From Pseudeuparius sepicola (taxonomy: Eukaryota; Arthropoda; Insecta; Coleoptera; Anthribidae), in assembly GCA_963920635.1 (NCBI GenBank), contig OY987300.1, positions 58,425,415-58,489,414 of the forward strand: 64,000 bases of DNA. The letters run 5' to 3'. The position numbers and the translations under genes were made by a program. Shown here piece by piece: positions 1-64,000 of this stretch; within the stretch, counting starts at the first letter, position 1, and every line of letters starts with the position of its first letter. The notes under the pieces were generated by a model. The model searched no databases, was not told where the DNA came from, and worked only from the letters and a program-made list of their open reading frames with translations.

Positions 1-1300
1 CCCACCGTAGGTACCGATCCATGATAATTCCCAAGTACTTAGTCGGTGCTGATTCCAGAATTCGAGTATTTTCTATGCACAGGGGTCCCATATTTGGCAA
101 ACTTGAAGCATAGCAGGTAATTGGTAAGTATGTTGTTTTTTTTCACAGTTTAGTGTCAGCTTATTCCATTCTAACCATTTCTTTATTTTAGGGAAATCTT
201 TCTCTGCCTTTGTTTTCAATTCTGGCCATGAATTCCCGGTGTAAGTGATTGTCGTATCATCTGCAAAGTTATGATTCGTCCTGCTGAATTTACGGAGAAA
301 AGACTGTTTATATATATTATGAACAACAGCGGCCCCAGAACCGTTCCCTGAGGTACGCCACAGGAAACTGCCCCAGAACCACTTCGCACTCCATCTATTT
401 CTACCAGTTGACGACGACCAGACAAATAACTCTTTAACAGCTTATGACCATTTCCTCTGATTCCATAATAATGTATAGTTTATCTAACAATAGGCTATGA
501 GAGACTGTATCGAATAAGCTTTAGAGAGGTCCAAAAAGATGCTTAAACTCGGTATGTTATCGTCTAATGTATTATATAAGTAAGTTACTAGCGTATCCAT
601 GGCGTCTTCAGTAGACTTTCCCTCTCTAAAGCCAAATTGATTCGAGCTAAGAATTTGGTATTTAATTAAAAAGTTTTGTTAAACGTGATTTTAGTATTGT
701 TTCTATAATTTTAGAGAAATTTGAAATCAAAGATACTGTCCGGTAATTTGAGACTTCATCCCTTGGACCTTTCTTATACAATGGCTTCACTATACCAACC
801 TTGAAGACCGTAGGGAAACATAATGTTTCAAAACAAACGTTTATTAAATGAGTAAGAGGACCGAGAATTTCGTACTTTACCTCTTTTATTGTTTCTGAAC
901 GATTAAAATCATGTCCGGAAGCTTTTTTATTTTTTAATTGATTTATTACACTTAAAACTTCCATCTCATCCATATTTTCTAAGTACATCGAGTTCAGAAC
1001 ATCTTTAATATTCTCTCTGTAGTTTTTAGGGGATATTATTTTGCTAGCTAACTCATCTCCAACATTGATAAAAAAATGATTAAAACGATTGCATATTTCA
1101 TTTATATTACTAGTTGTCTGGTCGTTTTGTTTTTTAATATTTTCAATCCTTGTTTTAGGTGTTACTTTATTACATATTTGATTTGTGCATTCCCAAAGTG
1201 ATTTGTTTCTATTTCTGTTTTTCTCAATCATCTTACTCATCCAACCCCTCTTGTTTTTCTCAATGCATTTGTTTATCTCCAATTTTTTTATTGTATTTAT
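1..1300 (-). pseudogene. Non-LTR retrotransposon reverse transcriptase, decayed, runs off the left edge
   Basis: Read on the minus strand, 1282-662 encodes the region before and including the RT fingers (a KKASGHD stretch, then PLYKKG and a degenerate SNYRTVSLISN). The region 661-426 continues in other frames with NQFGFREGKSTEDA and FLDLSKA (RT motif A). The 425-216 ORF has VPQGTVLGPLLF, and a neighbouring frame around 255-270 gives the FADDT catalytic box. The last bases read KYLGIIMDRYLRW, the usual thumb motif, at the window edge. Several frameshifts break the frame, so this is a dead copy. No endonuclease domain was seen 5' of 1282, consistent with 5' truncation. The VPQG/FADD/KYLG layout is that of Jockey/CR1-type LINEs; the exact clade is not resolved. 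Confidence 0.9.
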
Positions 1301-3376
1301 TATTTATTACAATTTATATTGCAGTGACAGTTTAAAAATGTTTTTGATTTCTATGGATGCTACATTAATGAGGCACACAGGTACAGGATTCATCAAATCA
1401 AGTCTTCCATATGTCTTGAATGTGGGTAAAAGTAAGGACGATTTTGTTTAAAATTTTTGTACAAACGAGTTTGTCCAGAAACAAACTTTATCTGGGGTTT
1501 CTGTTAACACAGTACAAAGAAAGCTCTCGAGACTTTCACAGACGGAGAATATTAGGAGTGTAAAAGCTGTTTTTCTACTATTGATAGTTTTCTTTACAAT
1601 CTACAGAACGGATAATTATAGGCAATTCCAGTTAACTGAACGGTTTTGATTTGATGTCAATGCTGAAATCAACCAATCACAGATCTATCATGTTCCGCTC
1701 AAAGTTTTAACTTAGTAAACTATCAATCTTAATATTGTAATACAATCATTTTATAATAAATTTCTTAGCTGACACCTAGCTATTTTTAATAATTTTTACC
1801 ATAAAATTCCTAATTAAAAAAAGTTTGCAGTTCCAGTTTTAATTAGGTATATTGGGGATATCTCATTCTAGTACCTTCTACAGAATAATGCACATTTGCA
1901 AAACAAAAACGTCCTGCCTATTATTTGTAAAAATGAAAAGTGCAGCAAAATTAACTAATTTTTAATAAGGGTATATGTTTTCATAGTTTCTTAATAAAAT
2001 TAATTTAAACAGCATATTTTTCCAAAAATCGTTATTTGTATTATATCCTACTAACCCAGTATCGCACAGAATAGTGGGTGGCAAATAAAGAATACCTATG
2101 AATACCTATCTAGGTGAATGCATATAATATGTTTCTGGTGGAAACAAACGCTTATGCAATGTAACGTTATGCAATAAAAAAACAAGATGTTGCAAATGTC
2201 CACTAACCCTCCTCTAAAATACAGGAAAATATATGGAAGTTTCCCTGGAAAAATAAATATGGCAATTTACAAGAATTAATTTCCACCCTTAATATTTAAA
2301 ATTGTTCAGTATTATCATTTTATATATATCGTAAAACTCTTTCGAATTTTCTAAAAGAACTCTATTTAATTTGGCTGAAATTTGTCCAAAAGAGATAGGG
2401 ATAAAACGGCGACCACGGACCAGCCTTAAAATGCGAGAGAAAAATGGTTTCGACAGAGTTGCCAATCGCCGTGATGGGAATTTATTGTCGGAGGTTTCGT
2501 AAAAACCCCTGACCAATATTCTCGATACTCGCCGCCTGACGGAACCAATAAAACAATAAATCATAGAAAGGCAATATGACCCTTTCCGTGCAGCGTAATT
2601 ATGTTTTAGCTGCGGTCGTGTGTTTATGATCATCATAAATAATGTTGCAAAATATTTTACCTGCGATTGGAACAGGCGACGGATAGAGCACGACCAACTT
2701 GAAAAATGTGCTGTGGTTTAAAAGCGATAAAAGAAGAATTTCGAATTGCTTAGATGAATCATTGCAGGACTACCTATTCAATAATGACAAATTAAAAAAT
2801 AAATAAATTATTAGATACAACATAGAAATTATAGAAATTTGTATGGAAGAAAGATATTCTAGGATTAATATTATTGGTACAAATCAGGAAATCTTTGGAA
2901 TGATAAAAAATGTATGAAAACATTAAAGCATTTTTAATAGTTTATTACATCTAACTTGTTTGGATATTGTCAGGTCGCATTAATAAATAATTGAGAGAAA
3001 TAAATCTTTAGTTTGACAATTCTTCTAAAATAGTTTTGCCTTTCAGTGGTACTTTGGCACAATATATAAATTTTTATACTCTGTGCTCAAGTATCTATAA
3101 GTTGGTGGTTACCCATGACACAATGGTTACCTACGTATCTACACAGAGAAGACCAGAATAAAGAAAGTTCATCTTGTCAAATATGTCATATCGAGCCCAA
3201 CCCATTGTAGGTCACTGTGGATCTTCTTTCTCAGTTTTAAATTAATCTAAAATAAATGAAGAACGCAGTCTACTTTATAGCAATAGAGGATATAAGTCTT
3301 CTATAAAAATCCGTATCTAATGATTGGGTTCCATCATCCTAACTAAGCAAAGGAAACGCACGCAAGCATTGGCTTA
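1301..3376. other. AT-rich stretch without a recognisable gene
   Basis: No supported gene. The 115-codon minus ORF at 2289-2636 has no recognised motif. It overlaps the only locally GC-richer patch (about 2395-2530), which could be a conserved non-coding piece or an old repeat. The rest is A/T-rich. Confidence 0.5.
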
Positions 3377-3555
3377 TTAGTAGGGTTTCACAATTTTCAA
3401 GAAATTTCTTAATCTTGACTTGATTTTGACTTGAATTCAAGAAATTTTCATTTCAAGAAATCTGAAACTGTTTCCAAGACAAGTCAAGATTTTCTATTTC
3501 AAGATCAAGATTTCTTATCAAGAAACCAAGAAATTCTTGAATCTCTTGAAATTAA
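3377..3555. repeat. Degenerate TCAAGAAAT / CTTGAATT low-complexity repeat, copy 1
   Basis: About 165 bp built almost only from TCAAGAAAT, TCAAGTCAAGA and their complements, introduced by AGTAGGGTTTCA. A second array lies at 28829-28995 in opposite orientation and ends in the complement of AGTAGAGTTTCA, so both belong to one dispersed family. Class unknown; no coding potential. Confidence 0.7.
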
Positions 3556-3986
3556 GTTTTATCAGTAGAGACCGGATAAAAAAGCACAAAAAAAATGAAA
3601 AAAAAAGTACTTAAAAAAGCATAAAATTTACCAAAAAAGCAACAAGTAAGCAAATTAAGTGAAAATAAATGTTTATGTAAACATACGTGAAAAAGGTCAA
3701 ATAAGCACAAAAAGATAAAATCATAAAACCTCAAAAAAAGCGAAAAAACACAAAAACAGCTATCGCAATATACTTAGTTTTAATTTAAATTCTTCTATAG
3801 TCCTGGTCGTAATATTCGTTATCTCGTAATAATAATACTGGGAATCGACCACAATTTTACATAAGTTTATTTTTCAAAACATCTATTGCTAAAATTTTTA
3901 AGAAATACAATATAGTAGTTGCTCACAAACCAACAAATAATACTAAAAAAGTTTTTTCTAATTTAAAACCTAACCGTGACATAGAC

Positions 3987-4226
3987 ATGCAATCTAATTT
4001 AGTATATAAAGTTAATTGTAATGACTGCCCAGCAGTTTATATTGGACAAACTAAACAATATTTGAAAAGTAGAATGTATAGGCACAAGTTAGATATACGT
4101 AATAAAAATATTTTTTCAACTGCTCTTAGCAAACATGCTATTGACAATTGTCATAATTTTGATTTTAATAATGTGAAAATTCTTGATTATGAGAGTGACC
4201 ATACAAAGAGACACTTTTTGAAATGA
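3987..4226 (+). pseudogene. GIY-YIG endonuclease domain of the Penelope-like element
   Basis: 79 codons from the first ATG, but the same frame is open upstream to about 3868. The VYIGQTKQYLKSRMYRHK segment carries the YIG motif and the catalytic-type arginine spacing of the GIY-YIG fold. In an intact element this nuclease nicks target DNA for reverse transcription. A frameshift near 4222 removes the natural C-terminus. No RT is attached, so it cannot act on its own. Confidence 0.8.
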
Positions 4227-4326
4227 TTTATATCAAAACAAATCCTAATTGTATTAATTTAAAAACTGATCTAAAATGTATGTCAAACATTTATCATACA
4301 GAAAGATTTTTAGTACCTGCAATTAT

Positions 4327-4730
4327 AAATAATAAAGGATGTTTAGTGGCATATCAGGTAAAGGATATCAATTGAAAAAAATGCACTCCAGCCGGGACTC
4401 GAACCCGGGACTCCTACTGTGGCCGTAGGCACTTAACCAACTAAGCTACCGGAAATACAGGTTCCATCGGATAGGTGTTATTTATTCCAATTGATATATA
4501 GTTAGTAGCGGTGAGATGTATAGGAGACTTCGGCGTCTTCTACAGCTACTGGGAGGGGTTAGAGGGTGTAGGGTAACCATTCATGATTGTTGGTTATGTG
4601 AACTTCCTATTTGTTCATGGTTAAGTGCCTACGGCCACAGTAGGAGTCCCGGGTTCGAGTCCCGGCTGGAGTGCATTTTTTTCAATTGATATCCTTTACC
4701 TGATATGCCACTAAACATCCTTTATTATTT
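4327..4730. repeat. Perfect 113-bp inverted repeat made of a tRNA-derived SINE
   Basis: Arms 4327-4439 and 4618-4730 are exact reverse complements, separated by 178 bp. Read outward, each arm holds a tRNA-like body with a B box (GGTTCGAGTCC) followed by a tail ending near CCACTAAACATCC. The left copy continues into the loop with an A box (TAGCTTAGTTGG). The match extends beyond the SINE tail, so one arm was probably copied from the other (fold-back or template switching). Confidence 0.85.
4337..4470 (-). mobile_element. tRNA-derived SINE, copy 1
   Basis: On the minus strand a cloverleaf can be drawn: D arm GCTT...AAGT, anticodon stem CCTAC/GTAGG with a 7-nt loop GGCCACA, T arm CCGGG/CCCGG with loop TTCGAGT. 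The acceptor stem pairs poorly and position 33 is not T, so this is a retroposon head, not a working tRNA gene. The tail runs GTGCATTTTTTTCAATTG to CACTAAACATCC. Copies: 4618-4720 (+, head lost) and 41101-41225 (minus, diverged). Confidence 0.8.
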
Positions 4731-5200
4731 AACATTTATCATAATCTTTCTTTAACATCCAGTATACAAGTACAAGAAATACTACCTTGTTTTTTCTTGG
4801 AAATGTTTTTGCTGTATGTCTATAGGTGTTCGACACGACTCCTTGCCCATTCCTAGTCACTGCTGTAGTAGCCACTAAAGAATTTTAAAATGTTGTTTGA
4901 CGTTTTCTGTGTAGATTTTATATTGTTACGTGAACACAACTGAGAATTTTAATGAATTAATATAGTGTTTACCTCTCGACACATATTATTTATAAATGTA
5001 AGTACTCAATACTCAATTATTGGAGTTATAGTTTGTTATATTGTTTTTCTCTTTTTTAGTATAATGAAAGTTGTAATGTTATAAATAATAAATATAATAG
5101 TTCTGTGATGGCATTATGCCGAAACGCGTAAACTACTGTACCTATATGTTTTGAAAAATAAACTTATGGAAAATTGTGGTCGACTCGCAGTATTATTATT

Positions 5201-5705
5201 ACGAGATATACTTAGTTTTGGGTAATTCGAGATGCTTAGAGAAAAAAATGGAAAAACAAACACAAAAAAAACTGTCGCAGTATACTTATATTTTTGCATA
5301 ATTCGTGTAGAAATTAAATATATCATGGTTGCTTATAAAATTCAGGAATAAGCATAATGCTTAAAATCCGTCTCTATTTAGTGACTATAAAATAATAATT
5401 GCTCTAGGTAAATTTTTATGATTATTTCCCTCATACTGCTTGCATCCAATAATACGAGATATACTTAGTTTTGGGTAATTCGAGATGCTTAGAGAAAAAA
5501 ATGGAAAAACAAACACAAAAAAAACTGTCGCAGTATACTTATATTTTTGCATAATTCGTGTAGAAATTAAATATATCATGGTTGCTTATAAATTTCAGGA
5601 ATAAGCATAATGCTTAAAATCCGTCTCTATTTAGTGACTATAAAATAATAATTGCTCTAGGTAAATTTTTATGATTATTTCCCTCATACTGCTTGCATCC
5701 AATAA
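5201..5705. repeat. 253-bp tandem duplication
   Basis: Unit 1 (5201-5453) and unit 2 (5454-5705) are nearly identical, starting ACGAGATATACTTAG and ending TTGCATCCAATAA. The segment ending ...GTCGCAGTATACTTA also resembles 3740-3775, left of the Penelope copy, so the unit may be part of the sequence the Penelope copy landed in. Matching ORFs at 5114-5326 and 5385-5579 are by-products of the duplication. Confidence 0.85.
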
Positions 5706-5752
5706 GGTAGCTCCTTCCATAAAAATCCAAACAATGATATGCCTCTGCTAGC

Positions 5753-5802
5753 GATAATTTGCACTAGTGCAATTACCGGTAATTGCACTTGTGCAAATTA
5801 TC
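5753..5802. repeat. 50-bp near-perfect palindrome
   Basis: GATAATTTGCAC...ATTACCGGTAAT...GTGCAAATTATC is symmetric around 5777/5778 with a single mismatched pair. No spacer. Function unknown; it could be the centre of a small MITE or a dimeric protein site. Confidence 0.8.
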
Positions 5803-6005
5803 ACGTCGTTGCTTAGCAACCGCGAATCTGTTGGATACAAACACGTACATACTTCTTAAAGTTTGTGTGTTTCTCACTGTTCTAAATTATGCAGCTTATA
5901 AATTATGTTGCGGTATTATTAAGCATTATATCAATTAATTTATATAACTTTTACATTGCTAAATTCTTGTTATTTAGACCTCCGCCTCCGTTTAAATGTA
6001 AGACT

Positions 6006-6647
6006 AAAGGGCGGAATATATGCAAATTGCATATATATGCATTTTTTGCATGTTTTATTCAATTTTTCAAAACATTGCATATTTATGGAAAAACTATATT
6101 TCTGTGCATATTTGCATGTTTTTCCTATACTTATTTATAGATCTAAGATATAACCAAGATTATGAGAGCCCAAATTAGATGCTATTGTAGAAAAGGATGA
6201 ATTGTTCAAATCTTTAATGAGAATTTTTAATGGTAAATCATCCAACGAAGTTGCACCTTGGCCTTATACTTTACTACCCAAATTAAAATATTGTCCTATT
6301 ACATCGGTAGATGTTGAGAGAAGCTTTTCTATATATAAACATATTTTTACCGACAGAAAGCAAAGATTTTTATTGGAAAATTTTGAAAGTATTTAATAAT
6401 AAATTCCTACTATACAATTTCAAATTAAAATGTTTTTATAATTCTGCTTTAATATAGGTATTTTACTTAAAATAAACTTTTCTCTAAACTCAGTTTTGGT
6501 GTTTTTAAGGTATTTCTACATGTAAAATAAATGCATATTATTGCATATTTGGCTAAATAAATGCATATTATTGCATATTTTAAATAAAAATGATGCATAT
6601 ATATGCGCATATTTCGATTGAAATTAAATGCATATATTCCGCCCTTT
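6006..6647 (+). mobile_element. hAT-family DNA transposon remnant with TIRs
   Basis: Ends are 19-bp inverted repeats (AAAGGGCGGAATATATGCA at 6006-6024 and its complement at 6629-6647). Subterminal DNA is packed with TGCATAT motifs at both ends. The interior codes for the C-terminal hAT dimerisation region. No clear 8-bp target duplication was seen. The 642-bp length shows most of the transposase is deleted. Confidence 0.75.
6202..6396 (+). pseudogene. hAT transposase C-terminal fragment
   Basis: The 64-codon frame has PITSVDVERSFSIYKHIFTD, the hAT dimerisation motif (SVDVERSFS-Y-x-D-R). In intact hAT transposases this sits in the last 80-100 residues. The catalytic core is absent. It lies between matched TIRs, so it is a deletion derivative, not a domesticated gene. 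Confidence 0.85.
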
Positions 6648-6739
6648 ATTTATGACACATTCAGAGAATAGACCAAAGTAGTAATACAAAGAGAGTTCTA
6701 ACCCACGACCTTGAAAAAAGCGTGCAAAGTGGCTACGTC

Positions 6740-6921
6740 ATACCCGAGGTCACGTGACGTCACCGGATGACCCCAGTTGACCCCTAGATCCTGATAGGTT
6801 AACCTTTGACCTTTGGGCCACGTGTGACCCCCAGTTGACCCCCCCCCACTCCAACGACGGGGCAACCCCCACTCCAACGGCTTGGTGGGGTGAGGTCTAT
6901 ATATTCGTGCGCAAGAGCAGT
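6740..6921 (+). promoter_or_regulatory. Terminal promoter of the giant-TIR element (left copy)
   Basis: Contains overlapping palindromes GTCACGTGAC and GTGACGTCAC (E-box plus CRE type), five TGACC half-sites in about 80 bp, and TAACCTTTGACCT at 6800-6812, which on the other strand is a direct repeat of AGGTCA-like half-sites spaced by one base (HNF4/nuclear-receptor DR1 type). A TATA box TATATAT is at 6898-6904 and a CAGT initiator-like site at 6918-6921, 54 bp before the ORF start. The mirror lies at about 20430-20610. Factor assignments are inference. Confidence 0.6.
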
Positions 6922-6974
6922 TTTCCCGTTATATACACTTACAATTTCCCACAGTCTGATTTGCCGAGTTCAAA

Positions 6975-7283
6975 ATGCAGTCGTTCCTGAATCACCTGAA
7001 CAAGAATTTGATCGTCAAGAAATTCGAAAGCGTTCAAAATATGGACGTGGATGAAAATTTTCAAATCACGAGCGTGGACAAAGTGAACACGCAATACGGA
7101 GAGAAGGTCTACGTAGAGTTCGAAGAATTTAAGACGGTGCTGCCGCAACGATACACGGCCGAGTTTACGCCCCAACGGATCGAAGAAATTAATAGGGATA
7201 TCGGTAACGGAAGGAGGTATTACATGAAGAGTCTTGGACCCGTCGGCCGATCTACAAATATCGAATTTATTGTAGAACCATGA
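6975..7283 (+). CDS. Small TIR-encoded protein, 102 aa, unknown (left copy)
   Basis: The first ATG downstream of the TATA box. The protein has a charged N-terminus (LNKNLIVKKFESVQNMD), then a beta-rich core with TQYGEKVYVEFEEFKTVLP and RYYMKSLGPVGRSTNIEFI. This alternation of short strands and turns suggests a small OB-like or other beta fold, possibly nucleic-acid binding (inference). I do not recognise a named family with certainty. It is duplicated in the right arm (20373 downwards), where the first ~100 residues are kept. Its TGA overlaps the ATG of the next ORF (CCATGA). Confidence 0.7.
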   Translation: MQSFLNHLNKNLIVKKFESVQNMDVDENFQITSVDKVNTQYGEKVYVEFEEFKTVLPQRYTAEFTPQRIEEINRDIGNGRRYYMKSLGPVGRSTNIEFIVEP

Positions 7284-7402
7284 CGAAGCTGGAGTACAGA
7301 AGAAAACTGCAACAATATTTGAAGAATTTAGAAGCATTGAAATATGAACTTATGTTATATGAAATTAAAATGAAGATAAAACATATTGACTTACACAATT
7401 AA
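7280..7402 (+). CDS. 40-aa ORF overlapping the stop of the TIR gene
   Basis: Begins at the ATG inside CCATGA, one base before the TGA of the preceding ORF, and ends TAA at 7400-7402; AATAAA follows at 7408-7413. The peptide is Lys/Leu/Tyr-rich and helical (RKLQQYLKNLEALKYELMLY), compatible with a short coiled coil. The ATGA overlap resembles termination-reinitiation pairs of compact viral genes. It is absent from the right arm. Short length makes the call tentative. Confidence 0.45.
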   Translation: MTKLEYRRKLQQYLKNLEALKYELMLYEIKMKIKHIDLHN

Positions 7403-7407
7403 TTTTT

Positions 7408-7413
7408 AATAAA
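7408..7413 (+). terminator. Poly(A) signal after the left TIR ORFs
   Basis: AATAAA six bases after the 40-aa ORF stop, followed by a T/G-rich stretch (TTTTGTTGTGTTTTT) at 7425-7442, the usual downstream element. Confidence 0.55.
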
Positions 7414-8269
7414 CGTTTAAAAATCTTTTGTTGTGTTTTTTTATAAGAATCTTTGTGTTGAAGGGAAAACACCTGAAGCATCATATTATAATAAAACTCT
7501 CACTCTAAGCAATAATATCACTCTATTCCACTGTTATGTGTATACAGGGTGATTCTTAACTTATACACATAAATTTGGAAAATTGTAGGTTATGTCAAGT
7601 AATGGCTAATAATGAAAAAAAAAGTCTAATAAAATTGTTATCGATAAGGTCTGCGTTTGTGATCTTATGAACCATAATTTTTAATTTATTTGTGCAAATA
7701 AACCCCGAATTGGGGTTGAAAAAGGTAATTGCGCGGCTGTCCCATTTGATACACCCTAGCTGTTTCAGTTCATCTCGTTTGGAAAAATTTTAGGGGTTAT
7801 TACTTTTTTAAATACCGGTTTCCTCAACCTTATTTGAAAGTAAATATTTTTTAGTTCCCCACAGAAGGAAATAATGACGATATTTTATACCGGTGGATTC
7901 AAAAAATATATAAGGTTAGGAAAAAAACCTTGGTAGGCAAACGCGGCTCTGCTGACCAGACAAAAAAAAACCTTAGTCGACAAATAATGGCCTATAAGAA
8001 GGGTGCGTGATTCCACGTATCAGTTCGAGTGCTCCAAGATGCAAGTAAGTATATACCAGCTGTCCCATTTTTAAACAGCTAGATATTTGGAAACCTTTCG
8101 TAAAAAAATTCCCAAGGATTACATGAGCAAAAGAAAGAAAAAAATGTAAATATACCAGCTGTCCCATTTATAAACCGCTTGATATCTTGGAAACGAAAAC
8201 TTATATAAAGGAAGTAAAAGCTATATCTTAATAGGCGGAGGACCGACTGTCATTCAGACAGGTGAAAAT

Positions 8270-8620
8270 TTTTTGTTATTTTTTGTAGAAGTTTTTTGCC
8301 AAAATTTTTTTTGTCAATTTTTTTTTCGTCAAAATTTTTTTTTGTCAAATTTTTTTTTGACAATTTTTTTTGCCAAAATTTTTGTTTGCCAAATTTTTTT
8401 TTGCCAAATTTTTTTTTTGTCAAAATTTTTTTTGTCAAAATTTTTTTTTGCCAAATTTTTTTTTGTCAAAATTTTTTTTGTCAAAATTTTTTTTGTCAAA
8501 ATTTTTTTTTGTAAAATTTTTTTTGACATTTTTTTTGCCAAATTTTTTTTTGTCGAATTTTTTTTTGCCAATTTTTTTGTTTGCCAAATTCTTTTTCGAC
8601 AAAATTTTTTTTGATACAAA
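8270..8620. repeat. T-rich minisatellite, left arm
   Basis: About 18 imperfect units of (T)7-9 followed by GYCAAA or GCCAAA, 17-20 bp each. Mirror copy at 18588-18935. ORFs of FF/KK-rich peptides on both strands are artefacts of the repeat. Confidence 0.9.
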
Positions 8621-8639
8621 TATAATTGCTAACGTTTAA

Positions 8640-10770
8640 TTTGTTTACCCCATTTACGAAAATGATAACAAAATTGGATCAGACAAGATGTTTTTTCGAA
8701 GTATAGTTTTTAAACACAGGGTGCCACCACCGGTTTTACGATATAGGTTTCAAAATGCGACGCAAGTACATAAAAAAAATACCCTAGAGATAAGAAAACA
8801 AAATACAACTCACAGAAAGATTCTTGATGATGTATAAAAAAAAATCAGGTTACATCTAATGCCCCAGACAGTAAAATAAACATCCCCGAGCTATCAGATA
8901 TAACCAAACATCATTTTTCTAACGGCACAGTCATTTTCACGGGAAAAACAACCAGTAACCGTTCAAATTCCATAGATAGGTACTGCCGTAATCCAAAATT
9001 TCACTGAACTACGCGTATCTATTATACTGAAGTAGGTACTGATACACTTCCATCTTTCCAAAGAAAAACAAACACGAAACTCAGACTTTTCATATATTTA
9101 TTACAACGCCTCGATAGAGTCTTTATTTGTGGCCACGACCGAGAATCTACTGAAGCAAGTGCGACGCGTAGGACGTGAAAAGTGCCGAGTTGGTTTTATT
9201 AAACAATGAAACTTATACCTACGTATATATAAAATAAATGAGAAATATGCCAGAGATGTGAAACCTAATTGTGTTGCAAGTTTGAGGGTCCAAAAAAAAT
9301 ATTGGCTTTAATTTTTTAAGGTGAGAAACACATCTAACAGCCAGTTTGGAAATATACAAGGCAAAAAAAGTAGTGATGTGGCTGTCCCATTTTATGTTTT
9401 ATACAGGTTGGGTTATTTTAGAATAGTTGTTCAATAGACCGAGACAACATCATAAACGCTTCCCGTTAGAACAGAATGTGATGAAAAGAAAAATTCCATC
9501 TGGGTCAAGCTACTACATAACCAAAATAAAAAATACTGAACGTTATAAAATTTAAAAAATCATATTTTCTACGGATTTTTATCCTCTGAAAATTGTTCTT
9601 GTGTAAAATTCAGTTTCTCTGGGTCAAGCTAGGTGGTAACTATATAACCAAAATAAAAAATACTGAACGTTATAAAATTTAAAAAATCATATTTTCAAGG
9701 GATTTTTGTCCTCTGAAAATTGGTTTTGTATAAATTGAGTTTCAATAAGTTACTAATTGAGATAATAGGAAAAAAATCTTAAGAATCTCTTATAGAATTC
9801 TGAGACAACGACCCTGAGAGTAAATATCATACAAAAATCTTTGTGCGTTGACTTTCAACTCAATTTAATAATTAGGTTTAATAATGACAATTTTCTCGAT
9901 TATCTAGAATCAAAAATATTGCGAGTGGCAATTTTCTAGATATCATGTGAAGCCTTATTATTGCGTCGTAAGTTAGAGGATCCAAAAATATTGGCTTAAA
10001 TTGTTTAGTAAATGCGATTAAAATATGTTTAGTTTATCAACAGTTAATTGTAACAGCTTATAATCTTAGAAGCTAAACTCTTTAAAAAATTTTTTAGACA
10101 AAAAGTTGTAGTTTAATAATGGTCAGTTGGATTCCTTTTGAATCATGTTTGCATATTACCTACAAGGAGTTACAACCTCAAAACATAGAAATCGCTCATT
10201 TTAAACCGATTTAATAAAAATTTCACCAAAACAATACTTTCACTCATATGATACACTTCTGATTAATAAAAAAGGCACCATAGGTAGTAATAATAAGATA
10301 TTCAACGGAATTTTTATCGACTGTTTGCCCATTTTGCTAGCTTTTGGGGGTATTCCTTGATATTTTAGACTGATAAAAATGAATAATAAAAATTAAAAAT
10401 AAAAATTTCACCAAAACAATACTTTCACTCATATAGTACACTTCTGATTAATAAAAAAGGCACCATAGGTAGTAGTAATAAGTTATTCAACGGAATTTTT
10501 ATCGACTGTTTGCCCATTTTGCTAGCTTTTGGGGGTATTCCTTGATATTTTAGACGGATAAAAATGAATAACTAAAATACAAAACGCACTGTTGACTTTA
10601 CTTACGTGAATAGTAAGCCTATAATACGTATCGAAAACAGAGAAATATTCAGGTCAAGAAAAAAATGGCCTAATTTACAATAAAAAATATAGCAGACAAC
10701 ATAGCGATGACACCGATTGACCCGTTTTGCTGGTAAAAAGTAAACAAAGGTACCTATTGCGATTCTAATC
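8640..10770. other. Left arm interior, no gene; two tandem duplications
   Basis: No coding frame recognised. A ~119-bp unit is duplicated at 9502-9740 (both start GGGTCAAGCTA and contain AATACTGAACGTTATAAAA). A 185-bp unit is duplicated at 10217-10586 (both contain TCACCAAAACAATACTTTC and GCTAGCTTTTGGGGG). Both are mirrored in the right arm (about 17460-17700 and 16630-17000), so they predate formation or homogenisation of the arms. Confidence 0.75.
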
Positions 10771-11072
10771 AGGCATTTCCAACGGAGATGCCTTCAATAC
10801 GCCCACGTGGGAGAGCCGCCGGTGTTTCGTCACATGCAAATCGCCGCTCGAGATGGAAGCATCTCGGCCTTTCGACGCATTGCGCGCCACTTCGTTTGTT
10901 GAAATCTGGCCGCCGCGCCGCCGTCAACTTGCCCGGAGATGCCTCGCTACGTGGTGCGTCGCATACTCGCCGTCGCGTGGTGTATGGGCGCCAGCTTTTG
11001 GCCAATTTCAAGGGAATCGTTTTTCATATTTTCGACGGATTTTCGTCCTTTTTGCAGACGTTACACTGCTAA
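10770..11072. other. GC-rich, CpG-rich island in the arm (mirror 16133-16440)
   Basis: About 300 bp clearly GC-richer than its surroundings, full of CpG, with short hairpins (GAGATGGAAGCATCTC; CCCACGTGGG). ORFs are open on both strands (94 and 80 codons), which is expected of any GC-rich patch; no motif supports either. It may be a captured host fragment, a promoter-like island or a structured RNA. Confidence 0.5.
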
Positions 11073-11780
11073 ATTGATCCGTTTTGCTGGCAAAAAATAT
11101 TTCTATCGCCATGACTGAGTCACGACGCTTGGCCTTATGCGATAAACAATGTGTGTGGGTAGAGACATTCGCGGGAAAAGGTGTAACATAATATGCATGC
11201 TTTCTTCATGCAATGAATTGTAAATAAAATTCATACATCGAACTGTGACTGGTGACTGGATAAAAATGCCGTAATAAGAATCGACTGTTTTCATGAATAA
11301 CCTCATTGAATTTTATGCAGTTTTAGAAAGTTAATGTGGGTTGGAAAATTTGTATTATATGCTGGATGCAGAGAAAAAGTGGAAATTTCATATAAGTTGA
11401 GCTGTTTATGAATGAATAAAAGTTGAGAGAACAATACCTACTTATACAAACACAACAGAACGAGACAGTCTTAAAGAAAATGGGCAATTCACTCTTTGTG
11501 TATAGGACTCGAACAGCGACTTATTATTTTAATCGGTACTGTTGTAAGAAATTCAGAAATGGAATTTTGGTTTATTTAATAAAAATATATACTTACACAT
11601 TTTATCTTTATCTTTTTATGGTGCACTTTAACATATTTTCAGTTTGTAACATGTTTCTGAGGAGAACAAAATCAGGAAATACTTGTCTCTAGGATTATAT
11701 TATTATTACATTTTAGTTTCAACATGTTTTTGCACTTATAAGGGAGGATAGAAAAAAACCAAAAATATACATAAAACATA

Positions 11781-11786
11781 TTTATT
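11781..11786 (-). terminator. Poly(A) signal of the central coiled-coil gene
   Basis: AATAAA on the minus strand (TTTATT on the + strand), about 145 bp after the stop at 11930. Confidence 0.4.
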
Positions 11787-11929
11787 GTGTATAAAAATAT
11801 AAAAGAAAATATACTTAAAAGCTAAGAATACGTATTAAATTTAAAACTAAAAGAAGGATAGGTATCTATAAACAACGTTGGAAAATAAAGACTCAAAAAT
11901 TTTTTAAAAATATTTAATGTGAGAAAAAA

Positions 11930-12672
11930 CTACTTTTTTACCACATTAAATCTTTTTAAAATACCAGCAGACAGCCGTTTATCCCTCTCCATTTTCTCAA
12001 TTTTGGCTATAGATACCTGCTCCCTTTTTCTCAGTCGTTCTTTCTCTCTCCTAATAGTCGCCAGTCGATGTTGCTCCTCTCTCAAGGATTTTAGATTTTC
12101 GGCGTCCTTTTGTTTCAGCCCTTTTGAGACCTGTAATATATAGGAACCGAGTGAAGTACTCCCAGGACTAGTCAGCTCCTCGAATTCATCCTCGCTGTCC
12201 ATCTGCTGACTAACACTAATGTGCACGTCACTAAAGGAGTCCTCGCTGTCCATGCCCAACTGACGCATGTCTTTACCACCATTTCCTTTCAATTGTGGGT
12301 TATTCGTGTTTTCCACACCACACTGCTCGACGTCCTCTTGCCGATGAACCGGTGAAATAATGGAATTCGGACAGAATGCCATTATCTCGTCGTAACAAGG
12401 CACTTGGGAGGGCGACACGAAGGACGCACTATTCAAATCGGGCATGTTGTATGACTGTGCAGAGTCGATGGTTGGCTGAAAAGAAAAAAAATAATAAGTT
12501 TAATTTAGAAAAAAAGTATTTTTCAAAAATAAAGTTTAAAAAATAATTTTGTATGAAAAAAATTGTTGAAGATTACCAGAAAACCAAGATTTATACTTAC
12601 AGGCATTATTAGCATATTGCTAAGGATAGTAGGTTTCTTTGTCGAGAGAGACAACTTCTTAGGGTGCTGCAT
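11930..12672 (-). CDS. Two-exon gene: 205-aa acidic/coiled-coil protein, unknown
   Basis: Exon 1 is 12672-12601 (24 codons from ATG, starting MQHPKKLSLSTKK). The intron 12600-12476 has a GTAAGT donor and a TTTTCAG acceptor, phase 0. Exon 2 is 12475-11930. The middle is acidic and Ser-rich (MDSEDSF, MDSEDEFEEL, a duplicated DSED motif). The C-terminus is a basic heptad-like helix (LREEQHRLATIRREKERLRK...) ending AGILKRFNVVKK. This acid-middle/basic-coil layout suggests a DNA- or chromatin-associated factor (inference); no named family recognised. A minus TATA (CTTATAAGTTTC, about 12731-12742) lies some 60 bp upstream of the ATG. The clean intron and preserved frame argue for a functional gene. 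Confidence 0.75.
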
Positions 12673-12730
12673 TGTAAGTATCCAAAATACACAAAAAACA
12701 CACCACTGGAACTACTATTGTGAATCAAGA

Positions 12731-12742
12731 AACTTATAAGAG
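12731..12742 (-). promoter_or_regulatory. TATA box of the two-exon gene
   Basis: TTATAAG on the minus strand, placing transcription start about 30 bases upstream of the ATG at 12672. Confidence 0.5.
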
Positions 12743-12779
12743 AGGAGGCTGTGAACTGACTAATGGCCATTCAACAAAC

Positions 12780-14400
12780 CTCTTTAAAGGGAAAAAATTC
12801 GATGTCAGTCAAAAAATATAGTAGGAGAAAAACGATTTGCCCACTCTAGAATTTTTAAAAAACTTGTTTATTGATCTGAGCGAGACTGTGTGGCGTTATG
12901 CGTGGTCATTAAATTTAATATGTGGTAAACAAGAGGCCACGGGGATGAACGATATAATGCAATGTAATCCAAAAAAAATTAGCTAGACTGTATGGCGTTA
13001 TACACGTTCTTTAGGGCCGGACTGGGCTGATGGACTAGGGGGAATTAGATTGTTAATACATCGCAGAGTCTTTGCGAAATTGAATGTGATAATGTTTAAA
13101 GAAACAAATCGCGCATGGGTTGTCCAATCATATCGTTGCACAGTTAATTAAAAATGTAGACGCAAAAACATATCTCCCAAAAAAAAAAGTTCAACCTACT
13201 TTCCGCTTAAAAATCGAACAACAGAGGTATCTCCCATCGCTCACAAAACCAATTCCAGAAAGGACAAGAACGCCAAGGCCGGGCGCACTCAAATTTCGTA
13301 TCGGTGTTTTCTTTTAGTCGAAAAATATTTCCAAGGTAAAAGCTGAACTTTTGGGGTGTATGTTGAAAATTTACATTTTGGGGTACGAATGAGGTTGATC
13401 GCGGCGTCTCGGCTAGAAGGTCAAAATGGGTCAAAATGGGCCTAAGGTTTTGAAATTTTTTTTTTACACCTACCTAATTCTTCATCTTGAACAAGTTTCA
13501 TTAACAACATTTTAACGTGTAAGCTACAGAAAAGGCACTCTTCTAAAATAGTATAATATTTTTAATTAAAAGATACCTCTGTAAGGATATTAGGCAGACT
13601 TTTAGGCTATGTGTTCTCTAGAAAAATTGTTAGAGTGCTTGCTTTAGGTAGCGAAAATCGCAGGGGTAGAAAGTCACGGTGGAGTCATTGATAAACGGTT
13701 CCACTTATCGAAATTTGGAAGGAAGTCACTGTGGTAATCATCGTTAAAATCTTCTATTACCTACGCTGCTATAATTAAATATTTATCTACGGCTTGGTTC
13801 TGTTTCTTTTCCAATGCCTAAATAGTACATTTTATAATATTAATTTTGTTTCCTCTCCAATATATTGTACGGTGTTTGTATCACATATATCTGTGAAAAA
13901 CAACGTTTCAGATATTTCTCAGTTTTTAAGAGCGGTGTTTGGTCAGAAACGATCTAGTGGATGATGGGGTAGTAAAAAGGCCGCCGTTTTTCCAGAGCCT
14001 GTTTTGAATACACCCCACCAAGTCTTGACTTGTCATTATGATAGGTATTGCATACTTTTGTATAGGAGTCAGCTTTTGTTAACCCAACTTCTTTCTGTTA
14101 TCTTCTTCCACCATTTTAATCTCAATTCATCTACCCGACGCCACAATATGTTACTAATCGTGAATAAATAGCACATTTCATAGTGAAGTTTATAAACCAG
14201 TGGGATTTGGCAATTTTGTTTAAATATAATGAAAAATAGCTCGTTTTGGTCTTGATTATTGTTAGACAAATTATCGCAAACTTCACTTTTCAGAAGAATG
14301 ATTTTATTGTGATGTAATGATTGTACAAAGACGCCAGCGCAAACACGATCACGATAATTAACTGCTAACCTTAAACAAAACAGCTGACGATTTTATGCGA
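12780..14400. other. Central unique region, no gene recognised
   Basis: Contains two related segments (GACTGTGTGGCGTTATGC near 12890 and GACTGTATGGCGTTATAC near 12987), a duplicated GGTCAAAATGG near 13419-13440, and a relic (about 13480-13560) similar to the inner half of the fold-back elements at 33.1 and 61.3 kb. Short ORFs here have no recognisable motifs. Confidence 0.5.
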
Positions 14401-14409
14401 TTTTTATTA

Positions 14410-14610
14410 TGACTTAGCTTGTTGTTCCCCTGTTCCGCGCTGACTTAGCCTATTCTTCCCGTGTATGGGTATTTTAAAGTAATACGTATATTGTGACCTA
14501 GCCTGTTTTTCCCCTGACTATTACGTTGGTTTGAAAGAGCACACAATTTACCACAAGATGGCACTGTAATCCCAATTTCAACAAAAAATGACTTGGCCTG
14601 TTTTTCCCGT
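14410..14610 (+). repeat. Four copies of a TGAC-TAGCCTG-TTTTTCCC motif
   Basis: Degenerate 20-24-bp motif at 14410, 14441, 14493 and 14589: TGACYTRGCYTG, then T-rich, then CCCSTG. Spacing is irregular (31, 52, 96 bp), so it is not a simple tandem repeat. Repeated protein-binding sites are one explanation. Confidence 0.65.
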
Positions 14611-14639
14611 GTACCCTTCATATGGTTTTGTTTCTCTCA

Positions 14640-15376
14640 AGATTGGGTTTCAACCCCAGTGGCGAAAGAAGTAAGGCCCCAACTTGCATTATCTAGTTTT
14701 TACTCTAATCTTTTCTAGTCTATATTGTTTAGGATTTGTATGAAAAAATGAATTTTGTATCATCAAGTTTGCGACTCTCCCTGCAGCTCGAAACGGTTGT
14801 TTGTGATTCCATACTTTCATAATATAAGCTTATAAGGTAATATCCCATATTTTTAAATTACACTATTCTTTGTATCTCTCTAATATGTTTGATCAAACAT
14901 GGATTAGACCTCCTGCGCCCTGCATTCTACCTCAAAGGTGGTGGGAAAATGAATGCATATAGTTTTGTTACAATTTAAAAATATATATAAAAGAACAATT
15001 CAACCTATTTATAACTAATATCCATATGAAACTGTACGTCTAATTTGCGATTAAAAATTTTTGTTGAAGGTGTGAAACATTTTCGATTTTTTTTTATTGC
15101 GTTCTGTATTCTACCTCGAAGTAGGAAACGAACGCATGATGATTGTCAGTTAAATGCGACGTGGTTCTTCAATTTCTCGGCCACGCTCGTCGGCCAAATT
15201 TTTTATCGAGACTTGCACAGCAAAACGCCGGGCGCCACGGAGCGCCGCTGCGTCTAGGGTTCCGATGCAAAATATCTCAGCCGCGCTCGTACCTGGATCG
15301 TGGGAGCACAGATGTTTGATGACACCCGGATTTCAGAGGCGTACATCAGGGTGTAGTCTAATTTCTTGCTGAATCA
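14640..15376. other. Stretch before the GNAT gene, GC-rich towards its end
   Basis: AT-rich to about 15150, then a CpG-rich patch (15155-15310) with CTCGTCGGCC and GCCGGGCGCC segments. Overlapping + ORFs (15045-15257, 15154-15372) show no motif. No gene called. Confidence 0.4.
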
Positions 15377-15895
15377 TCAATGTTGGAGGATTTCGGCAAT
15401 AATGGACCCGATTTTGAGGTGCTTTGTGAAAAAAAAAAGAAGAAAAATTGACACAAACATTTTATTAGGGGATCTATACATGGTGTTATAATTTATTTCT
15501 CCGTAATTAATACATGAACAGTTTTCAAAAAGTTTTTCTGAATTGGTATTAGAACAGAAAGACGTAAATTGATTAATTTTCTTAATATGATTCACTAGTC
15601 TTGACGCATATCCTCTTCGACGATATTCTTCATGGGTAAAAACAAAATTGAGATTTTTCGGGTTGGAGTGTTTGTTTAAAGGGTCGAAATCAATTTTTGA
15701 CATTAGGACAAATAAAACCGGTTTAGCATCAACGTATAATATATAGCACGATATTTTTTTATCTAGGCACCACTGATCGAACATACTTCTTGCAATACCA
15801 TCTCTCACGACTTCTTGTCTTATTTTGTTTACTGCTTGTCGATCAAAAAAAGAATCTGATCTCCATGTTGCACAGACGTTTGAATGAAAAATCAT
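15377..15895 (-). CDS. GNAT-type N-acetyltransferase-like protein, 172 aa
   Basis: Uninterrupted minus frame from ATG 15895. Residues about 1-75 form the N-terminal half (FDQWCLDKKISCYILYVDAK, PVLFVLM strands). Residues ~82-105 hold LNFVFTHEEYRRRGYASRL, the acetyl-CoA-binding motif A of GNATs (R/Q-x-x-G-x-A, here RRRGYA). Then comes NTNSEKLFENCSCINYGEI, resembling the C-terminal 'N...A..LYEKCGF' strand-helix. Length fits a single-domain GNAT. The hydrophobic tail (SIFLLFFF) is atypical. Substrate unknown. It is the only recognisable enzyme in the giant-TIR element and is cargo rather than a replication gene. Confidence 0.75.
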   Translation of the reverse strand: MIFHSNVCATWRSDSFFDRQAVNKIRQEVVRDGIARSMFDQWCLDKKISCYILYVDAKPVLFVLMSKIDFDPLNKHSNPKNLNFVFTHEEYRRRGYASRLVNHIKKINQFTSFCSNTNSEKLFENCSCINYGEINYNTMYRSPNKMFVSIFLLFFFTKHLKIGSIIAEILQH

Positions 15896-15902
15896 CGGTC
15901 AC

Positions 15903-15980
15903 ACACTTTTAAGACATTACCCCCACCACTTTTATATTTTTCCATACACTTTTTAAGACGTTACCCCCACCACTTTTATA
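15903..15980 (-). promoter_or_regulatory. Tandemly duplicated TATA promoter of the GNAT gene
   Basis: A ~43-bp unit occurs twice (15903-15936 and 15946-15980), each containing, on the minus strand, TATAAAAGTGGTGGGGGTAA. The nearer TATA (15936) is 41 bp from the ATG, leaving a leader of about 10 nt. Confidence 0.65.
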
Positions 15981-18900
15981 AATTTTAAACTAGCCGAAAC
16001 CTTGACCCATTTGAGATGTTAAGATATTTGGGGAAGCGTTTGGAAGTTGCGCCAGCAGCGAATTGCATAAGGTCAAGCGTCGTGACTCAGTCATGGCGAT
16101 AGAAATATTTTTTGCCAGCAAAACGGATCAATTTAGCAGTGTAACGTCTGCAAAAAGGACGAAAATCCGTCGAAAATATGAAAAACGATTCCCTTGAAAT
16201 TGGCCAAAAGCTGGCGCCCATACACCACGCGACGGCGAGTATGCGACGCACCACGTAGCGAGGCATCTCCGGGCAAGTTGACGGCGGCGCGGCGGCCAGA
16301 TTTCAACAAACGAAGTGGCGCGCAATGCGTCGAAAGGCCGAGATGCTTCCATCTCGAGCGGCGATTTGCATGTGACGAAACACCGGCGGCTCTCCCACGT
16401 GGGCGTATTGAAGGCATCTCCGTTGGAAATGCCTGATTAGAATCGCAATAGGTACCTTTGTTTACTTTTTACCAGCAAAACGGGTCAATCGGTGTCATCG
16501 CTATGTTGTCTGCTATATTTTTTATTGTAAATTAGGCCATTTTTTTCTTGACCTGAATATTTCTCTGTTTTCGATACGTATTATAGGCTTACTATTCACG
16601 TAAGTAAAGTCAACAGTGCGTTTTGTATTTTAGTTATTCATTTTTATCCGTCTAAAGTATCAAGGAATACCCCCAAAAGCTAGCAAAATGGGCAAACAGT
16701 CGATAAAAATTCCGTTGAATAACTTATTACTACTACCTATGGTGCCTTTTTTATTAATCAGAAGTGTACTATATGAGTGAAAGTATTGTTTTGGTGAAAT
16801 TTTTATTTTTAATTTTTATTATTCATTTTTATCAGTCTAAAATATCAAGGAATACCCCCAAAAGCTAGCAAAATGGGCAAACAGTCGATAAAAATTCCGT
16901 TGAATATCTTATTATTACTACCTATGGTGCCTTTTTTATTAATCAGAAGTGTATCATATGAGTGAAAGTATTGTTTTGGTGAAATTTTTATTAAATCGGT
17001 TTAAAATGAGCGATTTCTATGTTTTGAGGTTGTAACTCCTTGTAGGTAATATGCAAACATGATTCAAAAGGAATCCAACTGACCATTATTAAACTACAAC
17101 TTTTTGTCTAAAAAATTTTTTAAAGAGTTTAGCTTCTAAGATTATAAGCTGTTACAATTAACTGTTGATAAACTAAACATATTTTAATCGCATTTACTAA
17201 ACAATTTAAGCCAATATTTTTGGATCCTCTAACTTACGACGCAATAATAAGGCTTCACATGATATCTAGAAAATTGCCACTCGCAATATTTTTGATTCTA
17301 GATAATCGAGAAAATTGTCATTATTAAACCTAATTATTAAATTGAGTTGAAAGTCAACGCACAAAGATTTTTGTATGATATTTACTCTCAGGGTCGTTGT
17401 CTCAGAATTCTATAAGAGATTCTTAAGATTTTTTTCCTATTATCTCAATTAGTAACTTATTGAAACTCAATTTATACAAAACCAATTTTCAGAGGACAAA
17501 AATCCCTTGAAAATATGATTTTTTAAATTTTATAACGTTCAGTATTTTTTATTTTGGTTATATAGTTACCACCTAGCTTGACCCAGAGAAACTGAATTTT
17601 ACACAAGAACAATTTTCAGAGGATAAAAATCCGTAGAAAATATGATTTTTTAAATTTTATAACGTTCAGTATTTTTTATTTTGGTTATGTAGTAGCTTGA
17701 CCAAGATGGAATTTTTCTTTTCATCACATTCTGTTCTAACGGGAAGCGTTTATGATGTTGTCTCGGTCTATTGAACAACTATTCTAAAATAACCCAACCT
17801 GTATAAAACATAAAATGGGACAGCCACATCACTACTTTTTTTGCCTTGTATATTTCCAAACTGGCTGTTAGATGTGTTTCTCACCTTAAAAAATTAAAGC
17901 CAATATTTTTTTTGGACCCTCAAACTTGCAACACAATTAGGTTTCACATCTCTGGCATATTTCTCATTTATTTTATATATACGTAGGTATAAGTTTCATT
18001 GTTTAATAAAACCAACTCGGCACTTTTCACGTCCTACGCGTCGCACTTGCTTCAGTAGATTCTCGGTCGTGGCCACAAATAAAGACTCTATCGAGGCGTT
18101 GTAATAAATATATGAAAAGTCTGAGTTTCGTGTTTGTTTTTCTTTGGAAAGATGGAAGTGTATCAGTACCTACTTCAGTATAATAGATACGCGTAGTTCA
18201 GTGAAATTTTGGATTACGGCAGTACCTATCTATGGAATTTGAACGGTTACTGGTTGTTTTTCCCGTGAAAATGACTGTGCCGTTAGAAAAATGATGTTTG
18301 GTTATATCTGATAGCTCGGGGATGTTTATTTTACTGTCTGGGGCATTAGATGTAACCTGATTTCTTTTTATACATCATCAAGAATCTTTCGGTGAGTTGT
18401 ATTTTGTTTTCTTATCTCTAGGGTATTTTTTTTATGTACTTGCGTCGCATTTTGAAACCTATATCGTAAAACCGGTGGTGGCACCCTGTGTTTAAAAACT
18501 ATACTTCGAAAAAACATCTTGTCTGATCCAATTTTGTTATCATTTTCGTAAATGGGGTAAACAAATTAAACGTTAGCAATTATATTTGTATCAAAAAAAA
18601 TTTTGTCGAAAAAGAATTTGGCAAAAAAAAAAATTGTCAAAAAAAAATTCGACAAAAAAAAAATTTGGCAAAAAAAATGTCAAAAAAAATTTTACAAAAA
18701 AAAATTTTGACAAAAAAAATTTTGACAAAAAAAATTTTGACAAAAAAAAATTTGGCAAAAAAAAATTTTGACAAAAAAAATTTTGACAAAAAAAAAATTT
18801 GGCAAAAAAAAATTTGGCAAACAAAAATTTTGGCAAAAAAAATTGTCAAAAAAAAATTTGACAAAAAAAAATTTTGACGAAAAAAAAATTGACAAAAAAA

Positions 18901-19797
18901 ATTTTGGCAAAAAACTTTTACAAAAAATAACAAAAAATTTTCACCTGTCTGAATGACAGTCGGTCCTCCGCCTATTAAGATATAGCTTTTACTTCCTTTA
19001 TATAAGTTTTCGTTTCCAAGATATCAAGCGGTTTATAAATGGGACAGCTGGTATATTTACATTTTTTTCTTTCTTTTGCTCATGTAATCCTTGGGAATTT
19101 TTTTACGAAAGGTTTCCAAATATCTAGCTGTTTAAAAATGGGACAGCTGGTATATACTTACTTGCATCTTGGAGCACTCGAACTGATACGTGGAATCACG
19201 CACCCTTCTTATAGGCCATTATTTGTCGACTAAGGTTTTTTTTTGTCTGGTCAGCAGAGCCGCGTTTGCCTACCAAGGTTTTTTTCCTAACCTTATATAT
19301 TTTTTGAATCCACCGGTATAAAATATCGTCATTATTTCCTTCTGTGGGGAACTAAAAAATATTTACTTTCAAATAAGGTTGAGGAAACCGGTATTTAAAA
19401 AAGTAATAACCCCTAAAATTTTTCCAAACGAGATGAACTGAAACAGCTAGGGTGTATAAAATGGGACAGCCGCGCAATTACCTTTTTCGGTCTTGTGTAT
19501 ATTTTACTGGAATAAATAATTATTTCCAATTTTTTTTGGTACAACCTCTACATCGTATTTTTTTTACTGAAATTTTTTCATCATGTTTTTCCAAGTGAAA
19601 CTGACGTTATTTTTACCTTTACATATATTTTTACCGGTATACAAAACTTATTCGAAAATTCTACCTACATTTTCACGTCTTGGATTTTTTTTACAGATTT
19701 TGTTCAAACAAAATTTCCTATATTATCTGGGGCCTTCCGACTAACTATTATAATAACTGTTTTTATCAGTCACTCGAAAAAATTCTATCTGCACTTG

Positions 19798-19806
19798 TAT
19801 ATAAAA
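19798..19806 (+). promoter_or_regulatory. TATA box without a gene
   Basis: TATATAAAA, 42 bp upstream of the ATG of a 16-residue stub; see the right-arm-specific block. Confidence 0.45.
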
Positions 19807-19875
19807 CATTCGTCTGAGTCTTGTCTTGTACATTTCACCGTCAAAAAATGAAAATTTCCCAAAATGTTATCGGGA

Positions 19876-20373
19876 TTATAGGATCAGGACCTTTTTAAAA
19901 TTACATTTTTTGAATAAAAAATTTTCAAATTTTTTCGATTTTTCATAGGTATCAAAAGTGCGGAACTGCGCATGCGCGAAACGCGTGCAAGGGGGAAGGG
20001 TGGATTTTGTTCGGGCAACTACATGCCAGTCGGACGGAGGCCTTCGGCCTCCGTTCCTCCTGGCACGTAGTTCTACAATAAATTCGATATTTGTAGATCG
20101 GCCGACGGGTCCAAGACTCTTCATGTAATACCTCCTTCCGTTACCGATATCCCTATTAATTTCTTCGATCCGTTGGGGCGTAAACTCGGCCGTGTATCGT
20201 TGCGGCAGCACCGTCTTAAATTCTTCGAACTCTACGTAGACCTTCTCTCCGTATTGCGTGTTCACTTTGTCCACGCTCGTGATTTGAAAATTTTCATCCA
20301 CGTCCATATTTTGAACGCTTTCGAATTTCTTGACGATCAAATTCTTGTTCAGGTGATTCAGGAACGACTGCAT
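19876..20373 (-). CDS. Right copy of the TIR gene with a different 3' end, 165 aa
   Basis: Residues 1-101 equal the left-arm protein, then the frame runs into the right-specific block and gains about 64 residues rich in Arg (LRARRNGGRRPPSDW...). The extension is read through a hairpin (20018-20071) and looks accidental: no homologous domain, biased composition. The promoter is the mirrored terminal one (TATA near 20447). The left version with the 40-aa partner is probably the original arrangement. Confidence 0.6.
   Translation of the reverse strand: MQSFLNHLNKNLIVKKFESVQNMDVDENFQITSVDKVNTQYGEKVYVEFEEFKTVLPQRYTAEFTPQRIEEINRDIGNGRRYYMKSLGPVGRSTNIEFIVELRARRNGGRRPPSDWHVVARTKSTLPPCTRFAHAQFRTFDTYEKSKKFENFLFKKCNFKKVLIL
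20018..20071. repeat. 54-nt long hairpin at the arm divergence point
   Basis: ACTACATGCCAG (20018-20029) pairs with CTGGCACGTAGT (20060-20071), and inside it ACGGAGGCC-TTC-GGCCTCCGT forms a perfect 9-bp stem with a 3-nt loop. It sits exactly where left and right arms stop matching. Confidence 0.8.
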
Positions 20374-20679
20374 TTTGAACTCGGCAAATCAGACTGTGGG
20401 AAATTGTAAGTGTATATAACGGGAAAACTGCTCTTGCGCACGAATATATAGACCTCACCCCACCAAGCCGTTGGAGTGGGGGTTGCCCCGTCGTTGGAGT
20501 GGGGGGGGGGGTCAACTGGGGGTCACACGTGGCCCAAAGGTCAAAGGTTAACCTATCAGGACCTAGGGGTCAACTGGGGTCATCCGGTGACGTCACGTGA
20601 CCTCGGGTATGACGTAGCCACTTTGCACGCTTTTTTCAAGGTCGTGGGTTAGAACTCTCTTTGTATTACTACTGACCAA

Positions 20680-21409
20680 CGCCGACAGGATGTAGGTATA
20701 ATCGCATTTGCCTTGGATACCCAAGCGTCATGTTTGTTTACTCGAACGCTACAGTCGAAGCTGTCAATAAACTCGTTTAAAATGAGTCGTTTTGGAAATG
20801 TAAACATAGAAAAAATTAATAAAGAAATTATTAAATCGTATTCGTGAAATAATCTCGACAAATACCACTCGTGCCGGAAACTTTTCTAGATAATTTTATT
20901 GTCAAGCCCTATTTTGCCCATTAGCAAAACCACTCGTACAAATTGGGCTTTTATTTTCTGAGAAAGAATCCCTCGAGCTTCGCTCTCGGGATTTTATCAG
21001 AAAATAATAGCCCAATAATTTATACTCGTGATCTTTCATACGATAATTTACTTAGGTGCATACATTACATAGATTTTAATATGAATAAAAAACATGTCTA
21101 TAAAGCATACAAAATGTATTAATCATAAATAAAAATCTATGATCATGATAAACAAAACAATATTCTTTTTATAGCACAAAACAAAAAAATAAAAATGAAC
21201 TTATACAAATACAGCACACAAAACATATTCATGTTATAACCTAAAACAAAAAAAAATAATAAGGAACTTAAAAGCAAAACAAGCAAAACAATATTCTTTT
21301 TATGACACAAAACAAAAAAATAAAAATTAACTTACAAAATATAAAAAAAAATAATAATAATACCTACTGCTTGGACGTATCCAAGTTGGATACGTCGGGA
21401 TTTGAGAGC
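20680..21409. other. Flank between the giant-TIR element and the retrovirus
   Basis: No gene. Contains a 75-bp imperfect hairpin (20942-21016: ATTGGGCT...AGCCCAAT with loop AGCTTCGCT) typical of dispersed insect repeats. A run of similar A-rich segments at 21110-21340 repeats CAAAACAATATTCTTTTTAT twice. Confidence 0.55.
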
Positions 21410-21413
21410 CATG

Positions 21414-21609
21414 AATTACCTCACCACTTTCTAAGAAGCTTGCAAGAAAAACGCTGAATGGCTCAGCACCCCGGCAAGCTACACCGAGTTTATAAATTCT
21501 CTTTGTATCCATTTTTGTGCCAGTCAGATACTGCTCTCGTGATGTAAAACATATTTTTGTACTAATAAAAATTTTTAAAAAACGGTTCCTTGCATTCTGA
21601 ACGATTTTT
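21414..21609 (+). repeat. 5' LTR
   Basis: AATTACCTCACC...GAACGATTTTT. TATAAA at 21491-21496; AATAAA at 21564-21569. Differs from the 3' LTR at three positions (T/G in ACATATTTTTG, C/T in GGTTCC, A/G in TTGCATT). Confidence 0.95.
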
Positions 21610-21620
21610 GGCGCAGTCGG
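21609..21620 (+). other. Primer-binding site (tRNA-Ser type)
   Basis: TGGCGCAGTCGG directly after the 5' LTR; its complement CGACTGCGCCA equals the acceptor 3' end of tRNA-Ser. Identification of the tRNA rests on general knowledge. Confidence 0.75.
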
Positions 21621-21932
21621 TAGGACGTCCGGGTTACCCTCTTGCGCATCGCGACGCGTTCGAAATAATTTTCGTATCTACGATTAACCGGATATCGAAC
21701 AGTTGTCACGTTGTGTCGAACTTTAATTCGGTGTGGACTCACAAAAATCGGGGTTCCCGTCTATCGCAGACCTGAATTGGAGGCTTGGCATCAGCTGGCA
21801 TCGGAATTTGGAACAGCATCGTCCAAATTCGCGGGGGCACGTCACCGGAGAAGACAAGCATCGCTGATCTGGTTCGCCACCCTATAGTTGTTTAAGGAGT
21901 GAAGAATGCATTGGGCCGTTCTAGTAATGTAA

Positions 21933-23249
21933 GTGCAATTCATGTCAATTGACGATTTAACAAGTGAATTCGAAAGATTGATTTTAAATATACCTTCATC
22001 TGACTCTCAGTCCTTAGAATCACACCCTTACTTATCCTTAAGTGAAAGTATTAATCAAACCGAAAATATGGCAGAATTTAAATCTGAATATTTAACTTGT
22101 GTACCGAGATTTGACGGTGATCCGAACGAATTGAATAGATTTTTAGTTACTTGCGAATCGATAATCAATACTTTTTATGATTTAAAAAATCCAAATTCTT
22201 TCCAAAATGTTTATTTGTTGAACTGTCTCGTTTCCAAATTGTCTTGAAATGCAAAATTAGTAATAAATATTCAAAATATATCTACATGGACAGAACTAAA
22301 AGAAGCTTTATATCGAAATTTTGCCGATCAAAGAGATGAAACCTGCTTAAACCGAGATTTAGTAATGCTAAGACAATTATTACCTAATGAAAAACCTCAA
22401 AATTTTTATGACAAAGTTTTACATATTTTGAACCTTTTATGTAGTTATGTAGATATTCACGAGCAAACAGCAGACGCAAAAGCACTAAAACGAAATTTGT
22501 ACAATAGCCTAGCATTAAAAACTTTCCTTGCTGGACTTAAAGAACCTTTAGGTACCACTATTCGTTGTATGAAACCTACCACTTTAGTTGAAGCATTGCA
22601 TTTTGTTACAGAAGAAGATAATATCCACTATTTCCAAAATTTTTCCCATAGAAACCAACCCCAAGTTCCTAGACCAAATATACAAACACAAATGAGACCT
22701 AACTTTAACGCTCATACGCAAAACAATCAATTTAGGGCGCCACAAACCTTCCCTTCTCGACCATTACCAATTCAACCCCGTCCTGTTAATCAACAAAGAT
22801 ACTTTACAAATTCCCAAGTTTTCAAATATCCCCAGCAAAATCAAAATCGAAATGTTTTTAGACCCAATAATTCCTATGTATCGAATATGACAAGACCAAC
22901 GCCAATGAGTGTTTCAGTCCCAATTAATAATGCAAATCAACCCTCTACTATGAACAGACAACCCTCTACTATGAACAGGCAACCTCAACAACAACGACTA
23001 AATTATACCCCTAATCAATATAACAGTTATTTTACACAAAACCCATCTACGTCAATAAACTTTATTTCTAAAGAATTGTTTAACACTGAAATAGACGAAT
23101 TAAATCCAATTTGTACTGAATCTACCCAACATGACGAAAATTTTGAAAATAATTCTCAAAATTACGAAGAACTAGAATATTTTGACCACCACCCTGATCA
23201 ATCAGACGAAAAATTTATGAATTTGCGTCGAGACAACGACCAAACATAA
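21933..23249 (+). pseudogene. gag: gag, interrupted by one in-frame TGA
   Basis: A single 439-codon frame interrupted by TGA at 22245-22247; the frame is otherwise open on both sides. The N-terminal half has the helical capsid-type sequence found in errantivirus Gag (CVPRFDGDPNELNRFL; LKEALYRNFADQRDE). The C-terminal third is Asn/Gln/Pro-rich with an 8-residue repeat (PSTMNRQ twice) and no zinc knuckle, as usual for this group. One base change could have made the stop, so it is a recent lesion. Confidence 0.85.
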
Positions 23250-26200
23250 AATACACTATTATTTCTTTTAATTTTACCGATACTGGACGTTTATATTATG
23301 TCGTATTTCCGAAATTTAACGCAAAAATATTAATTGATTCAGGCTCAACCAAATCTTTTATAAATCCAGAAGTAGCTCAAAAATTCTTTCCAAATTTAAT
23401 TCGAGATGACTCTTTTATTGTTTCTTCGGTTTATCAAAAATCTGCTCACAGTTATAGCGCAACAATACCGGCTCCAGAAATTTTCAAAATGCCAAATAAT
23501 ACATACATGAAATTTTATCTATTTAAATTCCACGATTTTTTCGACGGTTTAATAGGAATGGACCACATAAAATTTTTAAAGTCACATCTCGACTATGAAA
23601 ATGATTTCTTTATTACACCCTGTACTAAATTAAAACTTAATCCATATACAACAAAAAATGAATTAAATCTTATTCACGTAGAACCCAGATCAAAAAAGGT
23701 TATTAAAATAAATACGTCAATTCAAAATGGAGAAATAATAATACCGTACCAAAAAATTCAAAATTGCGAAATTCCCGAGTGCTTAACCATAGCGAAAAAT
23801 GGAAAAGCTTTGACGACAATCTTAAATAACACAGAAAACAAAGTATCTTTAAACTTTTCAGAACCACTAGAAGTTGACGAATTTTACAGAAACGAGTTAC
23901 AAAACTTTGAACTGCATAACTTTGACGAAACAGATACAACTCCTCTGGACCTGACAAAAATTCGCGTAGACCACCTTAACACAGAAGAAAAGAGTAAAAT
24001 TTTAAAGTTATGTAAAGAATATTCTGATATTTTCTATAATGAAGACACTCCCTTGACATTTACTAATAAAGTAAAGCACAAAATTCGCACCACTGACGAA
24101 ACGCCAATTTATTCCAAATCATACCGTTACCCATTTATTCACCGGCAAGAAGTCGAATCCCAAATCAAAAAAATGCTTAATCAAAACATAATCCGCCCTA
24201 GTGTTTCCCCTTGGTCGTCACCAATTTGGGTCGTCCCTAAAAAAGCTGACGCGTCGGGTAAACAAAAATGGCGTGTAGTTGTGGACTACCGGAAATTAAA
24301 TGACAATACTATCGATGACAAATACCCATTACCTAATATACACGACTTACTTGACAAGTTAGGAAAGTGTCAATACTTTTCTACACTGGACCTTGCTAGC
24401 GGTTTTCACCAGATAGAAATGGACGAAAACTTCATAGAAAAGACAGCTTTTAACACTGAACAAGAACACTATGAGTACCTTCGTATGCCCTTCGGCTTAA
24501 AAATATGCGCCCGCGAGTTTTCAGAGATTAATGGACAACATCCTCCGTGGTATTCAAAACGAAAAATGCCTTGTCTACTTAGACGATATAATAATTTTTT
24601 CTACTTCTCTTCAAGAACACTTAGAAAGCCTTAAATCCGTTTTCCAAAGACTTCGCGAAACAAATTTTAAAGTACAACTGGATAAGTCCGAGTTTCTAAA
24701 GAAAGAAGTTGCATACCTTGGTCACATAGTCACCCCTGACGGCGTTAAACCCAACCCTGACAAGATTAAAGCCATCAAAGAATTTCCAATACCCAAAACT
24801 ACCAAACAAATCAAAGGTTTTCTCGGATTAGTTGGCTATTATAGACGCTTTATTCCTTCATTTGCAAAAATTACTAAGCCTTTCACAAAATGTCTAAAGA
24901 AAAATGCTAAAATAGTACATGATGATGAATTTATTTCTTGCTTCGAAACTTGCAAAAATTTGCTTACAAATTCTCCAATTCTGCAATATCCTGATTTTTC
25001 TAAATCTTTTAATTTGACAATAGAAGCGAGCAATGTTGCGATTGGTGCTGTCCTTTCACAAGGGCCTATCGGTAACGATTTACCTGTGGCTTACGCCTCA
25101 CGCACATTGAACGATTCTGAACAAAATTACTCAGTTATCGAAAAAGAATTATTAGCAATAATTTGGGCCACCAAGTACTTTAGACCCTATCTGTATGGAC
25201 GTAAATTCAACATTATAACCGATCATAAACCACTTCAGTGGCTTTTTTCATTGAAAGATCCGAATTCGAAATTATTGCGCTGGCGTATCCGATTAGAAGA
25301 ATTTGATTACAATATTATTTACAAGAAAGGGAAACTTAACACCAACGCAGATGCGCTTTCAAGAATTGAAATACACACCAAAACCGTTACTGACGAAATA
25401 GACGAAATTGCAGAGAACGTTTTACGTGATATATTCCCATATAACATGAGTAACGATAACTCCGTTCCTAGAACCCTTAATAATGACGCAACCCAAGATA
25501 CCGACAATGTTTCACTACTTGTAATACCAGATAATGAAACCCAAGACCTTAGCGATAACGAAGACGACGATGACCGCCTCGAAACCGACAACAATACTGT
25601 ACACTCGAATGCCGAACAAAATCCAGTCATCAATATTCCCATTTCCGAAAATCCCGTAAACTACGGACAAAATCAAATCATAATTTCTGTTGTACACCAC
25701 TCACCCGCACAACCCAAAATTACTATTTTATTTGAGAAAAAGAAAAGAATAAATGTTCAATTTTCCGAAAATAATTGTAATCAAGATGTATTACGATTTG
25801 CCAAAGATTACGTTTTACCGAACTCACAATATCACCTTTATTTCGAAAATGCTGACATTTACCAAAGATTCACTAATGTTTTACAAGAAAATTTTAAATG
25901 GCCTTCAATCAATTTTCGAAAATGTAATAAAAAATTAATAGACGTTACTAACAAAAATGATATCGAGGACATAATAAAAAATTACCACGAAGGAAAGTCT
26001 AATCATCGCGGCATAGACGAAACCGTTGAACGAGTAAAGAATAAATATTATTGGCCTTACATAAAAAATTCTGTACAAACCTTTATAAACGATTGTGAAA
26101 TCTGCCAACAAAGCAAATACGAGAGAAATCCAATAAGAATCAAAATGAACGTCACCCCTACAGCAAGCAAACCTTTCGAAATAGTTCATCTAGATACTTT

Positions 26201-26867
26201 TTCATTCGAAAAATCAAAATTTTTGACGATTGTAGATAGTTTTTCGAAATACGCACAAGTCTATCATTTAAATTCATTAGCAGGAACCGAAATAGTTGAT
26301 AATTTAATTCAGTTTTTCTCCCATCACGGTATCCCTAAACAAATAATTTGTGACAACGGAACCGAATTTAAGAATTCAGTTGTTTTAGAGCTATTAAAAC
26401 TCCATAAAATAAATATACACTTTTGTTCACCTAATCACCCTCAATCTAACGGAATTATAGAAAGATTCCATTCCACTCTTATAGAACACATTCGCTTATT
26501 AAATACAAAAGGTTTCCAAAAAACTCCAATAAAAATGAAAATAATTTATGCAATTTTGGCATACAACCACAGTATCCACTCTACAACAAAATTAAAACCA
26601 ATAGATGTTATTAATGGTCACATTAGCGAAGATAATCCATTTAATCAAGAAATTGATCAAATTTTATTAAATGATTATATTAACGATCATAAAGAACGCT
26701 CAAAAGTTCTCTATTCCAAAATAAATTCCAATTTAATTCGAAATAAAGAAAGACTTATAGACAAAATTAATCAAAATCGTGATAACCCAGAATTATTCCA
26801 ACCTCAAGAAAAGGTTTATACTAAAAAACATATTAGGCAAAAGAAAAAATACATATGGACAATTTAA
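23210..26867 (+). pseudogene. pol: pol: protease, RT, RNase H, integrase; one frameshift
   Basis: The frame is -1 relative to gag and overlaps it. Protease: [11 protein letters not shown] (DSG triad). [19 protein letters not shown], and YLDD (in the second segment). The frame breaks between MPFGLK (about 24500) and MDNILRG (24531). RNase H follows with TIEASN where the family usually has Asp, and TDHKPLQW. Integrase has a zinc domain (H..H, CEIC), the DDE core residues in VHLDTF, CDNGTEF and IIERFHS, and a C-terminal basic tail. The rest of the frame is long and intact, so the break is young. Confidence 0.92.
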
Positions 26868-26916
26868 AGCGACCCTTAAGGCAAACTTACGATTTTAACA
26901 ATTAAACTTACTTTCA

Positions 26917-28604
26917 GATTTCCCTGCATTTTGGCAGTTCAAGGGAAAATAACAATTCGAAATTTAGAAAACAATCCAGGACTGATCCCAGTAAAACTAG
27001 GAACAGCTAAAATTGCTAAAGAAAGCCACAAATTAATTCATTACTATGACTTAAGTTCGGTAGTGACAGAATTTAACAAACTGCGTAAACATTCGCAAAC
27101 GCTAACACAAAATTTTATTGATACAGGCGAAACCTACCCAATCGAGTTAGCAACTCATTTAAAAATATTAACATTTCTTGAAAATGAAATAAATACTAAA
27201 TTGACAGCAATTATTCCAAATTCTTACAAAAGAGAAAAGAGAGGTTTAATCAATGGCCTAGGATCAATATTTAAATCAATAACCGGAAATTTAGATTCGA
27301 CAGACGCAGAACGCTATGATAAACTAATAGAAGAACTTCAAAATAACGAAAACAAGCTAGAAAGGAGTATTAAAACACAGAATTCGCTATCTATTTCCTT
27401 AATAGATAAGTTCAATTCTACCATTACACAAATAAGCCACAATGAAAATATTTTGGAAGAAAAATTTAAAGAAGTTTTTATGGTTCTCAAAAATTCTCTC
27501 AGTGCTATGGAATGCTCTTTAGTTCTTAAAGACGCCCTTATCCAAATTAGCACGATGTACGAAATTATAAATTCGATTCTACAGGACATTGAAAATTCTC
27601 TGGTATTTACCAAACTTCAAATTATGCACCCTAGCATAATAAAAGCAAATGACTTTTTCCTTGAATTAGCAAAATTAGAAACATCTGTAAAGAAATATTT
27701 TCCGTTTGAATTAACCTTACAAAATATTCCTCTTTTTGAAAGCGTTGTAAAAATTGAATCATATATAAAAAATTTTAGAATTTCTTATATCCTACATGTC
27801 CCGTTGATTCACCCTTTTGAAGTTGACTATTACCACCTTTACTCCATTCCCGTATACTCAATGGGTTAGTTTAAGGCAATTATCTCTCAAAACAAATATT
27901 TAGTAAAAAATGAATTGTATTTTGCATTTATGAGCGAATCTTGCAAACAAGTCTCCCCAAAACAATTTTTCTGTCACAACTTGGACCTGCAGAACAACAA
28001 CGAAAAATCAGCTTGCGAAATTAAAATTATCGATATGAAAAATGCCTCCAATTGTCGCCAAACCAAAATACACGTAATGGAAACCTCAATTCAACCAATT
28101 CAAAACACAAATAAATGGATATGTCTATTCCCGACTAAAGGACAATTAAAATTAAAATGCTTTAACCAAGAAGAAGCAGCGAGTCTACTTGGTACACATT
28201 TAATCGAAATCCCCGTGGGATGCAAAATTTCCAACACAAAGCAAACAATAACAAATGAAATACACCATTCAAGCGAAACTATCTTGTTTCCTGATTTGGA
28301 CTTAAGAATCAGCAACACAAAAATCGAAAATGTTAGCCTTCATTTGGAAAATATTAAACTTGATGAATTATACCAGATAAAGAATAAGATAATCGAAAAC
28401 AGCCCTTCATTGTCATTTGGACAATCTTTCCATATACCAAGTCTTTGGACGATCTGTATATACTTATTGGTTATTTGCTTAATAAGTTTTGTTGTCTACA
28501 AGAAGATTTCTACAAGATGTTCGAAGAAACCTCAGCCCAAGTGTGAAGACGTTCAGCTTCCTCGCACCATCTTCGAGGGGAGGAATTACCTCACCACTTT
28601 CTAA
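26917..28604 (+). pseudogene. env: env-like fusion glycoprotein, interrupted by one in-frame TAG
   Basis: Begins at a splice acceptor (CTTTCAG, ends 26917) without its own ATG; the first residues FPCILAVQG look like the end of a signal peptide, so the start codon is presumably in a spliced leader, as known for errantiviruses. A furin-type site KREKR (residues ~100-104 after 26931) precedes GLINGLGSIFK, the fusion-peptide region of baculovirus F-like envelopes. TAG at 27867-27869 splits the frame. The second half is Cys-rich and ends with a membrane segment (LWTICIYLLVICLISFVVY) and a basic cytoplasmic tail. Confidence 0.88.
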
Positions 28605-28779
28605 GAAGCTTGCAAGAAAAACGCTGAATGGCTCAGCACCCCGGCAAGCTACACCGAGTTTATAAATTCTCTTTGTATCCATTTTTGTGCCAGTCAGATA
28701 CTGCTCTCGTGATGTAAAACATATGTTTGTACTAATAAAAATTTTTAAAAAACGGTTCTTTGCGTTCTGAACGATTTTT
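28584..28779 (+). repeat. 3' LTR
   Basis: Same 196 bp as the 5' LTR. The env frame runs about 20 bp into it, ending TAA at 28602-28604. Confidence 0.95.
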
Positions 28780-28828
28780 CATGAATTTAAACACATTAAA
28801 CTTCACGCGAAGCTTCCTTTTAAGCAAT

Positions 28829-28995
28829 TTCAAGAAATTTCAAGAAATCTTGAATTCAAGTCAAGACTTTGCTTTCAAGAAACCGTCGTGTCAAGACATG
28901 TATTTAATTTCTTGATCTTGAATTTCAATTCAAGTCAAGAAATTACGTTCAAGTCAAGATTTTTCGACTTGATGAAACTCTACTCATTAGTGTGT
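28829..28995. repeat. TCAAGAAAT low-complexity repeat, copy 2
   Basis: Same composition as 3391-3555 but inverted; ends with TTGATGAAACTCTACTCAT, complement of the first copy's leading segment. Lies immediately 3' of the retrovirus. Confidence 0.7.
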
Positions 28996-31900
28996 GGGCG
29001 GAGCCCACCTCCTAGGGTTTTTAAGACATCAACTTGATTTTTGATACGAAGGTGGGAGGCGACAAGGGACACATTTTAATAGCAGCTTTGACATTTAGCC
29101 ATCACTTAATACAGGGTGATCAACCAAAGTTACTTTTTTTTAAATGGAACACCTCCAATATTTTTAATTTTTGGTCCAATCCAACGATATACCAAATGTT
29201 TTGGGAGGGGGGGTTTTAGCCAGAACTTTTGACACCATTTATCTGGAGAGCAATCCTATTTATGTAATAAATTTATGGCAACCTCAAAATTTCCTTAATA
29301 TATTGTATATTTAATAAATTCGTGGGAATAATGAATCCATAAAATACTCTCCGTGTCAGATAAATCGTGTAGTCATAATACGTATATTCAAATCCCCACA
29401 CAAATAACTTTTTAAACAGTTTCGTATACCTACTATCGCTCAATGTGCAAAGTTCTGGAGAGGTCGGCAATTGGAAAATAGAAAGATTTTCCAGCGCCCG
29501 AGAAGATTCTTGCCTGACGCTATTGCAAGTCGCTTCGACCCATTGTGAAAAGTAAAAGGGCACAATTATTATTCATTTGTAAACGTCAGAGGTGCCCGAT
29601 ATTCAATATGGTAGGAGTCTCCGGACCACACGACACGCGGCTGATAAATGATTGTCGATTCTTGGGACAGTTTTGTGTTTTTGGGAGCTTTTGCCACGTG
29701 AATATTTTCAGTTTTGGGGCGTTTCCGCCTTGTCTTGTGTCCTGCCGCCTCGCCATCTATGTTTTTGTTTCCAAAAAAATCTGTCTAGACGCATCATTGC
29801 ACTTAAATTTAATGTGCCTTTATGTTATTATTTTTCAAACAAGGGTAACAGCCGGAAGATTTTTTTTTTAGTAGGTACGTAAATTATACTGCCATAAATC
29901 AGGATATAACATAAATGATAGTTAATATTGATACAGGGTGTTCTAATTACACTACTTCATAATACTTTTTCCCTGGGGGCTGGGGGCTACGTATTTCGCT
30001 GATATTTGGAGTGGTGTTACATGATGTGGTAGGTTTACAGCGTGTCCTAGAATTTTAAAGATAAATTGATGGCTCAAAAACTGAATTTGTGTAGACTTTT
30101 CCGAGGACTTCGAATATGGCGTCAAACTTAATATGCAGAGTGTTGTTAAAAAATATTTTAAAAATACCTTCTTTTAAAAATTGTGGATTTGGAATTTAAC
30201 ATGGACTATTATTAGTAATGAGTATACGGAGAATAACAAAAAATTGTCGGCTTTCATTTTTTACTTCTGGTCTTCTGGTTTGACCGGAAGTGAGCAGATT
30301 CAGACTTTTAAGACACCCTATAAATATTTTGTTTTTTTTTGTTACTTTTGTTCTCCCAATTCCAACCATATTATACCTATAGTTTTATGAAAAGGGAATT
30401 TTAATTTTTTGATAAATTTCGTCAAATATGATAAATTCACATCTTTGCATGGAATGCTAAAAATATATTAGGTATTATTAGCGATGACTATAGAAAACTA
30501 TATATTATGGATGGAATTGGAACACGAAAACTAACAAAAAAAACAAACAAAATATACAGGGTGGTCTCAAAAATTTCACCAATCTGCCAACTTCGCAATT
30601 CTTTATAGAAGGGTTTTTTGAAATAAGTTTTTAATAAAACCCTGTATATAAAGTTTGACACCATATTTGAATCAATTTATCTTTAAAATCAGGGATAAAA
30701 TCGGGTTTATCACTTTACCTGCGACACCCTGTACGCAAAAGTTATTATCTAAACTAACAGGTGAAGACATTTAAAAATACTTTAGTTCTTATTTTTGCGA
30801 ATATACAGGTTGATTCAGTCAATTTTAACTGCAGGTGAAAAAAAAAATAGCTTAATACGAATTCGAAATTTAAAAAATTCAAAAGTCTACAAGAAAAAGA
30901 AAAAACATTTTCAGGAGTGTATTAAAAATCTTTGTTAACGGCGTCAGATCAGCTGTATAATTCGCGCGTCGAGGCTACCGACCTCGAGGCGCGGAGTTGC
31001 CATTTGCAGAACATATCGTAAATTTACATTTTTTTGTACCTTTTCCCAGACATTTCAAAAAATGTGTGCATAGTTTAAGTGAATTATTTATTAACTTTTT
31101 GATTTTTCAGCGTCAATCAACAGTAATTGGTGAGTGTGTACTTATGAGTACAGGGAACTCTTAGTTCCCACAACGGATGCACGTTGTTTGCAGAGGCTGC
31201 AGTAGCAGACAAAACACAAAACTAAGCACAAAATATGCAAATATGCATCAAAATTAAAACACTCTATTACTGTTTACTTCCAACTTCAAGGTACAAGTTC
31301 ACTGCCTCAGGAATCCCGGAACTACCTACACGGACTACACGCCACAGTCGGTATTGTTCCTTCCTACCGCATGTGCTACCACCAGGAACCGATCATTGCT
31401 TTTGTTTTTGGAATAGTTATTCAACCGCAGTTAGTTCACATCGACGAAACTCAGTTGAATCTAAATTTACTTTAACGTAGGACTAAAACGAATTTTGACT
31501 TACTATATTTTAAGAATACCTTTAAATAAATTTACTGATATGAATTAGCTGCGGGGCTCCACTCTTCTCAGAAAGTAGAAGGATTGTTTTTGTGAAGAGT
31601 TGAATATAGTAGAATCAAGACTGAATACACCAATAATGCAGATGAAAGTTAGATATTTCTTATTTCTTCAGCTTCACCCTCCACAAAAAATGATTGAAAT
31701 GTGGCAACATAGTTCTCCAGTGCCAACCTTGACGGTTGACATTGAAGCAGAAGAGTCAAGTTACGCGGGTATATTAAGGCTCATTTGGCCCACGTTTTAA
31801 AATTTGAGAAAAAATATTCTTTCGTATTTTCCTTTTTAGTAAACCTAGTAGACCAGTAAAAACTGGTCACGCGTATATTCTCCAACAGCAAAATTTGTCT

Positions 31901-33130
31901 GGGTCCTAAAAATACCAGGACAAATAATTTTAGTTTTATTTATGGGGTCACATAGAGACCATGGTTTACGTAACTGAAGTTACGTATAGTTTGATCGTTG
32001 TACACATAAATATCTATAGATATAGCAATAATTTTCCAATGCAAGCGCCTCGTGTTCATTATTTATCTTTACAACAGTAGAGATTGTCAAATTATTCCAT
32101 CATATTTCTGACAGCGGTAAATAGGTGTTACGTATTTTCGCTTCGTTTAACACAAAATCGCATAAAAAACCATATAACAGATCTTTAATTGCCAGTATGC
32201 CGCTCACAGATTTACAGCTAAGGTAATAACATAATTACCAAAAAAATTATTTCTGGCTTGATGGCCCATACTTGACACTTGCCGATGATTTATAGTTATG
32301 TCACGGAATTGGAGAAATGTTTGGAATTACCTAGTATAAATAGACGGCGAAAGAAACTGTTAGAATTTTTTCGGCTTCTCACCTGTTCGTAAAATAGATA
32401 GGTACCTACATGTTTTAATTGGAGTTTGACTCCCATATAGATATGATAAATGGTGGTCCATCCTGGTTACGGACCAACAGCTTAAGAATTTGCCAGGTTA
32501 ATTTCCTATTTTCGCATGATCAACGAACAGATGAAGCACGGTTTATCAGTGAGTGACAAATCCAACATATTCTACAAAAACTAGGTATCTACCTATTTTC
32601 CGTGAACCAGTATATACTATTCAATAATTAATTAAAATTACAGAAATGTAATTATTATCTACATAATAGGACATAGACAGGTATAGGACAAATAATATTT
32701 CAGCATTTTTATAAAACAAGAAGGTAGGTATATTATTGGAAAGACGAGAAAAAGAGGAATTCGAGGTGCTTTAAAAAACACTGCGTGAAATTCGAATTTG
32801 GAATTTCATCAACAACTAAATTAAGAAAAATTGTTTTGGGACAACTAATGCGGATAATTTAAGAGTCATCGCAGGGTAAAATACAACCGCTGGCAATTGC
32901 GGTTGCAACTGTCCACGTAAACAAAAAAAAATAAAATTGAAAATTTTAACTTTTATTTTTTTTCATAGATTTTAAAACCCAAAATTTTAGAGTACTACCT
33001 TGCTATAGAATTTTAAACATTATTTTTTAGTGCTTATTCATAAAATGTTTTTAATTTAAGGTTGAATGAGAATGAGTTGAAAGTATAAAATTATTGTGAG
33101 GATGCTTTTCTCCTCCGAAAGGGTTTTCCC
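28996..33130. other. Intergenic, mosaic of small CACCCTGTA-type element fragments
   Basis: No host gene recognised. ACAGGGTG or CACCCTGT ends occur at 29113, 29935, 30557 and 30727, with a weaker one at 30642. ORFs at 29545-29882 and 31235-31480 have no motif. A short CG-rich palindrome CGTCGAGG...CCTCGAGGCG is near 30966-30985. Confidence 0.5.
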
Positions 33131-33134
33131 TACA

Positions 33135-33756
33135 CAGTGTGACCCAATTTGATACTGGACACCTCAGAACTATATGAAGAACAAGGAAAACAAATGGCCT
33201 CTATTTAATTATTTCATAGCCAGCTATGATTTTTTAAAATAGCTAATTTTCAAGAAACCCTATTAGGGATTTTTTACGACAAAATGTTATTAAGAAAACC
33301 TGTTCAGAATGAAAAACTGAGTAGAATTGCAATTGATTTTTAGCTTTTTCGCCTTTTTCTCACACTTTTTTCTTAGAAATGTGTCCTTTCTGGTGTCAAA
33401 ATATTATTAAGGGACTTGAAAGCTCCAGAAAGGACACTTTTCTAAGAAAAAAGTGGGAGATAAATCTAAAAATCAAAGTAGTCCTAGCCTTTTGAAATTT
33501 TGCGAGTCTACTCAGTTTTTCATTCTGAACAAGTTTTCTTATTAACATTTTGTCGTAAAAAAATCCCTAATGGAATTTCTTGAAAATTTGCTATTTTAAC
33601 AAATCATAGCAGGCCATGAAATAATTACCCCATCCAAATACCACCGCCTATGAGATACTCTCCCGTGGTACTACCAATAAAAAAAAATAGTGACCTTTTG
33701 TTTTCCTTGCCCTTCATATATTTCTGAGGTGTCCAGTATCAAATTGGGACACACTG
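33135..33756. mobile_element. Fold-back (fully palindromic) Tc1/mariner-type MITE, 622 bp
   Basis: Ends CAGTGTG...CACACTG. The two halves are inverted copies along nearly the whole length (e.g. CCAATTTGATACTGGACACC at the left, its complement at 33728-33748; inner CACTTTTTTCTTAGAAA and TTTCTAAGAAAAAAGTG). A right-half insertion (about 33625-33680) lacks a partner. TA on the right, CA on the left. Confidence 0.8.
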
Positions 33757-36078
33757 TACATATATGGATATATTTCGACTTTCGAAACTAGTTATATCTA
33801 TAGTAGTTATCAGATTAACGAATTCTTTTTTTATAATGGTAACGGTAATTATTTACGAAAGACAGTTTTATATATATATTTTTTATTTAACATTTTTCTG
33901 GTCAAAAAATAAAAAAATATATATAGGGGAGTAAAAAATAACTATGACCAACCTGCACAATATTTCGTTATACATTATTTTACATTAGTTGAAGGGGCTC
34001 AAGAAGACAAACGAACAATATAGGTAGTCATTTGTGTACCAATGAAATTCACCTTTTTATAGTGAATGTGGAATTTAGTTACCGAGGATTGCAAGGCCGA
34101 GGCAAATAAACCACATGATTTTAAATTGTCTTCTTTCAGGTTTTGAATAAAACATGACGACGGTGCCGATTAAAAAACGAACATTTTCTTAATTAAATTT
34201 AATTAATTTTTTCGGGTGGGGGGTTCATGAATACGAGATTTAAAGATTTTGTAACATAAAAAAACATGTTTGCTGACCTTTGCTCTAAACGTTTAACTAA
34301 ATCTGCCATATTTGCTACAGTATGCAATACATAAATATAATGTCTGAAGTCTCCAATTTCAGAATACTGCCTGACTGGTCCTACCCGAAAGGTCTATTTC
34401 GACCCACCCCTCTGGGAACAAACCCTCCTATAACTGCGGTGCACCCTCGTCCAATGGCATGTATTTACGTGATTTTTACGCATCGTTGGAAATTCTTTTC
34501 GGCCCTTTGTCCCTCCTAATAGAAAGTTCGAATTAGGAGCCTTTTTCCAATTCGAAACGTTGCCATATTTTTTGCAATGCCCGCCTAGGGAGCGCCGAAT
34601 GATAAATGATGGAGTTTGTTTAACATAATAAAAAGTAGAATTCGCATTGTTTGTGATGTGCAAAAAAATCATTTATATTCGAACATTCAAAGTGTATATT
34701 TTACATAATACGCCTAAAAATTAACATCTATTATGTTTAGTCCTGAAGCTAATGAAACGATTCACTGTGCAATACGTAGGTAAGCATTAAAAATATGACA
34801 AAGGTATACAAATTAACTCGTTGCCTTCCTTTTTTTACGAAACTCGCCATACTGTGTTATGATGTTATACACGTTATGCACCCCGTACATGATAGGTATA
34901 CCGCATATTCAGTTTCAAGGTTCGAGCCCACAAGCCAATAGCAACTCTGGCTCTGGTCGATGACGCGCGTATACATAATATTATTTACATGCATGCCAAC
35001 TTGAAATTTAATATGGTTTATGTATTTTTAACGTAAACATTGCATTAGACCTTTGGTCTAAGGGTCTTGTATACCTATTGAAAACGTAGGTACTTAAAAA
35101 AGCCATACAATAATGAGGTTTTAAACAAAAGTATTTAAATTGAATACTGGATTTGGGACTTGAGAACTTAGTTATTTTTTGCTAAAAATATCAAAAAATA
35201 AATATAATCTATCTGGCTTTTTTGGGAAATATTCAAAAATTCCCAAGCGGATGTGTAAAGTTTTGGCTCAATAGGTATATGTATATGCAGAAGTAGCAAC
35301 ATTAGAATGAAGCTACTAAAATGCTTTATTTTTAACTGTAAGGTGCTGCCTCCAGTGCAGGGTCTAAAAACACACTACACCCAGGGAGTAATACAGAAGT
35401 GTTGCCCTTACGGGTATGGTGAAAAAAATTGTTCAAGAAAGCTAGAACCTATAGACGACTAAACTCTGAATACAAACTGCAGTGTCATGAAATTTTTGTG
35501 AGAAAAACTGTTAAAGATATTTTATAAGTTGAACCCAATCTGATGTTTCATAGAACATACATTACTTCAGACAATAGGGAATCTATATTTTATTTGATTC
35601 AACATTCAACTGTCAAACATGTAGATTGGGGGATCCATTTGAAATGGAAGCACACCGAATTTTTTTTATCCGATTTTAGCCTGATTTATTTCCAAAGGCC
35701 TACACGAATTCATTCTCGTAAAAAATAAGGAAAATCATTTAGCGATCTTTTTACCCAAAAAAAATCATTGGACTCGGGAACGTCTAAAATGGGTTTGTAT
35801 CAAGTTTTGTTAAAAATAACAATTGTTAAAAATAAACAATATTGAGAATTTAGGAATTAAACACAAAAATTTTAATTATTCAAAACATTTCGACTCTCAC
35901 GATTTTTAGCAAGTTTTCAAATAAAATAAAATGTGTAATCTGTGGCTCCATTTGTTTTAAATCGGCTACATCACTAAATTTTGTCAAGTCCGGATTACTT
36001 CATTTTCATTATAATTTATTAAGAAAGGAAATTTACACTGCTGGTTTTGGATTGGGAAAAATGATATTTGGTGGCCTA
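33757..36078. other. Intergenic, no gene recognised
   Basis: AT-rich. Holds one copy of GCCGAGGCAAATAAACCAC (about 34092-34111) that recurs at 55241. ORFs 34322-34672 lack motifs. Confidence 0.5.
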
Positions 36079-36094
36079 TAAAAATAGTTCCCTG

Positions 36095-36738
36095 TACCTG
36101 TCGTGGTCTGCACACCTCCGAAAGACCCATACATAATTTCCATTAGATATTGGAAACTAGTTTGGTGTTGCCAATTACCAAAGCATTTTGTCCCATATGC
36201 CACGAGCCATTTCTTTTAAAATTATAATGGGGACACTAAATATTCATTTTGTTTAATCATCGTTTGGCTATAGACGTAAGCACACGAGGATTGAAACTCA
36301 CGATTCGATCCTTGTTGATTTCTATATATTAGAAGATACTCGGTGATGAATCAAACGAGTTTCTTGGCTCCCCATATGTATGCTTCTTCTGGTTTTTCCG
36401 CCGCGCCGCTTTGCCGAGTTCTTTTTATATGTCGATCGACCGGTCGATATATACACACTCACATTGCTTTGGTTTTGGCAGTACCAGCTAGATGGCGTTG
36501 GATGGTAAATGCTCACCGCATTATACTATTTCCTATTCCACTTAGCCAATGTAATCTGGGTTTTTCGGTGAGGTGCGCTACGTCTGCCTGATGAGGGCCA
36601 ACAAGCCCGAAACAGGTACCTGTCGTGGTCTGCACACCTCCGAAAGACCCATACATAACTTCCATTAGATATTGGGAACTAGTTTGGTGTTGCCAATTAC
36701 CAAAGCATTTTGTCCCATATGCCACGAGCCATTTCTTT
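36095..36738 (+). mobile_element. Short hammerhead-carrying Penelope/retrozyme-like element
   Basis: Two direct repeats of about 125 bp (36095-36220 and 36617-36740), period 522 bp, differing by few bases. The insertion is flanked by AAAAATAGTTCCCTGT (36079-36094 and again just after 36738), a 16-bp target duplication. The junction of the interior with the second repeat forms a hammerhead ribozyme, and the first repeat starts a few bases before the equivalent cleavage point. No RT is coded, so it is non-autonomous. Direct repeats with a hammerhead at the junction match Penelope pLTRs and retrozymes. Confidence 0.8.
36568..36642 (+). ncRNA. Hammerhead ribozyme (type I, tiny stem III)
   Basis: Core CTGATGA (36588-36594), stem II GGGC/GCCC with a 6-nt loop, GAAA (36609-36612), stem III ACAG-GTAC-CTGT, and cleavage nucleotide C36624 before GTGG. 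Stem I has a weak inner helix (GTGG with CTGC) and a perfect outer helix GAGGTG/CACCTC (36570-36575 with 36635-36640), separated by an internal loop as in natural hammerheads. All invariant core bases are present, so self-cleavage between 36624 and 36625 is predicted. Confidence 0.85.
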
Positions 36739-36829
36739 TAAAAATAGTTCCCTGTTACAAATATTACACTTGCAACATGCAAACCGGTTTTCATGCTACT
36801 TGATCTTGGTTACAATCAGGAGAAATCGC

Positions 36830-37950
36830 ACGCCTGCTTGACACCAAGACGATCATTGGTTGTACTTAGTCTAAATGTACTAACAAACCCATCCCCTTAT
36901 TTCGCTTATATATATGCTTACGAAAAGTAATTATTGTTGTTGCAATAAACACACTGCTATCAGCGTAAAATGCTATACGGGTCCCTAAGATTGTAACAAG
37001 TCATTGAAGGTGCAACTGCACAAGCTTTCGAAAGTGTCTAGTCATCCATGTGGGCAAATGGGGCTACTGGCACCAAGTATAGGCCCGTTCATAAATTGAA
37101 CAGTGCCCACCCAAAAAGTATGGTCAATATCCCAAATTCCGGATTCTCGGTAAAAAAAATCATATTATTACATTTATACAGGGTGATTAATCGTGAATAG
37201 GAAATCCCGAAACGGGGCCAATATGCCTCATAAAAATGTTATTTGTCACATTAAATTAGTGTTAGATTTGAAAGATATTTAGATTCTAAATACATTTAAA
37301 TTATAAAGATGACTACATTATAGTTAATTTCTAGATTTAAAGTTTAAATAATCTTAAGTAATTATGCCAATCGATAGAGGAAGTTAAAAACTGTCAATAT
37401 GATCTGTTCGCGCATACAAAGAATAATATTTACCTATTTTGATTTTTCTTTTTTTGCATAAACAGTAGCGTGTATTTCAAAAAGATTTATTTATTGATGG
37501 ATTCATATTTACCGGTATCTATATTATATAAGTAGAAGGTTCACACTAAAATTAAGAAAAAAAAACATGTTTTCAAAAAATTAGGAAAGCCACCATGTTA
37601 AATAGTCTTGACTGGGTAAGTTTATTGGTAAAAGCTGGGGTAATAAAAGTTACTTTGCTCAAACGAAAAAACATTTTTTTTCTGCTTGCAATACTTATAC
37701 CTAGTTGATTTTTCAGAAATACTTTGAAATAATTTAAAATAACAAATTTGCCATGAAATCGTAACCTAGAAACACATGGAAACCCAATGCATTTTATCAC
37801 TATACAAGGTGATTCAATTACTTTCTAATAATAAATGTAGATATTAATTACCCACTTTTCCGCCACTGGTTGTTTAATGTACCTGATATTAACGGGTTTT
37901 ATGCCAACCCAGGCCGTTATATCGTGTACAAAATATGACTTAACTGACCT
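36830..37950 (+). repeat. Old dispersed duplication, copy A
   Basis: Pairs with 40745-41705 in the same order and orientation. Shared blocks include GTAAAATGCTAT, GGTGCAACTGCAC, CTCCGCCACTGGTTGTTT-like and GCCGTTATATCGTGT. Copy A is AT-richer. Confidence 0.6.
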
Positions 37951-39182
37951 TCTGGGGAGGAGGTTTTTTTTTTTAAATAGGAAACTGAAATAGTGTACGT
38001 CTGGTTCCCATATATAAGAAAACTTATTAGGCGTAAATATGAATACCATTATCGAATAGTTTAAGTTTCGAATTGACAAAAATAGCAGAATAAAAATAAT
38101 ATGACACTAAAAGAATAACACTGTCATTTCAACTTTAAAATAATTAAAAAAATGTAAAATATTTCACATTAGTATTCAAGCATTAGTTGCAGCTGCCCGT
38201 TTATTACAAATAACCAAATACCTGGTATCGAGAAAATAATATGGTTCAGCGAGTTTAGCTCGCATGTTAGAAAGAGATGTAAAAGCTCTGGGAATTATTT
38301 GAAATGATTCCAGAAGTATTACAAATGTTCTGCAGAATTATTATTACAGAAAACACTAGACAAAAGAGCAAAGAAGATGTCCTATAGAATAAACCGATAA
38401 TGATAATAATGTATCTGAATTAACTCCAAATCCTAGTTCACAACCACAACCGCCAATAAACTATGTATTTTGGATTGTATCCAAAAAGTAGTAGTATATA
38501 ATCTACGCAGACCATGCAATCTTCAATAGCTCATAAAATTAGTGGAGAGAAACTAGAGTAAAGGTTACCTATACATTAGAAGGTATTGCTCGAATTTGTT
38601 CTAGATTGTATCATATATAAATTTAATACATTAATTTTAACAAATTTTCATTTTAATCTTCAATTTTATTACTAAGTGTTGTTTGTTGGCAAAACCTACA
38701 GTTAAATTGTGACCTTTATTACACTTTTAACTTTTTCATAATTAAACTGTGGATTTTGTCAACAAATACGATTTAGTAACAGTAATAATAGTAATTAAAT
38801 GAATAACAGGAGCTTTTCCAATAACCGTTTAGTATAATTCCTCACCTCATAGATGGTGCGCGTGTATCACGGACCAACTTTAATACATAGAGATATTCCT
38901 GTGGTCAGAAGTTTGTTACGCCCATGATATTTATTTTATCCATTTATTTAAAAATTATTTTTTTGCTTAAAAATTGTCCTAACTCTCCCAATCCCGGGAA
39001 CTCTAATGTGGGCTAGTTCTTGAAACTTAGTTTGCGTTGGTTGTCAAAATGACCAGATGGCAGGACATTGCGGCCTCAAGGGGTTTATACAGACTATTCA
39101 TATTGACATTCTGCGATTGGAGAGATCTGAAGATTGTAATGTTCCAGATTTCTACTTGAATGAAAAAAGGGCTATGGAGAGC
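37951..39182. other. Intergenic, no gene recognised
   Basis: AT-rich, with no motif-bearing ORF on either strand. Confidence 0.5.
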
Positions 39183-39736
39183 AGGGCCGCATCTAGCAAA
39201 AATTTTGGGGGGGTTCAGGATTGGCTCAAGCTTTTGTGGGTCTGGGTTCCAGATGAAAGTGCGGGGCCCCGGCAAGGAATTATTTAATCAATTAAGAACA
39301 AATTTTTGAAAATTGATACCCCACTAGAATGGTATATTTTTTGCATGTCACTTTTTAAAAAAGTAGGCCGGGGCGATGAGTTTAGATCACTTCAGTGTCG
39401 TATATAGAAATTAATTTCTGATGGGGAGGGACAATTTTTATGAATTTCTTTCAAACAAGTGCATTTAAAACAATTCTGTAAATTGCGCCGCAGGCGAAAT
39501 TTTTTAGAAATATTAAGGAAAATTACTAAAATTAGTCTTAGGAAATCCCAATATCTTCAGATTTTCAAGCTGCAGTGAATATTTTCAAATTCTGAAATGG
39601 TTTCGGCCCCGCCCTTTTAAATACGCTATTGACGGGATAACCCTGTAGGTACACGGGATTCGGAGGCGCGGGGCCAGTCAAAACGCAGGCCGCGTAAGCC
39701 GCACTGTTGGCACACGCCTAGAGTCGGCCCTGGAGG
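39183..39736. mobile_element. Possible hAT-type non-autonomous element (CAGGGCCG ends)
   Basis: Begins CAGGGCCGCATCTAG and ends CTAGAGTCGGCCCTG, the end type of many insect hAT MITEs, with a G-run after the left end. No matching 8-bp duplication was found. A further end of this type (CGGCCCTG with G/C runs) lies at 40366-40425. Confidence 0.5.
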
Positions 39737-40744
39737 GGCTAGACCAGTGGCTGTTGAAGTTGAAATAGCTTTAAGGTTTAAAAAAACTACTATTTTTAAA
39801 TGTTTTTAATTAAAAAACTGAAACAGGTTTAAGTTGAACAAGTTTAACATTAAAACTTTTAAAATATTAAATACTAATTATAATACCTAATAGCTGAATA
39901 TTCCTTCTCGCATTTATACCTATCCATTTTCTACGTATTTGATTTCTCGTTATTACGGATATATTCCTACACATTTTTCGCCTGGCCTTTAAAATTGCCA
40001 GTAAAAGATTTCTTCGCACCACTTGCCTAACTGAACCTTTTATAAAAATAATAATTAAGTCTTCAAATACAAATTAGTACCTACTACCTAATCTATTCAT
40101 AAAAGAGACTCTGGGAATCCCCTGCCATGCACCACCGTTTGTCGTTTACTGTTGTCCAGTGTTGCCAGTTATGTTTTATTTTATTTGAAAGCATATTCTG
40201 ATGATAAAACTCGGTACTGCACTGATCCAAAAATTATGTTTTGTTGGCAGTTTTCGGGCGGGTTTCCATACTCTACTGGAAAACCAGTTTAACAAATTAT
40301 TACACTCACTGATGCTCGGGGAGCTCGTTCTAGTGGTGGTGCAAAAGCACATAACATGGTGGTATTTCGGGGGGGGGGGGGGGGGTTGAACCCCCAAAAC
40401 CCTCCCTCAGATACGGCCCTGATGGCGAGACTACAGACCAAGACAACGAATTTGACAAAGACGGCAATGTTGAAAAGTCACGAGGCAATATTGCAATTAT
40501 TTTGTCAAGATCGCAACGACGTTTTTAGTACATTCATTCATTTCTGGTATAGCAGGTAGGTGAAGATATTTTTTCGCAGGAGATGCCAAAAAAATTAATC
40601 ATACAAAATTGTTGGTAGAAGAAAACTTCGGAATCGTCAGAAGTATGTTTTGATCTGGAACATACAGAGTACAATATGCACCACTGGCTTGGAAGGACGT
40701 GTTTGCAAACTTTTTGACAAAACCTTCATCTCGATTACACGCAG

Positions 40745-41705
40745 GCGGAACCGTACAACGCCCGGTTGACAGCGGGACGATCGATCGGTGCATTTAATTT
40801 AAATACACCAACAAAAACATGGTTTTGTTTGGTTATATGTTTACAAAAAGTAATCGATGTTGCGATAAACACGCCGCGCGATCACCGTAAAATGCTATGG
40901 GTCCCCGGAGATTGCTGCAAGTCACCGACGGTGCAACTGCACGGCCCCCGAAATTGACTAGTCACCCAGGTGGGCAAAAAGAGGCTCCTGGCACCGAGTC
41001 GGCCCGAATGCGCTGAAATTGGACGGCGAAAAATCTACCCGCCCACCAAGGATGCGGTCGATACACTACAAAAATTCCAAATTTGATATATTATCAAAAG
41101 GGATGTTTTTATGGCATACCAGGTGAAAGATAATCAGTTAAAAAAAAGGACTCCCACCGGAGTTCGAACCCGGGACTCCTACCGAGGCCGTATAGGCGCT
41201 CAACCAACTAAACTACCGGAACGATACAGAGAGTAACAGAAATGCTGTCCATATAAACATTTTAGACCCTGTATTTTAAAAAAATATGGTCGTGTTTATT
41301 GGGAAAAGTTAAGTACTATGTGTAAACTAGGAAACACATTTATTTTACAATGAGTCTTACCTAAGGAGCAGACACTTCAGTTCGCTTTACAGAAATGTAC
41401 CTATGCCAGCGTCCAGAGATATACTAATTCTCTAGACTTTGCCTAATGCCTTTAAATAATTCGAAAAATAAACTTTTCCCCGAATCCGTCACACACGCAA
41501 AAGGCCGAGAGGACATTTTTGTTTACAATAATTGAAATCTAGATAAAAAAATCTCATACCTATACATTTTATTAATTTTTTTAAATAATAGTTAAATGTA
41601 CTAATTATTCACTTCTCCGCCACTGGTTGTTTCAAATGTTTGACATTAAAAGATTTTGTGCAAACCCGTGCCGTTATATCGTGTTCCAAATAGGACTTTA
41701 ATATA
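40745..41705 (+). repeat. Old dispersed duplication, copy B, with a CpG-rich core
   Basis: Second copy of the block at 36830-37950, offset about 3.8-3.9 kb. Its first 320 bp are GC/CpG-rich while copy A has lost many CpGs. A SINE (41101-41225) has inserted in it. Confidence 0.6.
41101..41225 (-). mobile_element. tRNA-derived SINE, copy 3
   Basis: Minus-strand A box TAGTTTAGTTGG, B box GGTTCGAACTCC and the same tail (…CCTGGTATGCCATAAAAACATCC) as the pair at 4.3-4.7 kb, but clearly diverged. Confirms a dispersed family. Confidence 0.8.
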
Positions 41706-42716
41706 TCAACTAAGTAATTTAATGAATATTCAGAAAACTCAACATGTTTTATACAAATTTAACACCCTCTGTATTTCGTACAGGGCCTCCAAATAAAAAA
41801 GGTTATAAAACAAACTGGCAATATATTTCGATATTTTGCAGATCCTAGGAGTCTGTTCACTTAAAACTAATCCACCCAGTATACTTGGGCTTAAAATTTT
41901 CAGAAATTGTACCTTTTTAAAACGTGGTTAAATTTATTTTGAACTTGCACTTCCATTCCGTTTGCTGAATACTAAGGTACCTAGTTTATTCACTCAACAG
42001 TCAATACAAAAGCACCAACGCATGTCTGTCGGCACTGAACAGTTGGAACGTACGTACTTATTTACCTCATTTGTCTATTTTAAGACATTTCAAATATTAA
42101 TAAGACAAGACGTGCCAAGGAAACAGAAGAGCGGTGAATTACAAGGAAATGTCATTAGTTATTAATGGTGAATTAGACAAGTTGACATTTTGATTCCAGA
42201 CAGACTTGATGAGTGTCCTGGTTTCTATCCAACTAGACGTTTTCCATATTAATGAGTCGTACATTTTTGGGTGTCAAAATGTCCCATTTTAAGAGATCAA
42301 ATCAACCATTTTCAGGAAAATAATTTTTGCATAAGGTGAAAGTTTCGGATCCTCCAATCCAAGTACCCAAGTACAGTAATTGCAATTATTAGCCTTAATA
42401 AGGCTGTAGTGTTTCGGGGAAAATGCTACCAGTTCTATCGAATCATATAGGTAAAAGTTTATTAGGTTACATTACGTCGGCGATTCAACTATAGCCCAAT
42501 GAAGCAAATTACCTGGTGTCTCATTTTGACGAAAACTGCTAAATATATTATAGCTCCCTACAAAAATGTTTAACGAGCAAAGAAAAATTCTGAAATTTGG
42601 TATGTAATATAATACCTGCAAGAAGAAATCATGAAAAAGCACACAAAAAAAATTGGGTATCTTTAACTAATTGACCCCTCATTTGAGATGCCTATGATGA
42701 AGAATGTCAGACTATA
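41706..42716. other. Intergenic, no gene recognised
   Basis: The only sizeable ORF (41962-42165) has no motif. Confidence 0.45.
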
Positions 42717-42718
42717 TA

Positions 42719-43966
42719 CAGGCTATCAAACTTTAAAACTGTACAAATCCGTAAAATCTTCATTTTTGGAGATAATCGCCTAAACTTTTTTTTTGTTTGA
42801 AAGGCCTTCAAAAATCACTTCTTTTGATTTTCCCGTCATTTTCAAAATGCAAATACAGGGCCGGCTGCGATTTTTTTATACCCCCGATTTTTACGAAAAC
42901 CATTTAGCGATTTTTTATTTAAAATCTGACACCACAGTGTTAATCAGAACACCCCAAAACCCTTATATACCAAATTTGAATAAAAAATATACAGGTAGTT
43001 CCATTCTGCAGGGTGTCAAAATTGAGCAAAATAGGAATTTTAAAGGCATCTGCCAAGTCAAGTGTGCCATGGAATCCCTTCAAAACAGTTGAATGGTCAA
43101 TAGGACCACTCAAGGTGTTGGTGTGCAAAGGTCCAATAGAAAATATACAGAGTGTTCTTATCTGTGCCATCTCAAATTACCGACTTTTTGGAACTTTATA
43201 CGGGTCAAAAATCGAGTATATCAAAACCGCTCCACATACTATAAACGAACTAAATCTAAAAAATACAGAAGCCTGCCAGTCAGTAAGTCCATATCAGTTA
43301 AGGTGGCTGGTGTGCCACAACAGGAAAGGCACAGAAAATGTATCATCTTGGACAGTGCCTTTGTTGAGAAAGGTCCAATAATTTAAATTGTTTTTATTTG
43401 CTGGTTGGCATTTTATAAAGAAATAAATTACTTTTGTGTTTATTAATATTTTTTCAATGATTCCAAAGCACTCCTGACCAGTATAAAGTTTAATAAAAAT
43501 TCAGAATTTTGAGATGGCTCAGAGAAAAATACCCTGTATATTTTTGTGGTAAATCTTTTCATACCAACATTTTCAGTGGTCCTGTTGACCATTTAACTGT
43601 TTTGAAAGGATTCTATGGCACACTTGACTTGCCAGATGTCTTTAAAATTTGTATTTTGCTCAACTTTGACACCATACAGAATGAAACTTCCTGTATATTT
43701 TTTGTTCAAATTTGGTATATGGGGGTTTTGGGAGGTTCTGATTAACGTTGTGGGGTCAGATTTTAAATAAAAAAATCCCTAAACGGTTTTCGTGAAAATC
43801 GGGTGTATAAAAAAAACGCAGCCGGCCCTGGATTTGAATTTTGAAAATGGCAAGAACTTCAGAAGAAGCGGTTTTTGAAGGCCTTTTAAACAAAAAAAAG
43901 TTTATGCGATTATCTCCAAAAATGAAGATTTTACGGATTTGTACAGTTTTAAAGTTGGACACCCTG
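42719..43966. mobile_element. Fold-back element with ~480-bp inverted arms, 1,248 bp
   Basis: Flanked by TA on both sides; ends CAGGCTATC and its near-complement GGACACCCTG. Left arm 42719-43195 and right arm about 43505-43966 are inverted copies with moderate divergence. ORFs inside (e.g. 43013-43381) have no homology. Tc1/mariner-type by TA flanks and CAGGGTG ends. Confidence 0.8.
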
Positions 43967-43969
43967 TAT

Positions 43970-45262
43970 ATCTGTGAATGTCAGATCTCGGCATACGGAA
44001 ATCTTTGCGCGTAAACTCTACTTGCCAATAAACAATTCTCATCACTTGCGCCCAAACAGTAAATCATTCTTACCAATTCTTCTTTCGAAAAATTCATTTT
44101 CAATGTAAAAATGTTTCGTTTGAGTGATAGACTGACAGCGTCAAAGCCTCTGTCAAAGCAGTTTCTTGATTTTTGTGCAATTATTGTTTCCATGGCCAAC
44201 TAAGCAAACATTTTTCTAATCGAAACGCGAGTATTGTGGATTTTAAGGGAGAAATTAGGAAAAAGTGAAAAGAACTCGATAACTATTACAGTAAGGTATA
44301 GGACGTGCTTAATAAAAAAGAAAGCTTATCGTCTTGTGAATATTTTAAGATAAAAAAATATGGGGCATTCCATTTGAAAATAATAAGATATGGCTGTTTG
44401 AAGTTTCTGGTTTTTTGTACAGTATTGCGAACACCCTGTAGAATATTATCAGATTTTCATAGGGGCATCAAGTAAGTGAATCCATGCACTAATAACCTGC
44501 AAAAGATTTGGCTTTTAAGATTTCGAGTAAATGAAATATGCTTGATTTTATCGACATGTGCAAACGGCGATTTTTTGAAAAAACATTAAATATCTCAAAA
44601 ACGGTAGAATTTTGCTATAGGTAATGCTTAACAAAAAGTGTGTAGAATTCTTAGGACAATCCAGAAATGTAATAAAATATAGGGCGTTCCATTTAAAATA
44701 ACAAAGTTGCGTCTCGTACCGCATTTATGGAGCACCCTGTATATTCGAAAATATTTTCGGGTGATGCGCCTTAGAGCATCATACAACTTTGTATTTAAAT
44801 TTTTTTTACTAGCATCACCCTGTAAGGAGATATCGTCCGTTATCGCACTAAATGGACACCCTGTATATATAAGTTGTAGCCAGGAGAGAGGTTTCCAAAA
44901 AATCGAAAATTTCAGTCCTGCGCCAATGCGCGGAAACTATAAAACTTATCTAAAATCTGATTGGTCCAGCAAATTCATCTCAAAAAAGTAGTACAGTGAC
45001 GTGAAAACCGCAACCCTCTAGCTTTAATAATAACCGAGATTTTTGAGAAAAACACCCAAAAACACCCAAAATGGGACACCCTGTACAATAGATGCGGTTA
45101 CAAATTTTCCAAAAAATGAAGTCTTGCTATTTTTACAAGCTCTTATTTAACTTGCATTTTACCAATATGTATGTAAGTTTAGAACCACTTCTTGACATCC
45201 GATTGAGCTGAAATTTTGCATACATTTTTAGTTCCGGTGACAATACAATACCTATGCAATAC
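43970..45262. other. Intergenic cluster of CACCCTGTA ends
   Basis: Exact CACCCTGT at 44430, 44734, 44818, 44860 and 45079, and two GGGC(A/G)TTCCATTT segments (44362, 44682). Looks like nested, decayed small elements; no gene. Confidence 0.5.
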
Positions 45263-45264
45263 TC

Positions 45265-45545
45265 AACTCAAATACTTTTAAAATGGCCGCCGCTTCAAGA
45301 TGGCAGATGATGTGTATTTTTTGTCAACACTTTAATAAGGGTATCAAACGAATGGGCTTAAAGAATAGCAAGTTAGTAACATCACACTAACTTCAATATG
45401 GCCGCCGCTCCAAGCTGGCGGATTACAGTTTCTTTTCAACCCCCTTAATATGGATATCGAATGAAAGGGCTTGAAGAGTAGAAAACGATAAAGTTAGTGA
45501 CAACACACTATATCCAATATGGCGCCCGCCCCAAGATGGTGGATT
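45265..45545 (+). repeat. Three tandem units with ATGGCCGCC / CAAGATGGC motifs
   Basis: Units of about 115 and 121 bp, each starting ATGGCCGCC (45283, 45398) or ATGGCGCCC (45519) and followed by CAAGATGGC-like words. Diverged, so old. The GATGGC/GCCAT words resemble YY1/PHO sites. Confidence 0.75.
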
Positions 45546-45912
45546 ATACCTATTTCTTCACAAATCAAAAAGCTTGTCGCGCGAATTGCAAAGAATATAA
45601 ATACTTTGGTAAGTAGGTACTTGCTTATCAACCAATCACTGTCCAATAAAATAAATTGGTACCTACTTTCATGAACATTTCGCTTGACAAGCTTTTTATT
45701 TATTCGTTTTAGTACATGGCTTAAATAAAGCTTGTTTTTAAAAATTATATTTTATCTTTTATTTTATTTTGCTAGATGTTGATGTAAGAACATTATAGTA
45801 GGCAATGCGACAATGGAATACTTTAATTTTTGGCATTATCTGTCTGTGATATTCAATATTGCTTTCATAGCCATAATTAAATCTTGTATTACGGCTGGGT
45901 TAAGTGATTGTA

Positions 45913-47414
45913 CAGGGTGGTCAGATAAGAATGCATAGTGCTGTATCTCGGAAACTATTCGTCGTAGAGACTTGCGGTAAAAAATTTTAGAATAAAATGG
46001 CCAAGAGAAAAACCTGGAAGTTATTTTCAGATTTCCAAGATAGTAACCGCCATCTTAAACTTTTAAAGTGATTTTTCACTGAAATCCAGCTAGTAATGTT
46101 ACCAAAATAATATATGCTTTTTAAAGGTAAGCTTTATTCGAGTAATTTTTGTTAACACTTTTTGACATATCTATTAAAATAAAGTGGTGGGGAGTGATTA
46201 AATGTTTTTTTTTATAAACAGCTGTAACTCCTAAATGACTGAACGGATTTTAACAAACTTGGTCTCGTTGGAAAAAGGATTTATTGGTCGATCAAACCCA
46301 TCTTACCCGTGATATGTCTAAGTCTCAGTGATGCCGCTAGAGCGCGTTTTTTGATATAATAACAGAAAAAATTAAATGCAATAATATTACTTTTTTTTCA
46401 TAAAAATGTAGTGAAATAATACCTAAATAGGCTAGTGAAAACCGTATCTCGATATCCTATTCCTAGCTGAAAATATCAAAGAAAGAAAATTTAGTTTTAT
46501 CATAAAATTTTAAAAAGACGCTGTTACACCGGTATTTATTCTTATTTGTCTTTTTTTAAGATTTAATGATAAACTTTCATAATTTTATCATTTTTTAATT
46601 ATAAAAGTAGGTATACTTAGTTCAAAAAATTAAAAAAAAAAAACGTGTAGGGGCATAATAATCAATGCATTTAATATGCAAGTGCAAGGTAGGCGAAATA
46701 CGAAGGGTAGGCCATGGAAGAAAAACAAATGCCTAAAATCAACTTGTCAACAAATATTTAAATCCTATTCCTAACTGAAAATGTTTTTTTTAATAAAACT
46801 AATGCTTCCTTAAATGTTCGAACTGTCTTCCATCCAATGTTGACAAGTTGATTTTAGGCATACCCTTCGTATTTTGCCTACCTTGCACTTGCATATTAAA
46901 TGCATTGATTATTATGCCCCTACAATTTAATTTTGCAATTTTCTGTTATTTTATCAAAAAACGCGCTCTAGCGGCATCACTGAGACTTAGACATATCACG
47001 GGTAAGATGGATTTGATGGACCAATAAATGCTTTTTCCAACGAGACCAAGTTTGTTAAAATCCGTTCAGTCATATAGGAGTTACAGCTGTTTATTTAAAA
47101 AAAAAACATTGAATCACTCCCTACCACTTTATTTTAATAGATACGTCAAAAAGTGTTAAACAAAAATTACCCGAATAAAGCTTACCTTTAAAAAGCATAT
47201 ATTATTTTGGTAACATTACTAGGTGGATTTCAGTGAAAAATCACTTTAAATGTTTAAGATGGCGGTTACACCCCTGGTGACTATCTTGGAAATCTGAAAA
47301 TAATTTCCAGGTTTTTCTCTTGGCCACTTTATTCTAAAAAATTTTTACCGCAAGTCTCTACTACGAATAGTTTCCGAGATACAGCACTTTGCATTCTTAT
47401 CTGACCATACCCTG
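45913..47414. mobile_element. Near-complete 1.5-kb palindromic (fold-back) element
   Basis: TA flanks; CAGGGTGGTC at the left, complement of CAGGGTATGGTC at the right. Left and right halves match inverted through essentially the whole length, including AAGATGGCGGTTAC and the central GGGGCATAATAATCAATGC block. Divergence is a few percent with small indels. Confidence 0.85.
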
Positions 47415-48006
47415 TACAGTTGAAAATAACAGGTTTGCAGCCAAAAAATATTTAATATAGGATAAATGCTTATAAGAGTTCTCAGTATACAAGAGGGATA
47501 TCTGACAGAAATATTGACTTTTGCGTCATCTATAACACACAGAAATCTAGTTAGTCTCCGTGAGTCTCCCAAAACAACATGAATTCTTGGATGGTCGTCG
47601 ACAGCGAATAGGGAAGAAGCTGTTAATTAAAAATCCGTTCCTGTTGATCTAACATTTGCCCCTTATTAAAAAACTTGTATATCGAAAAGGAATAAGTAAC
47701 CTGGGCTTTAAATAGTTGTGTGGGATATTTGCGTTTGTCTTCGGTTAGTTTATACTGCCTTTTTTCTCGATATGTTATTACAAAAGTTTCTAAATCAAGT
47801 GACGGGAATACAAGAGCACGGATTTTAAAATATACAAGAGTGCGCAATGCGTCAACTTGTATTCCTTTAAATATTAAGTAAATTTTACGCATCAAAAACA
47901 TATAAAAACACTTTAAAATTACTAGTTCATTACTTTTAGAGTGAAATGAGCACTTATAAAAGAAAAAGTTCAAGGAAACTAGTAGGAAACTTTGTGTGTT
48001 AGAAGC

Positions 48007-48042
48007 ACCTGAGTTAGAAAACCGCGGTTTTCTAACTCAGGT
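48007..48042. repeat. Perfect 36-bp palindrome
   Basis: ACCTGAGTTAGAAAACCG followed directly by its reverse complement, no spacer, no mismatch. Confidence 0.9.
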
Positions 48043-48099
48043 CCAGCTCGCGAGAAAACCATTGCATTATAGGGCTAACAACTCCAGATAAAATAAATT

Positions 48100-48490
48100 C
48101 TTCCAATTCAACTATACCTCCTTTAAGCCAGAAGATTTAAAACCTCTTCCAAAGTTAGAAGCAGAGGAGCATACAGAAGAAAACATAATCAGAAGTCCTA
48201 AATTCTCACTAGCCCTCCAGTTAACGACTTGCTAGAAGACAAATTGAAAAACAAAAATAAATCAGTTAAACAGAAGGTGCCAAATGTTACTGATAAAGGA
48301 AACATAAAGATAAAAGAAAAGCAAAGAAAGATTTAGAAAAGAAGAGTAAATGAAAATTTCGAAGGTACCTACTAAACCTAGCAAAAAAATGAAATTGAAG
48401 AAGTGTAGGTATATTATTCTGGTTATGTTATGTAGATTGGATTCAATGTCACGAGTGTAAAATGTGGTGGCATGAAAATTGTACAGCATA
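48100..48490 (+). pseudogene. Remnant of a pogo/CENP-B-type transposase C-terminus
   Basis: Fragments in shifting frames: FKPEDLKPLPKLEAEEHTEE, then after several lesions LCYVDWIQCHECKMWWHENC, a PHD-like zinc end (C..C...W.H..C). These are typical of the region after the DDE domain in insect pogo-like elements. The catalytic part was not seen. Confidence 0.6.
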
Positions 48491-48883
48491 TATGAAACTT
48501 CATATGCGACCATTGTGTATAGTTGCGTACCTACTCTTATAATCTCAATTGCGCACTCTTGTAAACTGGGGTATACAAGAGTACGCATTGATTCTGTTTT
48601 TTAAAAATATTTTTCTTGAGTTTTCTTGAATATTTATGTAACAATGTCCAATCAAAATATTACAATATATGGTTAATTATGTACTGCCCTCTACCGGTGC
48701 GAATATCAACACTAATAAATATATAGGTATTACCAGTTACCCCGAGTGGTCTCCATAATGTTATAGGGCGAAGTATAGCTCCAATTGAACAATTTTTCAG
48801 AAAAATGTCTATATGCGTATTTGTAAAATATTATCTTGTCATTATTTTCATTACACTTTTGTGAATCATATGCTGCCGCCTTA

Positions 48884-48961
48884 TGGACTGTTATAACCTA
48901 TAATTTCTTTGGACTGTTATAACCTATAATTTCTTTGGACTGTTATAACCTATAATTTCTT
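48884..48961. repeat. Three exact 26-bp tandem repeats
   Basis: TGGACTGTTATAACCTATAA... repeated three times at 26-bp spacing. A second minisatellite (29 bp, twice, AATATTTATCCAAAAATAAA...) lies at 49051-49109. Confidence 0.9.
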
Positions 48962-50290
48962 CAGAGCAAAAGTTTATATACTACCTAGTTCCCCGCAAAT
49001 TTAACCTATAGCTCCCTCTAAGCAAGCAGTTGGTACTTCCAAAACAATTAATATTTATCCAAAAATAAAAACAGCTACAATATTTATCCAAAAATAAAAA
49101 CAGCTACAAATTTGCATTGTTAAGACCCAGTAACTTAAAGATAAATTCTACAATTAAACCCAGGCATTACAGTCGTTTTGATAATATTGAACATTTTTTA
49201 ACTAGAAGGGTTATTGAATATTATGATAGACCGATATCTATATAACATTGGAGACAATTGGGGACAACTGTAGGAATATAATTAACGATATGGTGTAGAA
49301 TTGTTTATGAATTACTATAGTTACTATAGTTAGCCCATGCGTATTATGACAATAACTATGGCAATATTGGATATCAGAGACAGATAGTGCCAACAATTAA
49401 AGTGGCCCTTAGTCAGTGCCTACTAATATTCTTACATCACAATCTAACAAAAAAATAGCTAGACAACTTTATTTTTTGCAAAATTTGTCCCCGCATTTAT
49501 TGTATTTCTGCCATATATAGCTATAACCTCATCGCAAAGTCGCATTGGCTAACTATACGGTATCTACCCATTAACAAAGACGTTAGGTATCTTTCCCTTA
49601 TTCCTCGTAAATTTTGACTCTATTATTTCACCAATTAATTAAATCACTAATTTGTCAAACCACAAAAAGTTTACCTCATTATCCCAGCTTAGTTACGCAG
49701 GTTATTTTATGATGTTGATTACACTCCGAATACTTGCCTATAACATAATATTTGATACATTTAAGTTGTCATTTCCACGAAAATATTACCAAATCACTTT
49801 TTTGGCAACTTGTACCTACCTTCAAATCATTTTTCTATTTCTTCTTACCAACGTAGTAACAAATCGTTTATTAGACACACCTATATAGAGAGAAGCGATT
49901 TCATTATTACTCAAAATTGGTGGTTGTTCTGAAGGTCTGTAAGAAAAACCGAAAAAACATTTTTGACTACCTACTTGAGTCGCCATTCAGATTTTAAAGT
50001 AATAATTACTCGAATTCGTTACTGAAACGTAGGAATATGAAATATTAGGTAATGTAAAACGTCTAACAATTTTTTTGGACATACAAATCCACTCAAGTGG
50101 AATTAGGCATTTTTCGTGTCCATAAAAAAATTGCGATCCCAAGAGACTCGCACGATGACGGTTTGGTGAAGTGAAAATAATGTGACGTTTCGCCTCTTTC
50201 TCACTCCCACGGGGCGGACAGAGGCTGCGTAACGGAAAGGTAGAACCGGCTGATAAGTGGCAGCACAATAAAGTGGGAGGAGTAAAACGT
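48962..50290. other. Upstream flank of Dfd
   Basis: Apart from the 29-bp minisatellite, AT-rich to about 50100, then GC-richer approaching the gene. No coding frame recognised; any proximal cis-control of Dfd would lie here (inference). Confidence 0.45.
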
Positions 50291-50294
50291 TTCC

Positions 50295-50888
50295 AACTCT
50301 AAGCCTTTATACCAACCTCCAGCCAGTCGCATCGTGGCAGCCCGTGGAGAAGCTACACTCTCCCTGTGCTTTGTTTCAATCCTATTTGTAAAAAGGCGGT
50401 ATTTCTTTTATCGCAGTGGCAGTTAGTGACACTTTATATTTCCGTGTCCGCGCAGCGTTGCTAGTGCGAGGAGGAGCCGCGCTGCCCCATTGATTTTTTG
50501 GAGAAAATCCCTAACGATTTTCCGGACTGTTTAAAATTATTATGTAACAAGAAGTGAAGATGATCGTGGCAGGATAATTTTTCCAAGTTATCCTTGATTC
50601 GGAAGGAAACAAGCGGAGAAACGTGCAGTTGTTTACCGCGTGTGGCCGCGCCGACCCCCACTCGGGCGCCAGAGAGCCGTCATCCATCATGGTGCGTGAC
50701 GTCACGGCACGCTATTGGAGTTCCTCGAGTCACGTGGTTAGTTAATTGGGCGCTGTGGGCGTTACGCGGCCTCCAGTGCAAGAGGGACTGGCTGGGAGTA
50801 GGGGAAGGGAAAAAAGAACTTGCAATAACACAGTGCGTTCGTAAGTCCCCATACTGAGAGCTTTTCCTTTGGCGCTTCAGAAAAATTA
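50295..50888 (+). promoter_or_regulatory. Dfd: Dfd promoter and 5' leader region
   Basis: GC-rich against its AT-rich surroundings. A TTTATA word (50306-50311) and CAGTCG (50324) are possible core elements, but their spacing is too short for a standard TATA/Inr pair, so the start is uncertain. The leader contains a palindromic CRE, CGTGACGTCACG (50695-50706), an E-box CACGTG (50731-50736), and upstream ATGs, including one just before the CRE. Confidence 0.5.
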
Positions 50889-51630
50889 ATGATCATGAGT
50901 TCGTTTCTGATGAACCCCGTGCCCGGGAGTTTGCCGTCAACTTATCAACAGTCGCAACATATTTCGGCAAGTGTGGTAGTGGACCCTAAGTTTCCGCCTA
51001 GTGAAGAATACAGCCAAAACAGTTACATCCCCTCGCCAACGGACAATTTTTTTGGGAATCACCATCTGAATCAGCAGCAGCATCATTTGCAGTACGGATA
51101 CCACAACCACCACCAGTCTGCCTCATATGGGACGTCAGCTGTTCCACTTTCGAACTCAGGCTATAGCACTTACGGTAACTACTACCACCCGCAGCTTCAC
51201 CATGGCCCTCCTTTGCATACGCACCAAATCCGGCCACCTTTGCCCATACATCAACCCCAACAGCAGTCGCTAGTCAACTGCGGATCGCTGCAAAATAGCC
51301 ACTCACAACCCCCAGTCACAAGTTCCTCGAATATTCTCCAGAACCTAGCGGACATTTCGCCGAACGTTTCCCAACCTAGTGATGTGAACTCTAGTGTGTG
51401 TAGTCCGGCTTCGATAGGACATGGACAAGAATCCAGGAGTTCTCCTCCCGGCGGCCATTCTCTCCAAGAGTTGGGTTTACGGCTAGAAGACACTAACCAA
51501 TCTGATGAACAAGATGACCTGGATGATGGTCAAGGCAGTTCAACCAACAACGATGAGGAAGATGAAGAAGATGAAAATGGTGATAGAAAAATTTACCCCT
51601 GGATGAGGAAACTGCATGTAGCTGGAGCAT
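50889..51630 (+). CDS. Dfd: Deformed (Hox4) homeotic protein, exon 1
   Basis: Encodes the N-terminal 247 residues of a Hox4-class transcription factor that specifies gnathal (mandibular/maxillary) segments. MIMSSFLM at the start and VDPKFPPSEEYSQNSYIP (31-48) are the Hox4 signature; the double-Met start is shared with vertebrate Hox4 proteins, which supports 50889 over 50895. The middle is Gln/His/Tyr/Ser-rich; an acidic tract (DEEDEEDENG) precedes the Exd/Pbx-binding hexapeptide YPWM (236-239, YPWMRKLHVAG). The exon ends at a consensus donor, GCAT|GTAAGT (51631), phase 1. The frame continues open to 51821 only because of chance readthrough. The homeobox exon is not in view. Confidence 0.95.
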
Positions 51631-53647
51631 GTAAGTATTTCATATGTGTTAACTTTTTCTTAGCTCATAGATATTTTAACGCGGCCTCTATAATAGTTGT
51701 TGTGCCTATATTTATTATTAGTGTTGTTGAGTGCAGCCTAAATAACTCGTTTTATATGGCGGTACAATCTCTTTGCTATTGTTATAATACAGAAAACCGA
51801 GTTTCTTATTTGTTGACGTAGCTAATTATTGTAACATGTTGTCAAATGTTTTCCCAAAAGCCAATATCAGATGGAAAACAATTATTAACAACGAAAGACC
51901 TGGATTATATATTATATTATCTTTATGTCGGATATGACACTCTTACAAAATTTTACACCCCTTTAGTATATAAAATATTGGTTTATATAATTTATGCTTT
52001 AGTCATCTGCGGTTGCTTATTTTCTTTCCGTAAACCATGAGAAGCTTTCGATATGATGAGATTGATAAAGTCGATCAAGATTAAGATTATGTCCGTCTTT
52101 AATATGTATCTTTACATGGGTTACTACCAGCTTATAAAATACCACACCGTGTTTACCTGTGTAGTGACAAAGCAATTTTTTAAATTGAAATGTTTGGCGA
52201 ACCAGTTTCGTTTCTTATATATACAACATTGTTTAAATGAGCCGTGCTGCGATGGGTTCAATAACATTAATAATATAATAATCGACAAATAATATTAACG
52301 AATAAAAATAGAATGTCGAGCAAAAAGTAGATATAATTTTAAATAGATTTTTTAGTTACCTATAAAAAGGTTTCCTCATGTGACCGTATAGCTAGGCAGG
52401 AGTTCTTTAAGATTGCCCCCTGATACGAAAAAGATAAGAAGGTAATAGGACCACACGCAGGGTCTGCGAAAGAAGAAAAATAACCGAAATCATTCAAAGC
52501 AATAAACACAAAGTCAAAACACCATCAAATACCTATCGAGAGGACCCATGAAAGATGGCTCAAAACTCAGACCGCAATCAGTTATTTAGACCGAGGCCTC
52601 TTGTCCTACACAATGCTTTAAGTGCCATCAATTTATTATCTTTTATTCGTAAATGGCCGTCGATTTGTAACCTCTCAGTGGAACAGTGCCTCTATGACCT
52701 CGGTCGCAGCTTAAAATGGTGCATAAAGTGAATCCTATTGTTGCGAATGGCACATTTTGGTCGGAATCGAAATGAGCCACTTCGAAATTTGTTACAGATT
52801 TATCTGTTTGTTGGTGGTGCTAGATAAATGGGCCGCAATTTGTAAACTTTCGAGGGTTGACATCGTACAGGCATGCCGCTGCTTTGGCAGCTCTAACTTG
52901 CCTTTAAATAATGTAAAAGAGATTTTAAGACTAAAATGGCTCTTCTTCACTAGGTTGAAGTTAGGTAATTTCGAGTATTTGTAGAAAGAAATAACATGTT
53001 ATGTACTTTCATATGATTGTTAAAGCAAAGCGATTTTTAATGTAACAACAAAATATATATCCCGCCACATTTTGAGTCAATAAGAGTATACGTATACGTA
53101 ATACGAGTATATACATGATCGACATTATGTGCAGTCAACGTCGCCAAAGCGCATGCATGCGATTGTTGTCATTTAGTGACGCTGTCTCAATGTTTCTACG
53201 TATGAAACGAAGACAAATACACTGAGCTGCTTGTTAGTGCGTCCTTCGCTCGGTAACGATGATTGCACCCTGTGAGTTCACTCATTACCAATATTAAAGT
53301 CAGCTATTTGTCATTCATTCAAAATTTGAAATAGGAAACTTAAATATGCAAAAAACAGATACATAGGTAATAGCAAATCCTTGACAACACTGCTAGAGTC
53401 TATACCAATCGAGGTTTTAAGGGCGCGACTTTACGCCCCTAGAAAATGTGAGCCAGACATTTTACCTCAAAAGAAAAAATACGTTTGAGCTTTATTTTCA
53501 ACATAACTCGTGTTGCATTTATAAAAAAAGTGTGAAAGATTCCCATTGTGACAGCTTCTAACATAGCATTGGCTTATAGTAAAAATAAATTGAGATGATA
53601 TTATAGAAATATTTTCTAAAATTTATTTGTGGCGTAATCAGATCCAT

Positions 53648-54564
53648 AGATAAAGAAAATCATGTGGCAAATTTTTGTAACAACTATCAGAAGTCTTAAT
53701 AAGAAGTATGTATAGTAATGAATAGTTGATTGTTAAAGCATACAATTATGCAAATAGGATAAAATGCAAGCAGAAAGTACCTACATTAATCGATGCCACC
53801 CCAGTAAGATTTTAAGATAATATTTTTATATCGTTCTATTGAATTTTAATTGAGTTTTTCGCCACTAAACTGGTTAAAAGGCAACTTTTTCAAATTGCCT
53901 GGAAAATTAATAAATTCTTAACAGTAAATAAACTAAACTTTGAACTTGTAACTCAAAAAATATCTTCAACAAATTTGTTTCCTGAGCTTTCGGATAATAA
54001 ATCTTCCTCCTTTCTCAAAGATCATATCAAAGTGAAATGACAGATTTATAATAGCAGCTTGTCTATATTTACATAAATATGTCAATCCATTTTTTGCGTT
54101 AGATAATTTGAAGAACTTCTCTAATAATCTGAAATCGTTGCGCAAACATTAAGCCCATACCTTATTTGTTCTAAATATTTTCCAAAATTTATTTGTGGCG
54201 TAAATCTGTCATTTCACTTTGACGTGAAAGGAAACAAATTTGTTGAAGATATTTTTTGATCTACAAGTTCAAAGTTTAGTTCATTTACTGTTAAGAATTT
54301 ATTAATTTTTCAGGCAATTTGAAAAAGTTGTCTTTTAATCAGTTTGGTGGCGAAAAACCCAATTAAAATTCAATGGAACGATATAGAAATATTATCTTAA
54401 AATCTTACTGGTGTGGCATCGATTAATGTAGGTACTTTCTGCTCGCATTTTATCCTATTTGCATAATTGTTTGCTTTGACAATCAACTATTCATTACTAT
54501 ACATACTTCTTATTAAGACTTCTGATAGTTGTTACAAAAATTTACCACATGATTTTCTTTATCT
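53648..54564. mobile_element. Fold-back element in the Dfd intron
   Basis: Arms 53648-54052 and 54207-54564 are inverted copies (outer AGATAAAGAAAATCATGTGG, inner AAGTGAAATGACAGA) with about 5% differences and an asymmetric stretch near 53985-54030. Segment ATTTATTTGTGGCGTAA is present as a direct repeat at 53628 and 54187. Confidence 0.75.
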
Positions 54565-54822
54565 GTCAAATTAGTATTTTTTTTTATTTCTGTAAATGGC
54601 ATTATTTCTCAAAATTTTAAAAAATGTTTTATAGAAAAGTTGTTCTCTTTCAATTTCATACCGCTGTACCAGATGTCAGACCTCTATAGAAAATCGTTTT
54701 ATTTCTTTATTTTTTTCTAAATAACACATAGGTATTTATAAGTGAATGTAAACCTACACAAAATCATTCAATTTTACTAGGTACTTTTAAAGAGCATTTT
54801 CATTATTTAAATTACGTTTTAA

Positions 54823-55156
54823 GAGGGGGTTGCCGACAGCGAAAGTGACGTTAGATTTCGTATTTTTTTTAAGTTGTATAGCATAAAATCGAATAACATT
54901 TTACCTGACAAAAATTTAGTACAAACATCTCTGTCTTCATTTTAAAGATCTTAAAAGCATATGCACTGGAATTATTATTTTTCCCATGGTTTCCATAAAC
55001 TATAAAACAAAGCACTGCTTGTAATATCTTATGATTAAAATGAAGACAGAGATGTTTGTACTAAATTTTTGCCAGGTAAAATGTTATTAGATTTTATGCT
55101 ATACAACTTAAAAAAATACGAAATCTAACGTCACTTTCGCTGTCGGCAACCCCCTC
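54823..55156. mobile_element. piggyBac-like MITE with TTAA target duplication
   Basis: TTAA at 54819-54822 and 55157-55160. Inverted arms of about 125 bp start GAGGGGGTTGCCGACAGCG. The short AT-rich centre is not coding. TTAA specificity is the hallmark of piggyBac-type elements. Confidence 0.75.
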
Positions 55157-56355
55157 TTAAGCCCACTTTTTTTACGAAAAAGAAAAATTCCCACCCGCCA
55201 TTAACTTTTAATAGTTATTTATGTACCAAGGCCTTTAAAGGCCGAGGCAAATAAACCACGAGTTATAAAAAGGAACTTCAGTGAAAAAAAGTTTTACCCC
55301 CGAGACGACCACGCGCGCCGTTGCTTTGCCTCTATATCGCGCTACCAAGATCTAGCACGGTGCGGTACGGCGCAACTTGCCTGCAGGAGTCCTCTGGTCA
55401 CTTTCTACATGGAAAATATTTTGTTCAATCCGACGAAAATAGTTATACTGAAAGATTGCGTTATCCTATATCACAGAAGAGTATACTCCGGAGTATATTC
55501 TTCTACGGTTTTAAAATCGTACAATATTGACTTACTTGACTGCCGATTTCTGAGCTTCTAATGATAATTTTCAGGCTGATTAATACCGCTTTAAGAAATA
55601 TTTTTTGCCTATATGCATATGGACAGTATAAATGTGGTGAAATCGAATGATTTTAATTTGATAAAATATGAGTTTTTTAGAAAAAAATCAAAAAATAATA
55701 TTTTCTAGAGGTAAAATTTGGTTCAGAGATATCATTTTCAGAAAAGAAATTTCAAAAATCATGAGAAATGACGTGATTTCTTTTGAGCATATCAATTGAC
55801 ATAATTTTTTAAGCAGAAATATGCGGATTTGAATGAAACCTATATAACAACTTTTAAAAATTCAAAAATTATTTTCTTGGTTTAATTGGTTTAATAACCT
55901 ATTGGTGTCTTCAAAGTTTCAACATAAGAGGAACATTCACATATTAAAAAAAACCTTTCATAAATTTAAGCCCAGGACTCGGCCCAGGACGTTTCGAATC
56001 CACAACCCATACTTTGTACTGTATTCTGAACAGCTGTATTACCATAATGACCCGCATTTCTTGTTTCAGAATTTAAAAAAACTCTAATGAGTAGGTGGAT
56101 GACTGACGCAATTATCTAAGGCAAATTTACATAGACAATAAATAAGCCGAAAGAGTCTTTTCGGACTATACCCATTCACAGTACCTACTAATAATAATAC
56201 TGTAAAAGAAACTAAAATGGAACCGCTACATCGCTTTAAAATGTTTTATAACATCTATAATCGCGAATAGGTGAAAATGGGAGGATGAAATTTTATATTT
56301 TTTGTTCGTATATGTCAAATATTGACATTATGTCGTATGAAACCTATGATCGAAA

Positions 56356-56495
56356 AGAAAGACATTTACATGACGTGTTGTGATTGGTTCCTAAGCGGCC
56401 GAAAACATATAATTCGGACGTGATTAGTCCGTGAGTGTACTTTTGCGGACGCTCACGGTCAAATCACAACACACCACATAAATGCCCTTCTTTAT
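56356..56495. repeat. Inverted repeat with CpG-rich centre
   Basis: GAAAGACATTTACATGACGTGTTGTGATT pattern (56359 on) is mirrored by AATCACAACACACCACATAAATG (56464-56486), with a second inner pair around ATTCGGACGTGATTAGTCCG and GTGAGTG...CGCTCACGG. Likely a small degenerate MITE. Confidence 0.5.
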
Positions 56496-58211
56496 TTACG
56501 TCGAGTTCTAAACCTCGATATTTTAGAATTATAGTTTAAACTAAACAAATTTGCTGTTCTTATCTCTAGATGTGTGCCCCATATTGCATTCTTCAGGAGA
56601 ATCCTTATTTCTATTCATTTTTATAGTATTTTTTTTTATTAAAATAATTCTCTGTTCCATGGCCAACTAGAAGTTCATAGGTAACTAAGATTTATTGTAT
56701 ATGAAAAAAGATTTATTGTATATGAAAAAATAAACAGTATCATTTCTGATTTCAATTTTCTACTTTTTTAAATATATCTAAATAAATTCGAACAAAAAAT
56801 AATGTACCTATATGATAAGTAAGAGATTGCAAAAGGGGTGGTTGAGAGACAGAGCACATTTTTGGCATGATTTTGCAAAAACAAAGTAAATGAGAATGAC
56901 TGAGTGAAAATATGTCGGTATATACATTTTGCAATTTGTGTATTGGAATTCACTTTTAAAATTGCAATAGATTTAAAAAGAATGGTGTGCGAAAAAGTAC
57001 ATAGTGGCGGCGGTTTTTTTATATATAAAAATATAAACACTATGTACATTCATTTATATCTCCATCAAATTTGTCAATTAGCATAAGAAAGAAAAATCTA
57101 ATATATTGAACACATATCCACATGAATAAATTGATTAAATGTTTAGTGGCGTTCAATATTATTATGTCAGGGTTTGTTGGATACACGCCGCCAATATGGC
57201 AGAACAAAATAATCTTATCTCTTATTGATTCATTTAAGAAAATATATTGTTAATGTTAGTGGTTGATATAAGACCTAGTTAATCATGAAAACAACTGTGC
57301 AATGATAGCTTTATGACGTTAATAATGACATCCCCAATGGAATTTGAGTTTCCTAAACAGAAAAGTTTACTCCTATTAGGTACGTCTACTTTAATTGAAG
57401 GTCACAACCAATTATATATTTTCATGGGTAACTAGATCTTACGCCAATCACAAATGTTAACAATATTTTTTATAGCAACTACAGAACAAACTATCAAGCT
57501 ATTTCGCCTTATAAAAAATTAGTCATTAAAATTTCTTCGAGGTACTAATTTAATTTTGTATCCCAAGGGCCAAGAGAGCCTAAATTAACCGAAATAAAAC
57601 AGTTACAGCGGTATAAAAATTTTGATTTTATTTTCGGCCATAGTTCTCGTAGATGACCATAAACAGCAACTTTTATTGTGATAAAAAAATACCGCCCAGA
57701 AGAGTTATCGATCGCACCCACCACCGATTTTTTCTGTCAAAAAATAGCCGAGATATTGTGAGTGAGGTGCATGTATAAGCCACCCTGTATAAAAAACACA
57801 AAATAAAATATACAAAAATTAGTAAAAATTACCCTTTGAAATCAGAATAAACAAATCATGTAGGTAGGTACCTACTTACGTGTAAAAATTAAAATTTCTT
57901 TTCCAAAATTTATGTTCATAGGATCCATAAATGACTTTTTCTAGTAGGTATAGAAGATAGATCATGTCTGCACCATATAAATTTCGAAACGAATATATGT
58001 GAAGAGTCTACAGTACAATTCTTATAAAAAAAAGGGGAGATGCAACGAAAACTATAAGAATATACTTTGCTTTTAATTTTTAGTGTCCTGACGGTGACTC
58101 AATATACCCAACAAAACTCGAATTAAAACTGCATAAAGAAAATGTCCAAGCATCTCCCTTCCTGAGCACCAGTGTCGACATATAAAATTAATACCTGGTA
58201 TAATACCTCTA

Positions 58212-59368
58212 CAGGGTGTTCATTTGAAAACTTCCCAACCCAATACTTCACAAAATACAAAAAATTAAAAAAATCGCCAATAAAAAAATTACAGTAGGTA
58301 TAGAAAACAGTGGTATCGTACCTGTAGTTCTGTTTGTTGACATAGCCTTGAAGAAAAAAGTACATTCATGGCTAAAACAGATATTGCTCATTCCTGCCTG
58401 TTGCTTTTCTCGGTCATAGTTTCGCAAAACTGGCAACGCCTGTCGAAATCATCTTCCTTTAGAACTTGTACACCTAATAGCTTATAAGGATGGAACTTGT
58501 GTAGCTCCATAACCTTATGCACTGATCCAAGAGAAACATGTGTTTCTAAGACGACTTTTCTTAAGGATGTTTTTGGGTCTGCGGCAAAATAATGGCCAAT
58601 AATTTCAATTTGTGCAGCCTCATCCAGTACGTTTGGGGCTACCTTTTTTTTATTTGCTACGCTACCAGTTTGTAGGAATTTTTGTAACAAGTCTATAACG
58701 TAACGATGAGACACTTTTTTCCGGGTGTCTTAGGTGAAATTCGGCAGCCGTGCTTCTTGCACACTCGTTATTTTTACCATACAGGAGTACGATTTCTGTT
58801 TTTTTTTCTTGAATAGTATACACCATGATCAACTTTACAATACAATCCTTAACGTCAAAGCCCGTAGCACTTTAAAATTCAACTGATTTCGAACGAAAAA
58901 CGCATGGTATCGTATTTTTGCCGCAGAGTTTTTTCAGCCTAGTAAAAAATACCTACTATGGTGTTGATAAGAATAGACAGAGAGTAACCGAGGGAAACAC
59001 TGACGGGAAGGCAATTTTAAGTAGGTATTGGTAAAACTATTAAGGAACATATTACAATATTATATATTAACAATATTAATTTTTTGGTTATAAATTTTGT
59101 AAATTTTAACCGATTGTAAAAAACGAGTGATTGCTGAATTCACAAAAAAAAAAACTTTCAAATGATATATCGCAAGTTATGGGTAGTTTTGCGTAGTTGA
59201 AATTTTAAAGTTGGGATTGGTGGCCCACACAGGGGTGGTTTTATCAACATCACATTTGCATCAATGAAGGTCCCCCTCCAAACAAAAATCGACGGGTCAC
59301 GGCGATTTTTTTACTTTTTTGTATTTTGCGAGATATTGGGGGTGGGAATTTTTCAAATGAACACCCTG
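58212..59368 (-). mobile_element. Tc1/mariner-type transposon with CAGGGTGTTC ends
   Basis: 1,157 bp, TA on both sides, inverted ends of about 65 bp (CAGGGTGTTCATTTGAAAA, then CAATAC/CAATAT). The interior codes a broken transposase on the minus strand. Much of the catalytic domain is deleted, so this copy is inactive. Confidence 0.85.
58250..58826 (-). pseudogene. Tc1/mariner-type transposase, N-terminal HTH region, frameshifted
   Basis: Starts at ATG 58826 (MVYTIQEKKTEIVLLYG), the DUF4817-like N-terminal helix-turn-helix; frame shifts near 58715 in a homopolymer and continues as VSHRYVIDLLQKFLQTGSV and LHKFHPYKLLGVQVL, with CQFCETM before the DDE core. After another break near 58390 comes NICFSHECTFFF, where the usual catalytic FSDE has His instead of Asp. 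Everything after the first DDE block is missing. Confidence 0.8.
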
Positions 59369-61282
59369 TATAGTAAATAATACACAAAACGGAAATTCGC
59401 GATTTCATGATCATTTTCTCCGAAAAACTGATTTTTAAACAGAAACAAGAAAATGTCATGAACACAATTTGAAAACAATAATAGTTTTTGTTCGAACCGA
59501 TGTCGATTCAAATACATGCACATGTCTTTATAGAAAAACACCGCTGATGGCCAAGAGCGATGAACAAATTGCGGATTCACGGTATTGCTCTTTAATAGCT
59601 TTATCAGTGTGATTTACTAATTGTCCCACACTAACTTGGATTACTACGGTTTTCTAGGGTTTCCGTAGTACTTGAGCGAATGCTATCCTAGTTCTATCGG
59701 GAAAAGTCGGCCCTAGCCGCAAATGGCAACGACAACATAATAATAGTAATTGCCCCCCTCCCCCTCACAAGCATTCAGTTGCTTCTGGGGTCCTAGTTTG
59801 GAGTATTATTGTGAGGGTGCGAGAATTATTATTTTTAATTCGCCAAATTTTGAACTTCTGCAACTCTAGGTATCTCTTACAGCAGCATTGTTCTCTACAC
59901 TTCTTGCATTTCGACGTCTTGTTGGTGTTCTCGCATCATGAAGAGTTAAATCCCTCAAAGTTTTCAACGATTCGACGAATAGCAAGCAATGTGGGGAGAT
60001 TATGCGGACCATATAGTTCGCGAAGTGCACGTCGAGTGTTCACAAAAGAACGTCTATTTTCATAAAACTTTTGAATAATAATCAAATGTTCTGGACGATT
60101 ATATTTTCCAGGATGAAATGTCAAAATCTACAAAACACAAATAAATAACACCTATTGGCATTTTCAAATTTTTAAACACGGAGGCCATGTGACCTATTGG
60201 AAAACCCTTTACCTATTTAATTCTTTAAAATATTGATATTAAATATAGAATTGGTAAGAGTACAATTTGGAAAGGAAACACCTTGTTTTGATATTTTTGT
60301 TCTAATACCGATGAGGAAAATTACCTATATTTTATTAGACGTGGCACTTGTCACTGTTGAACAATCATTTCCGATAGTAGCACTATTACTGACTGGAATA
60401 GTATATTTCATTACGAGCCTGGAAAAATCTATTTCTGGACGTGTAATGAACGATATTTTTTAATTACTTCTTTGAAAACGGAAACTTAAAACATTTTGCG
60501 GCATATTATAATAAATTTAATTGACAAAAAATAAACAATGCAGACAATATAGTGTTTGGTATGTATGATGCGTTTCCATGGCTACTCTCAAATTATTTCA
60601 AAGGTGCTTTGTTGTGAATTAGTTATTGTCAGATAAGGTGAATAAAACGTCAAAAATATTACAGAAATGTATCTAAATATTGAAACACTTACGACTTAAA
60701 ATACAAAATAGGTATATATGTTATCAGAGAGCATATAGAGTTTCTTAAATTTAGTTTACTTTGCTGTATATTTCTATTTTAAAGCCATATATTCGGTATT
60801 TTTATTCAGCGCACGGAAAGTTTTTCCATGCGCTGTTTCCGTGCGCTAGCAAGAAAACCCCCATCTTTCATTATTGCTAAAACAGATGAAAATAAGGTGT
60901 TTTCAAAGAAGTATAATAAAAAATGTTTATTGTCCATACATTTATGTGGTTTAGATATATTTTTTTTTCAATAGAAATATTATTTTGGATCGAGTTTTCA
61001 ACGTAGCCTTCTGCAACACTCGATGAGTTCCATCCTACAGGTCAGCTCCAGAATCGGCAAGTAACAAGTAGATGTGTGCGGAAAACAATGGCCGGTGTAC
61101 AATGATATGCTTAGTCGAGCCGAGATAATTCCCCAATTCAAGAAAAATATGATAAATAGGAAGAAACTATTACTTCGAAAATGGGTCCTACATCAATGTT
61201 TAAAATTTGGAGTTAAACCACGGTCTGATGATGGCTTATAAGCCAAAACTAGTAACAAAACTATACAATTTTATATATTATA

Positions 61283-61884
61283 CAGTGTGTCCACGGATAG
61301 AGTTCGGATAGGGTGTAAATGACAAAAAAATTTCTAGTCGAAATTTGAGCTTCTGGGGATAAGCCCTGCTTGATTTGAAACTAATTTGTGACGTAATTTT
61401 AGTTTCGAAAAATCACGTATGCCTTGGGAATTTTGAAAAAACTAATTTTCCACATCAGTAAAGTGCCCTTTCTGTCGGTTTTACGACAAAATGTTATTAA
61501 GGAAACTTGTTCACAATGAAAAACTGGATAGGTGTGAAAAAAGTCAAAAGCCTAGGTCTACTTTGATTTTTGTGCATTTTAATGTTTTAGCAGAAAAAAA
61601 TCAAAGTAGGCCTAGACTTTCGAAATTTCGCAAACCTAATCAGTTCTTCATTCTGCACATGTTTCCTTAATAACATTTTGTCGTAAAACCTGCAGAAAGG
61701 GCACTTTACTGATGTGGAAAATTAGTTTTTTCAAAATTCCCAAGGCATACGTGATTTTTCGAAACTAAAATTACGTCAAAAATTAGTTTCAAACCAAGCA
61801 GGGCTTATCCCCAGAAGCTCAAATTTCAACTCGAAAATTTTTTTTCATTTACACCCTATCCGAACTCTACCCATGGACACACTG
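61283..61884. mobile_element. Fold-back Tc1/mariner-type MITE, 602 bp
   Basis: TA flanks; CAGTGTGTCC...GGACACACTG. Halves are inverted copies almost to the centre (e.g. CTTCTGGGGATAAGCCCTGC at the left and its complement near 61798-61817). Shares the inner motif TACGACAAAATGTTATTAAG with the element at 33135-33756. Confidence 0.85.
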
Positions 61885-64000
61885 TATATTATACTAGATT
61901 ATATTATTGTGGTTGAAGACTTGGAATTTTATTCTAATAATTTAACAATGGACCACTTTCAGTTTACCCACAATCTTTTCGGTAATTTAGTGTTGAGTGA
62001 GCATATACTTACCCATATATTTACTATAATACCTATTCTGTGGAGTATTTCTAAAAATAATTATTATTTTCTTCTATCTGCGTACAAAACATTAGATTAA
62101 TTTCACAAATCATTTATGTTAGGTTAAATCTTCATCTTATTCCACCATATTTTCTTAATGGTTTCACACTTCGAGTATTTAGTCAACATTTTATTTAATA
62201 AAGATTCATTAAATCTTATTAAAATACATACATACATACAAACAGGGCAAGTTAAATAAAAGCTTTGTAGAAAATATAAATTTTTGACCGGCAAATTTTC
62301 ACAACTCTAGGCGCCATCTATTGTTAAAGAGTGTATACATTATTTTCTTTTCTATGCATTCAGTATATGTGTTTTACTTGCCTAGCTGTGGAAATTCCTT
62401 CTTGCATTTGTATTTAGAAGCAATAAAATTAAATTTAAGAGTATAATGTAGAATAAACGAACTTTCCGTTTAGTTGGAAGTCAAAACCAACTTTTATTTT
62501 GTATGAATACCAGGATGCATACTCCAAATCGACATACTAAGTCACAGATCAACGAAAACTGCTATAATAAATTTTAGCAAGATGTTTTGAATAATTAGTA
62601 ATAGATGCATAGGTGCTAATGGAAAAAATAGCCAAAGTATAAATCTCTACATAACTATCTGAATTATTTCTAAAAATTGCATACTACCAAACGGTTGAAG
62701 TATTAGTTAACAAAATTACTTTAATAACCAAGCACCGTAAAGAAAATAGGCATTCCGCTTTCCAATCTGACTACTTGATTGTAGGAGCACCTCATTTGAA
62801 TTAGACAATGCTGTGGAAAACCGATTTTTCAGGGCTATCTGTTCATTAACAAAGGTGAAAGATAGAAGAGGTTTACGAAGGTTCTCACTCATACCTTATT
62901 AATTACTCTTCCTAGTAACATTAGTTTCCTCTCATTCAAGGCAGGCGTTTAAATTTATTAGGAAGATAGCATTTAAAAGCGTTATTTACATAGGATTACC
63001 GAGGAAGAGCGATCGCTATTTCTTCATTTACAAGTTGTACGGTATCGCCTTACAGACAGAAGCAGTGTCGGGTTTCGCTTAAATTTATGGCTCCCCATAA
63101 CATTAAATTACGACGAGTTAAGAAGTAATTTGTTCATCTGTTACAACCCACCACAGTTTCGAGTCTTTGCCACGTTGTTGTCTACACGTGCCGGGGGGAG
63201 TTTGATAATTTATTGTTGTATTTTGTCATATAGTCCGCGTGTAACTAAACACCGGTAACATTTCTAAATATTATGCCGATGTTCGTAATTTGTCAAGCAT
63301 GTTTTATCTGCCTACGTACATACAATTTTGAAAGTTAACAAATGCCCATACAGTCAACATCTAATTAGTTTAAGACAAATCCAGCATAAAAAGACATTTA
63401 GATGTAGAATGTTTCCAACCTACACAATAGACAATACAAAAATGAAACACCTATACTTAGAATATCACCTATTGCATGAGAAATAAAAATATGGAATAAA
63501 ATAAAAAAATCAAAATTTACCAAAAACGAACACGGTACAGTCTACATATTGCATGTGGAACGAGATATGGAATTACTGAAGAACAAAATTAGTCACCTTC
63601 GAATTGACTATAGTTATAGGAACACGTTGTCATAAGCGAGAAAACGAAGAGACATTGTCGCACACTATGCATAGCATTCTTTATTAAAATCTAGGACAAA
63701 GCTCTTCTATCTGTTAGGCCATTATCAGTGTCACCTACGAGTCGTAGAATTGTAGAAGAAAAGTTTCCAATAAACATTAAACGATACGAAGTTTTCGAAA
63801 ATTAATTGCAGGAGATTGGCTTACATAGGTACATCAGATTGTCCCATATTATGTGCAACTTTGTTATTTTTGTGTTTATATTGTTTATTGTTTATATTTT
63901 TGTACATTTTTTAATTTCACGGCAAGTTACAAATTAATTTTGTTTAATACAATTTTGCCGGGTGCAGTTTGGTTTTACTTTCTTTGCTAGAATCATAGAA

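Follow-up and report, generated by a model that had tools for sequence, protein, structure and literature searches.

Polintons have been described as self-replicating elements (PMC6431247), and the intact vertebrate Mavericks reported in PMC8097293 measure 12.7-24.6 kb, have terminal inverted repeats (TIRs) that range from 46 to 1,447 bp and average 402 bp, and are flanked by 6-bp duplications, a length given for Polintons in PMC10045372 as well. The commonest Maverick end motif is (AGT)2//(ACT)2, and a repeated end motif is presented as a requirement for protein-primed 'jumping-back' (PMC8097293). Drosophila-associated adintoviruses, as listed in PMC8363768, are of 14,567 bp (complete) and of 13,277 and 13,883 bp (near-complete). 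The same source describes the bidnavirus-related Vesanto virus, with maybe up to twelve segments; many of these resemble one another in their terminal inverted repeats, and PolB-like genes are restricted to some of them. An earlier proposal that Tlr elements are a non-autonomous derivative is contested in PMC4028283, and a phrase search of one paper collection for non-autonomous Polintons or Mavericks returned no account beyond a general resource paper.

The element considered here lies within a 64,000-nucleotide stretch of DNA from the beetle Pseudeuparius sepicola (the window), where it occupies positions 6677-20673 (13,997 bp), opening with AGTAGT at 6677 and closing with ACTACT at 20673. 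A perfect 6-bp duplication, GACCAA, abuts both ends (6671-6676 and 20674-20679), precisely where the inverted homology stops. Since the positions of the six end bases and the six duplicated bases are set independently by the point at which the repeat stops, a chance match of all 12 would be expected about once in 10^7 (4^-12, at equal base frequencies). A first-pass annotation had claimed these hexamers and this duplication, as well as their Polinton type; the former are confirmed in the sequence at the limits of the inverted homology, and the latter is well supported, because the hexamers and the 6-bp duplication are as in the Mavericks of PMC8097293, with 6 bp also given in PMC10045372. The end motifs set out in the former source are (AGT)2//(ACT)2 or (AG)3//(CT)3, and the element has the first of these; GACCAA on either side supplies the expected 6 bp, and the outer repeat of 602/604 bp, at 99.5% identity, falls within the published 46-1,447 bp.

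Duplications of 6 bp also occur in the IS3EU and GingerRoot groups (PMC10045372), and the element contains no transposase that we could find to decide the matter. The termini given for those groups in PMC10045372 are TA..TA, occasionally TG..CA, whereas the element has AG..CT despite its 6-bp duplication, in the form of the commonest Maverick motif (PMC8097293). We therefore regard membership of such a superfamily as very unlikely. The duplications of Ginger1 and Ginger2 are of 4 or 5 bp (PMC2836005; PMC10045372).

Self-comparison resolves the inverted homology into two distinct repeat pairs, an outer and an inner one, rather than one continuous arm. The outer pair comprises a left copy of 602 bp that starts with AGTAGT (6677-7278, + strand; GC 47.7%) and a right copy of 604 bp that ends with ACTACT (20070-20673, - strand; GC 48.0%), which over 604 columns are 99.5% identical, one substitution and one 2-bp indel apart. 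The inner pair, at 7718-11143 (+, 3.43 kb) and 16062-19488 (-), is 99.68% identical over 3,427 columns, the longer BLAST alignment showing ten mismatches and a single gap. Between the two pairs, each arm has a block that the other arm lacks: 439 bp on the left (7279-7717) and 581 bp on the right (19489-20069). The outer repeats also stand apart in composition, as the unique blocks, the inner repeats and the whole spacer have a GC content of 27-37% and the measured flanks one of 31-34%.

Terminal repeats of 4.5 kb, the most unusual property ascribed to the element by the first-pass annotation, must accordingly be given up: the non-matching blocks break the repeats and make each 4.5-kb arm a composite, the TIR proper is 602 bp, a length covered by the published values, and the long inverted repeat lies inside the element as a feature in its own right. 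Near-identity over kilobases between 6677-11140 and 16065-20673 holds as inverted homology and fails as continuity. Similarly, the estimate that two thirds of the element is arm applies if the non-matching blocks are counted (65%), while the repeated sequence proper makes up about 58%. The structure is most simply explained by a TIR of 602 bp next to unique sequence of an ordinary kind, together with a 3.4-kb inverted duplication; the arms may instead have measured 4.5 kb originally, with a block in one of them replaced later. The inner pair was also considered as a nested transposon with a duplication of its own and was rejected, as the bases flanking 7718 and 19488 differ when compared by eye.

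The left inner repeat contains tandem repeats of 185 bp, about 127 bp and 15 bp, and its scanned open reading frames (ORFs) include no Pfam-recognised gene. The motif CTGTCCCATTT is found four times in each inner repeat (7737, 8060, 8159 and 9382, with mirror sites at 17813, 19037, 19136 and 19459), and the window contains no further occurrence. The right outer repeat, but not the left, has at its inner edge a stretch of 56 bases (20017-20072, -) that is predicted to form a strong DNA hairpin (-24.2 kcal/mol, z -8.17); the core pattern of the hairpin has a single match in the window when up to two mismatches are allowed, and no exact match in viral contigs.

Inverted sequences that are almost identical over kilobases are prone to assembly errors, and the authors of PMC8363768 are cautious about viral inverted terminal repeats in their own assemblies. 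The inner repeat could thus be a fold-back or a haplotype mis-join, the true element having the 602-bp TIRs and a mis-assembled interior. A simple fold-back join should, however, yield identical and continuous arms, and the arms carry scattered substitutions and small indels, the non-homologous blocks are unequal in length, and the sequence differs at both inner edges. An artefact of this kind seems to us decidedly improbable.

Several other features share the window. Three shorter fold-back inverted repeats (42714-43971, 498 columns at 86%; 45909-47418, 480 columns at 93%; 53648-54564, 336 columns at 96%) all lack AGTAGT ends. A Gypsy/errantivirus-like retroelement at 21413-28779 encodes a reverse transcriptase, an integrase and a Baculo_F-type envelope between 197-bp direct repeats (21413-21609 and 28583-28779; 98.5%). 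At 3813-4226 (+) there is a GIY-YIG fragment (PF01541, E 1.6e-4, 22.4 bits, just below the cut-off of 22.6), which we assume may derive from a Penelope-like element, and a tRNA-Trp (cca) gene lies at 4383-4455 (-). The exon at 50829-51821 (+), with a YPWM motif and no Pfam family, is one that we take to be Deformed-like Hox, which would point to an insect; from this exon the element is some 30 kb distant in the 5' direction.

At the left end of the element, a TATA-like box (6898-6905, +), whose function is presumed from its sequence, precedes ORF1 (6975-7283, +; 102 aa), the first codon position of which is purine-rich (0.68). The ATG of a 40-aa ORF found in the left arm only (7280-7402, +) overlaps the ORF1 stop as ATGA, and an AATAAA follows at 7408. 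The right copy of ORF1 (19876-20373, -) is missing the stop of the left copy. Hence the small gene that had been reported as present twice does begin in both arms but has its own stop on the left only, and the right frame crosses the repeat boundary to reach 165 aa. By length alone ORF1 is not significant, as Markov models of the repeat attained 102 aa in 48 cases out of 500, and the opposite strand has an overlapping ORF of 132 aa. No relative was found in the protein collection or in viral contigs. With OB-fold and PC4/PUR-like proteins considered, its product might possibly be a single-stranded-DNA binder.

The spacer holds two further genes. One is a predicted two-exon coiled-coil gene of 205 aa (11930-12672, -; exons 12672-12601 and 12475-11930) with a GT-AG intron of 125 bp (12600-12476). 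Exon 2 attained no Pfam family cut-off (best E 0.035 and 0.03 in two scans) and has no relative in viral contigs, and the full protein has none in the protein collection. The other encodes a GNAT acetyltransferase of 172 aa (15377-15895, -) that matches PF00583 at an E-value of about 8.6e-06, with 26.5 bits against a cut-off of 20.7; two TATAAAAG boxes lie upstream, and the protein has no relative in the protein collection or viral contigs. ORFs of at least 171 aa arose in 0 of 200 Markov-model sequences of the spacer. By family match (for the GNAT), Markov-model ORF lengths and TATA-like boxes, the cargo frames look like genes, and the earlier description of a spliced coiled-coil gene and a GNAT is borne out by the predicted exons and the PF00583 match. 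Because these searches found no relative for ORF1, the GNAT or the coiled-coil protein, nothing in the interior ties the element to Polintons.

The element is overlapped by 110 stop-to-stop ORFs with a minimum length of 50 aa, and 68 were scanned against Pfam. The 42 left out comprised 27 from the right inner arm (16087-19351), seven low-complexity tandem-repeat frames and one tandem duplicate from the left inner arm, and seven that lie in the right outer repeat or straddle its boundary. Families of PolB, integrase, ATPase, protease and capsid had no match at E <= 0.1 in these 68 of 110 ORFs, all of them uninterrupted frames of at least 50 aa, and the same families were absent at E <= 1 from 14 ORFs in two Pfam scans (4 and 10 ORFs). 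The GNAT gave the sole match above a family cut-off among the 68, and the best match other than to an acetyltransferase was to a DUF (E 0.0081). The reported absence of the usual Polinton genes is therefore supported at the level of the 68 scanned ORFs, none of which is a recognisable core gene; likewise, the profile search proposed for PolB, integrase and capsid in the interior matched none of the three in that set.

With no replication, integration or capsid gene recognised, the element looks like a passenger that other Polintons must copy and move. With much of the interior devoid of a recognised gene, it could also be a dead product. In another reading, an autonomous Polinton was rearranged in place after insertion, its core genes being deleted and replaced and a segment inversely duplicated. 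Degradation is common, at 96% of the vertebrate Maverick loci in PMC8097293; the left end retains an apparently complete transcription unit (TATA, ORF1, the overlapping 40-aa ORF and AATAAA); and the 439- and 581-bp blocks look like the sequence that would normally adjoin a 602-bp TIR on the left and on the right. Yet the 68 scanned ORFs hold no detectable remnant of the lost genes while the duplication is perfect and the TIRs are 99.5% identical, which would call for large events in a short time. We consider this history unlikely.

Our preferred reading, held with a little more than even confidence and from one copy, is that this is a recently inserted non-autonomous (helper-dependent) element of Polinton/Maverick type. 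The low divergence in both repeats and the perfect duplication suggest a young insertion, although repeat identity also fits recent homogenisation. In this scheme, a related autonomous Polinton or adintovirus would supply a protein-primed PolB, starting at the repeated AGT ends, and the helper's integrase would act in trans to insert the linear product, thereby creating the 6-bp duplication. For its own part, the element would contribute the terminal origins and promoters, the small left-end gene, perhaps a single-stranded-DNA-binding replication helper, and the GNAT and coiled-coil genes. The 3.4-kb inner repeat would be a secondary inverted duplication, perhaps only a filler that holds the length at 14.0 kb, an idea prompted by the similarity of that length to those of the Drosophila-associated adintoviruses (PMC8363768) and by Maverick sizes that look constrained (PMC8097293). 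A stronger version casts the element as a gutless satellite of an insect adintovirus or Polinton, which has shed all replication, integration and capsid genes and uses the 3.4-kb duplication as packaging-length filler; besides a small set of accessory genes, it would have kept its replication and packaging ends and a helper gene for single-stranded-DNA binding. We put this forward as a speculative and decidedly unlikely proposal; its logic would be akin to that of helper-dependent adenovirus vectors or of segments in a virus with a split genome.

Should additional copies reveal that the helper-dependent element is mobilised as a whole, this would mean that Polintons can be replicated and integrated in trans, a point that would bear on the origin of satellites and segmented viruses from Polintons. 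The 602-bp ends provide a ready probe for the helper.

Among known systems, Teratorn, a herpesvirus-piggyBac fusion (PMC6431247), differs in having 18-bp TIRs, its own transposase, herpesvirus genes and a size of 41-182 kb. Vesanto virus resembles the element in that inverted terminal repeats enclose accessory-type genes and that only some molecules carry PolB-like genes (PMC8363768), and its layout is a possible precedent for viewing the element as an integrated piece of a Polinton-derived virus with a segmented genome, in which sister segments with the same termini would carry the PolB and capsid genes. The virus-like ends, adintovirus-like size and accessory-like genes suit such a segment, but no sister segment was seen, much of the element has no recognised gene, and Vesanto segments are of 3.3-5.8 kb (PMC8363768), whereas the element spans 14 kb and is inserted in a genome, flanked by a 6-bp duplication; we judge this origin extremely unlikely. 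Drosophila-associated adintoviruses 1-3 share with the element an insect association and a length of 13.3-14.6 kb (PMC8363768). About ten to twelve proteins are predicted for these three, and adintovirus 1 is listed with PolB, integrase, capsid, protease and FtsK (PMC8363768), none of which was found in the element. From Polintons and Mavericks in general it is set apart by the lack of any PolB, integrase, ATPase, protease or capsid gene that we could find, by its 3.4-kb internal inverted repeat and by the amount of DNA without recognised genes, and from the intact vertebrate Mavericks, reported as intronless (PMC8097293), by one predicted spliced gene. With those same vertebrate Mavericks it nevertheless has in common the (AGT)2//(ACT)2 ends, the 6-bp duplication, and a 602-bp TIR and a 14.0-kb length that both lie within the range described in PMC8097293.
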